Below are positions 1-33,462 of a stretch of 33,462 bases of DNA, piece by piece. The stretch lies in IMG/VR virus record IMGVR_UViG_3300031857_000752, positions 1 to 33,462 of that record. One strand, 5' to 3'. Each line of letters opens with the position of its first letter. Positions within the stretch are counted from its first letter, which is position 1. The DNA comes from a virus. Both the position numbers and the translations under genes were made by a program. The notes beneath the pieces are model-generated. The model was not told where the DNA came from. It did no database searches and saw only the letters and a program-made list of their open reading frames with translations.

Positions 1-793
1 GGCCGGGGCCCCACGCGGAATCGGCTTGCTGACGAAAGCGGCAGGTGATGATCGGGCAGGAGCCGGCGCCCTCATAGGTGAGGTTCACCCGCTCCTTGTC
101 GTCGACGAAGATCCGGTAGCTCCACCGTTCAACGCCTGGCGTCGACCAGTCGCGGTCACAGCCCTCGACGATCCGTTGCTTCTTGTCCTTGCCGACACCG
201 CTGAACGCCGGGAACTCTTTTCCCATCGACGCGCCCCAGAGCATGTTCTGCTCCGCCTGCGTCAGTTTCATTTCGCGCCACTTGCCGGTCACGGACCCGT
301 CCGGGCCGCGCTCCATCAGCAGGTCGGGAATCTCGATCGGCTGGAAATGCAGCGGGTTCAGCGGGCCCATGTCCGACAGGGCGACCGCCATTGCCGACAC
401 GCCCCAGTAAGCGAAGCACTCCTGCGCGGCGTCCCAGTAGTTTGACCGCTCGATCTCGGCAAACACGGCGTCGCCGATCGCGGCCAGTTGCGGCGCGATC
501 TCGCGCTTCTGGCCCTCCGACAGGTCGTCCGCCGGCTCGAACATCACCCACCGCTCGTGGCGCGGGGTGAAGGTCGAGATCATGTCCGACGCAAAATCCT
601 CGGCGACGATCTCCAGCTCATTGTCGAACTGGTCGTCCTGCTCTTCAATGCGGAGCGAGGTGTCCGAACGCTCATTGCATCGGCGATAGGTCGGCAGCGC
701 CAGGCGCAGCGTCTCGTCAATCCATGTGGCGTGACGCGCCTTGTCCTGCCTTGCTGCAGCGACGCGGGCGAGGATTTGCTTGGCAGTAGCCAT
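1..793 (-). CDS. Head-tail connector (portal) protein, partial at the left edge
   Basis: The frame reads from ATG at 793 to the window edge with no stop, so about 264 N-terminal residues are visible and the C-terminus lies outside. The reading starts MATAKQILARVAAARQDKAR and contains LPTYRRCNER, FASDMISTFTPRHERW and, further on, WRYRIF-like structural segments (here ERWSYRIFVDD). This is the pattern of the podovirus head-to-tail connecting protein family, the dodecameric ring at the capsid vertex through which DNA is packaged and ejected. Family members are usually over 500 residues, so about half is missing. The ATG overlaps the TGA of the upstream small gene by one base, which suggests coupled translation within the packaging block. 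Long open frames on the opposite strand here are compositional shadows. Confidence 0.88.
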   Translation of the reverse strand, partial: MATAKQILARVAAARQDKARHATWIDETLRLALPTYRRCNERSDTSLRIEEQDDQFDNELEIVAEDFASDMISTFTPRHERWVMFEPADDLSEGQKREIAPQLAAIGDAVFAEIERSNYWDAAQECFAYWGVSAMAVALSDMGPLNPLHFQPIEIPDLLMERGPDGSVTGKWREMKLTQAEQNMLWGASMGKEFPAFSGVGKDKKQRIVEGCDRDWSTPGVERWSYRIFVDDKERVNLTYEGAGSCPIITCRFRQQADSAWGPG

Positions 794-1101
794 CAGTACA
801 TAACCGAGAGGCTGCGGTCAGCGGAGCCAAAGCGCGAGCCGCCAGCGAAAGCAGTGCCAGACCCCGCGCCTGAACCGCCGGGCGAGCCGACGCCGGGGGT
901 CATCGGGCCGCCCACGATCGGAACGGACCCGCCACCACCGCCGGGCAGCGAGCCAAAACGACGATTGCGCCGTCCGGTTGCCCCCAGCAGCCAGGCTTGG
1001 GTCTCCTCGGTGCGCGCGTTCTCAGCCCGACGCTCCTCACGCTCGCGCGCGGCTTTGGTGGCCGGGTCTTCTTCGGGGAGCGTGACCTTCGGAGTCCTCA
1101 T
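793..1101 (-). CDS. Small Gly-rich virion-region protein of unknown function
   Basis: This 102-residue protein starts MRTPKVTLPEEDPATKAARE, has a charged, probably helical region at about residues 8-33, then a flexible Gly/Pro/Ser-rich stretch (about 50-90), and ends DRSLSVMY. I chose the ATG at 1101 because it overlaps the preceding stop as ATGA; longer versions of the frame run through the upstream gene. It sits between an unknown gene and the portal gene. Small proteins with charged N-termini and Gly-rich tails are common beside podovirus portals. I do not recognise a named family, and a structural or head-completion role is inferred only from position. Confidence 0.7.
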   Translation of the reverse strand: MRTPKVTLPEEDPATKAAREREERRAENARTEETQAWLLGATGRRNRRFGSLPGGGGGSVPIVGGPMTPGVGSPGGSGAGSGTAFAGGSRFGSADRSLSVMY

Positions 1102-1526
1102 GCCTGCCTGCTCTCGAACGCGGGTCGCGCACCTTGAGCAAGCAAATCGCGATAGAAGGCCTCCGGTCTCAACGCACGGGACCGTGCACCGACCAGATGA
1201 GCGACCGCCGGCGTGCACCAGAAACCCAAGCGAAGCCCCGGATCATCAGGCTCGCCGACTGGCTCGAACGCAAGGATGCGGCGATGGTCCGGCAGGGCCT
1301 CGGCCCATGCGTCCATCTGGCTGGGCGTCAGCATGCGGATCAGGGTGCGGCGGGTCGTGACGTCGTACAGCAGCCACGCGGCCTGGTCGGCGCAATAGCC
1401 GAACGCGGCGACATGGCGAAAGCCGGTGCGGCACAGGCCCGACCACCAATATCGCTGATCGCCGTCGTAGAAGGCGACATACCAATGGGGCGGCATGCCC
1501 GAGAGAGCGTCGTCGGCCTCGATCAT
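1098..1526 (-). CDS. Conserved-looking phage protein between terminase and portal, unknown function
   Basis: This 142-residue protein contains PHWYVAFYDGD, AWLLYDVTTRR and LRLGFWCTPAVAHLVG. It is rich in aromatic residues and looks like a compact soluble domain with no signal peptide or membrane segment. Its ATG overlaps the TGA of the large terminase gene (ATGA) and its own stop overlaps the next start, so terminase, this gene, the Gly-rich gene and the portal gene form a tightly coupled unit. Position suggests a packaging or head-assembly accessory. I cannot assign a family. The alternative frame on this strand (1246-1761) is arginine/serine-rich and is a shadow. Confidence 0.72.
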   Translation of the reverse strand: MIEADDALSGMPPHWYVAFYDGDQRYWWSGLCRTGFRHVAAFGYCADQAAWLLYDVTTRRTLIRMLTPSQMDAWAEALPDHRRILAFEPVGEPDDPGLRLGFWCTPAVAHLVGARSRALRPEAFYRDLLAQGARPAFESRQA

Positions 1527-3148
1527 CGGCGAGCGCGGAACAGCGGTGCGCGCGAGCCGCGGTCAAACACCCGCGCCTGCACCTTGGTCTGGACCGCGGC
1601 GACGTTGCGGCCGGCGCCGAACAGCAGGTTGCCGCCCTCGCCCATGCCCAGCAGGAGGTATTGGAACGCGTCATTTGTGTGAGAATATTGGTTCTTGACC
1701 ACATCCGATGAGACGAACTCGCCGAACGAGGACTTGGTGACCTTGAACTGGTAGCCGCCACTCAGGCCTTGCACCAGCATGCGGCAGCCGGGGTCGATCA
1801 TCAGCGCCTGATAGCCGTCGACCTGTCGCTCGAGCAGGCTGTCGACCACCTCCTTGCGCCCGCCGACCTTGGAGAAGCGGTTGGCGCCAGGCGCCGGGCG
1901 AACCGGCATGCCTTGCTGGCGGAAAATGTCGAACGGTGTTTGCTCGTCGGTCTGCGACCGGACGGCGCTGCCAGGGTCGCCGATGAACTTGACGCGCGCC
2001 AGATCGAGGCCGCCAAAACGGCGCAGGATCTCGCGCTTGACCACGGGCGCGAAGCTCACCGCGCCGACACCCTCGGCGTAAAGCTCACCCAGCACGAAGA
2101 CGCGGCCCCGGATCGTCTGGCCAAACACGACCGCCGGCGTCAGGCCGAAGTCCATGCCGACGTAGAGCTCCAACTCGGGATTGAACTTGAGCGCGTTCGG
2201 GCTGACGTGGCTGTTGCGCTCACCCTCGCCGCGGAACAGCGGGTGCACCGCCTTGCCCTTCATCTGGCTGGCGGCGATGTTGCGGCAGTTGGCGTCGATC
2301 CACTGGCGCGTGACCCCGTGGATCTTCTTCGGGTAGTAGTCCGGCCTGAGCCAGCGCAGGTTCTCGGCGCCGGGGTTGACGCAGTACTCGACCTCGTCGC
2401 CCGGATTCAGCGGCTCCAGCCCGGAGGCCTTCAGCGCATCGTCAAGCACCAGCAGCGCCGGCGGCTGGACGTACAGGCACCAGCCGGGCGGGCGCCTGTG
2501 TTTCTGGACGTCGTCGGGCGTGAAATGGTCCGGCACGGGCGCCTTGCCAAACATGATGGGCGCCCAGTGCAGGCTCTCCGGCGCGTTCATGTCGGCGATG
2601 CCGCCGGACCAGTTGCACCCGCCGTTCTTGACCGACGGATAGCGGCCGCAACGCGACAGCCCCTCGGTCACCAGCATCAGGCTGATGTACTGGAGCTCGT
2701 TGAAATAGATCCCCGTGAGCTGCAGCGAGCGCAGCTTCTTGACGTCGTCGTCCTTGTCCAGCGCAAGGAAGATGAACTCGGCTTCCATGTCGCCATAGCG
2801 CATGTGGTAGGTGAACGGCGGCGACCACGACATCTCGCCAAATCCGCCCTGCGCCTCTGAGCCCTCGGGAAACAGGTTCACGAACGAGGGGATCGTCGTC
2901 GTCTTCAACTCAGGGAAGGTCGAGCGGACGATGGCAAAGCGGGAGCGGCGAACCTTGTCGCCCTGCGGTGGTTGCTGGCTTGCATGCCGGAACAGCCGCA
3001 TGATCGCGGCGTCGGTCTTGCCCGAACCGATCGGCCCCTGGATGATGTCGAACTCATTGTCCGCAAGCAGGAACGCCGACAGGATGCGGCCGTCAGGCTC
3101 AAAGCGGATCGGCTCGCGCGGTGGTTGGGATGCTGCCTTGCGGGCCAT
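1523..3148 (-). CDS. terL: Terminase large subunit (packaging ATPase/nuclease)
   Basis: This 541-residue protein powers DNA translocation into the procapsid and cuts the concatemer. The Walker A motif GPIGSGKT is at residues 38-45. LTGIYFNELQ at about 145-154 fits the Walker B/catalytic-carboxylate region, where podovirus terminases typically have G-(I/W)-(Y/W)-F-N-E. The C-terminal RNase-H-like nuclease begins at LYVGMDFGLTPAVVFGQ with its first acidic residue, and FIGDPGSAVRSQTDEQTPF follows in the expected second acidic region. The length is normal for a terminase. The gene starts at ATG 3148, about 30 nt after a copy of the decamer GTGCGTTGAG, and its stop overlaps the next gene by ATGA. 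Confidence 0.93.
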   Translation of the reverse strand: MARKAASQPPREPIRFEPDGRILSAFLLADNEFDIIQGPIGSGKTDAAIMRLFRHASQQPPQGDKVRRSRFAIVRSTFPELKTTTIPSFVNLFPEGSEAQGGFGEMSWSPPFTYHMRYGDMEAEFIFLALDKDDDVKKLRSLQLTGIYFNELQYISLMLVTEGLSRCGRYPSVKNGGCNWSGGIADMNAPESLHWAPIMFGKAPVPDHFTPDDVQKHRRPPGWCLYVQPPALLVLDDALKASGLEPLNPGDEVEYCVNPGAENLRWLRPDYYPKKIHGVTRQWIDANCRNIAASQMKGKAVHPLFRGEGERNSHVSPNALKFNPELELYVGMDFGLTPAVVFGQTIRGRVFVLGELYAEGVGAVSFAPVVKREILRRFGGLDLARVKFIGDPGSAVRSQTDEQTPFDIFRQQGMPVRPAPGANRFSKVGGRKEVVDSLLERQVDGYQALMIDPGCRMLVQGLSGGYQFKVTKSSFGEFVSSDVVKNQYSHTNDAFQYLLLGMGEGGNLLFGAGRNVAAVQTKVQARVFDRGSRAPLFRARR

Positions 3149-3178
3149 ACGCGGAGAAGGCGCGGCGGGGGCTACAGC

Positions 3179-3188
3179 CTCAACGCAC
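3179..3188 (-). promoter_or_regulatory. Stop-adjacent decamer GTGCGTTGAG, copy 1
   Basis: The decamer lies two bases after the TGA of the spike base gene and about 30 nt upstream of the terminase ATG. It is one of five exact copies, each in an untranslated gap of the late minus-strand blocks. The repetition is visible in the sequence; the function is unknown. Confidence 0.7.
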
Positions 3189-3190
3189 CG

Positions 3191-3454
3191 TCAGTACATC
3201 GCGACCATGTTCGTGGCCGCGGTCGCGGTCGCGTTGACACGGCGGAAGATGACCTTGTGCAGGCCGACAGGCAGGGCCTTGAAGACCACGGCGGCGTCAT
3301 CCAGGCCGACCAGAGCGACGTCACCGGCCACACCGACATAGAGGCCGCGGGCCGGGCCGGCAGCCAGGTCGGTCGTGTCAGACGGCGTCACCGCTACGAA
3401 ACGGGCGAACGAGCCGTCGTTGCCGACGCCGTAGGGGTTTGAAATCGTAGCCAT
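3191..3454 (-). CDS. Spike base protein, RCAP_Rcc01079 family
   Basis: This 87-residue protein reads MATISNPYGVGNDGSFARFV, then AVTPSDTTDLAAGPARGLYVGVAGDV, FKALPVGLHKVIFRRVNATA and a C-terminal NMVAMY. The order of VTPSDTxDL, ARxLYVGxxGDV, a V-F-K-x-(L/V)-P-V-G segment and RVNATxTxATxxVAxY is typical of the small spike base proteins known from Rhodobacter gene transfer agent clusters and alphaproteobacterial phages. They form part of the virion spike that contacts the cell. The gene lies between the peptidase-like gene and terL, with a stop-adjacent decamer at each side. It has no signal peptide, as expected for a virion component. Confidence 0.85.
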   Translation of the reverse strand: MATISNPYGVGNDGSFARFVAVTPSDTTDLAAGPARGLYVGVAGDVALVGLDDAAVVFKALPVGLHKVIFRRVNATATAATNMVAMY

Positions 3455-3498
3455 GCGGATCTCCGGTTTCGCGCACTACGCCGCCCGCCCTACGACCG

Positions 3499-3508
3499 CT
3501 CAACGCAC
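3499..3508 (-). promoter_or_regulatory. Stop-adjacent decamer GTGCGTTGAG, copy 2
   Basis: It lies two bases after the TGA of the peptidase-like gene and about 44 nt before the spike base ATG. The flanking context TGACG-GTGCGTTGAG is identical to copy 1. Confidence 0.7.
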
Positions 3509-3510
3509 CG

Positions 3511-3864
3511 TCAGTGTTTCCACCCGTTCAGGTGCGCCATCTCGTGACGCAGGAGCTTGCCGCAATAGGCGTCCTGGTCGGCCGGACAGTGCGGCAGCAA
3601 GATCACGCGCTGCGGCATGAAGGTGCAGGCCATGATGATGTCGCGGGCCGGCAGGGGTGCGCCGCCGCAGGCACCGTGCACCTGTTGCGGCGTGCCGACG
3701 ATGACGACGAACGGGGCGCCGGGGGCGCGGTCGTATTGCGCCGGCGGGGCCTCGACCGCTTCTGGGCTCGGCACAAAGATCCGGACGTCCTGCATGGAGG
3801 CGGAGGGGCCAGACATGGCGGTTATGAGCGTGACAGCCGAGGCTGCGATCAGGGTTTTCAGCAT
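3511..3864 (-). CDS. Small exported zinc peptidase-like protein (HExxHxxGxxH)
   Basis: This 117-residue protein has an N-terminal hydrophobic stretch MLKTLIAASAVTLITAMSG that looks like a Sec signal peptide. It ends in LLRHEMAHLNGWKH, which matches HExxHxxGxxH, the zinc-binding signature of metzincin-type peptidases (three His ligands plus the catalytic Glu). Four Cys residues (ACGG, MACTF, PHCPAD, YCGK) could form periplasmic disulfides. It lies between the HTH-metallophosphoesterase/59-residue gene pair and the spike base gene, close to the lysis cassette. Peptidoglycan or cell-envelope processing, or an accessory lysis role, is plausible but unproven. The protein is very short for a metzincin, so it may be a minimal or divergent member, or inactive. 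Confidence 0.7.
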   Translation of the reverse strand: MLKTLIAASAVTLITAMSGPSASMQDVRIFVPSPEAVEAPPAQYDRAPGAPFVVIVGTPQQVHGACGGAPLPARDIIMACTFMPQRVILLPHCPADQDAYCGKLLRHEMAHLNGWKH

Positions 3865-3906
3865 GCGCCCCTCCTTGGGATAGGAGGGGGTCGGGCTGGG
3901 GTTGCC

Positions 3907-3916
3907 CTCAACGCAC
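3907..3916 (-). promoter_or_regulatory. Stop-adjacent decamer GTGCGTTGAG, copy 3
   Basis: It lies five bases after the TGA of the 59-residue gene and about 42 nt before the ATG of the peptidase-like gene. Confidence 0.7.
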
Positions 3917-3921
3917 AGGGA

Positions 3922-4101
3922 TCACCCCATCTCCACGTCGTCGACATCCAGCGTCCCAGGATCAGGCCGCAGGTCGGTCGCGGATCTTGGAAATGGGCGG
4001 CCAAGGCGCGCGGCCCAGCGTGCGCGCTTGGCGGAGGCTTTCTTGTTCTTGGCCAGTTGCTCGGCCTGCCACACGGCGTGCTCGGGCGTGCCGGGGATCA
4101 T
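3922..4101 (-). CDS. Small basic protein of 59 residues, unknown function
   Basis: The frame opens at an ATG overlapping the TGA of the metallophosphoesterase gene (ATGA at 4098-4101) and reads MIPGTPEHAVWQAEQLAKNK, then KASAKRARWAARLGRPF, and ends DVDDVEMG. It has a lysine/arginine-rich helix in the middle and an acidic tail. The stop-start coupling and the decamer five bases after its stop support it as a real gene. It might bind nucleic acid because of the basic stretch, but I recognise no family. Confidence 0.65.
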   Translation of the reverse strand: MIPGTPEHAVWQAEQLAKNKKASAKRARWAARLGRPFPRSATDLRPDPGTLDVDDVEMG

Positions 4102-5309
4102 GCCGCCTCCAGCATTGCCGCCCCCACGGTGTATCGCTCGATCTCGCCGTAGTCCTCGTGATAGACGACGCAGCGCGTGTCCCTGAGGGAGCGGTAGCCC
4201 TTGAAGGCGTGGTAGGGGTCCTTGCCGGCCAGCGTGCGCAGGCTCTCGACCCGGACGCCCTGCACCTCCTTGACGACGTCATGGTGAATGTGGCCGGTCG
4301 AGATGTAGCGGAACTCAGTCTGCCCCCAGTCCACGGGCCGGTCGACCGCCATAAGCAGGGGCAAGTCCTGCATCTTGACGCGGTCGCCGTGGTGGGCGCC
4401 GAGCAGGCATTTGCCAAAGCGGAGGTAGCGGAACACCGCCGGAGACAGGTCGATCTCCACGCGCGGCTCGTTGTCAAAATAGAAGGCGAGCGCCAGGGCA
4501 ATCGCCGCAGACGATTCCGGGTCGTGGTTCCCCTCAAGGAACCAGACCACGACGCGATCGTGTCGCTCAAGGGCGCGTAGGATGACATAGCGCCAAGCCT
4601 CCGCCGACTTTAGCAGGGCGTGCCGGAAGCCGCGGTTGTCGACGTCCAGCGGGTTCTTGTGTTGCGGCGTCAGGTTGGACCCGTCGTTCGCGTGCATGGC
4701 GTCGCCAATCACCTCGACAATGCAGGTCTCGGCAGCGGGCGCCACCTGCACGAGGCGGTCAATGCCGGCGCGTGTGATGCGATCGGCCTCGTCGATGTCA
4801 AACTTGTCGCCGCCGGCCTCGGGGCCCGACTCCATGCCAAAATGGGGGTCGCCAAATTTGTAACTGACCAGCATGCTTTTGAGCGTGTGCGTCGGCGCCG
4901 GGACAAGCGGGGACAGGCCGCGGCACCCGACGGACAGGTGCTCGATCCACTCGCGCAGCATCTCGGCTTGGCGCTGCTTGTCGGGCTCGGAGATAACCCA
5001 CCCCCCGGCAGGCGCTCCCTCTTTGTCAAAGCGGGCGGATCGGCGCTTGACCGTGAAGCCCTCAGGCGTGGGGTGCCGCATGTTGTCTGAGCCAGGCGCA
5101 TAGCCCCCGGCCGCCGCACGCGCCTTGATGTTCGCCAGCATCCGCCGGAAACTGCGGTCGTCCGTGTTCAGGTGCTTGGCCGCGTGGGTGACGGAGCCAA
5201 TGTCAATGACGGCCTGCACGCACTCCCGCTGGCGGTCGGTCTCGCAAAAGGCCAGCAGCCCCTCAGTCGGGATCGCATCCTGCGGCGGGGTGAACTTGAG
5301 GCCGCTCAT
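4098..5309 (-). CDS. HTH plus calcineurin-like metallophosphoesterase
   Basis: The 403-residue protein starts at ATG 5309, which overlaps the Rz1 stop as ATGA; a GTG six bases earlier is possible. Residues about 28-63 (VQAVIDIGSVTHAAKHLNTD, then DRSFRRMLANIKARA) look like a helix-turn-helix. The rest carries the metallophosphoesterase signature in order: GDPHFG (about 153), GDAMH, GNHD, GAHHGD and TGHIH, which supply the His/Asp/Asn ligands for a two-metal centre. Phage proteins of this design are common in late regions and are usually annotated as DNA-binding phosphatases or nucleases. The substrate is unknown. It sits between the spanins and the small basic gene. Confidence 0.85.
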   Translation of the reverse strand: MSGLKFTPPQDAIPTEGLLAFCETDRQRECVQAVIDIGSVTHAAKHLNTDDRSFRRMLANIKARAAAGGYAPGSDNMRHPTPEGFTVKRRSARFDKEGAPAGGWVISEPDKQRQAEMLREWIEHLSVGCRGLSPLVPAPTHTLKSMLVSYKFGDPHFGMESGPEAGGDKFDIDEADRITRAGIDRLVQVAPAAETCIVEVIGDAMHANDGSNLTPQHKNPLDVDNRGFRHALLKSAEAWRYVILRALERHDRVVVWFLEGNHDPESSAAIALALAFYFDNEPRVEIDLSPAVFRYLRFGKCLLGAHHGDRVKMQDLPLLMAVDRPVDWGQTEFRYISTGHIHHDVVKEVQGVRVESLRTLAGKDPYHAFKGYRSLRDTRCVVYHEDYGEIERYTVGAAMLEAA

Positions 5310-5572
5310 CCGCACAGCCCCTTCGTCGTCCGGGCTCTCGCCTCATTCTCGCGGCCCCAGTCCAGAACCTCGGCCATCCAGCCAAGCATCTCGCGGGTGG
5401 CGTCCTTCTCGGCATCCGTCACCGGCGCCACCAGCCCGGCGCCGTCCGGCAACTCCGGCTCCGCCCGGACCTCAACGCAGAGGCTAGGCGGGAGGAGTGG
5501 CGGGCTGGAGGGCTTCGCGCAACTCGCCAGCAGGAACAAGCTCGCGCACAGCACAGCCTTGGGAATCGACAT
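5306..5572 (-). CDS. Rz1-like outer-membrane lipoprotein spanin
   Basis: This 88-residue protein begins inside the Rz gene in another frame. It has a lipoprotein signal, MSIPKAVLCASLFLLASC, with lipobox LASC (Cys18), followed by Pro-rich KPSSPPLLPPS, the usual composition of an o-spanin. Together with the inner-membrane Rz partner it would fuse inner and outer membranes at the last step of lysis. The overlap with Rz is 89 bp. Unusually, about two thirds of the coding sequence lies beyond the Rz stop and adds a charged helix (DAEKDATREMLGWMAEVLDW). Most Rz1 proteins are shorter. Its stop overlaps the next ATG. Confidence 0.82.
   Translation of the reverse strand: MSIPKAVLCASLFLLASCAKPSSPPLLPPSLCVEVRAEPELPDGAGLVAPVTDAEKDATREMLGWMAEVLDWGRENEARARTTKGLCG
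5471..5479 (-). promoter_or_regulatory. Stop-adjacent motif TGCGTTGAG after Rz (variant copy)
   Basis: This 9-bp match to the late-block decamer lies four bases after the Rz TAG. Here it is inside the Rz1 reading frame, so it is not an untranslated spacer. It could also be chance. It is listed because its distance from a stop codon matches the other copies. Confidence 0.45.
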
Positions 5573-5813
5573 GGATCGGCCTCTCGATAATGGTCTCGAT
5601 GCGCCGGGCCGACTTGCGGGCCTCGTTCACGCGGGACAGGCACTGGTCGGCCTGGATCTGCGCATCCGCCTTTGCGGCGTCGCGGTACTCTCGCAACTGC
5701 TTCAGTTCAGCGTTGGCAATCACCAGCGCCGCCTTGAGCCGGTCGGCACGAAAGGTCTGGATGCCTGTCGCCAGCACCGCCACAGCCAGCAGCGCCGCCA
5801 GCACGCGGATCAT
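5484..5813 (-). CDS. Rz-like inner-membrane spanin
   Basis: This 109-residue protein has one N-terminal membrane segment (about residues 2-20, IRVLAALLAVAVLATGI). A long charged coiled coil follows (about 23-80, with LKAALVIANAELKQLREYRD), and the tail is Pro-rich. This is the classical i-spanin design. It starts with an ATG overlapping the endolysin stop, and Rz1 begins inside it in a different frame, which is the well-known nested Rz/Rz1 arrangement. The pair follows the holin-like genes and the endolysin in a complete lysis cassette. Confidence 0.85.
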   Translation of the reverse strand: MIRVLAALLAVAVLATGIQTFRADRLKAALVIANAELKQLREYRDAAKADAQIQADQCLSRVNEARKSARRIETIIERPIHVDSQGCAVRELVPAGELREALQPATPPA

Positions 5814-6235
5814 CTGGCAAGCTCGAAGTGGGGTGAATCGGTCTCACCCTTCTCGCGGGCCCGGCCATCCTGATCCCAGTCGCCACCCCAGCGGATCTTG
5901 ACGCCCAACTGCTTGGCGGCTTCCCGCATTGCCCGCGCGACCTTGTCAAACTGGCCAGGGTCTTTCCAGTCATACGGCTCCGGCAGCAGGTCGACGGCGC
6001 GGCCGAATCCGTCCGACTGCTTGAAGTGGTTGCTGTTCAGCGTCCACGTCACCTTCTTGCCCGGCTTGGTGCGCCCCTGCGCATACAACTCAGCCTGACG
6101 CTCCGGCGTGCGGACGCCCTCAATCACCATGAAGTCGGCCGGGCTGATCTCAATGGCCCGTTTGACCACCGCGACCATGTCGGGATGCACACCAACCAGA
6201 TTGCGCTTGGATCGGTCGGACAGACGGTACGGCAT
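5810..6235 (-). CDS. Endolysin, M15-family peptidoglycan peptidase
   Basis: The 141-residue protein (from ATG 6235; the stop of the upstream gene overlaps it as TGATG) resembles phage L-alanyl-D-glutamate/D-Ala-D-Ala peptidases of family M15. Visible features are FMVIEGVRTPERQAELYAQG, then NSNHFKQSDGFGRAVDL with a probable zinc ligand pair (His70, Asp82), and a C-terminal DSPHFEL with the third ligand (His136). SxH...AxD and PHxEL are the standard zinc motifs. It has no signal peptide, so export would depend on the holin. It would cut peptide cross-links of the host wall during lysis. Confidence 0.9.
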   Translation of the reverse strand: MPYRLSDRSKRNLVGVHPDMVAVVKRAIEISPADFMVIEGVRTPERQAELYAQGRTKPGKKVTWTLNSNHFKQSDGFGRAVDLLPEPYDWKDPGQFDKVARAMREAAKQLGVKIRWGGDWDQDGRAREKGETDSPHFELAR

Positions 6236-6474
6236 CACGCCACCCCCCGGATTTTCTCAATCGTCTTCAGGCCCAGCATCGCCGCGCAGAAGGTCAGCCA
6301 GGCGACCAGATAGCCCTCGGCCATGGGCTTCTCGATCGCGGGGCCAATGACGCCGGCATAGGCCAGACCCACCACGACAACCCAGCCGGCAGACGGCCGC
6401 CACAGGCGGTCAAACATCTGCCAGGCCCAGTGCGCCCGCATCGGATGATCCGGCAGTGCGGTGTGGTCGCTCAT
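6235..6474 (-). CDS. Holin-like protein with two membrane segments
   Basis: This 79-residue protein has a cytosolic-looking N-terminus (MSDHTALPDHPMRAHWAWQM), a hydrophobic segment at about residues 30-48 (GWVVVVGLAYAGVIG), a short polar turn, and a second segment at about 54-70 (YLVAWLTFCAAMLGL). It ends in the basic KTIEKIRGVA. Size, topology and position immediately upstream of the endolysin fit a class II-type holin that times lysis by forming membrane lesions. Both ends overlap neighbours (ATGA upstream, TGATG downstream). No residue proves holin function. Confidence 0.75.
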   Translation of the reverse strand: MSDHTALPDHPMRAHWAWQMFDRLWRPSAGWVVVVGLAYAGVIGPAIEKPMAEGYLVAWLTFCAAMLGLKTIEKIRGVA

Positions 6475-6704
6475 CGGGCACGCTCGATGCGGTCAAGCTG
6501 CTTCTGCATGGCCTCTGTCCGCTCATCCAGCCGGGCCAGTGTCCCATCCGCCAACGGCGCGACCGTGCGCTCGAGGGTCGAGACGCGCTGATTGATCCCG
6601 CCGCCCCAGAAGACCAGCGTCGCCGCCTGAGCAACCAGCGCGACGATCACGCCAATCATCGCCCAGTTCAACTTTCGCGCGTCGGAGTGCAGGGTCACAG
6701 GCAT
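6471..6704 (-). CDS. Single-span membrane protein with coiled coil, possible holin partner
   Basis: This 77-residue protein has one membrane segment at about residues 13-35 (WAMIGVIVALVAQAATLVFW). A C-terminal amphipathic coiled coil follows (about 40-77, with VSTLERTVAPLADGTLARLD). Short proteins of this type often sit beside phage holins and act as antiholins or accessory holins; here the stop overlaps the holin start by ATGA. The ATG at 6704 is preceded by an 80-nt gap after the upstream gene that carries a stop-adjacent decamer. The exact role is inferred from position and topology only. Confidence 0.65.
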   Translation of the reverse strand: MPVTLHSDARKLNWAMIGVIVALVAQAATLVFWGGGINQRVSTLERTVAPLADGTLARLDERTEAMQKQLDRIERAR

Positions 6705-6769
6705 GCCTCAATGCGGGTGGTCACGACGCGCGTTTGCATCCCCGCACATCGCCGCCTCGACCCCGCACC

Positions 6770-6779
6770 CTCAACGCAC
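6770..6779 (-). promoter_or_regulatory. Stop-adjacent decamer GTGCGTTGAG, copy 4
   Basis: It lies four bases after the TGA of the 84-residue gene and about 65 nt before the ATG at 6704. This is the longest distance to a start among the copies, so the constant spacing is to the stop codon and not to the start. Confidence 0.7.
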
Positions 6780-6783
6780 AAGG

Positions 6784-7038
6784 TCACGGCTCCACCGACA
6801 TCACGAACTCAATGGTGCCCGCCGGCAGGGCGACCCCACCAGGCGCGCCCGGCAGGATCTCGAGCTCCCCATCCCCGACAAACACCCACCGGTCGTTAAT
6901 CTTGGCCCCGTCGTCACCGACACCCATGACCCACAGCGATTGGCCAGCACTGACCTGATCCACCAGCATCGTCGGGTCGCCCACCAGCACGCGCTGAATA
7001 GCCCCCGTGGCCGTCTCGATAACCACCGCCCGGCTCAT
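6784..7038 (-). CDS. Small protein of unknown function, probably tail-associated
   Basis: This 84-residue protein (MSRAVVIETATGAIQRVLVG, later SLWVMGVGDDG and RWVFVGDGELEILPG) looks all-beta, with short repeating V-x-V strands and many Gly/Asp turns. It has no signal peptide or membrane segment. It overlaps the upstream 226-residue gene by ATGA and precedes the lysis genes. Small beta proteins next to fibre-like genes often support or decorate tail fibres. That is only a positional guess here. Confidence 0.6.
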   Translation of the reverse strand: MSRAVVIETATGAIQRVLVGDPTMLVDQVSAGQSLWVMGVGDDGAKINDRWVFVGDGELEILPGAPGGVALPAGTIEFVMSVEP

Positions 7039-7715
7039 CGCTTGCGCTCCGTCACACTCAAAAACCGCGACGACGCCGTGGCCGTGGAAAACGTGTTCAC
7101 CGAGACCTGGGTCGTAAGCTGGTAGAGGTAGCTCCCCGCCGCCGGCTGGTCCGTGACCACCACCGACTGCCAGCCAAAGGCAAAGTCGCCGCCCGTCGCC
7201 TCAACCACAAAGTCCCAGATCAGCGTGCCCTGCCGGTACAGCCGCAGCGTCGTGTCAATGCTCCCGCCCGCCGGGTGCCAGACGTTCAGGTAGAAACTGA
7301 AAAACACTTCCAGCTTCTCCCCCGTCGTCGTGAACGTCACCCCCTGGCAGTTCTGCTCCGCCAGGGTCAGCGTCTGCGATGCGTCCGTGAACGCCGACAG
7401 GCTGTTGGATGCGCCGGCCAACTGAATCGCCGCCGTCTGCACTACGGCTGTGTCTAACCCAGCAGCATTCGTGAGCTTCGACCCATCCGTCCGGTCCAGA
7501 AAGGGCTTCACATTGGTCGAGCCAACCTTCAGCCCCGTAAACGCAGCCGTCCCGTCCAGCACATCATCCACGCGATCGTCGACACCATCAGCCACAGCCT
7601 CCGCCGCCGCGGCCGCAACCTGGGCCAGTTCAGCCTTCTTCGCCGCACGGGCGATCAACTGCTCCGGCGTCAGCGGCGTGCGTGTCGTCGGTATGCCGCG
7701 GCGAACGGTGGTCAT
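7035..7715 (-). CDS. Putative virion or fibre-associated protein
   Basis: This 226-residue protein has an Ala-rich helical N-terminal part (about 18-50, LIARAAKKAELAQVAAAAAE). A Gly/Thr/Ser-rich beta domain follows (TTTGEKLEVFFSFYLNVWHP, then STTL-like strands and SYLYQLTTQVSVNT). The helix-then-beta-jelly-roll architecture resembles trimeric phage fibre or spike tips. It heads a coupled pair with the 84-residue gene. About 240 bp of C-rich non-coding sequence lies upstream and could hold a promoter, although I see no clear -10/-35 pair. No family is recognised. Confidence 0.62.
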   Translation of the reverse strand: MTTVRRGIPTTRTPLTPEQLIARAAKKAELAQVAAAAAEAVADGVDDRVDDVLDGTAAFTGLKVGSTNVKPFLDRTDGSKLTNAAGLDTAVVQTAAIQLAGASNSLSAFTDASQTLTLAEQNCQGVTFTTTGEKLEVFFSFYLNVWHPAGGSIDTTLRLYRQGTLIWDFVVEATGGDFAFGWQSVVVTDQPAAGSYLYQLTTQVSVNTFSTATASSRFLSVTERKR

Positions 7716-7952
7716 GCGGGGTTCCGGGGTTTTAGAGGGGTGAAAAAAATCTGCGAATGAATCTCAAAAGGTCCAAAGGGCCTGAATCTCGTGCTCAACA
7801 CCCCACGGGACCGTCGCCCCCCGCGTTTGCCCCCTCCCCCCCATACCCCCCGCCCAGTCGCAACCCGCCCGGCAACGCGGCCCGGCTGACAGGGGCCCGA
7901 TCCGAAACGGCCGCCCTGAATCGGATGCCCATTAACCGGGGCCGCTAGGGGT

Positions 7953-8492
7953 CTATTCATCGCCCGACTCATCGCATCCAACCACCCACGAGTCGGACGC
8001 GTCATGCTGCAATGGCTGATACGGCGGGCTTTCAATGACGCCGGGCATCTGACTAGCGGTCAGATGTCCCATGCCTTGCGCCGCATTGACGACTATTTGC
8101 ACCAGGGTCCGGGCCGCGGCGTTAGGGTCCGCACCCTTCGCGCCAAGCTCGCCTGCAGCCTCTAGAAACACGCGGTTCGCCTTTAGCCGGACATCTTCGG
8201 AGCAGGCGGAGTCGGCCAACTGGGCGACGTTGAGCCACGCTTTAGAGGTTCGGGACTCGAGCCACGCGTGCTTGACAGAGGAAAGGAACGCCCGAACGTG
8301 TGGTTTGCGCAACGCTATTTGCAGCGATGCCACAGTCATTCCGGACCTTTTGGCGGCGTCGGGGACTGACAGGCCCTCCGAAACGATAGCGCGGCAAGCG
8401 TCCTGCAAACGGGGCCTAATCTGTGGCGCGCGCGCCTTGGCGATGACCTCGCGCGCCGTTGCCTCAATTATGGGGTGCGAAGGATCAGGCAT
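7953..8492 (-). CDS. Putative terminase small subunit (HTH DNA-binding)
   Basis: This 179-residue protein runs from ATG 8492; an upstream ATG at 8516 lies inside the preceding gene. It contains LQDACRAIVSEGLSVPDAAK and RSGMTVASLQIALRKPHVRA, a helix-turn-helix with the L-x-x-A-L-R-K-P-H-V pattern common in small terminase subunits of this kind. A helical region follows (LADSACSEDVRLKANRVFLE). Small terminases bind the packaging site and feed DNA to the large subunit. The tail (PPYQPLQHDASDSW) is probably flexible. It lies early in the late block, apart from terL, which is common in podoviruses. Another HTH regulator cannot be excluded. Confidence 0.62.
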   Translation of the reverse strand: MPDPSHPIIEATAREVIAKARAPQIRPRLQDACRAIVSEGLSVPDAAKRSGMTVASLQIALRKPHVRAFLSSVKHAWLESRTSKAWLNVAQLADSACSEDVRLKANRVFLEAAGELGAKGADPNAAARTLVQIVVNAAQGMGHLTASQMPGVIESPPYQPLQHDASDSWVVGCDESGDE

Positions 8493-8880
8493 TGCGCTTA
8501 GGCGCCGGAACCGCACCCATAGACCGCGCCATGTCAGCGGGCATCAGCACAAGGGCGACTCCGGCCGTCTCAAGCCAAATCTCCGCCATGAAGCTTAGGC
8601 TGATCTCGCCGTCCGGCCGATCCGGTGCGGGCGGATCAATGGTGATCCGGGCCCGGTAACCGTGTTCCGCCTTTGTGACGTATCGGTCACTCCATCCAGC
8701 TCGCCCGTCGAATTGCTCGCAAGTCTCATTTGACGCGATGCGGTGCGCGCGTAGCAGCGACGCGATGTCAGCGCGGGAATGAACGATAACGGGGCGGGTG
8801 ATCCGATAGGCCTGGTCCGCGTATCGGACGGGGCGCGCCTCGCATCCTGCAGGGTCTATGCGCTCTTGAACGTCAAACAA
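8485..8880 (-). CDS. HTH-like protein at the head of the late block
   Basis: This 131-residue frame probably begins at TTG 8880, as no in-frame ATG lies nearby and a G-rich stretch precedes it; the start is uncertain. Residues about 36-75 (ADIASLLRAHRIASNETCEQ, then FDGRAGWSDRYVTKAEHG) have the spacing of an XRE-type helix-turn-helix. The C-terminal part, EISLSFMAEIWLETAGVALV, is a separate alpha/beta segment. It is the first leftward gene after the repeat region at 8983-9250, so it may regulate that region. No enzymatic motif is seen. Confidence 0.6.
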   Translation of the reverse strand: MFDVQERIDPAGCEARPVRYADQAYRITRPVIVHSRADIASLLRAHRIASNETCEQFDGRAGWSDRYVTKAEHGYRARITIDPPAPDRPDGEISLSFMAEIWLETAGVALVLMPADMARSMGAVPAPKRNA

Positions 8881-8982
8881 TGCTCGCCCCCCATGGATCG
8901 GGGCGGGATCAGTGACCTGGGGCGCGCCAACGCAAGGTGAATATGCGGGATGACGGTTAGCGGCGGGTTATCGCCGTTTTGT

Positions 8983-9250
8983 CGAGTGAGGCGATCGAGT
9001 GAGGACTCCCTAGTGTATATCTGTCTCCATATCGTTTATCGATATATATATACCCCCCCCTATGAATCCTCACTCGCTCGGTTTTGGAGAGAGAAGGTGC
9101 TGAAATGTAGGGCTTATTCGGAAATATCGAGTGAGGATTCTCGAGTCCTCACTCGACCCCACTTGCCCACGGTTAGGGTGTGAATGGGTCATTTTGCAAC
9201 CCTAGACTAGCCGAGTGAGGATCGAGTGGGGATGGTTGAATCCTCACTCG
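8983..9250. promoter_or_regulatory. Control region with CGAGTGAG repeats and GANTC sites
   Basis: The 490 bp between the divergent genes at 8880 and 9372 contain no convincing gene. Eight copies of CGAGTGAG (one with a mismatch) occur: forward at 8983, 8996, 9128, 9212 and 9223, and reversed ending at 9076, 9155 and 9250. In five copies the motif continues as CGAGTGAGGANTC, ending in a GANTC palindrome (9004, 9064, 9136, 9143 and 9238). Between the first pair and the third copy lies an AT-rich stretch (about 9010-9052) followed by eight C. The structure suits a multi-site operator, an iteron-type replication origin, or a methylation-responsive promoter region. Which of these is not decided by the sequence. 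Confidence 0.75.
9128..9155. repeat. Perfect 10-bp inverted repeat around two GANTC sites
   Basis: CGAGTGAGGA at 9128-9137 and its exact complement at 9146-9155 flank an 8-bp spacer that contains CTCGAG. The pair places two GANTC sites (GATTC at 9136, GAGTC at 9143) back to back. It is the most symmetrical part of the control region and a likely dimer-of-dimers binding site. Confidence 0.8.
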
Positions 9251-9295
9251 ATTTGCCTGTCCCGGTTGAATGTATGGAAAAGTGAATGAGGGGGA

Positions 9296-9326
9296 TTGAC
9301 GGGGCCGGATATGTGCCGGCATATAC
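9296..9326 (+). promoter_or_regulatory. Possible rightward promoter
   Basis: TTGACG at 9296-9301 is followed 18 bp later by CATATA (9320-9325), a recognisable sigma70-like pair about 45 bp upstream of the first rightward ATG. The short inverted repeat ATATG-N6-CATAT overlaps the -10 and could be an operator. Support is only sequence similarity and position. Confidence 0.42.
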
Positions 9327-9335
9327 GCGATGTCA

Positions 9336-9350
9336 GCCCCGATGCGGGGC
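9336..9350 (+). promoter_or_regulatory. Leader hairpin 1 (GCCCCG-ATG-CGGGGC)
   Basis: A 6-bp stem with a 3-nt loop is followed directly by GCC and lies 21 nt upstream of ATG 9372. It is the first of three similar leader hairpins in this operon. Confidence 0.6.
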
Positions 9351-9371
9351 GCCTATGAACGGATTAGACCC

Positions 9372-9560
9372 ATGCGCTTTGCAGATATTGCCCTTGCCTC
9401 CGCCTTCGCCCTTGCGGCTCTTTTCATGGTCGCATGCGGCGCCCTGATCATCTGGGAAGGCCTGCACGCCGACTCGGCCGCCCTGGGCGTCATGACGATG
9501 CTTTTTGCGATCATCCCCGCCACGCTCGCCGCTTGTGTCGCAAAGGAGTCGGCAAAATGA
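9372..9560 (+). CDS. Small membrane protein, unknown function
   Basis: The 62-residue protein from ATG 9372 (MRFADIALASAFALAALFMV) has two hydrophobic segments at about residues 5-26 and 35-54 separated by a short turn containing EGLHADSAA. I prefer this start to the GTG/ATG options further upstream because they would cross the leader hairpin. Its stop overlaps the next start (ATGA at 9557). It is the first gene of the rightward operon after the control region. No family is recognised. Confidence 0.65.
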   Translation: MRFADIALASAFALAALFMVACGALIIWEGLHADSAALGVMTMLFAIIPATLAACVAKESAK

Positions 9561-9748
9561 TCCGCTACGATCTCCTGAACGCCGATTGCGCATACCGTCG
9601 CCGCTATCTGGGCACGTTCGCCACTATCGCCGACGCCCTGCAGGCTATCCCGTTCCCGATCATTCAGTCCGACTATGACGCTGATCACGATGCGGCCGAC
9701 GCATTCGCCGCTAACGGATCGCTCTATGTTGTGGAGAGGGCCGCCTAA
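9557..9748 (+). CDS. Small soluble protein of 63 residues, unknown function
   Basis: It reads MIRYDLLNADCAYRRRYLGT, then FATIADALQAIPFPIIQSDY, and ends SLYVVERAA. It starts inside the previous stop (ATGA). The pattern suggests a small alpha/beta fold, with a strand, a helix (TIADALQAI) and a last strand (GSLYVVE). About 95 bp of non-coding sequence with a leader hairpin follows. No family is recognised and no catalytic motif is visible. Confidence 0.65.
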   Translation: MIRYDLLNADCAYRRRYLGTFATIADALQAIPFPIIQSDYDADHDAADAFAANGSLYVVERAA

Positions 9749-9812
9749 GCCGACGCTCAACTGGGCGGGTGCTACGGCGCCCGTCCTATTGAACGCCTGT
9801 CGCGTTCACAAT

Positions 9813-9825
9813 GCCCGATCCGGGC
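9813..9825 (+). promoter_or_regulatory. Leader hairpin 2 (GCCCG-ATC-CGGGC)
   Basis: A 5-bp stem with a 3-nt loop is followed by GCC and lies 19 nt upstream of ATG 9845, just before a purine-rich ribosome-binding site (TTGAGGGA). Confidence 0.62.
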
Positions 9826-9844
9826 GCCTTTTGAGGGACATACG

Positions 9845-10390
9845 ATGACTGACACCGACGCGCGCGAGCTCGCATTGTTCGCCGAAAATGACGGCGATCT
9901 ATACCGCTCGCGCATCCTTCCGATCGTTGCCAACCTTGCTCGCAAGGTCGCGGGCGGCACCTATGACGCCGATAAGGCGTTGACGCTTTGGCGCTACGCT
10001 GCAGATGACGCCGCGCAACGCTACACCCGCGAGCACGGCACGCCGGGCCCTAACGGTTCCTTTGGCTGCTTTGATACCGCCACGCGCCAGGCCGTCGCCG
10101 TGATGCTGGCGGAGGGTTACGCCGAGCACATGGCGGAGGAAGCGCAAACCCTCCGACTCCGCAAACAATGGACCGTGGCCACTATCAAGGCCGCGCACGA
10201 GTCGGCGGGCGGCGTGTTTTTCGACCGCTCGCACATGAAAGCGAACGGCGAGACCCTCAAAAGCTTCACAGTCGAGATCCGGCACGGTTACGCATACTTG
10301 ATCCGCACGCGCGACCACGCCGCGTGGTTGTTCGACCCGGCAACGGGGCGACTCGATAAGTCCAACCACGGGAACGCCCATCACTCCTAA
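9845..10390 (+). CDS. Accessory protein of a type common on phages and plasmids, unknown function
   Basis: This 181-residue protein has two parts. Residues about 8-65 (LALFAENDGDLYRSRILPIV, then ANLARKVAGGTYDADKALTL and WRYAADDAAQRY) match a pattern I associate with small plasmid- and phage-borne proteins that carry the D-L-Y and G-x-Y-D-x-x-K-A-x-x-L-W motifs. The C-terminal part, FFDRSHMKANGETLKSFTVE, is typical of another short phage domain with F-F-x-R-x-x-M-K-x-x-G-x-T-L. The biochemical role is unknown. A ribosome-binding site and leader hairpin 2 precede the ATG. Confidence 0.72.
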   Translation: MTDTDARELALFAENDGDLYRSRILPIVANLARKVAGGTYDADKALTLWRYAADDAAQRYTREHGTPGPNGSFGCFDTATRQAVAVMLAEGYAEHMAEEAQTLRLRKQWTVATIKAAHESAGGVFFDRSHMKANGETLKSFTVEIRHGYAYLIRTRDHAAWLFDPATGRLDKSNHGNAHHS

Positions 10391-10402
10391 CCGCCCCGCT
10401 TT

Positions 10403-10427
10403 CCCGCCCTGTCACTGGGGCGGGTTT
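10403..10427 (+). terminator. Terminator-like hairpin
   Basis: CCCGCCC (10403-10409) pairs with GGGCGGG (10418-10424) around an 8-nt loop and is followed by TTT, 13 bp after the stop at 10390. The U-tract is short, so it may be partial or act as an mRNA 3' end. Confidence 0.5.
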
Positions 10428-10450
10428 GCCGGACGGTTAGAGTCCGCATT

Positions 10451-10463
10451 GCCCAGACTGGGC
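10451..10463 (+). promoter_or_regulatory. Leader hairpin 3 (GCCCA-GAC-TGGGC)
   Basis: A 5-bp stem with a 3-nt loop is followed by GCC and then by GAAAGGAA, 17 nt before ATG 10481. The stem differs from hairpin 2 by a paired change (G-C to A-T), so pairing is kept while the sequence changes. Confidence 0.65.
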
Positions 10464-10480
10464 GCCGAAAGGAACGAACG

Positions 10481-11197
10481 ATGAAAACGGATCCCCTGAA
10501 ACTATACCGCGACGCCGAATCCGGCGCCGGACAACCCGGCGCCCGCAAGCGGTGGCGCCTTGCCTGTCACGCTCTCGCCCCCCTTGTGACCGACTCCGCC
10601 GCCCTGCAGGCCTATGCGACGGCCGGCGAGACCCATAAGCGGGCCGACTGGCGAACGGCCGCTAAAGCTATGGCAAACGCCCTGCAGGGCATCGCACCCG
10701 CACCGGCGCCGGTGAAGCCGGAGCGCGCGCCTATGTCCCTTTGCGAATTCCTGTCACGGGCCGGCGGCCTTCGCGATACGGGCGGAGATCTGCAGGCAAT
10801 GGGCGCGCACCTATGGCACCGCCGGGCCGCATTCCGGCGCCGCCTGGTAACCGACTCCGGCCTTGCGCTCGACTATGCGGCCGATCTCGCTTGTGAGCGC
10901 GGCTATGTGTCCGGCTATGCCTCGCCGTCACTGGGCATGGGCGCTGATCGGGATGACGAATTGCACCGGCTGGGAGTCGGCGCCCTGCTAGAGGCGATTG
11001 AGCGCGAGCTTGCTGGATCGCCCTGCTATCCGGCCGAGTCGGACTGGGCGCCCTATGTCGAGCCGGAACCGGAGGATCATGAAGCCTTGTGGGCGGAAAC
11101 GTGGCCGGAGGATGCGCCGATCGTCGAGCCGGTCCGAACAATCCGATTCGTTGACGCCATGACCGGCGCTGAGTCGCATGTGCTGGAGGTGCGGTGA
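10481..11197 (+). CDS. Unknown protein of 238 residues
   Basis: It starts MKTDPLKLYRDAESGAGQPG with a strong ribosome-binding site (AAAGGAAC). The N-terminal third is helical and basic (ARKRWRLACHALAPL), then there is a Pro/Ala linker (APAPAPVKPERAP). The C-terminal half is helical and ends in an acidic segment (EPEPEDHEALWAETWPED) followed by a short strand region (TIRFVDAMTGAESHVLEV). I see no catalytic motif. CTGCAG occurs repeatedly as Leu-Gln codons. It heads a run of overlapping genes. Confidence 0.68.
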   Translation: MKTDPLKLYRDAESGAGQPGARKRWRLACHALAPLVTDSAALQAYATAGETHKRADWRTAAKAMANALQGIAPAPAPVKPERAPMSLCEFLSRAGGLRDTGGDLQAMGAHLWHRRAAFRRRLVTDSGLALDYAADLACERGYVSGYASPSLGMGADRDDELHRLGVGALLEAIERELAGSPCYPAESDWAPYVEPEPEDHEALWAETWPEDAPIVEPVRTIRFVDAMTGAESHVLEVR

Positions 11198-11406
11198 TGA
11201 TGACCGCTTCCGAATTTGACGCGGCGTGCCGGGGTAAGTCCCCGGCCTTCGCCTCCGCCTTGCTTGGCGCCGAGATTTCGCAGTCCAGGTGGGTTGCCGC
11301 CTTTGACCGATATGCGCGAACGCGGCGACGGTCTGACTTTGCCAAAGCCAAGGCGGCAAGCCTTGCGCGCGATTCCGCCCTTCGAATTTTGGCGGAGGCG
11401 GCGTGA
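11197..11406 (+). CDS. Small helical protein, unknown function
   Basis: The ATG at 11197 overlaps the preceding TGA by one base, and a second ATG follows directly. The 69-residue protein (MMTASEFDAACRGKSPAFAS, then AAFDRYARTRRRSDFAKAKA) is mostly helical and basic, ending RILAEAA. Its stop overlaps the next ATG. No family is recognised. The coupled overlaps at both ends are the main evidence for expression. Confidence 0.6.
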   Translation: MMTASEFDAACRGKSPAFASALLGAEISQSRWVAAFDRYARTRRRSDFAKAKAASLARDSALRILAEAA

Positions 11407-11831
11407 TGGCGACGTTCTTTCACACGTTCCGCGACGCCGACGGCATCCGCACCCGCTGGACGACGCTTGGCGACTTTCGCCGCATCCGTTCGGGAAGCCC
11501 AGGCACTCCCCGGTTTCTCATTGAGGCCGAAACGATCCCGGCGGCGGAGGCTATCGCGGCCGCGCTATGGACGGGGGGCGCGTTCTATTCGACCACGCGA
11601 GGCAAGGGGAGCGACGCCGTCGGGGTTGTGACAGGCATTGCCTCCGAATCCGTCACCCTAGCCGACGGCGCCGCGGATCAATCCCTGATTCCCGGCGTGG
11701 CGGCCGTCCCCTTAACCGCCCGCCAACTCGCACAAGAGCGCGCCCGGCGAGAGGCAAGGCGAGGGGCTGCAGGCTTGCCTTGTGGCGGCCTATGGGATGA
11801 AACGGCGATCAATCAGGGGAGTCTTTTCTAA
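11406..11831 (+). CDS. Unknown protein of 141 residues
   Basis: The protein from ATG 11406 reads MATFFHTFRDADGIRTRWTT, with IEAETIPAAEAIAAALWTGG and AFYSTTRGKGSDAVGVVTGI further on. The strands alternate with a helix in a small alpha/beta pattern, and the C-terminal quarter is basic (ARQLAQERARREARR). It ends in TAA one base into the next ATG (TAATG). There is no signal peptide. No family is recognised. Confidence 0.62.
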   Translation: MATFFHTFRDADGIRTRWTTLGDFRRIRSGSPGTPRFLIEAETIPAAEAIAAALWTGGAFYSTTRGKGSDAVGVVTGIASESVTLADGAADQSLIPGVAAVPLTARQLAQERARREARRGAAGLPCGGLWDETAINQGSLF

Positions 11832-11995
11832 TGATCAGCGACACACTGTCAGACGCGGCCGCCACGGTTCGCGACTATCTCCGCATTGAACCGGAAACCT
11901 ATGCGGACCGGCAAGCGCGGGGCCTGATAGACCAGGCCCTGCAGGCAATGGATCAGGCGCGAGTCTTTCTCGACACGCCTCCGGCCATGCCATGA
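11831..11995 (+). CDS. Small helical protein of 54 residues
   Basis: This frame starts at the ATG in TAATG at 11831 and reads MISDTLSDAAATVRDYLRIE, then RGLIDQALQAMDQARVFLDT, ending PAMP. It stops with an ATGA overlap onto the XRE-like gene. Two amphipathic helices are predicted by eye. It fills an otherwise empty gap between two coupled genes, which supports it despite its size. Function unknown. Confidence 0.6.
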   Translation: MISDTLSDAAATVRDYLRIEPETYADRQARGLIDQALQAMDQARVFLDTPPAMP

Positions 11996-12210
11996 TCACC
12001 ACGCCCGCCGATCTAAAGGCCGCCCGCCTCGCGCTAGGCTGGAGTCTCCGCGACATGGCCCGCGCCTTGCGCCTTGCCCAGGTTGAGACAAAGGGCCCGG
12101 ACCGGGTGCGGGATATGGAGTCCGGCGCCCGTGAAATATCCGGGCCGGTCTCGGTCGCGGTTGAGGCATTCCTAACCGGGTTCCGGCCTGCAGGTTGGCG
12201 CGATGAATAG
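11992..12210 (+). CDS. XRE-type helix-turn-helix protein
   Basis: This 72-residue protein consists almost wholly of a helix-turn-helix: LKAARLALGWSLRDMARALR (helices 1-2), then a loop, VRDMESGAREISGPVSVAVE (recognition and support helices) and FLTGFRPAGW. The L-G-W-S-x-x-x-x-A pattern and M-E-x-G are typical of Cro/CI-like DNA-binding domains. It is likely a small phage regulator, perhaps of its own operon. Its ATG overlaps the preceding stop and its end overlaps the next gene by 8 bp. Confidence 0.75.
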   Translation: MITTPADLKAARLALGWSLRDMARALRLAQVETKGPDRVRDMESGAREISGPVSVAVEAFLTGFRPAGWRDE

Positions 12211-12412
12211 TCCCGCCCGGCGCAAGGCCGCGGCCGCCTATCAATCCAAGCTGCAGGGCGAGGGTTGGCGCAAGGTTACGTTCCGCGCCTCGCCTGACAT
12301 GGCGGCCGCGCTCGACTCCCTGATCCTGCAGCATGGCACCCTGCAGGCCGCCATGCGGGCGATTCTGGCGCCCGCGCCCGCGCATATCTCGCAGCGTTCA
12401 AAGCCGGACTGA
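12203..12412 (+). CDS. Small putative DNA-binding protein (possible ribbon-helix-helix)
   Basis: This 69-residue protein has a basic N-terminus (MNSPARRKAAAAYQSKLQGE), then GWRKVTFRASPDMAAALDSL, a strand followed by a helix as in ribbon-helix-helix proteins, and a second helix (HGTLQAAMRAIL). It is the last gene of the rightward operon, and a strong terminator follows 29 bp after its stop. The ribbon-helix-helix reading is a resemblance only. Confidence 0.6.
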   Translation: MNSPARRKAAAAYQSKLQGEGWRKVTFRASPDMAAALDSLILQHGTLQAAMRAILAPAPAHISQRSKPD

Positions 12413-12440
12413 AACCGCGTCGCCAGATTTTCCAAAATCC

Positions 12441-12477
12441 AAGGCCCGACTGGCGAAAACGCCGGCCGGGCCTTTTT
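12441..12477 (+). terminator. Rho-independent terminator between convergent operons
   Basis: A GC-rich stem pairs AAGGCCCG...CTGGCG with CGCC...CGGGCCTT around an AAAA loop and runs into TTTTT. It ends the rightward operon 29 bp after the last stop. The leftward operon ends at 12501 on the other side, so it may also limit read-through from that direction, although the minus-strand side has no strong U-tract. Confidence 0.88.
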
Positions 12478-12500
12478 CATGGGCGAAAAAGAGCGGGGAA

Positions 12501-14876
12501 TCAGGACGCGCCGGGAGAGGGCCGCTCGACAGAGACGCGATACGACTTGATCTTGTGCCCGCCCGCCGGCGGCTGATCCTCTCGCCGGTCCAGATCCCCG
12601 CCATCGACCAGGCCGTCCAGCATGTCGCGAAGCTCCTTTGCCTTGAGCCGGTTCTTGAGCGACTGGGATATTTCCCGGAACGTCATCCAGCCACGCCCCT
12701 GCAGTGCACGAATGACACGCTGCGCCTCGCCCTGGTGCTGCGTCTCGGCCATGTAATCGGCGGCCATCTCGACCGTCTGTTCCGCGGACCATCGTGCAAG
12801 GGCGATGCCCCAGTCCATATCCTCCAGCGTGACCTTTGCCGCGGCACCGTCGCGACCGATCGCCCGGATCGTGGCCATGCGCTGCGCCATCTCCGCCGAG
12901 CGGGTGAAAAACACCGCGTCCTGCTCGCGCCGCTCACACTCCTGCCCGAACGCCATGTAGGACTGATGGGCATACTTGTCGTCCCAAGGCACGATGATCG
13001 AGGGGCCGTCCGACGCCGCATTGTGTGACGTCGCGCGGCTGAGCGGAGGCAGGGACGCAACGATCGCGACCAGCCCGTCCGTGATCGCATCCGGCACGGC
13101 GGTCTTGTCCAGCAGCGGCTCGCGCTCCTCGACACGGGCATGGGTCGAGAAAATCAGGAAGCGATTGAGAAAGCCGTTGAAAACGTCCGCGCCGTCAAGG
13201 TTGGCGAAGAACTCCTCGTGCGTGGACACCCCGTAGATCGAGAGCGCCGGCGAGAAGATCGGCTCGCCTACCCTGCCCGCCCATTCCGGCGTGGCCATCG
13301 TGTCAAAGCTCGAACCCCAGGCCGAGCGCAGGGTGCGGGTGATCGCCTTCTCGTGCGGCGATGCCTTGCGCCCATTGATGCGGCCGAGATAGCCGCCGAA
13401 CTCGTCAATGCAGGTGAGCGTGAGCGGCTGGCGATTGAGGCGCGAGACCAGTGCGGACATGGACATGAACTCGCCGGGCCCGACATGGGCGCCGAGGGTT
13501 GCCGCACGCAGCACGCGGTCGATCGCCTTGAGCGGGTGATCCTTTGCCGCGCCAGACGGTGCCAGAAACAGCCCATACAGGTGCGTTCCGGTGCGTGTAG
13601 GGCCTGAAAACGTGCGCCCTGCAGCCGTTCCGACGATCTCCAGCGCCGCCATGAGCGCGCCGGCACGCTGAGGCTTGCGCGCCGTATCGCAGATCCAGTC
13701 CGTGATCGAGCCGACAAGGCCTGGTGCGCGGGTGAGCGCGTCGGGAAGCTCGCCGCCGAACACCTGCAGGCTATCAGAAACCGGCGCGGTGACAGGCTGC
13801 GGTCGATCGGGTGCGAAGATTACCGGCTCTTTTCTCCGCAACGGCTCAGGCAGGTCGTCGTCAACCACCGTCGGCATATCCAGCGCGATCACCACGCTGT
13901 CATCCTTCAGGCCCAGTCGCTCACGCAGCCAGTCCGTCGCCGCCGCTTGCTCGCAGTCCCGCGCGGCCATCACCAGGTCGATTGCCGAATAGGTCTCGTT
14001 CGTCCCAAAATCCTTGATGCCGTCGCGCTGGATCGAGAGGTTGCGCTTGCGGTCCGGGATCGGCTGCCCGGTGCTGGACGCCCGCCATGTCGCGACCGCC
14101 TCAAACCCACCGCGTGCAGGCCTGCATCCGTACAGGTCGAGGGCGGGCACCCACTTGTCGAGATTCGCCAACGCCGCACTTTTTGTCTCAGACCAGATGT
14201 CGTCGGGGTCAAGCTCACCGCAACGGGGCGGGCGTGGCGCACGATCCTTGCCGACGGACACACGCTCCCGCGACCACCCACACACCTCCAGCGCCTCCTC
14301 CAGCGCCGTCATGTCGTCATCTGTCAGCACAGGCAGCTCGTCCGCGCGCACGGGCCCGGCCAGCCAGACGTAGGGCTTGCCGGTTTCCGGGTGGATCGAC
14401 GGCGGCACGACGGTCTGGCGGGTATCGAACCCGGTCAGGCGATCGAGCAGGCGTCCGTCGGGCCCGTCATACGAGGCGGTCTTCAGCGTCTTGGGGGCGA
14501 GGTAAAACCTGCTCTCGCCCTTTGCGCCACGCTTGACCATCGGGCTTGCCGGTGCCGAACGCAGCAGGGTGTCCAGCACGTCGGCATCCTGGGCGTCAAA
14601 ATCCAGCACGACGACGTGCAGATCCTTGCGCGCGACCGTGCCCATGAGCAGGCCGATGTTCGCGCCCGGCGCCTTGGCCCACAGCCCCAACTCGAACGCC
14701 GACGGCGTCGTATCACGGAACCGTTGCCACTTGGACATGCCCTGCCAGCCGCCCGAGCGATACTCGCCAGGGCATTTCCCGCGACCGGCGTGTGATGACC
14801 AGTCGGCTGGTATCAATGGCAGGACCGAGAAACCGAGCGCCTGCAGGTCGGAGGCAGATGCGGAGAAGGGGCTCAT
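12501..14876 (-). CDS. PrimPol-type primase/polymerase with P-loop ATPase domain (replication protein)
   Basis: This 791-residue protein is the likely replication initiator/primase-helicase. Residues about 1-200 form a bifunctional primase/polymerase domain: GLLMGTVARKDLHVVVLDFD with the D-x-D metal motif (91-94), and VVPPSIHPETGKPYVWLAG (156-174). A middle region (IKDFGTNETYSAIDLVMAAR, then DWLRERLGL) resembles the segment linking primase and helicase in such proteins. The ATPase part has LFLAPSGAAKDHP (about 437-448), a divergent P-loop, and LTCIDEFGG (about 487-495), a Walker B-like segment, as in DUF3987-type proteins. It is the last gene of the early operon. The P-loop has Ala where Gly is usual. 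Confidence 0.85.
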   Translation of the reverse strand: MSPFSASASDLQALGFSVLPLIPADWSSHAGRGKCPGEYRSGGWQGMSKWQRFRDTTPSAFELGLWAKAPGANIGLLMGTVARKDLHVVVLDFDAQDADVLDTLLRSAPASPMVKRGAKGESRFYLAPKTLKTASYDGPDGRLLDRLTGFDTRQTVVPPSIHPETGKPYVWLAGPVRADELPVLTDDDMTALEEALEVCGWSRERVSVGKDRAPRPPRCGELDPDDIWSETKSAALANLDKWVPALDLYGCRPARGGFEAVATWRASSTGQPIPDRKRNLSIQRDGIKDFGTNETYSAIDLVMAARDCEQAAATDWLRERLGLKDDSVVIALDMPTVVDDDLPEPLRRKEPVIFAPDRPQPVTAPVSDSLQVFGGELPDALTRAPGLVGSITDWICDTARKPQRAGALMAALEIVGTAAGRTFSGPTRTGTHLYGLFLAPSGAAKDHPLKAIDRVLRAATLGAHVGPGEFMSMSALVSRLNRQPLTLTCIDEFGGYLGRINGRKASPHEKAITRTLRSAWGSSFDTMATPEWAGRVGEPIFSPALSIYGVSTHEEFFANLDGADVFNGFLNRFLIFSTHARVEEREPLLDKTAVPDAITDGLVAIVASLPPLSRATSHNAASDGPSIIVPWDDKYAHQSYMAFGQECERREQDAVFFTRSAEMAQRMATIRAIGRDGAAAKVTLEDMDWGIALARWSAEQTVEMAADYMAETQHQGEAQRVIRALQGRGWMTFREISQSLKNRLKAKELRDMLDGLVDGGDLDRREDQPPAGGHKIKSYRVSVERPSPGAS

Positions 14877-15368
14877 GCTGCGACGCTCTGGGGCAATGCG
14901 ATGATGCCGAGGCCAGCACGCGCGGCACGCGACAGGGCCGCGCAGGCGCGGTCACCCTTGGCGAACAGGGCGGTGCCGTTCGACGGCGAAACGCCCTCGC
15001 TGCCATCGGGGCGGAGGAACCGGATCTTGGGAGTGAACATAACCATGTCAGCGCGAGTCCAAGCGGAGCGGAACCACGGCGCCGATGTTCGATCCGGCGT
15101 GAGGGCGATCCCCCCCCCCATCGTGAGCGAAGAACTTGTCCAGCCACGGGGCGATGCCGTTCCGCCCCCCGAACGGCGGGTTCATCCAGACGAAGCCGGC
15201 CCAGTCGACGGCCAAGCTGTCGGCGGTGATGCTTTCATCGGCCGGGACGTGTGTCGTCAGGCCGTCAGGCGAGGCAACGTCAAGATCGAAGCGGACGCCG
15301 AGCGCGTCGAACACATACGCGGGCGTGAACCATTCGTCGGACGCGCCCGGAGTTTCCCAGCTACTCAC
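14873..15368 (-). CDS. Phage DNA N-6-adenine methyltransferase, reading frame broken at a G10 tract
   Basis: From GTG 15368 (overlapping the previous stop as GTGA) the first frame encodes SDEWFTPAYVFDALG, FDLDVASPDG and the methyltransferase motif NPPFGGRNG (about 63-71). The frame then shifts at a run of ten G (15110-15119 on this strand). The second frame continues the same family with GIALTPDRTSAPWF, VMFTPKIRFL and SPSNGTALFA, stopping at 14873 with an ATGA overlap onto the primase gene. Removing one G joins the halves into a normal protein of about 173 residues of the phage Dam family. Expression as it stands would need slippage or an assembly correction. The target site is not deducible. 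Confidence 0.85.
15110..15119 (-). repeat. Homopolymer G10 in the methyltransferase gene
   Basis: Ten consecutive G (C on the plus strand) lie after the codons for Lys-Phe-Phe-Ala-His-Asp. Nine G would keep the methyltransferase frame (Asp-Gly-Gly-Gly-Ile-Ala); ten G lead to a short, wrong C-terminus. Confidence 0.9.
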
Positions 15369-15568
15369 CCCAGACCCCCCACCGGAATCGTCCACGCCGA
15401 CACGATGCGGTCGCCCGCGGCCTTGTTCGCCTCATTGACGATGATCAGGCAGAAGGTGACGTACTCGTCCGCGGACAGGGTGCGCAGGTCGAACTTGCCC
15501 AGTGCGTCCAGGTGCGCGCCGCCGATCTCGGACGCGCGCTTGATGTCGTCGAGTGTGAGAAACTGCAT
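15365..15568 (-). CDS. Small phage protein of 67 residues, unknown function
   Basis: It reads MQFLTLDDIKRASEIGGAHL, then DALGKFDLRTLSADEYVTFC and an end in TIPVGGLG. The L-D-x-I-K-x-A-S-E-x-G-G-A-H-L-D-A-L-G-K-x-D-L pattern is one I have met in small phage proteins, possibly the DUF6511 type, but I cannot give a function. The ATG overlaps the preceding stop, and its own stop overlaps the methyltransferase GTG start. This ties it to the methyltransferase/GcrA cluster. Confidence 0.68.
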   Translation of the reverse strand: MQFLTLDDIKRASEIGGAHLDALGKFDLRTLSADEYVTFCLIIVNEANKAAGDRIVSAWTIPVGGLG

Positions 15569-15738
15569 CACTGAACCCCCACAATCTGACCATCAGCCAG
15601 CAGCACGCGCTTGCCGTCCGGCAGCGCCTCCCAGTATTTCACCTGCACGACGTCGCCCCGATCAGGCTTCACGTTCAGGACGATCTCGCCGGTTCGCGTG
15701 ACGTAGCCGCCGGTGATTGTTGCGTTGAAGCGGGTCAT
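15568..15738 (-). CDS. Small beta-rich protein of 56 residues, unknown function
   Basis: The frame opens at ATG 15738, overlapping the GcrA stop, and reads MTRFNATITGGYVTRTGEIV, then LNVKPDRGDVVQVKYWEALP, ending in GQIVGVQ. Strong strand alternation suggests a small beta-barrel. It is too short for most gene finders but fits exactly between two stop-start overlaps. No family is recognised. Confidence 0.65.
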   Translation of the reverse strand: MTRFNATITGGYVTRTGEIVLNVKPDRGDVVQVKYWEALPDGKRVLLADGQIVGVQ

Positions 15739-16187
15739 GCGACGAACCTCCGCAGGGACCGCTCGTATTCCTTCGCCTTGACCGTCGGGCGATAGACGAT
15801 CGCGCGGTGGCCGGCGCAGTAGCTCGTGCCCCCGTCACACGGGTTGCAGCAGGCGTTGCCGTCGTCGAGAATCCACGAGCACTCGCGCATGGTCCGCGAC
15901 AGGAACGGGCGCGCGGCCATGATGTCGATGACCACCGGCACCGCGACCACCGCCTCGACACGCGGCGGCTTGGGCGGCTTGACCACCTTGAACTTCTTGA
16001 CGCGCTGAGGCTTGGGCGCAGCCCTGGTTCTGATGCCGAGCGAGGCCGCGCCCTCGCGCTTAACGCCCATGCGCCACAGCCGCCCGCACACAGCGTTCCG
16101 GCTCATGCCAAAATACTGGGCGATTTGCTGCGCCGACTTGCCCTCGCGCCACAGGTCGCGCACGACACCCTCGTTCCAGTCGATCAT
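15735..16187 (-). CDS. GcrA-family transcriptional regulator
   Basis: The 150-residue protein from ATG 16187 begins MIDWNEGVVRDLWREGKSAQ, then QIAQYFGMSRNAVCGRLWRM. This is the helix-turn-helix of GcrA, whose consensus is W-(T/N)-(D/E)-x-x-V-x-x-L-x-x-L-W-x-E-G-x-S-A-x-Q-I-A with S-R-N-A-V. A basic Pro/Lys-rich linker follows (KPQRVKKFKVVKPPKPPRVE), and the C-terminal segment CSWILDDGNACCNPCDGG with YCAGHRAIVY matches the GcrA C-terminal module that contacts sigma70. In alphaproteobacteria GcrA activates promoters carrying methylated GANTC. Its presence with an adenine methyltransferase and a GANTC-rich control region suggests cell-cycle-linked regulation of the phage. Confidence 0.88.
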   Translation of the reverse strand: MIDWNEGVVRDLWREGKSAQQIAQYFGMSRNAVCGRLWRMGVKREGAASLGIRTRAAPKPQRVKKFKVVKPPKPPRVEAVVAVPVVIDIMAARPFLSRTMRECSWILDDGNACCNPCDGGTSYCAGHRAIVYRPTVKAKEYERSLRRFVA

Positions 16188-16558
16188 GCCGCGACCCTCT
16201 CGCTGACCCATTCGCGCAGGTCGTCGGACAGTTGGTAGGTGCCGGTCCCGTAGGAGTTGGCGATGCGGCCAGGCGCGTTGAACGATGCCAGTTTGCGGCG
16301 CAGTTGCGAGATGCCGACCTTGACGATCGGGAAGTCAGGACCGTCGCCGCCCGGATATTCGTACACGTTCGCGTACACGATCGACTGCGACACGGGCCGC
16401 GACGTGTTCATGAACAGGGCGAGGATGCCCGCCTGCTTGGGTGTCAGGCCGAACTCCATGCGGAGGCGGGACTGGTAGTCGATACTGCCGGTCAGGCCAG
16501 ACAGTTGCTCGCGCAGGTACTCGACCTCAGCGCGGAGGGATTCGATGGTCGCGGTCAT
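16184..16558 (-). CDS. OmpR/CtrA-like winged-helix protein without receiver domain
   Basis: The 124-residue protein from ATG 16558 has an N-terminal coiled coil (MTATIESLRAEVEYLREQLS). A winged-helix domain follows: GLTPKQAGILALFMNTSRPV (start of the wing fold), then FPIVKVGISQLRRKLASF (recognition helix, compare the V-x-I-x-x-L-R-x-K-L pattern of CtrA/PhoB) and IANSYGTGTYQLS (beta wing, compare V-x-G-x-G-Y-x-L). It has no phosphoryl-receiver domain, so it would act unmodified, perhaps as a dimer through the coiled coil. Homology to CtrA specifically is an inference; a generic OmpR-type domain is the safer call. Confidence 0.78.
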   Translation of the reverse strand: MTATIESLRAEVEYLREQLSGLTGSIDYQSRLRMEFGLTPKQAGILALFMNTSRPVSQSIVYANVYEYPGGDGPDFPIVKVGISQLRRKLASFNAPGRIANSYGTGTYQLSDDLREWVSERVAA

Positions 16559-18243
16559 GCCGCTTGCTCCTGTGTGTGAGTGAAGCGGCGTGAAACGATG
16601 TTCCACCACTTTCCGTTTTTTTGAATTCCAATGAAGGCGGGCTGCGAAAGCTCGCTCCAACGCACCAGCGCGTCCTCGATCGTGTCCGGCACCGGCATCA
16701 GCCCGCCGTGCGCGACCCACCACTTCTCAGCGCGGTAGCGGCCCGGACCCTTGTGACCGAGCAGCACCCACTCCGGGTAGGACATGAGCCCGGCGGAATA
16801 GGTCACGCGCAGACTGTCCGGCGATCCGGCCTTGACGTGCCGACGCCCCATCCAGGTGACGACCGCGATCTCCTCCGGCGGCTGGTTGCGCAGATCCCGT
16901 GAGAGGATCGCAACGTCGTCCGCCTCAGCGTCATGCCGGGCCTTGTCGAGCGTCCATTCGTGGCCACAGAAGGCGCACGTCTGGGCGTTCAGCGCGGCGA
17001 GGGACTTGCAGGTCGGGCATTCCTTGGCGCGGACGTCGTCAGGACGGACCTGAACGATGCCGGTGCGCCGCTTGGGATCAGGCGGCGCGATCGTGTCGAC
17101 CGGACCATGCCGGCGGAAGTTCCCCGCGTAGTCGAGGCAAAGGCAGTCCGGCTTGGCGCTGGACGCAATAGCGTTGCGCCGATCCGCCGCCGTATGTGCG
17201 GGATCATTCTCGTTGAACCCGGCCGGCCAGACTGGACGAGTGCCGCGGCCAACGATCTGGACGAGCAGGCCCGGAGAGAGCGTCGGACGGAGCATCGCAA
17301 TCAGGTCGACGCGCGGGGCATCGAACCCTTTGGTCAGCAGGTCCGCATTGCATAGCGCGTCGAGGCGGCCCGCCTTAAAGTCCTCGATCAGTTGGTCGCG
17401 GTTCGGACTGTCTCCAGACACGGCCGCGGCGTTGACGCCTTCGGACTTGAGCACGTCCGCGACGTGGTTCGCATGCTTGACCCCGCAGGCGAAGATCAGC
17501 CACGAGCGCCGATCGTGCGCGCGGGCCTTCATATCCGCTACCGCGGCGCGCACGACGTCGTCCTGTTCCTCGGCGGCATGGTTCAAGGCGCCGGCGACGA
17601 ACTCCGTCCCGCGGCGCGAGACGGACGAGACGTCCAGTTGGGCCGACCCGTTCCGCGAAACCAGCGGGGCAAGCCAGCCATCGTCGATGCCCTTGCCGAG
17701 CCCGAACGAGTAAACCGTCTCGTCGAACAGATGGCCGGGCCCGTCCAGGCGCCCACCCTTCATGCGGAACGGCGTCGCCGTCAGCCCTCCGACCCGCAGG
17801 TCCGGCGTGGTCTCGGCGAGGCCGGCGAGCAGGGTCTGGTACATGCCCTCCCCTTCCGGCGGGATCATGTGCGCTTCATCGACCAGGATCAGGTCGCGCC
17901 GGCCAAGCTCCTTCGCGCGCTTGAACACGCTCTGGATGCTGGCAAACGTCAGCGGGTTGTGTGCGTCGCGCCGGCCAAGCCCGGCGGCGTAGACGCCGGC
18001 TGGCGCTTGCGGCCACGCCCGGAGCAGCGCCTTGTAGTTCTGGGCGACAAGCTCCTTGCTATCGACCAGCATGAGGACGCGCATGTCGGGGTACGCGCTG
18101 AGCAGTTCCTTGCAGATGGTGGCGACGACGACGGACTTGCCGAGTCCTGTGGCGAGGTCGATCAAACCGTTGCCGCCACCGTTGCCCCAGTAGGACATGA
18201 GGGCGTCGATCGACTCGCGCTGATACGGGCGAAGGACGGTCAT
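16555..18243 (-). CDS. DEAH-box superfamily 2 helicase with C-terminal zinc ribbon
   Basis: The 562-residue protein from ATG 18243 starts MTVLRPYQRESIDALMSYWG. It has Walker A ATGLGKS (31-37), DEAH (122-125, in LILVDEAHM), motif III GLTATPFR, and the second RecA lobe with FKAGRLDALCNADLLTKGFD and the motif VI sequence QIVGRGTRP. After the helicase core a CPTCKSLAALNAQTCAFCGH zinc ribbon is seen, then a C-terminal region of about 100 residues. It probably unwinds DNA during phage replication or recombination, as in many phages that pair such a helicase with a RecB-like nuclease, here two genes upstream. Its stop overlaps the winged-helix gene. Confidence 0.9.
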   Translation of the reverse strand: MTVLRPYQRESIDALMSYWGNGGGNGLIDLATGLGKSVVVATICKELLSAYPDMRVLMLVDSKELVAQNYKALLRAWPQAPAGVYAAGLGRRDAHNPLTFASIQSVFKRAKELGRRDLILVDEAHMIPPEGEGMYQTLLAGLAETTPDLRVGGLTATPFRMKGGRLDGPGHLFDETVYSFGLGKGIDDGWLAPLVSRNGSAQLDVSSVSRRGTEFVAGALNHAAEEQDDVVRAAVADMKARAHDRRSWLIFACGVKHANHVADVLKSEGVNAAAVSGDSPNRDQLIEDFKAGRLDALCNADLLTKGFDAPRVDLIAMLRPTLSPGLLVQIVGRGTRPVWPAGFNENDPAHTAADRRNAIASSAKPDCLCLDYAGNFRRHGPVDTIAPPDPKRRTGIVQVRPDDVRAKECPTCKSLAALNAQTCAFCGHEWTLDKARHDAEADDVAILSRDLRNQPPEEIAVVTWMGRRHVKAGSPDSLRVTYSAGLMSYPEWVLLGHKGPGRYRAEKWWVAHGGLMPVPDTIEDALVRWSELSQPAFIGIQKNGKWWNIVSRRFTHTQEQAA

Positions 18244-18806
18244 GCTCCCGCCCTCCGCACGATGTCGCGGCACAGGGCGATGAAGTCCGCGTCGAGCAGG
18301 TCGCGCTTGGCTCGGTTCGCGTCCTTCACGACCCAGCGGAGGTTGCCGATCTTGTGGGCACCGCCGCGCACCTTCGGGATGATGTGGTCGATCTCAGCCG
18401 TGCGATCGAGGCGGCGCCCGGTGAGCGCGCACAGGCCGCGCTGCGCCTTCCAGAGAGCAGCCAGGTCGCGCGCTGTCGCCTTGCCCGGTCCACGCAGGTT
18501 GATCGAGCGCCCGTAAAAGAACCGGCGCTGCATGAGGGCGTTGCGGACAGGCCCGCGCGCTGCCTTGGTGCGCTGATACCAGTCGTTCCGGCGTTGCTTG
18601 ACGCCTTCGCGGTCGGCGTCGCGCTGAGCCTGGAGCCGAGCGCGAATGTCTGGTGCCCGGCTGGTGTAATGGGCTTCCCGGCACGCGACGCACGAGCCGC
18701 TGACATAGCGTTCGGCGACGTGGCCGTGCCTGCAAGGTATGCCCGTGAAGTAGCGATCGGCACCCTGCAGGTAGGCTTCGGCCCTCGTCGACGGAAGCAC
18801 GTTCAC
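18240..18806 (-). CDS. HNH endonuclease
   Basis: The 188-residue protein starts at GTG 18806, which overlaps the preceding stop (GTGA), and reads VNVLPSTRAEAYLQGADRYF. The N-terminal PCRHGHVAERYVSGSCVACR holds a possible zinc site. The C-terminal region EIDHIIPKVRGGAHKIGNLR contains the D-H-x-x-P...G-G-x-x-x-x-x-N-L pattern of the HNH active site. It may be a processing or homing endonuclease, or take part in replication or packaging. Placement inside a tightly overlapping operon favours a resident phage function over a mobile homing gene. The longer frame starting near 19106 is not the real start. Confidence 0.85.
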   Translation of the reverse strand: MNVLPSTRAEAYLQGADRYFTGIPCRHGHVAERYVSGSCVACREAHYTSRAPDIRARLQAQRDADREGVKQRRNDWYQRTKAARGPVRNALMQRRFFYGRSINLRGPGKATARDLAALWKAQRGLCALTGRRLDRTAEIDHIIPKVRGGAHKIGNLRWVVKDANRAKRDLLDADFIALCRDIVRRAGA

Positions 18807-19735
18807 CGCGCACCCCCATCCACCCACACATCGCCGCTCGCGAGCCGGTACGTCACCCGCTCGTTCTCGTGGTCGACATCGGTCTGCTCGCCGGGCACTG
18901 CGTCCGGGTTGAACAGGTGCTGCGGACAGCCGGCCTTCTGCTCGTCGAGGCAGAGGTCGCGGTTGTGGCGGCCGCATGAAACGCGAGCGTCGCCGTCCAA
19001 ATGGAACGTGACGTGCAAGCACGAGCGGCACGAGCGCGCCGGCATCAGCCCGTCGTTCGGCGCGCAGCCGTAGCCCGCCTTCAGGAAATAGACGGGGCAC
19101 GAACACGCCGGGCGCCGGTCGCTCGTCACGATGCGCTCGGCCTTCGTCATCAGCCCGACCGCGAACAGGGCGTCGTACTCGACCCGCTCGCAGTACAGTT
19201 CGTCCGTGTTTTTATTCACTCCCAAATACAAAGCCCGCGTCAGGCCCTGACAGTGCAGGTAGGTCTGGACCTGGGCGAAGTGCTCAGGCTTGCCCTCGCG
19301 CACACAGCCCGCCTTCAGCAGCGCCTTGAACGCGCGGTCGTTCATGCTCTTGGCCTCGAAGACGTGCATGGTCTTCGGTGCCTCGGGCACGCCCATAACC
19401 TTGCCGTCGGTGCGGCCGGATGCATGGCCGCCCGCGAACACGATGCGCCATTGCTCGCCCGTCTCAGGGTCGAGGTCGTCGACGATCATGCCGGCGTCGC
19501 GGAGCCGCTGAACGAGGCGGGTCTCCCAGTGCTCGCCGGTCTCAAAGATCGAGAGCTTCTGGGCGTCAAAAATCTCAGCCGGGAAAAGCCAGCGGAACTT
19601 GTCCCACTGTTGCCGCTCGCAGCCACCTAGTCCCGACGCGGCAAGGCGCGGGTGCTGGTCGCGGCGCTGCTTTGATTCCAGGGCGGCGAAGATCGCGCGG
19701 GCGGTTGCGGGGAAGGTTTGCGGAATCTCAGCCAC
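18803..19735 (-). CDS. PD-(D/E)xK exonuclease, Cas4/RecB-like, with cysteine cluster
   Basis: The 310-residue protein starts at GTG 19735. The nuclease motifs run in order: GRTDGKV (107-113, catalytic Asp), HVFEAKSMN (124-132, E-x-K), and QVQTYLH (about 154-160), the Q-x-x-x-Y motif of Cas4/RecB nucleases. A Cys in GLGGCERQQW (39) and a cluster near the C-terminus (CSCPVYFLKAGYGC, CRSCLH, CGRHNRDLC, QKAGC) suggest an iron-sulfur or zinc centre. It is likely to resect DNA ends in concert with the Sak4-like recombinase and DUF669 protein upstream. It overlaps the small Cys-rich gene. Confidence 0.85.
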   Translation of the reverse strand: MAEIPQTFPATARAIFAALESKQRRDQHPRLAASGLGGCERQQWDKFRWLFPAEIFDAQKLSIFETGEHWETRLVQRLRDAGMIVDDLDPETGEQWRIVFAGGHASGRTDGKVMGVPEAPKTMHVFEAKSMNDRAFKALLKAGCVREGKPEHFAQVQTYLHCQGLTRALYLGVNKNTDELYCERVEYDALFAVGLMTKAERIVTSDRRPACSCPVYFLKAGYGCAPNDGLMPARSCRSCLHVTFHLDGDARVSCGRHNRDLCLDEQKAGCPQHLFNPDAVPGEQTDVDHENERVTYRLASGDVWVDGGAR

Positions 19736-19904
19736 AGGTCACCTGCGGGCATGAGGGGCAGCCGCACTTGCACCGGGGATTGGCGCGCTCCTCGCGCTCC
19801 TCGCGGTCCCAGCCGTACACCTGCATGGGTGTGACGCTGGTTCCATATTCACTGACGAAGTCGTCCGCCTCGTCTGCGGTCATCTGGTGATTGAGGCAGC
19901 CCAT
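19728..19904 (-). CDS. Small Cys-rich protein of 58 residues
   Basis: The frame from ATG 19904 (overlapping the previous stop) reads MGCLNHQMTADEADDFVSEY, then GTSVTPMQVYGWDREEREER, and ends in a cysteine cluster RCKCGCPSCPQVTCG. Its end overlaps the start of the nuclease gene by 8 bp. Six of seven Cys residues fall within the final 15 or so residues and could bind a metal. The function is unknown, and the position suggests a partner of the Cas4-like nuclease. Confidence 0.65.
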   Translation of the reverse strand: MGCLNHQMTADEADDFVSEYGTSVTPMQVYGWDREEREERANPRCKCGCPSCPQVTCG

Positions 19905-20122
19905 CAGACCGCCTCGCCATGAAACGCGCGGTCCAGCAGGCGTTGTGCTTGCGTGATCTCAAGGCGCCCGGCGACGGCATAGCCGCCCTGAAACTCGGTG
20001 CGGGCCTGCCGAATGATGTCGGCGACCTGGGTGAGCAGGTCGATCTGCGCTTGGTGGGGGTTCAGGCGAGCCGCGAGATCGGCGGCATACTCGGTGTCGA
20101 CAGAACGCAGTTGTTCGGTCAT
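19904..20122 (-). CDS. Small helical protein of 72 residues, unknown function
   Basis: It is read from ATG 20122 (MTEQLRSVDTEYAADLAARL, then HQAQIDLLTQVADIIRQART), with a ribosome-binding site AGGAG about 12 nt upstream. The longer frame from 20239 would cross a stem-loop and is unlikely. It is mostly helical and ends QRLLDRAFHGEAV. It is coupled to the next gene by a TGATG overlap. No family is recognised. Confidence 0.65.
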   Translation of the reverse strand: MTEQLRSVDTEYAADLAARLNPHQAQIDLLTQVADIIRQARTEFQGGYAVAGRLEITQAQRLLDRAFHGEAV

Positions 20123-20169
20123 CGTCAGGGGCTCCTGCGATGCTGTTGTGAGACAGCGGGTTGGAAAGG

Positions 20170-20208
20170 CGCCCGGCGGTTCGGGTTGGTAGCTAGAGCC
20201 GCCGGGCG
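20170..20208 (-). terminator. Strong stem-loop between early genes (attenuator-like)
   Basis: CGCCCGGCGG and its perfect 10-bp complement flank a 19-nt loop, 10 to 50 nt after the stop of the DUF669 gene; on the minus strand CCTTTCC follows. It lies inside the early operon, so it may trim expression of the distal genes instead of ending the transcript. There is no classic U-tract. Confidence 0.6.
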
Positions 20209-20217
20209 TTCGGGGTG

Positions 20218-20682
20218 TTAGGCAGCCTTCTTGCCCCACGGCGTCGAGGCCGTGGCTGCAGGTGCAGCGCCGGTGGCCGCGGGTCCGGCGGAACCGACCG
20301 CCTTGTAGCCCTTGACCTGGTTGCTCTCGCCGTACTCACCCTTGGCCGGCTGGATCGCGACGGTGATCTCGACCGGCTTGAAGTGCAGGCTCTCGCTGTT
20401 CGACAGGACGCCCGTGTGGCCGACGGCCGCACAGATGCGCTTGAGCGAACGCTCGGCGATGGACTGGGCGTCGGGGTTGGAGTTGATGATGTTGAGATTT
20501 TCCCAGACCCGGCGCTTGGCCTTGGGTCCGTCGATGATCTCCCACGTCAGGCGCAGCATCTTGCCGCCCGTGCGCGTGTCGGCGAGCGAGGACTCGATGA
20601 TCTGGGCGACGTAGTTGCCAGCCTCAAGGATCTCGCGATCATCGGTGACGGCATCCGGGTTGAATGAGCCGAGTTCGGCCAT
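20218..20682 (-). CDS. DUF669-family single-strand-binding-like protein
   Basis: This 154-residue protein reads MAELGSFNPDAVTDDREILE, then AGNYVAQIIESSLADTRTGG, KMLRLTWEIIDGP and RVWENLNIINSNPDAQSIAE. It has the DUF669 features: a G-x-Y-x-x-x-I...T-x-x-G-x-M-L-x-L-x-W-E-I-x-D-G-P run and an N-L-N-I-x-x-x-N-P-x-A motif. The C-terminus is Ala/Gly/Pro-rich and ends WGKKAA. Members occur in phage recombination modules beside Sak4-like ATPases, and a role in binding single-stranded DNA is assumed. A good AAGGAG site precedes ATG 20682. Confidence 0.83.
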   Translation of the reverse strand: MAELGSFNPDAVTDDREILEAGNYVAQIIESSLADTRTGGKMLRLTWEIIDGPKAKRRVWENLNIINSNPDAQSIAERSLKRICAAVGHTGVLSNSESLHFKPVEITVAIQPAKGEYGESNQVKGYKAVGSAGPAATGAAPAATASTPWGKKAA

Positions 20683-20706
20683 AGTCAGGGTCTCCTTTCG
20701 GGAGCG

Positions 20707-21495
20707 TTACGCCGCCTCAGCGACGGGTTGATCGGCGGATGCCGATTGCGGGAAGAAGGGAGCGAGGGCCGAGAAGCCCTGGCCCTTCTGGTAGATGATG
20801 CGCGCGGGCATGTTGTAGCGGTTGCCGGCGGTGAACGCGGGCTTGCCCTCGGTGTAGATCCAGCGCGTGTCGCCACCGTCGGCACGGGCACGCTCGCCCT
20901 TGCCCTCGGTCTTGATGGTGACGTCCTTCTTGACCAGCAGGATGGCGTCGACCTCGCGCTTCAGCAGCGCCTCGGCCCGCTTGTGCAGGTCGATGTCGTA
21001 GCGGCTGTAGGACTGCGTCTCGGGATCATCAAAGCGGCTGATGATCGCGTGACCGACCAGCACGACGGCCATGCCGCGCTCGTTGCGCAGGTAGTTCAGG
21101 CCGTCGAGCACCTGGAGCCAGAGATTGTCCGCCTCGATGTAGCCCTTGCCGTAGCCGCCGCCCGCCAGCTCGATCGTCTTGACGTTCGAGTCGCGGCAGA
21201 CCTTGTCCCAGACCAGCTTCTGCAGGGCCGACACGCTGTCGAGCACGACAGTTTGGAAACTGTGCTCCTCAGTGGCAAGCGAAGTGATCGCCTCGATGAC
21301 CGACTCGAAACTGTCGAGCGAGCCGAAGCTGTCCAGCACCAGGTCGCCGCTCTCGCCGCGTTCCGTCTGCAGGAACACGGGCGCCGGGAACTCGGCGGCG
21401 AGCGTCGTCTTGCCCATCTTCTCGGGCCCATAGATCAGCAGCCGGGGCGGCTGATCGGCGCGGACCTTGCGCAGACTGGCCAACGAAATAGCCAT
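20707..21495 (-). CDS. Sak4-like RecA-fold ATPase (phage recombinase)
   Basis: The 262-residue protein from ATG 21495 has Walker A GPEKMGKTT (about 23-31), Walker B VVLDSVSALQ, and IYGPEKMGKTTLAAEF in the form common to phage AAA_24/Sak4 proteins. Further features are VLVGHAIISRFDDPE and a C-terminal part with GDTRWIYTEGKPAF. Sak4 proteins are single-domain RecA relatives that promote strand annealing with a single-strand-binding partner. The DUF669 gene directly downstream, and RusA and the Cas4-like nuclease in the same operon, fit this. The ATG overlaps the RusA stop. Confidence 0.85.
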   Translation of the reverse strand: MAISLASLRKVRADQPPRLLIYGPEKMGKTTLAAEFPAPVFLQTERGESGDLVLDSFGSLDSFESVIEAITSLATEEHSFQTVVLDSVSALQKLVWDKVCRDSNVKTIELAGGGYGKGYIEADNLWLQVLDGLNYLRNERGMAVVLVGHAIISRFDDPETQSYSRYDIDLHKRAEALLKREVDAILLVKKDVTIKTEGKGERARADGGDTRWIYTEGKPAFTAGNRYNMPARIIYQKGQGFSALAPFFPQSASADQPVAEAA

Positions 21496-22061
21496 CAAAC
21501 TTCTCCATCATCTTCCGGCGCATCCAGAAACCACCCGCCCGTTGCGCCGTCTGGCGAGGGGTGAAAATTGAGCGTCATCGGATCGGCCGGGCGCACCATG
21601 ATGCGGGCGCGCGGGGTGCGGTGATTGCCTTGCGGCATCCACGCCAGCACCAGGCCGGTCACGAAGCGGTCGTCGTCGATGACCTTGTGCAGAACCAGCA
21701 GGTCGATCGCGGCCTTGGCGGTGTTGTCCAGATCGGCGCGCAGGCTCGCGCGCTCCACACCCATGACAATGACCACCCTGCCCGGCACCCGGTCGCAGCC
21801 GTCGCGCGTCATCTGCTCGCGCACCGTCCAGCCAGCCTCAGCCAGCCATGCCTTGTATGCCGGCGTCTTGAAACGACCGCGGACACTGTTCGAGAACAGG
21901 TTGTTGACGCTGGGCGGCGCAGGAATGGTGAGCGTGGTGCAGGCGGAAGCGCCGGGGAGCGACGCCCCCGCCTGCTGGCGCACCCCAGACACGGAAACCG
22001 CGCCGGGATTATTGAGGGCCGCGTAGTCGGCGGCCTCTGCGATTGGGCAAGGACGGATCAC
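21495..22061 (-). CDS. RusA-family Holliday junction resolvase
   Basis: This 188-residue protein contains IPAPPSVNNLFSNSVRGRFK, the typical start of the RusA fold, then RADLDNTAKAAIDLL (about 108-122) and KVIDDDRFV (about 126-134). In RusA the catalytic acids are in D-x-D-N-x-x-K and D-D-x-x motifs, here Asp110, Asp112, Lys116 and Asp130/131. It would resolve recombination junctions produced during replication. The N-terminal extension of about 40 residues (MIRPCPIAEAADYAALNNPG) is longer than in most RusA proteins. The ATG overlaps the Cro stop. Confidence 0.87.
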   Translation of the reverse strand: MIRPCPIAEAADYAALNNPGAVSVSGVRQQAGASLPGASACTTLTIPAPPSVNNLFSNSVRGRFKTPAYKAWLAEAGWTVREQMTRDGCDRVPGRVVIVMGVERASLRADLDNTAKAAIDLLVLHKVIDDDRFVTGLVLAWMPQGNHRTPRARIMVRPADPMTLNFHPSPDGATGGWFLDAPEDDGEV

Positions 22062-22264
22062 AGCGACACCTGCTCAAGCACCGCAATGGTCTCGTCCGGC
22101 AGGTTGGCGATCGGTCCGATCTTGCGGCCGGTGGCACGATATATGCGTAGGGCGAGCTTTTGGTTCGGGACGCGACGACCGTTGGCAATGTCATAGGCAT
22201 AGCCGCCGCGAGCGACGCCGCTGTCCTGCAACTGCTTGGCAAATGAGGTGTCCGGGTTGTCCAT
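22058..22264 (-). CDS. Cro-like regulator
   Basis: The 68-residue protein from ATG 22264 (MDNPDTSFAKQLQDSGVARG, then YDIANGRRVPNQKLALRIYR) consists of a small helix-turn-helix, with G-Y-A-Y-D-I-A-N-G-R-R-V-P as the recognition region. It is divergent from the repressor gene with operator palindromes in between, and it is the first gene of the leftward early operon. This matches the lambda Cro position. The upstream in-frame ATG at 22324 would cross the operators and is rejected. Confidence 0.78.
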   Translation of the reverse strand: MDNPDTSFAKQLQDSGVARGGYAYDIANGRRVPNQKLALRIYRATGRKIGPIANLPDETIAVLEQVSL

Positions 22265-22274
22265 ATTTGAAACA

Positions 22275-22289
22275 TCGCAGAATGCGAGG
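22275..22289. promoter_or_regulatory. Operator O1 (TCGCA-GAA-TGCGA)
   Basis: A perfect 5-bp inverted repeat with a 3-bp centre lies 11 bp upstream of the cro ATG. The flanking GG makes it the exact complement of the site at 22733. Confidence 0.8.
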
Positions 22290-22307
22290 TTAACAGCAAG
22301 GCTTAAT

Positions 22308-22321
22308 CCTCGCATTTTCGA
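22308..22321. promoter_or_regulatory. Operator O2 (imperfect, CCTCGCATTTTCGA)
   Basis: The left half matches the operator consensus and the right half has two changes. It lies immediately before the repressor ATG at 22323, so binding would control the repressor promoter or its start. Confidence 0.6.
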
Positions 22322-22322
22322 C

Positions 22323-22676
22323 ATGGACGATCGCAGCCTGCGATTTACCAGTCAGCGCATGGCCAGATCACCTGCAAAGCCCGCCGCCAACCACCTCCGC
22401 GCATGGAGAGAGTTCCGACGCATGACCCAGGAACAGCTCGCCGATTCGATCGGCACCGCCGGGAATGTGATTGGCTTGCTGGAGAGTGGCGAGCGCGGAC
22501 TGTCCCATAAATGGCTGCTGAGACTGGCCCCGGTCCTTGGAACCACGCCCGGCTTCCTGCTGGATCATGACCCCTACGATATGGACACGTCATTTCTGGA
22601 CGCCGTCATGTCGGTGCCGACGGAAGATCGGGCACAGGTGTTGGCGATCATCGAGACCTTTAAGAAACGCGCGTGA
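22323..22676 (+). CDS. CI-like repressor (XRE helix-turn-helix)
   Basis: The 117-residue protein from ATG 22323 has a helix-turn-helix at about residues 24-80: LRAWREFRRMTQEQLADSIG, then TAGNVIGLLESGERGLSHKW. The R-M-T-Q-E-Q-L-A...G-L-L-E-S-G-E-R pattern is typical. A short C-terminal tail (VPTEDRAQVLAIIETFKKRA) is presumably for dimerisation. There is no LexA-like Ser/Lys protease domain, so induction would not use RecA-driven self-cleavage in the lambda manner. It has almost no 5' leader and may be translated leaderless. It is the lysogeny regulator opposite cro. Confidence 0.82.
   Translation: MDDRSLRFTSQRMARSPAKPAANHLRAWREFRRMTQEQLADSIGTAGNVIGLLESGERGLSHKWLLRLAPVLGTTPGFLLDHDPYDMDTSFLDAVMSVPTEDRAQVLAIIETFKKRA
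22331..22343. promoter_or_regulatory. Operator O3, inside the repressor gene (TCGCA-GCC-TGCGA)
   Basis: A perfect half-site pair lies at codons 3 to 7 of the repressor. It suggests autoregulation, or extension of the repressor complex into its own coding start. Confidence 0.65.
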
Positions 22677-22707
22677 GTCACGGCCTGCGAGGACGGCTGA
22701 AATAATA

Positions 22708-22722
22708 CCTCGCATTTTGCGC
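22708..22722. promoter_or_regulatory. Operator O4 (CCTCGCATTTTGCGC)
   Basis: One mismatch from the consensus. It is 32 bp after the repressor stop and 57 bp before the start of the accessory operon. Confidence 0.7.
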
Positions 22723-22732
22723 TAGACAGCAT

Positions 22733-22748
22733 CCTCGCATTCTGCGAG
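22733..22748. promoter_or_regulatory. Operator O5 (CTCGCA-TTC-TGCGAG)
   Basis: The longest palindrome of the set, with 6-bp arms, ending 30 bp before the GTG at 22779. Together with O4 it probably puts the accessory/integration operon under repressor control. Confidence 0.8.
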
Positions 22749-22778
22749 CCTTCCCTCCTCAACACAGGAGGGCACAGC

Positions 22779-23063
22779 GTGTCGCACCCAAACCAAATCG
22801 CACTGCCTGTCGCAGTGTCGCGCTGGATCGACCAGTCGCAGAACCTGCCGGACGCGGTCGCCACCGCGCGTCTCAGCGAGAAGCTGGAGTTCATCACCGA
22901 GGCGATCGACGTGCTGGCGTCTGACACGGATGACGTGCCGGTCGAGATCCGCGGCCTGTCCGTCATCGACCTGATGTCAGCGAGCGCGAGCCTGGCTGTC
23001 GAGATCGGCACGCGCCGCCGGCACGCCGAGATCGGCGAGCGGATGCTGGAGCGTGCAGCGTGA
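22779..23063 (+). CDS. Unknown helical protein, first of the accessory operon
   Basis: The 94-residue protein starts at GTG 22779 with a strong ribosome-binding site (AGGAGG, about 10 nt upstream). It reads MSHPNQIALPVAVSRWIDQS, then KLEFITEAIDVLASDTDDVP, LMSASASLAVEIGTRRRHAE and IGERMLERAA. It is helical throughout with no cysteines. Operators O4/O5 precede it, so it is probably repressed in the lysogen. No family is recognised. Confidence 0.68.
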   Translation: MSHPNQIALPVAVSRWIDQSQNLPDAVATARLSEKLEFITEAIDVLASDTDDVPVEIRGLSVIDLMSASASLAVEIGTRRRHAEIGERMLERAA

Positions 23064-23311
23064 ACGCGACAAAAGCATGGGCGTTTTACGACGCCGTCAC
23101 CGAACGCGCCCGGCACGGCTGCGAGAAATGCAGCGCAGACGAGTTCTACCCGAACGCCGAGGCGTTCGAGGAGACCGGCGAGATCCTGTGCAACGACTGC
23201 TGGGATGACGAGCAGGCGAAAGCCGAGCAGGCCCGGATGCAGCGCGAGGAGGCCGACGACTTCCGCCGCGCCAACCCGCTAGAGCCGGACTACCGGAGGC
23301 TGGACCAATGA
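23060..23311 (+). CDS. Small zinc-binding-like protein
   Basis: This 83-residue protein starts at GTG 23060 within the previous stop (GTGA). It carries a C-x-x-C pair (HGCEKCSADEF) and a second pair (EILCNDCWDDE) about 22 residues apart, the arrangement of a zinc ribbon or LIM-like site. A charged C-terminal helix follows (AKAEQARMQREEADDFRRAN). Possible roles are protein or DNA contacts. It overlaps the next gene by ATGA. Confidence 0.65.
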   Translation: MNATKAWAFYDAVTERARHGCEKCSADEFYPNAEAFEETGEILCNDCWDDEQAKAEQARMQREEADDFRRANPLEPDYRRLDQ

Positions 23312-23505
23312 TCGACATGCAAGATCCCCGCGACCACCGCCGCGTCGCGGCCATGACCACCGACCAGGCCAGCCACCGTGGCTGGGACTTCCGCCCCTCC
23401 GACAAGCCGCCGCTTTGGTTTCGTGCCGTGGCCGAGGTGCTTCGTCCTCGCAGCCTCATCATCTTGCTGGCCCTCGCTGGCGTTATCAGCCTGTGGTGGA
23501 TGTGA
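23308..23505 (+). CDS. Small C-tail-anchored membrane protein
   Basis: This 65-residue protein has a hydrophilic N-terminal region (MIDMQDPRDHRRVAAMTTDQ, then WDFRPSDKPPLWFRAVAEV). A C-terminal membrane segment follows (about 47-64, LIILLALAGVISLWWM) with the stop straight after. It is coupled to its neighbours by ATGA and TGATG overlaps. Tail-anchored phage proteins sometimes modify the host membrane, but no function can be assigned. Confidence 0.62.
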   Translation: MIDMQDPRDHRRVAAMTTDQASHRGWDFRPSDKPPLWFRAVAEVLRPRSLIILLALAGVISLWWM

Positions 23506-23699
23506 TGGGGGACGCCGCAGACGACGCTTACGACGCCGCTATGTGGGAGGATGACGAACCTGAGATTTGCGGCACTTGCCCAGATCACGTCCCCGCTATT
23601 ATCCCCCCAGAAGGATGGGTTTGCCCTGAGTGCGACGCAGACTGGTCGATGGCTGATGATGACGAAGCTATCCGAAAAGCCACAGGAGAAGCATCATGA
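23505..23699 (+). CDS. Small acidic zinc-ribbon protein
   Basis: The 64-residue protein from ATG 23505 reads MGDAADDAYDAAMWEDDEPE, then ICGTCPDHVPAIIPPEGWVC and PECDADWSMADDDEAIRKAT, ending GEAS. Two C-x-x-C pairs (CGTC, CPEC) form a likely zinc knuckle. It is strongly acidic elsewhere. Its C-terminal codons and the next start lie in a repeated DNA segment shared with the junction at 25010-25033. Confidence 0.65.
   Translation: MGDAADDAYDAAMWEDDEPEICGTCPDHVPAIIPPEGWVCPECDADWSMADDDEAIRKATGEAS
23676..23699 (+). repeat. 24-bp gene-junction repeat, first copy
   Basis: Twenty-four bases, from AAAGCCACAGG to GCATCATGA, are identical to 25010-25033. The segment encodes the last residues KATGEAS of one gene, contains AGGAGAAG as ribosome-binding site, and ends in the overlapping stop/start of the next gene. 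Confidence 0.85.
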
Positions 23700-23893
23700 A
23701 GCCGACGGTTACGTTGTCGCCGACGCCGCTCCCCACCGTTCGAGTTTACGACCGGACCCGCGATGAGTTTGCAATGGCCGCATTGACGGGGCTTTTGGCG
23801 GCAAACGTGGATTATGACAGGCAACCCGAGCAAGCTGCGAAGCGCGCCTACACCCTCGCAGACGCCATGCTTAAGCAGAGAGAAGCATCATGA
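23696..23893 (+). CDS. Small protein of 65 residues, unknown function
   Basis: It reads MKPTVTLSPTPLPTVRVYDR, then EFAMAALTGLLAANVDYDRQ, and ends KQREAS. The N-terminal part is Pro/Thr-rich and the rest is two helices. It begins in an ATGA overlap inside a 24-bp repeat and ends in the GAAGCATCATGA junction that leads into the next gene. No family is recognised. Confidence 0.62.
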   Translation: MKPTVTLSPTPLPTVRVYDRTRDEFAMAALTGLLAANVDYDRQPEQAAKRAYTLADAMLKQREAS

Positions 23894-23923
23894 CCCCCGA
23901 CGAACTCCCCGCTGATATGGAGG
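23883..23923 (+). repeat. 41-bp gene-junction repeat, first copy
   Basis: Forty-one bases beginning AAGCATCATGACCCCCGA are identical to 25229-25269. They cover the end of one gene and the codons for the N-terminal MTPDELPADME of the next, which both following genes share. Confidence 0.88.
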
Positions 23924-24552
23924 CCCGCACCCCTGCACCAGAGGGGGAGGCTTGGCGGCACGTCTCGCAAGAGGAAATGGCGCAGGCTGCAAAGTTCGCA
24001 TCCAACAACCTCGCATCCCCTGTCGTTCCTGCACCAGAGGGGGTGTTTGTTAGCGAGACTTGCGAAGGTGAAGTCTGCTGGTGCGGAAAGCCTGCGGTCC
24101 GAAAGGTCGGGGAGGAGTTTGCGTATGACGAGCCGAACCCTAACCGCCACAACCTCACTCGGTATATCTGCGCCCACCACTTCGCTGAACTCATGGGGCC
24201 AGCGGGGGCGCGGTCTGTCGGCATTGCCCCTGTCGTTCCGGTAGGGGTGTCGGAAACGGATGTTTTGTCTGTCCTCACCGCCGAACGGGATGAACTAAAA
24301 GCGGCGCTGGAATGGGCCGACCGCATGGCCAAATCCTCCCTAGACGCCCTTTCCGCAACCCTTAACCAGCCTGTCGTTCCGGTAGGGATGAGCAGGGAGG
24401 AGATTGCGCGGGCCGTTCACCGAGGGCGGTTCCCCGAGGATCGTAAGCCCACGCCCTTTGAGGCTGAAGACGCATCGGGCACGACCTACTGTTTTCGCAT
24501 TGCCGACGCCATCATCGCAGCCCTTCGCCCTACCGATACAGGGAGGGAGTGA
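23890..24552 (+). CDS. Modular accessory protein with repeated PVVP linkers
   Basis: This 220-residue protein begins MTPDELPADMEARTPAPEGE, a start shared with the gene at 25236. Segments are separated by repeated linkers: PVVPAPEGV, PVVPVGVS and PVVPVGMS, with near-identical DNA (CCTGTCGTTCC at 24019, 24229 and 24370). Between them lie a Cys-rich piece (CEGEVCWCGKPA...CAHHF), a helical piece (DELKAALEWADRMAK) and a C-terminal piece (EIARAVHRGRFPEDRKPTPF). It looks like a protein built from joined modules. Function unknown. Confidence 0.65.
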   Translation: MTPDELPADMEARTPAPEGEAWRHVSQEEMAQAAKFASNNLASPVVPAPEGVFVSETCEGEVCWCGKPAVRKVGEEFAYDEPNPNRHNLTRYICAHHFAELMGPAGARSVGIAPVVPVGVSETDVLSVLTAERDELKAALEWADRMAKSSLDALSATLNQPVVPVGMSREEIARAVHRGRFPEDRKPTPFEAEDASGTTYCFRIADAIIAALRPTDTGRE

Positions 24553-24746
24553 TGAGCCTCTACGACGACGAAAACGAACACTTGCTCGACGCTATCCAGC
24601 AAGACGCCGAAGACGCAGCAATCCACGCGTGGGGGCCGCTAGGCGCTCCGACGCACAGGTCATGCCCGCACCCAGAAGGGTCAGAAGAAGCCGAGGCATG
24701 GTGGATAGCTTTTCACAGAGGATACGCACGGGAGCACGGCAAATGA
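24552..24746 (+). CDS. Small acidic protein of 64 residues
   Basis: It is read from ATG 24552 (TGATG overlap with the previous gene): MSLYDDENEHLLDAIQQDAE, then DAAIHAWGPLGAPTHRSC, and EAWWIAFHRGYAREHGK. An acidic N-terminus is followed by a helix with aromatic residues. The region EAEAWWIAFHRGYAREHG resembles the end of several short phage proteins, but I know no function. Its stop overlaps the next ATG. Confidence 0.62.
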   Translation: MSLYDDENEHLLDAIQQDAEDAAIHAWGPLGAPTHRSCPHPEGSEEAEAWWIAFHRGYAREHGK

Positions 24747-25033
24747 CCACCCCTGACATAGCCGGTCTGTGCGAGAGGCTGCGGGCTGCGCTGGAAGGCG
24801 TCACGCCGGGGCCTTGGGAAGCCACGTTAGGCGCTTCCGGCATGACCGCCGTTGAGGCTGACAACGGCACCATTGTCGCCAGCTACGTTTCGGAGGCCGA
24901 CGCCCGCCTTATCGCATCCGCTCCTGATCTTTTGGAGGCGCTGATCGAGGTCGTAGCTATTGCCGACCGCAAGACGGATGCCTTTGACCGCGCCCGCGCC
25001 GCTATCGCCAAAGCCACAGGAGAAGCATCATGA
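24743..25033 (+). CDS. Ead/Ea22-like phage protein
   Basis: The 96-residue protein from ATG 24743 reads MTTPDIAGLCERLRAALEGV, TPGPWEATLGASG, then DARLIASAPDLLEALIEVVA and ends KATGEAS. The PGPW and A-x-L-I-A-x-A-P-D-L-L-E-A-L motifs are typical of phage Ead/Ea22-type early-region proteins, which have no established role. Its 3' end is the second copy of the 24-bp junction repeat and therefore has the same C-terminal KATGEAS as the unrelated zinc-ribbon protein. Confidence 0.75.
   Translation: MTTPDIAGLCERLRAALEGVTPGPWEATLGASGMTAVEADNGTIVASYVSEADARLIASAPDLLEALIEVVAIADRKTDAFDRARAAIAKATGEAS
25010..25033 (+). repeat. 24-bp gene-junction repeat, second copy
   Basis: Identical to 23676-23699. It again spans the end of one gene, a ribosome-binding site and the next start codon. 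Confidence 0.85.
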
Positions 25034-25239
25034 CCTCGCGCACCGAATACACCACGTCGGGTGCCAGCATGACGTTGACGCCGGGCCAGACCTTTTTCAT
25101 GGACGGAAAGCGCCATGTGGTCCGCGAGGTTTTCGCGCACACGTTCACGACCGACCCCGACACTCGCAACCATCAGACGCGGCGGGTTGATCGCGCGAAA
25201 GCCCGCGCCGCCGCCAAGTTCAAGAGGAAAGCATCATGA
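25030..25239 (+). CDS. Small basic protein of 69 residues, unknown function
   Basis: It reads MTSRTEYTTSGASMTLTPGQ, then TFFMDGKRHVVREVFAHTFT, and ends RAAAKFKRKAS. The first half looks like a small beta domain and the C-terminal 20 residues are strongly basic, which would suit nucleic-acid contact. It is bounded on both sides by the repeated stop/start junctions. No family is recognised. Confidence 0.62.
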   Translation: MTSRTEYTTSGASMTLTPGQTFFMDGKRHVVREVFAHTFTTDPDTRNHQTRRVDRAKARAAAKFKRKAS

Positions 25240-25269
25240 CCCCCGACGAACTCCCCGCTGATATGGAGG
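25229..25269 (+). repeat. 41-bp gene-junction repeat, second copy
   Basis: Identical to 23883-23923, after which the two genes diverge completely. Confidence 0.88.
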
Positions 25270-25538
25270 GGCGGCTGCAATGGGCGCTTTTGTCTTTCGG
25301 TACCGGGCAAGGTCATATCGCCGTATCGGCACCCGACCTCCGCGCCCTCCTGAAAGCATACCAAGAGCAGCGCCGGGCTTTGGAGCGGATTGAGCAAGGG
25401 CTGCCAGAAATACGCGCGGTCCACCGCTTTAGCGAGGCCCGGCTGATCGCCCGAGCCGCCCTTACAGGAGAAGACACAGCCACGCTTAGTCTTTCCGGCG
25501 AAACTCAAACCGACGCCCGCACAAGGGGGGACGGATGA
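25236..25538 (+). CDS. Unknown protein sharing the MTPDELPADME start
   Basis: This 100-residue protein begins with the same 11 residues as the gene at 23890 but then continues GRLQWALLSFGTGQGHIAVS, a helical region (DLRALLKAYQEQRRALERIE) and a polar Thr-rich tail. A-P-D-L-R-A-L-L resembles the Ea22-type A-P-D-L-L-E-A-L motif, so a distant relation is possible. It ends in an overlap with the excisionase-like gene. Confidence 0.65.
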   Translation: MTPDELPADMEGRLQWALLSFGTGQGHIAVSAPDLRALLKAYQEQRRALERIEQGLPEIRAVHRFSEARLIARAALTGEDTATLSLSGETQTDARTRGDG

Positions 25539-25894
25539 GCCTCCCGCCTCGCCTTCACCTGCCCCAGGTGCTCGCCCTCGCCGGCTACAGCCGGTCCACA
25601 CTCCGCTCGCGCCAACGCACTGGCGTCATGCCCATGCCGATCGACCGCGGCGGCCGGGGCGGGATCTATGACCGAGACGCGGTTCTCAAAGCCCTAGGGA
25701 TGGCGCAGGATGAAACCCCCGACCCCGCCGATGCATGGACATTTAAGCCCGATGCCTACCGTGACGCTCTCGCTGGGCAGATACGTCGTCCTCAAGAAGC
25801 GCGCCGACGGCACGAGCCGGGCGTACTTTCAGGTGCCGGCACGCCTGCGCCCCTCCGGCTGGTCTCCGGCCATACCGCTGCCTCGCACGGCTGA
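25535..25894 (+). CDS. Excisionase/AlpA-like small helix-turn-helix protein
   Basis: This 119-residue protein starts MSLPPRLHLPQVLALAGYSR, then STLRSRQRTGVMPMPIDRGG and GIYDRDAVLKALGM. The winged helix-turn-helix of the AlpA/Xis type is seen in the pattern L-P-x-V-L-x-x-A-G-Y-S-x-S-T-L and G-I-Y-D-R-D-A-V. It sits directly upstream of the integrase, as recombination directionality factors often do. After about residue 70 the frame overlaps the integrase gene by about 140 bp; that tail (QEARRRHEPGVLSGAG) looks like a frame shadow, so the true protein may be shorter or the overlap real. Confidence 0.65.
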   Translation: MSLPPRLHLPQVLALAGYSRSTLRSRQRTGVMPMPIDRGGRGGIYDRDAVLKALGMAQDETPDPADAWTFKPDAYRDALAGQIRRPQEARRRHEPGVLSGAGTPAPLRLVSGHTAASHG

Positions 25895-26909
25895 ACGGCG
25901 CGGCACGCTGGACGCGGCTGAGGTCGCTGCCATCAAGAAAGACGCCGAGGCCCTGTACGGTGCCCTCATGCAGGCGAAGACGGGCGACACCGTCCGACCA
26001 CCTGAGCGCAGCCTGTCGACGCTTGTGGACGCCCTGCAGCGGTCTCCTGAGTGGGCGGCGCTGTCGGACAAGACGCGCGTCGGCTATGAGACCGGGTTCA
26101 AGAAGATACTGGCATGGTCGAAATCGTGCGGTCACCCGGACCCGACCGCCCTGCCCCGCTCCGCCATCCTGCAGTTCCTGTCCAGCTTTGATGCCGGCAC
26201 GGAACCGGACGGCACGGCGCGTGTCGCGCGGCACACCGCCAAGAAGCACACCGCCGCCGTGCTGCGCCTCGTGCTTGAGCAAGCGATCAACAAGGGCTGG
26301 CGCACGGATAACCCGGCGCGCGGCATCCGCATCAAGGTGCCGAAGACCAAGGCGACGATCTGGGAACAGAAGGACGTCGACTGCTATGTGAAGGCCGCGC
26401 GCGATACGGGCGTGCCCTCGATCGCCCTGATCATCCTGCTCGAATGGGAGATCGGGCAGCGCCTGACCGACGTGCGCGCGTTCCGGCCGGGCGCCGAGTA
26501 CGATGCCGAGCGCGGCGTCTTCTCGTTCCGCCAGTCCAAGACCGACGAGCCGGTGTCGATCGAGGTTTCGATGGGGCTGCGGGCGATGCTGGCTGAGGCC
26601 GGTGACGGCCACCTGTTCCTGTTCCGCAACGACCGAACCGGCAAGGCATACACCGAGAACCGTTTGTCCAAGACCTTCGCCTGGGTGCGGATCGCTGCGG
26701 TCAAGGCGGGCGGCCGTCCGCTGATCCTGAAGCAGCTCCGGCATTCCTGCATCGTGCAGTTGGCGCGGGCTGGCTGCACTGTGCCCGAGATCGCGGCCAT
26801 CACAGGCCATGCGCTGACGAGCGTGAACTCGATCCTGAGCGTGTATTTGCCCCGCGATACGGCGGTGGCGAGGGCGGCGCAGGTGAAGAGGGGAATCGTC
26901 TCGGCGTGA
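25752..26909 (+). CDS. int: Tyrosine-type site-specific integrase
   Basis: The 385-residue protein is read from ATG 25752 (MPTVTLSLGRYVVLKKRADG); an in-frame ATG at 25710 would add 14 unlikely residues. It has the expected arm/core-binding N-terminal part and a catalytic domain with Arg236 (EIGQRLTD), Lys263 (RQSKTDEP), Arg320 in LKQLRHSC, His343 in AAITGHALTS and the nucleophile Tyr355 in SVYLPRD. The first position of the H-x-x-R box is Lys, a known variant. The gene ends 83 bp before the tRNA-derived attachment core, with arm-type repeats next to it. It should catalyse attP x attB recombination at a tRNA-Pro gene. Confidence 0.92.
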   Translation: MPTVTLSLGRYVVLKKRADGTSRAYFQVPARLRPSGWSPAIPLPRTAERRGTLDAAEVAAIKKDAEALYGALMQAKTGDTVRPPERSLSTLVDALQRSPEWAALSDKTRVGYETGFKKILAWSKSCGHPDPTALPRSAILQFLSSFDAGTEPDGTARVARHTAKKHTAAVLRLVLEQAINKGWRTDNPARGIRIKVPKTKATIWEQKDVDCYVKAARDTGVPSIALIILLEWEIGQRLTDVRAFRPGAEYDAERGVFSFRQSKTDEPVSIEVSMGLRAMLAEAGDGHLFLFRNDRTGKAYTENRLSKTFAWVRIAAVKAGGRPLILKQLRHSCIVQLARAGCTVPEIAAITGHALTSVNSILSVYLPRDTAVARAAQVKRGIVSA

Positions 26910-26925
26910 ACGAAAGGGGTTCGTG

Positions 26926-27131
26926 AGTTGGACGCCCGCCCCTTCAAGAGTTGGACGCCTGGGCCCGCCAGACGCGCAACCCCTTGAAAAGATGGTCGGA
27001 GTGAGAGGATTCGAACCTCCGACCCTCTGGTCCCAAACCAGATTATCCCCGTTGAAATCGTTGAGGTCCGTCCAACGGTTAGCGGTTTGTTCGCGGTCCA
27101 CAAATCAAGGGGTTAGCACCCCAGTTGGACG
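26926..27131. other. attP region with tRNA-derived core and arm-type repeats
   Basis: The core is the 3' half of tRNA-Pro (26993-27042). Around it AGTTGGACG occurs at 26927, 26949 and 27123, with its inverted form CGTCCAAC at 27069. The inverted pair AACCCCTTGA (26978) and TCAAGGGGTT (27105) encloses the core. These are the elements expected of integrase arm sites around a crossover core. Phage genes lie on both sides, so this is attP and not a prophage end. Confidence 0.78.
26993..27042 (-). other. 3' half of tRNA-Pro (TGG), attachment core
   Basis: Read on the minus strand this begins at the anticodon stem TCTGG, loop TTTGGGA (anticodon TGG) and stem CCAGA, and continues with the T-arm GGAGG-TTCGAAT-CCTC to the 3' end CACTCCGACCA. 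No 5' half (CGGAGTG plus D-arm) lies upstream, so it is not a working tRNA but the segment that restores the host tRNA gene after integration. Confidence 0.88.
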
Positions 27132-27134
27132 GAT

Positions 27135-27188
27135 CTAGCCCAGGGCCAGCGCCCGTCCGATAGCGTCGATGTGTTCTTGTGGGGTCAT
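27135..27188 (-). CDS. 17-codon reading frame after the tail spike gene, possible gene remnant
   Basis: ATG 27188 begins 6 bp after the tail spike stop and encodes MTPQEHIDAIGRALALG before a TAG. The start of such a sequence is typical of small phage proteins, and its end lies next to the last arm-type site. It may be a gene cut short by the evolution of the attachment region, or a chance frame. Confidence 0.3.
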   Translation of the reverse strand: MTPQEHIDAIGRALALG

Positions 27189-27194
27189 GGCGCG

Positions 27195-29570
27195 TTATTC
27201 CGGCGAAGTGGTGTTAAGCAGACCGTCAGCGAGAAAGCTGACGCCACCGAGCGTTATTAGGCCCGAGCCGTTGACATAGGTAATCGAAACGTCGCCGGTG
27301 TTTTCGATATTTAGCTGCCCGACGACGGGCGTTCCCGAGTTAACGGAAAACAAGTTCTGGCGATGCGTTTTTGCGGGTCGGAAACCAACAGGCAGCGTAA
27401 AGAGAACCGTCGCGTTTGTTGACGTTCCGTCCTTTATGACGCCGGACAATGTTACAATGCCGTCCGCGCCCTTGATGTATTGCGCCGGTTCGTCAGCGGC
27501 TGAGTTGTTGACCCAACTATTCAACAGTGTTGGGTATTTGATGACCCCCGCCGTGCCAACGCCCTCATCCCACACCTTGAGACTGATGCCCGCATTGAAC
27601 GTGCAAGGCTTGATGATTGTGTTTGTTGCGGACGACGTAACATGGATGCCGACCATGCCCGACGCAGTGACAGTGATCGAGCCGGTCGCCGCCGAAGACG
27701 CCGACAGGTTATAGGTGCCGGTCCCGCCCGTGCCAGTGCCAAGGCTGGTAATGATCGTTCCTGCCGTGATGCCGGTGCCAGAGATAGCCCGACCCGGAAA
27801 CAGCTTGCCGCTCGTCACGGCGGTGACGGTTAGAACGGTGCCAGTCACCGAGCCGGTAACAACCGCGTTGGCCACGCCGCCAAGGCAGGTCACGCTGTCC
27901 ACAACGACGCCTTGCGAAGCGCCGATACGGATGCACTTTTCAGCGTCAGACGAACCAAAAGCAGAGACAAGGCCGTTCTGGATTAGGCCGCTGTAGATCG
28001 TTGCGGTAATGCCAGAAATGTTAACCAGCGCGGCGTTGTTTTGCGCCGTTGTCCCTGCGTTGTAGTTCTCGCAATTGTTCCCGATAAACCGGAAACGATT
28101 GCCGCTCGACAGCTTGAATGATCCACCATCGTTGGTGATATTGCACCGCTCAACGGCAAAGCACGACGCCCCCGTAACATGGGTAACATCAACACCAATC
28201 AAAGTGCCAGTTGAGGTAACTTCAACAACCTGATTACTGTCGCCTGTGTTTTCTAGTTTGATGCCGCCGCCGCCGATGGCAAGATTACGGAACACCGAGC
28301 AATACATACCGCCATTTACGTTGTTTCCGGCGTCGTTAAGGTGCCAAATGCCGTAACTGGTGCCTGGGGCAATCCGCATATTTTCTACAATCAGTCGCGC
28401 CAGATTTTGGCCCGCCGTTGTAGTCAGAAAAAGAATACCCTCCCCCCACGTTCCCGCAGCGCCGCTGTTTGGATTGCCAATCGAGAACCCACTGAGAACG
28501 GTTCCCTCATGGTCCGTTGTCGTGTTTGGGCTGATAAGCAAAGGGCGATCAGTGCCAGAAAACGACATGGGCCGAAGCGCAGAATACAGCGCCCCATCCC
28601 CTCGAATGCTGACAGCTTTGGTAAAAGCAACGCCCGCGCCACTGTCCGCTGACATTTGATAGGTGCCAATGGGTATGTGAACGCGTCCGCCCGTAAATGG
28701 CATCCCAGCGTTGATGCTACGAAGCGCGGGCCCGTCTGCGGTGCTGTCATCGCCTACCGCGCCAAAGTCTTTGACTGATACAACGTCGCTCCATTTGGAG
28801 TTGCCCGTGCGGTTTACCGCGCCGGTCAGCGTTGAAAGATACCCTACCGTTGTTGAAGCAATCTGCCCCAGCGCCGCCAGAAACGCGCTGTTGTTCGCCG
28901 TGGCCAGCAGAGACCGGGCAAACGAGGTCAGGTCGGCCATTGCCCACGTTCCCGCGCCAGTCGCGTAGGGAACCTTGTCAGCAGCGGATGTCAGGGCGGC
29001 GATGGCGGTCAGGTCGGCGTCAAGCGGCTGGCGCGAGGCCAAAATGGCGTTGGCTGTGACCACATCAGCCCCGGTCTGAACGCGGTCCAACCCCGTCTGC
29101 ACTCGATCTGCAGCCGCCGCAGAAGCAGATGCAGCCGCCGCAACAGCCGCGGCAGCCGTGTCAGTCACGTCGTCAGCGAAATCGTCCAGCGCGGTCTCGG
29201 CCTCACCCAGCCGGCGGCTGTGATCCTGGTCCTGCGCCGTCAGTCGATTCAGCGCCTGGTCGACGGATTGAACGGGCACGCTGCTCGCCGGCGCGAAATT
29301 GCTCGTGCGGGCCGGGGCGACGTTGCGCTCGATCCGCACGGTGACATCGTCGACAGCCGTGTTCAGCGTGACCGTGCCGCCGTCGTAGCCGCCACCCTCA
29401 AGCAGCGTGCCCGTGAAGGTGAAGGCCGACTGGTTCAGCGCGACGTCGTCGACGAGCACGGTCAGATCCGCCTTGGCGAACAGGCTGAACGTGATCGGGA
29501 ATACGGTGGTCGACGTGACGACAGTGAACGTCGCGAACGTCTGTTCGTCGGGGATCGTCAGTCTGGCCAT
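27195..29570 (-). CDS. Tail spike/fibre with T7-fibre-like head and right-handed beta-helix
   Basis: The 791-residue protein begins [20 protein letters not shown], with [20 protein letters not shown] and [20 protein letters not shown]. This resembles the virion-binding domain of T7-type tail fibres (about 1-120). An Ala-rich helical stalk follows (about 125-180), then a beta-helix starting at [20 protein letters not shown] (about 262), as in pectate-lyase-type spikes that bind or cut surface polysaccharide. A module with [20 protein letters not shown] is inserted near 600. The beta-helix part has visibly lower GC than its neighbours, which is usual for exchanged receptor-binding domains. Confidence 0.87.
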
Positions 29571-29599
29571 AGGGCCAGATTGCGGGTGGTGGTGTGAGG

Positions 29600-29609
29600 C
29601 TCAACGCAC
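29600..29609 (-). promoter_or_regulatory. Stop-adjacent decamer GTGCGTTGAG, copy 5
   Basis: It lies five bases after the TAA of the internal virion protein gene and 29 nt before the tail spike ATG. It is more than 22 kb away from the other copies by window coordinate but in the same kind of late-gene gap. Confidence 0.7.
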
Positions 29610-29614
29610 GACGG

Positions 29615-32600
29615 TTACTCCGCCGAGCGCGCCTCCTCGCGCCGCCGCACCTTGTCGGCCGCCATAACCTGCAGGTCGCTGGCGAACATCTCGCTCACGG
29701 CGGCCCGCGCTTCGTCGCGATAGGCGCTCATGACGTCCTTGATGTATTGGGCCTTGCCGCCCGACGGCCCGTCGTCCAGTGAATAGTAGAACTCACTGTC
29801 CGGGTGCCGCCCCTCAGCAACAGCGTTCAGGTGCTCAAACGCAGGTTCGCCCGACAGGCGCAGGAACTCGCTGTAGATGTCCGGGCGGTTCTTGAGCGAC
29901 ACCGTCTCGCCGGCATAACTGAGCGACCGTGCAGGCATGGCGACCCCGACGCCGTTGTTCAGGATCTCAAGGTCAATCGCCGAGCCGCCCTCTGCCCGCG
30001 TTTGCACAGGCATGATCGCGTCGTAAACCGTGCCCAGGCCGGTCTGGTAGGTGCGGGGCCTGCCCCACAGGTCGCGCTGCAGGGGCAAGTCGTCGGACAG
30101 CAGCGGCACTGTGTTGCGCAGGGCGTCTAGGGCGTTGTGCGTCTCGCGCATGTAGGGGTCTTGACCGCGACGGAGCATCCGCGAAGCGCCGCTTGCGGGG
30201 ACAAGCGCCGAGGCGCGCCCCATCAGGAAGCGTTCACCCTTGCTGACGTCGTTGGAGGTCATGGCCGACGTGAACTCGATGGCACCCTGCAGCATGGACT
30301 TGTCGAAATACGCCTGACCCAGAGCCAGCACGGCGTTCGCCGCGATCTCGGTGCCCTCCTGCATGTTGGCCCCGTCCCAATCGTCGTTGTTCAGAAGCTC
30401 GGCGAAGTCGCCGATCAGGGACAGGTTGGAGCCGACCGGGTCCATGCGCTCATACGAGTACCAGCGGCCGCCCTGCTTGACGCTGTACGGCTGCCACATC
30501 GGATTGCCGTACTCGTCCTCGCGCATCATAGCCGCGCGCTGCTCGGTATTGGACGGGCCCGAGCCGGTAATCTGCCCGTCCATAGCCATGCCCATCCACA
30601 CCGACCACAGCGCCGTGCCGATCGCGGCTTGAGCCTTGGCGGTCTCAGCCTCAGCGCCGCCCGCCCGCATGGAGGCACGGAAGCGGGCAGAGAACGGTGC
30701 CAGGGGCGACGAGCGCGCCGCCAGCGACATCAGGTTCATGGGCGTGCGCAGGAACGGCAGAATGAAGGTCGCAAGCGGCACCGGTCCGATGATGTTGTCG
30801 TCTGCCATCCGGCGCAGTTTCTGCAGCAGTTTCTCGGCCTCCCCGTCCGACCGGGTAAAGGTCAGTTCGTGCATCGCCTTCTCGGCGCCCACCATCATGT
30901 CGTCGGTGGGGTTCTCGATCAGGTCAGCCATGCGCGCACGCGCGGCCTCGCCTTGCAGCCCCTCGCGCGCCGACATGCGCAGCGCCTGGGCGTGCAGCTC
31001 GCCGCGTGCGCTGACCACTTTCCAGAAGTCGTCGGTCACGCCGGTGATGTTGGACGGCGCCTCCACGATCATCTGCATGATGTCGAGGAAGCGGCCCAGC
31101 GGGGTGTCCTCGGCAACGCGCCATGCGGCCGCGCCGAGCGGACGGGCGGCCCCAGCCATAGCGCCGGCCTCCTCACGCTCGGACCGGAGCGAGAGCCCCA
31201 TCGCGTCACCAGCGTCGTCGATCCCCGGCGCCATGCCGCGGAACAAGCCCTTGCTGCGCAGTTCGAGCGCGTTGTCCGCGCCGATACGCTGCGCGGCCTC
31301 AACGGGATTGAGCTTGAAGACGTCGCGCGTGGCCTGAATGTAGCCCGCCACAAGAGCCGACGCCTCGCCGATCTGCGTCTCAGCCGTGCCGCCGAACGCT
31401 CCCGCAAGACGCGGGGACACGGCGCGGGCCGCGACATGGTAGAGCATGGCGATAGGCGTGCCGACCGCGTTGACGATCGGCGTCCCCAAACCTGACAGCA
31501 GGCTGTTGGTGTACACCAGTTTGATGATGTCGCGGCTGCGCGCCATAGCGCCGCCCCGGACCATTTGATTGAGCGCGACGTCGCCCTTGGCTTTGGCCTC
31601 GCGGATATACCGTGCAAGATCCTTTGCGGTTCCCTGCCCACCGGCATCCGCGAGCAGGCTGTCGATCTGGCGCAGGTAGGTCGCCGGCGCATCGGCCGGA
31701 ATCTTGAAGGCGTTGAGCGCACGACCGGCCTCAGCGCGAGCGCCGAAAAACTCGTTCTGAATAGCGGAGTGCGTGGCGGCTGCCCGGCGGAGCGCAAACT
31801 GCAGGGCCAGATCCTCGTTCGCGCTGCGCTTGGTCGTGGTGTCCAGCAGCGCGCTCGACAGCTCATCCAGTTTCGTCGCCGACGAGTTCAGCGCCAGCCG
31901 GTAGGCGACGATTTCCTCCGCGTTCATGGCCTGCCCGGTGCGGCGCGAGCCCATGCTGTCGACCCAGTCGACGCCGTTCGCAGCCTCGCGGGTGGCTTCC
32001 TGCGAGATGCGGCCCCGGCGAGCCAGGTCGACGTTGTCGCGCATCTTGTCAGCCATGCCGACAATGACCGCCTGCACGTCCTCGGGCGTGTTGATGCGCG
32101 CGAGGTTGATGTCGAACACGTTGTCGGTGCTGGCGCGGACGGCGTCGGCGGTGATCGGCGCATCAGCGGCGTCGACTTTGGCTTGGAACGGCGTAATGAC
32201 GGGGGCGTCGGCTTCAGCCGCCACCCTGAACCGCGGCCCCTCGGGATTGCCCAGCGCCTCACGCACGGCAACCTGGACCTCGACACCGCGCGCGGCGGCC
32301 TCGTCCATCGCCAGCGTCGGGTCGACCTGCAGGCCTTCGGCGCGGGCGGCTTGCCGTGCCTCAATCCTCGCGCCGCGCGCCGCTTGCAAGGCCCTGATTC
32401 CGGCAAACAGGCTGTCCACCGCAACGCCAAGGCCGGCTCCCTCGACCATGTTTTTGGCGCGCCCGAGAAGTTCCGGGTCGTCCTCGTTTGCGGCTAGGTA
32501 ATCAAAGACGGGGGCGACAGCCTCTGGCGCGTGTTCGGCCAGAAGATTGCTGAGGCGGGCTTCGTTGCCGTCGAACGCGGAGAAGTCAGCCAGGGCACCC

Positions 32601-33462
32601 TGCGCGAGCGCCTTGCCGACACGGCCAGAGTTGCTCGCAACCTTCCACCCGCGCAGGGCGCGGCCGCCACCCACAAAGCCCGTGAGAAACTGGCTCGCCC
32701 CCTCCACAAATCGGCCAGTGGTGGATTCAGGGCGCTCTCCTTCGGAGGTTGGCAAGCGAGCGGTGCCGATAAAATCGTTCTTCTTGCCGGTGGCCGCCTC
32801 CCAGCGCCCCTCCAATTGATCCCACTCTCCCGGTCGCAGCCAGTAAAACCCCGGAGCCACGCCGGTTCTTGCATCGGTGATGACCGTCGGCCCTCCGAGC
32901 GCGTTCGCCAAGCCGTCGCCAATCTCGTCGATCAGGTTCAGCGACTCATTGAGTCCCCTTTTCACGCCGGAGACGACAGATGGCACGCCCTCAAGGAGCA
33001 CACCCTTCGCCACGTCGCCGACCACCGCGCCCGCACCATCCAGCACGGCCTGCGGGACCATCGCGGCCTGAATGATCTGGGCCTCCTCCTGATCCAGCGC
33101 CAGCGACTCGCGCGCGGCCTGACGCTCGGCATAGGCGCTGTCGAGAGGCGTGGGCGGCGCGGGGGCATTGTCATAGCCGACCACGCGGAAAATCTTGGAC
33201 GGATCGTTCGGGTCGATCTGATACTCGCCGCTGGCCAGCAGGCGCTGCGCCTCGCCGGGCGCAAGGTCTTCGGACGACTCGACGCGATAGCCCGGCTGTT
33301 GCCCCGGAGCGCCCTGCTCGCGCGGCTGCCCGTCAACGGCGACGTGAATGTGGTCGCCCTCGTTCAGAAGCTCAGTCATGTTCAGGCCGCTGGACCGCAG
33401 GCGCGCCTCAAGCTGATCCATACTCTCGCCCGGCGCAGGCACGAGATCGACGGCGCGCGGGT
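29615..33462 (-). CDS. Very large internal virion/DNA-ejection protein, partial at the right edge
   Basis: The frame is open from TAA at 29615 to the window edge, giving over 1,280 residues with the N-terminus outside; an internal GTG at 33442 is not necessarily the start. Near the visible N-terminal end, MTELLNEGDHIHVAVDG looks like the last part of a peptidase or lysozyme-like domain ending in D-H-I-H-V. The rest is long, helical and Ala-rich (residues such as GLQAARGARIEARQAARAEG), with MDPVGSNLSLIGDFAELL and YQTGLGTVYDAIMPVQTRAE near the C-terminus. Size, composition and position just before the tail spike fit the ejectosome proteins of podoviruses, which line the ejection channel through the cell envelope. 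Confidence 0.78.
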   Translation of the reverse strand, partial: PRAVDLVPAPGESMDQLEARLRSSGLNMTELLNEGDHIHVAVDGQPREQGAPGQQPGYRVESSEDLAPGEAQRLLASGEYQIDPNDPSKIFRVVGYDNAPAPPTPLDSAYAERQAARESLALDQEEAQIIQAAMVPQAVLDGAGAVVGDVAKGVLLEGVPSVVSGVKRGLNESLNLIDEIGDGLANALGGPTVITDARTGVAPGFYWLRPGEWDQLEGRWEAATGKKNDFIGTARLPTSEGERPESTTGRFVEGASQFLTGFVGGGRALRGWKVASNSGRVGKALAQGALADFSAFDGNEARLSNLLAEHAPEAVAPVFDYLAANEDDPELLGRAKNMVEGAGLGVAVDSLFAGIRALQAARGARIEARQAARAEGLQVDPTLAMDEAAARGVEVQVAVREALGNPEGPRFRVAAEADAPVITPFQAKVDAADAPITADAVRASTDNVFDINLARINTPEDVQAVIVGMADKMRDNVDLARRGRISQEATREAANGVDWVDSMGSRRTGQAMNAEEIVAYRLALNSSATKLDELSSALLDTTTKRSANEDLALQFALRRAAATHSAIQNEFFGARAEAGRALNAFKIPADAPATYLRQIDSLLADAGGQGTAKDLARYIREAKAKGDVALNQMVRGGAMARSRDIIKLVYTNSLLSGLGTPIVNAVGTPIAMLYHVAARAVSPRLAGAFGGTAETQIGEASALVAGYIQATRDVFKLNPVEAAQRIGADNALELRSKGLFRGMAPGIDDAGDAMGLSLRSEREEAGAMAGAARPLGAAAWRVAEDTPLGRFLDIMQMIVEAPSNITGVTDDFWKVVSARGELHAQALRMSAREGLQGEAARARMADLIENPTDDMMVGAEKAMHELTFTRSDGEAEKLLQKLRRMADDNIIGPVPLATFILPFLRTPMNLMSLAARSSPLAPFSARFRASMRAGGAEAETAKAQAAIGTALWSVWMGMAMDGQITGSGPSNTEQRAAMMREDEYGNPMWQPYSVKQGGRWYSYERMDPVGSNLSLIGDFAELLNNDDWDGANMQEGTEIAANAVLALGQAYFDKSMLQGAIEFTSAMTSNDVSKGERFLMGRASALVPASGASRMLRRGQDPYMRETHNALDALRNTVPLLSDDLPLQRDLWGRPRTYQTGLGTVYDAIMPVQTRAEGGSAIDLEILNNGVGVAMPARSLSYAGETVSLKNRPDIYSEFLRLSGEPAFEHLNAVAEGRHPDSEFYYSLDDGPSGGKAQYIKDVMSAYRDEARAAVSEMFASDLQVMAADKVRRREEARSAE

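Follow-up and report, generated by a model that had tools for sequence, protein, structure and literature searches.

Accessory genes of phages turn over fast, and how a newcomer gene comes to be expressed promptly is an open question. The locus studied here lies in a virus record of 33,462 bases, hereafter the window, in which a first-pass annotation had noticed three similar small hairpins shortly before three gene starts. It had taken them for a conserved RNA structure, with paired changes in the stems and a loop size and position that stay fixed. Is this structure real, and what could it do for the genes behind it?

The window encodes a terminase, primase, helicase, Cas4-type exonuclease, Sak4-like annealing protein, integrase, and tail and internal virion proteins, a gene content that points to a probably temperate, podovirus-like phage. 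Its primase matched a single cellular relative, in a Brevundimonas MAG (68% identity), which makes a host among the Caulobacterales likely; the phage probably infects Brevundimonas-like bacteria.

All three hairpins stand before genes 9372, 9845 and 10481 (named by their first base) with exactly the sequences and positions described (Table 1). Each is perfect and trailed by GCC, and their ends lie 21, 19 and 17 nt from the respective ATG. We subjected the three 80-nt leaders to 5000 dinucleotide shuffles, searching for stems of at least 5 bp with a 3-nt loop and GCC: on average 0.013 leaders qualified, and all three did so in 0 of 5000. Over the whole window the enrichment is modest, with 5 such hairpins on the + strand against 1.7 in shuffles (largest value 6): it is the placement before three non-overlapping gene starts, rather than the number in the window, that stands out. 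The one other exact GCCC-N5-GGGCGCC of the window, at 13478, falls within the primase gene on the opposite strand and is not an element. The overlapping genes of the operon (9557, 11197, 11406, 11831, 11992 and 12203) lack the hairpin, as had been stated. An ATG at 9330, placed 5' of the first hairpin and in frame with gene 9372, is not conserved among relatives, which by comparison makes 9372 the better start.

Table 1. Features of the hairpin-bearing region, in window coordinates.
Feature	Positions	Strand	Remarks
Slot 1 promoter-like element, TTGACG-N17-GCATAT	9296..9324	+	putative; TTGAC at constant 40 nt
Palindrome ATATG-TGCCGG-CATAT, overlapping -10 region	9309..9324	.	possible operator; kept in most relatives
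Slot 1 leader hairpin B, GCCCCG-ATG-CGGGGC, then GCC	9336..9350	+	6 bp, loop ATG
Accessory gene, small hydrophobic (membrane-like) protein	9372..9560	+	62 aa; no family match
Accessory gene	9557..9748	+	63 aa; overlaps gene 9372; without hairpin
Slot 2 terminator-like hairpin T	9763..9786	+	10 bp in window; covaries among 10 phages
Slot 2 hairpin A, GAACGC-CTGTC-GCGTTC	9791..9807	+	stem invariant
Slot 2 leader hairpin B, GCCCG-ATC-CGGGC, then GCC	9813..9825	+	5 bp, loop ATC
Accessory gene, unknown function	9845..10390	+	181 aa
Slot 3 intercistronic stem: outer TAACCG...CGGTTA, inner CCCGCCC...GGGCGGG, then TTTG	10388..10439	+	outer stem holds stop TAA
Slot 3 inverted repeat A, CGGAC...GTCCG	10430..10446	+	excludes outer stem; partly kept in L007/L023
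Slot 3 leader hairpin B, GCCCA-GAC-TGGGC, then GCC	10451..10463	+	5 bp, loop GAC
Accessory gene, unknown function	10481..11197	+	238 aa

Protein and DNA searches gathered ten related phage contigs that carry the element, at three places (slots 1 to 3) in the same order as in the window. The conserved leader element before accessory genes is real and strand-specific: these 11 contigs, window included, hold 29 non-identical elements whose hairpins come in 12 distinct versions, and every element occupies the sense strand just 5' of a Shine-Dalgarno (SD) site and ATG. Because the hairpin was itself part of the pattern behind this collection, we searched slots 2 and 3 again by their upstream flank, with no requirement for the 3' arm (the slot-2 flank included just the first GCC of the hairpin). 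A fully paired hairpin followed in 10 of 10 true slot-2 and 9 of 9 true slot-3 matches.

The wider set refines the first-pass description. The outer four pairs, GCCC/GGGC, are identical in 29 of 29 elements, while pair 5 is C-G in 13, A-T in 12 and G-C in 4; the paired changes originally proposed, which among the window copies affect the innermost pair(s) only, are thus genuine at pair 5 but weakly borne out for the stem as a whole. The arms are spaced by 5 or 7 nt with pairing retained, and the loops comprise ATG, ACG, AAG, ATC, GAC, GTC, CAC, AAC, ATGAC and GCGAC. A fixed 3-nt loop can no longer be upheld: L007, L008, L023 and L040 show 5-nt loops or changed lengths. Relative to the other copies of their slot, those of L010, L023 and L040 in slot 1 and of L007, L008, L023 and L040 in slot 2 are of different length. 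The position is only roughly constant, the hairpin ending mostly 14-22 nt before ATG but 32-34 nt before it in three copies. The GCC tail is present in 27 of 29 elements, the exceptions being slot 2 of L007 and L023, with GCGGAG. Separately, in slot 1 of L005, L008 and L009 an additional small inverted repeat (GGGC..GCCC) separates hairpin B from the SD and puts the start codon at 32-34 nt.

The element appears confined to one subclade, since the primase relatives L014, L015 and L024 and the Brevundimonas prophage L062 lack it. The phage and plasmid databases searched gave no match, and no Rfam family reached its gathering score in the window region or in L005, L040 and L076. Scanning viral contigs with a generic pattern (hairpin, GGA and ATG) added one new relative, L040; the other matches were mostly chance-like and within coding sequence, with L038 and L034 set apart from these. 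In L038, a prophage-like contig of 54% GC, GCCCGGATTGGGCGCCGAAGAAAGGAGCG precedes an ATG near 27-64 on the minus strand; the reading frame leaves the locus, and this could be an unrelated similar leader.

The hairpin belongs to a larger module, which the first-pass annotation had not noticed and whose other components depend on the slot. In slot 1, TTGAC is found exactly 40 nt 5' of the hairpin in 10 of 10 copies, with a -10-like hexamer 17 nt further; in L040 this promoter-like element reads TTGACA-N17-TTTATA. A simple sigma-70 scan returned no site at slot 1. If the element is a promoter, its fixed distance places the hairpin near the transcript's 5' end, and we infer that hairpin B of slot 1 probably starts about 5 nt into the mRNA. 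The palindrome at the -10 region is a likely candidate for a repressor operator, and because of this overlap the lysogen probably keeps the promoter-like element repressed. Upstream of slot 1, a second palindrome resembling it is present in L007 and L008. L063/L076, a prophage less closely related to the window, comes from a genome of the Brevundimonas MAG's genus; in it, sequence-unrelated potential hairpins occupy the promoter leader, at a similar place after TTGACA in L076, and one gene junction.

Slots 2 and 3 share another order. After the stop codon comes hairpin T, whose short U run mostly reads TTTC or TTTG, and then A and B, the Shine-Dalgarno site and ATG. The stop codon is 59-66 nt from hairpin B in 19 of 19 copies. 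In both slots the 5' arm of A shares bases with the strand that closes T's outer stem, and the two pairings would therefore be mutually exclusive. By eye, no promoter with the slot-1 geometry was seen at either slot. An integron attC site, suggested by the core-like CTAACCG...CGGTTAG of slot 3, was rejected since slot 2 lacks it.

In the slot-2 alignment of 10 sequences, 180 of 180 cells are paired and 6 pairs change on both sides, giving a covariation score reached by no shuffle. Most of this signal comes from hairpin T: two-sided changes affect 5 of its 7 aligned pairs, at 100% pairing across 10 phages, and in the window its place is taken by a 10-bp stem that is quite different. The stem of hairpin A (GAACGC/GCGTTC) is constant among the 10 sequences, which leaves its pairing putative; from hairpin B comes a single covarying pair, of three types. 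The slot-3 alignment, outer stem included, has almost no variation and no covariation; the pairing of this mostly invariant outer stem is thus a prediction. Covariation in a wider set, as had been called for, is therefore found for hairpin B at pair 5 and in its length changes, on which the case for the small hairpin mainly rests, but not at the four constant pairs of the five.

Compared with shuffled sequences, the window junctions fold better (z of -3.0 for slot 2 and -2.4 for slot 3), and the slot-1 leader folds no better (z of -0.58). In ensemble calculations hairpin B is the main predicted local structure in most contexts, with a mean pair probability of 0.84; it is not dominant in 3 of 29 ensembles (slot 1 of L008 and L012, slot 2 of the window). 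Predicted SD accessibility is moderate, with a mean of 0.51, so insulation of this site is not evident from folding.

The genes around the element change from phage to phage. The first genes 3' of it fall into 16 groups without mutual detectable similarity (7, 5 and 4 for slots 1, 2 and 3); in slot 1 of L007 and L012 our script placed the starts too early, and by eye the proteins read from the next ATG also differ. On the 5' side, the genes sort into 8 groups at slot 2 and 5 at slot 3, their starts being automatic guesses. Within slots 2 and 3 the median leader identity is 78-84%, against about 50% over the next 200 nt, a level equal to that of unrelated DNA aligned with gaps. With genes in many groups on either side, the junction is, as judged from these alignments, an island of conservation amid changing genes: flanking genes are mostly unrelated between phages and the junction is retained. 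Relatives of two of these genes, the slot-2 gene of L005 (judged visually) and gene 10481 of slot 3, are present without element B in the prophage L063/L076. In L076 (7840-8751, G101) the two relatives are adjacent, with no leader between them.

We propose, with a probability of roughly 0.45, that the element is a portable 5'-leader RNA hairpin which protects the mRNA end and/or insulates the SD of exchangeable cassettes. At slot 1, transcripts from a regulated promoter would begin with the hairpin as their 5' end. Inside the operon, at slots 2 and 3, it would head a new translation unit, preceded by a stop codon, a hairpin of terminator-like or processing type and the second inverted repeat. 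It would shield the 5' end, native or processed, against 5'-end-dependent decay, and would prevent GC-rich sequence further upstream from pairing with the neighbouring Shine-Dalgarno site; one accessory gene downstream could then be swapped for an unrelated one with expression unchanged. Action at the RNA level would be the simplest account, because the element keeps one orientation, adjoins the SD, and retains its pairing through length change with a variable loop. In favour of the proposal as a whole are the fixed distance of TTGAC in slot 1, the recovery of the hairpin by flank alone, the unrelated genes around conserved leaders, and the potential hairpin at a similar place in L076.

That 5' hairpins are able to stabilise mRNAs is established in E. 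coli (PMC3997798). As in the 5'-terminal stabilising stem-loops of ompA and papA (PMC3997798), a short stable stem-loop here lies near a putative 5' end and is followed by the SD; unlike in those, the stem sequence is constrained, and up to three copies occur per phage, also inside the operon. It is slot 1 that a protecting and insulating hairpin suits best. At the two slots within the operon, protection needs processing in the T/A region, or else the hairpin has a role without a free 5' end. A similar arrangement is seen at the early intercistronic RNase III sites of phage T7, irregular long hairpins between early genes that are followed by a leader hairpin and SD. The stems predicted here are likewise irregular, with internal loops, and precede a leader hairpin and SD; unlike those of T7 they also resemble weak terminators, belong to a different host lineage, and their processing is putative. 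Against protection, a purely structural role would not require the outer four pairs to be invariant in sequence, and hairpin A of slot 2 is invariant as well. The moderate SD accessibility, the 3 contexts in which hairpin B is not dominant and the slot-1 leader that folds no better than its shuffles weigh on the same side. What protection and insulation chiefly fail to explain is the constancy of the outer stem and GCC, which leaves room for a sequence-specific binder.

Such a binder could be a phage or host RNA-binding protein that reads GCCC-N-GGGC-GCC beside the SD and switches the accessory genes jointly, as a translational operator. The near-invariance of the outer stem and trailing GCC, the place next to the Shine-Dalgarno site and the presence of the element at several units of one phage all suit this reading, yet we hold it to be unlikely: loop sequence and size vary freely, unlike in typical hairpin operators, GCC is missing in slot 2 of L007 and L023, and no candidate binding protein was identified. 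That a repressor dimer, perhaps of a phage protein such as the HTH protein at 11992-12210, recognises GCCC-N5-GGGC in duplex DNA close to where each unit begins seems distinctly improbable. Conserved outer half-sites around a variable centre are typical of operators, and another palindrome does overlap the slot-1 promoter-like element, but the half-sites are spaced by 5 or 7 bp across phages in slots 1 and 2 rather than constantly; this length variation of 2 nt with pairing kept favours RNA over a fixed-spacing DNA site. Moreover, the single orientation, the nearly universal GCC tail and the position tied to the SD count against a DNA operator, and a recognisable promoter-like element is restricted to slot 1. 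Antitermination appears the most remote of the alternatives. Here the hairpin would load a complex, as lambda nut boxB does, or alter RNA polymerase, as HK022 put does, to pass the terminator-like hairpins downstream. Lambda nut boxB is a small GC-rich phage hairpin with a conserved GNRA-like pentaloop and boxA upstream. The element is also small and GC-rich, starts with GCCC and ends with GGGC, slot 1 stands just after a promoter-like element, and slots 2 and 3 have tandem hairpins A and B. Unlike boxB, its loops vary in sequence and length and are not GNRA-like, and the alignments contain no common boxA-like stretch at a fixed distance. HK022 put RNAs, found after early promoters, are of about 70 nt with two long stem-loops (PMC9378689), whereas slot 1 has a single hairpin of 13-15 nt and the element is repeated before start codons. 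Elements that follow each terminator-like hairpin, right before start codons, would also make a processive signal superfluous.

A different kind of alternative concerns DNA exchange: the intercistronic stretch may be kept mainly as short homology for cassette exchange by phage recombination proteins, with the hairpin co-inherited. The phage does encode a Sak4-like annealing protein and a Cas4-type exonuclease, and around slots 2 and 3 mostly unrelated genes flank a junction whose stop-to-hairpin length is fixed at 59-66 nt. Short boundary sequences have been proposed to mediate mosaicism in other phages (discussed in PMC3029335), and a conserved short junction with non-homologous genes on both sides is found here too; it differs from them in its promoter-like or terminator-like elements and hairpins with covarying pairs. 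Homology needs identity, not pairing, yet hairpin T of slot 2 has paired substitutions and hairpin B keeps its pairing through length changes; nor would it explain the same hairpin in three different flanks, a promoter leader among them. As the main reason for conservation we consider it a little less probable even than the translational operator. Exchange through the junction is compatible with protection and insulation, or with a sequence-specific binder, and would explain the turnover of genes.

Among described systems, the nearest kind is that of the SAS and ESAS of cluster K mycobacteriophages, start-associated repeats at a subset of non-structural genes with unproven function (PMC3203893, PMC12699233). 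The SAS is a 13-bp sequence, GGGATAGGAGCCC, which lies near the start codon and includes the ribosome-binding site; about half of SAS have an upstream inverted repeat, and the ESAS repeats are imperfect and 17 bp long (PMC3203893, PMC12699233). Our element is likewise restricted to the starts of some non-structural genes. Unlike the SAS, its hairpin lies upstream of the SD, and unlike the ESAS, its stem is perfect with 5-6 bp. Because the SAS sequence is absent, the element is, by sequence, not a member of this family: GGGATAGGAGCCC has no match with up to 2 mismatches, and of the 8 matches that have 3 mismatches, where chance predicts 11, not one falls at these genes.

Returning to the protecting and insulating hairpin, we can tentatively extend it, although the extension is more doubtful than the hairpin's role itself: the whole stretch from stop codon to SD, with its end hairpin, switchable stem A and hairpin B, may act as an RNA 'socket' that closes one gene, opens the next and supplies homology for swapping. 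Were this so, accessory genes could be exchanged as cassettes without loss of expression. A constant structured leader between mostly unrelated genes is a concrete and testable answer to how a newcomer is expressed and, if confirmed, would help to find accessory genes where phages of the clade lack annotation.

Other repeats were seen in the window. Several + strand genes at 23667-25269 have near-identical start regions, made of ACAGGAGAAGCATCATGA and a 47-nt repeat reaching into the coding sequence; they constitute a second repeated leader in this phage, unrelated to hairpin B. In the intergenic stretch before the operon (8984-9250), GAGTGAGG(A) or the complementary sequence occurs at least 7 times, arranged as direct and inverted repeats and overlapped at 9122-9256 by a weak Rfam match to mir-576. 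These repeats are absent from L008, L010, L023 and L040; they occur also in L005, L006, L009 and partly in L007, and are possible candidates for operator or replication repeats.

Follow-up and report, generated by a model that had tools for sequence, protein, structure and literature searches.

How can a phage repressor that lacks a cleavable domain silence two early operons that lead away from its gene on opposite sides? This question is raised by a virus record 33,462 bases long, here called the window (the whole stretch of DNA that was analysed), in which a gene for a short helix-turn-helix (HTH) protein is flanked by palindromes of the form TCGCA-N3-TGCGA. An earlier note, made from the sequence alone, had proposed that a single repressor governs a cro gene, its own gene and an accessory-integrase transcript through five operators. 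Comparison with related loci makes it highly probable that this is a lambda-like immunity region of a temperate Caulobacterales phage, in which one repressor acts through two operator clusters on both early promoters. The host group is presumed from relatives of the locus that lie in Caulobacterales genomes.

Results

The repressor

The cI-like repressor gene (22359–22676, plus strand) encodes an XRE/HTH protein with two C-terminal helices. Its DNA-binding domain is of the HTH_3/HTH_31 type, with a Pfam match to HTH_31 at E 6.6e-7 (30 bits versus a cut-off of 27) and the 434 repressor among the profile matches (E 0.002). The protein had been read as 117 residues long, from a start at 22323. 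We set that start aside in favour of the ATG at 22359, which probably gives a protein of 105 aa, because the methionine at this position is conserved across relatives (the first invariant residue in five repressors compared and nearly invariant in eleven) and because the related locus L011, unlike the window, has no ATG just upstream of its third operator. With this start, the site at 22331 would lie in front of the gene and not inside it.

Pfam finds HTH families only in the 105–117 aa product, and an AF2 model (36-sequence input, pLDDT 76.7, replacing an 11-sequence fold with pLDDT 57.7) consists of the HTH and two helices. Both observations support the previous reading that the protein has no LexA/S24 cleavage domain. 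Foldseek rows for the model include ClgR and SinR (among the top rows) and the DNA-binding domains of P22 c2 and 434. Since the domain that serves cooperativity and cleavage in lambda is absent, both cooperativity and induction must have another basis. Induction through an antirepressor, as suggested before, is not supported: no antirepressor family was recognized among the window proteins scanned, and in a search of 768 window reading frames for a SinI-like copy of the C-terminal helices the repressor alone scored.

Operator sites in the window

Palindromic sites do occur both around the repressor start and beyond the repressor gene, as the earlier note had it. Exact matches to TCGCA-N3-TGCGA are found at 22275–22287 (OR1, TCGCAGAATGCGA), at 22331–22343 upstream of the repressor start (OR3, TCGCAGCCTGCGA) and at 22735–22747 (OL1, TCGCATTCTGCGA), and a copy with one mismatch is found at 22710–22722 (OL2, TCGCATTTTGCGC). 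The distal pair had been placed at 22708 and 22733, positions that include two leading bases (CC); the sites themselves begin at 22710 and 22735. The remaining site (OR2, CCTCGCA, 22308–22314), 35 bp from OR1, is a half-site and not a full operator. Its left half is conserved and retained even in L004, L008, L009 and L010, where the right half seen in the window is not kept, and a count of five operators holds if this half-site is included and not otherwise. Fuller palindromes occupy the OR2 position in L060 and L061.

The number of motif copies in the window is by itself unremarkable and not significant: five matches with at most one mismatch were counted, where shuffled sequences average 2.63 and 9 in 100 of them reach five. 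Four of these five are packed into 473 bp. What stands above chance is this clustering, together with the recurrence of the layout in relatives that use other half-sites. With no excess of the motif across the window, the argument depends on where the sites lie and how well they are conserved. The lone one-mismatch copy elsewhere (5273–5285) lies within an exonuclease gene and is probably a chance match. A sixth, weaker match with two mismatches (22678–22690) was rejected as an operator, being degraded in L009.

The palindromes might instead be chance occurrences or sites for a host regulator such as LexA or CtrA, and the absence of over-representation of one-mismatch copies would fit this. 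We find it barely conceivable, given the clustering and the co-variation in other lineages described below. In Alphaproteobacteria, GTTC-N7-GTTC is a LexA-like box and TTAA-N7-TTAA a CtrA-like box. The window holds a single copy of the former, at 28485 in a tail gene and at chance level, and none of the latter was found.

Conservation in close relatives

In IMG/VR, relatives of the repressor are encoded at eleven loci. L001–L009, which are 95–100% identical, keep all the sites, apart from the weak match at 22678, which is degraded in L009. The more divergent L010 (repressor 78%) keeps those at 22275, 22331 (shifted, with one mismatch), 22710 and 22735, along with the left half at 22308. OR1 is retained in all of L001–L010 with a single variable spacer base, OL1 is found in the same ten loci, and OL2 is identical in L010 though its flanks diverge. 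OR1 and OL1 have counterparts in other lineages, those of OR1 with altered half-sites. The third site abuts the repressor start in relatives; its right half is seen in most, and often that half alone is kept. In the distal intergenic stretch, the two sites with two bases on each side agree in 31 of 34 alignment columns, and the remainder in 47 of 68. The proximal stretch, which aligns badly around an indel, agrees in 27 of 41 site columns versus 24 of 56 others.

Flanking genes

On the left, a small gene of 67 aa (22058–22261, minus strand) diverges from the repressor gene and is the first of the leftward early operon, its ATG lying 9 bp past the operator. This cro-like gene has an HTH-like product without a Pfam or PHROG match. 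In 19 of 24 loci, an ORF of 45 or more codons has its ATG 8–11 bp past the proximal operator; by eye, the majority of the products look like small HTH proteins, and the cro-like genes differ between lineages. The spacing between ATG and site 1 suggests that the cro-like message may be leaderless. In L120, L123 and L169, the divergent gene is not HTH-like and has a Cys-rich motif, which we take to resemble the cell-cycle regulator GcrA. The leftward genes that follow in the window encode a RusA-like resolvase and a Sak4-like ATPase (20707–22061, minus strand; Pfam/PHROG matches), and further leftward come SSB-like, Cas4-type exonuclease, HNH/endonuclease VII-like, helicase and primase genes.

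On the right, the first gene begins with a GTG at 22779 behind a Shine-Dalgarno sequence, AGGAGGG (22766–22772, plus strand), in a stretch kept in relatives. It opens a run of tightly packed small accessory ORFs (22779–25894, plus strand) with almost no family matches, the last of which (25535–25894) may, judged by eye, encode an excisionase. The run ends in a tyrosine integrase gene (25710–26909, plus strand; phrog_1 integrase, 9.7e-20). The integrase gene is also present in L001–L004 and L010, so that in these loci and in the window the second early operon leads to an integrase; no homologue of the window integrase was found in the available DNA of other lineages. Beyond it, a stretch resembling the 3′ end of tRNA-Pro (26989–27043, plus strand; about 84–94% identity to annotated tRNA-Pro genes of phage records) is a candidate attP core, where ARAGORN predicts no complete tRNA.

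Elsewhere in the window, several rightward ORFs without a PHROG match interrupt an otherwise leftward stretch (9845–11831), a tail spike match lies at 27195–29570, and a protein of 1275 aa encoded at 29615–33442 matches an internal virion protein family, here in an integrase-bearing phage.

Promoter modules

Sites on both sides of the repressor gene are associated with a -35-like element. That of the predicted leftward (cro) promoter reads CTTGCT (22295–22300, minus strand), and that of the predicted rightward early promoter reads CTAGAC (22722–22727, plus strand), with CTTG or CTAG in the same register in relatives. TTG stands at the expected place in 18 of 20 deduplicated proximal modules and 11 of 15 distal ones, against a background of 0.095. 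Read outward, both early promoters share a common plan of site 2, about 10 bp, CTTGac/gc, 7 bp and site 1; in the distal module of the window, which has CTAGAC, site 2 is 10 bp nearer. Sigma-70 consensus scans gave no promoter near the sites, no -10 element was definable, and the -35-like element is accordingly known by comparison only.

Range of the repressor family

Repressor homologues were found in 46 of the 390 genomes in the family of G001 (E ≤ 1e-10), and in 13 of 398 genomes of an order sample and 3 of 385 of a class sample (stricter E ≤ 1e-15). The repressor family thus appears restricted in range. Among 50,697 isolated-phage records no close relative was found, the best match having 40% identity over 67% of the query. 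We found no account of this family in the literature on Caulobacter and Brevundimonas temperate-phage repressors and operators or on repressor-operator co-variation, as far as it is openly accessible, subscription journals being thinly covered. In genome G021, a second and shorter repressor homologue lies beside the first (L129, 1264–1488 on the scan strand).

The occurrence of homologues in so many genomes of one family, several of them without a distal pair, and fold and sequence neighbours that include HigA antitoxins, ClgR and SinR could point to an antitoxin-type or host-type XRE autoregulator, with the distal pair belonging to a wider regulon. We regard this as very improbable here, since the gene is divergent from a cro-like gene, has recombination genes on one side and an integrase on the other, has no recognized toxin gene beside it, and is flanked by sites on promoter-like modules that face away on both sides. 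A phage repressor remains the preferred reading.

Recurrence of the layout and co-variation with the recognition helix

The arrangement recurs in distant relatives. A palindrome search without a preset motif, run with control sequences, found the same geometry in L011, L055, L056–L058 and L060, mostly with other half-sites. The palindromes of L061 came from a relaxed template, and further loci from Caulobacterales genomes. On the proximal side, the first site precedes the small cro-like gene, the second is some 35 bp away and the third sits beside the repressor start. On the distal side, a pair 25 or 34–36 bp apart (25 bp in the window and L010, 34–36 bp elsewhere) follows the end of the repressor gene after 10 bp to 2.7 kb. 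The distance between OR and OL varies between loci. By lineage the half-sites are TCGCA, TTGCA (L011), TCACA (L060) or CTACA (L157), and proximal and distal sites change together.

In a formal scan, the half-site was taken from a palindrome 55–105 bp upstream of the repressor start, and a pair with the same half-site, 24–26 or 33–36 bp apart, was sought within 4 kb downstream. The near-copies L001–L009 and L058 and the weakest homology matches were left out, and the longer stretches L155–L170 were used instead of shorter loci from the same genomes. Of the 48 loci scanned, 33 with a proximal seed were informative and 15 had no seed. A distal pair was found in 18 of the 48; shuffling the downstream stretch 100 times for each locus produced none. 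One locus that passed, L154, was dropped as too distant (repressor score 60, different half-site), and L061 and L160 were added by hand to give a distal module alignment of 19 loci. In these 19, the same half-site flanks the repressor gene on both sides and tracks the repressor helix. The layout is absent from 29 of the 48 loci, some of which are distant or chromosomal homologues or have short downstream DNA.

The agreement between the two sides is quantitative. Over 15 deduplicated loci, the OR1 and OL1 of one locus differ by 0.55 of six half-site bases versus 2.20 for different loci; 0 of 100,000 re-pairings were as good, and a locus's own proximal site was the closest or tied in 10 of the 15. 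Half-site distance also follows helix-3 distance beyond general protein distance (Mantel test, partial r 0.75, a value reached in none of 5000 permutations; 21 of 25 loci, four near-copies having been dropped, a comparison from which shared ancestry is not fully removed). The six best single repressor positions are 33, 37, 39, 40 and 41, all in helix 3, and 58. At least four half-site changes fall on the tree, in which L011 (TTGCA) groups with L055 and L167 (both TCGCA, the latter on a long branch) with support 96/94. L134 has TCGCA sites with a helix like that of TTGCA lineages, differing at residue 40. A rule by which Asn at helix position 36 specifies TC and Ser or Ala specifies TT fits most rows and is broken by L134; no code is claimed.

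These data bear on the possibility that the distal pair serves mainly the cro-like protein or another phage regulator, the cI-like protein acting at the proximal sites only. According to the accessible text of PMC11077077, Cro and CI share sites in lambda, and the cro-like genes examined here vary between lineages too. Nevertheless, we consider this unlikely, as the proximal and distal sites share their half-site within each locus and the half-sites track the recognition helix of the repressor, the protein for which (and not for the cro-like proteins) co-variation was computed. The co-varying operators lend strong support to the original proposal that a single repressor would govern cro, itself and the accessory-integrase operon.

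Genes between the repressor and the distal pair

As little as 10 bp separates the repressor gene from the distal pair in L056, and as much as 2.7 kb in L158 and L159. In L159 this interval carries a candidate defence pair, PDC-M41A/B (6016–7657; PADLOC, DUF5131; E 6e-72 and 3e-104), with the second gene on the opposite strand. The interval of L157 holds a SocA-Panacea gene with a small gene next to it (6869–7923), both in the direction of the repressor and possibly a toxin-antitoxin pair. SNase and GNAT genes lie in the L158 interval and a gene for a TerB/WYL protein in that of L161. Among ten proteins chosen from interval ORFs and scanned, those of L061, L162 and L164 matched no Pfam family. 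The ATG of the 378-aa ORF of L061 (4290–5426), whose product looks membrane-like by eye, overlaps the repressor stop, and the distal pair is found only beyond this ORF, about 1.15 kb on. The lambda rexAB genes adjoin cI (PMC11077077), and in a prophage of P. putida a RexAB-type system is described that lies downstream of a gene of CI type (PMC12894663), as far as the accessible text of each goes. By analogy of position, the cargo between cI and OL would be a parallel to lambda rexAB.

Discussion

From this arrangement we infer that the repressor binds both clusters, that both modules act as promoters, that the repressor gene is autoregulated and that the cro-like protein has a part in the switch. 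The left cluster (OR1, the OR2 half-site and OR3) would cover the leftward promoter, predicted to drive the cro-like gene and the recombination and replication genes, as well as the promoter of the repressor gene itself. The right cluster (OL2 and OL1) would cover the rightward promoter for the accessory genes and the integrase. Repressor bound at OR1/OR2 would block the former promoter and repressor at OL1/OL2 the latter, and with both early promoters shut the prophage would be silent, while occupancy of OR3 would tune repressor synthesis.

A broader proposition, which we hold to be about evenly balanced, is that a single lineage of small repressors has given rise to four or more immunity specificities in temperate phages of Caulobacterales, the whole operator set being rewritten each time along with a few helix-3 residues, and that the cI-OL interval is a slot for cargo expressed in lysogeny, including candidate phage defence genes. 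If true, these loci would form a recognition-code series provided by nature, in a switch whose repressor is not cleavable. The series of operators and recognition helices could provide a ready set for tests of how residues read bases and for the prediction of cross-immunity, and the interval would be a defined place to seek lysogeny-expressed defence genes in Caulobacterales prophages.

The lambda plan, outlined in PMC11077077 as far as its text is accessible, is matched in the order cro-OR-cI-OL-early operon-int. Operator clusters flank the repressor gene on both sides, each placed on an early promoter that points away from it, with a cro-like gene first on one side and an integrase on the other, and relatives may carry extra genes between cI and OL. 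The differences lie in the repressor of about 105 aa without the C-terminal domain for cooperativity and RecA-stimulated cleavage, in an OL with two clear sites where lambda has three operators per cluster, in a spacing of 25 or about 35 bp within the site pairs, and in operator sequences and a repressor of another lineage. In lambda the C-terminal domain serves cooperativity, looping and SOS induction, so that all three must be explained differently here.

The accessible text on phage 933W reports five operators with no OL3 and a repressor that is non-cooperative (PMC3317979). The window likewise has three OR sites (OR2 being a half-site) and two OL sites, and its repressor may also be non-cooperative, a guess from the missing domain; 933W, however, is a lambdoid phage. 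Short XRE regulators of the SinR, ClgR and HigA type share the HTH and the short helical C-terminus, but they are host or antitoxin regulators in other gene contexts, and no SinI-like antagonist was found in the window. In TP901-1 and phi13, the accessible accounts describe a compact CI-MOR switch with two divergent regulators, MOR opposing CI through contact (PMC11149083, PMC7250872). The window also has a compact phage switch with two divergent regulators, between which such a contact would be hypothetical, and by analogy CI-MOR is a possible model for SOS-independent induction. The overall plan of the window switch is the one already known from lambda, in an altered version that occurs in a phage family outside the lambdoids and has a repressor without a cleavable domain.
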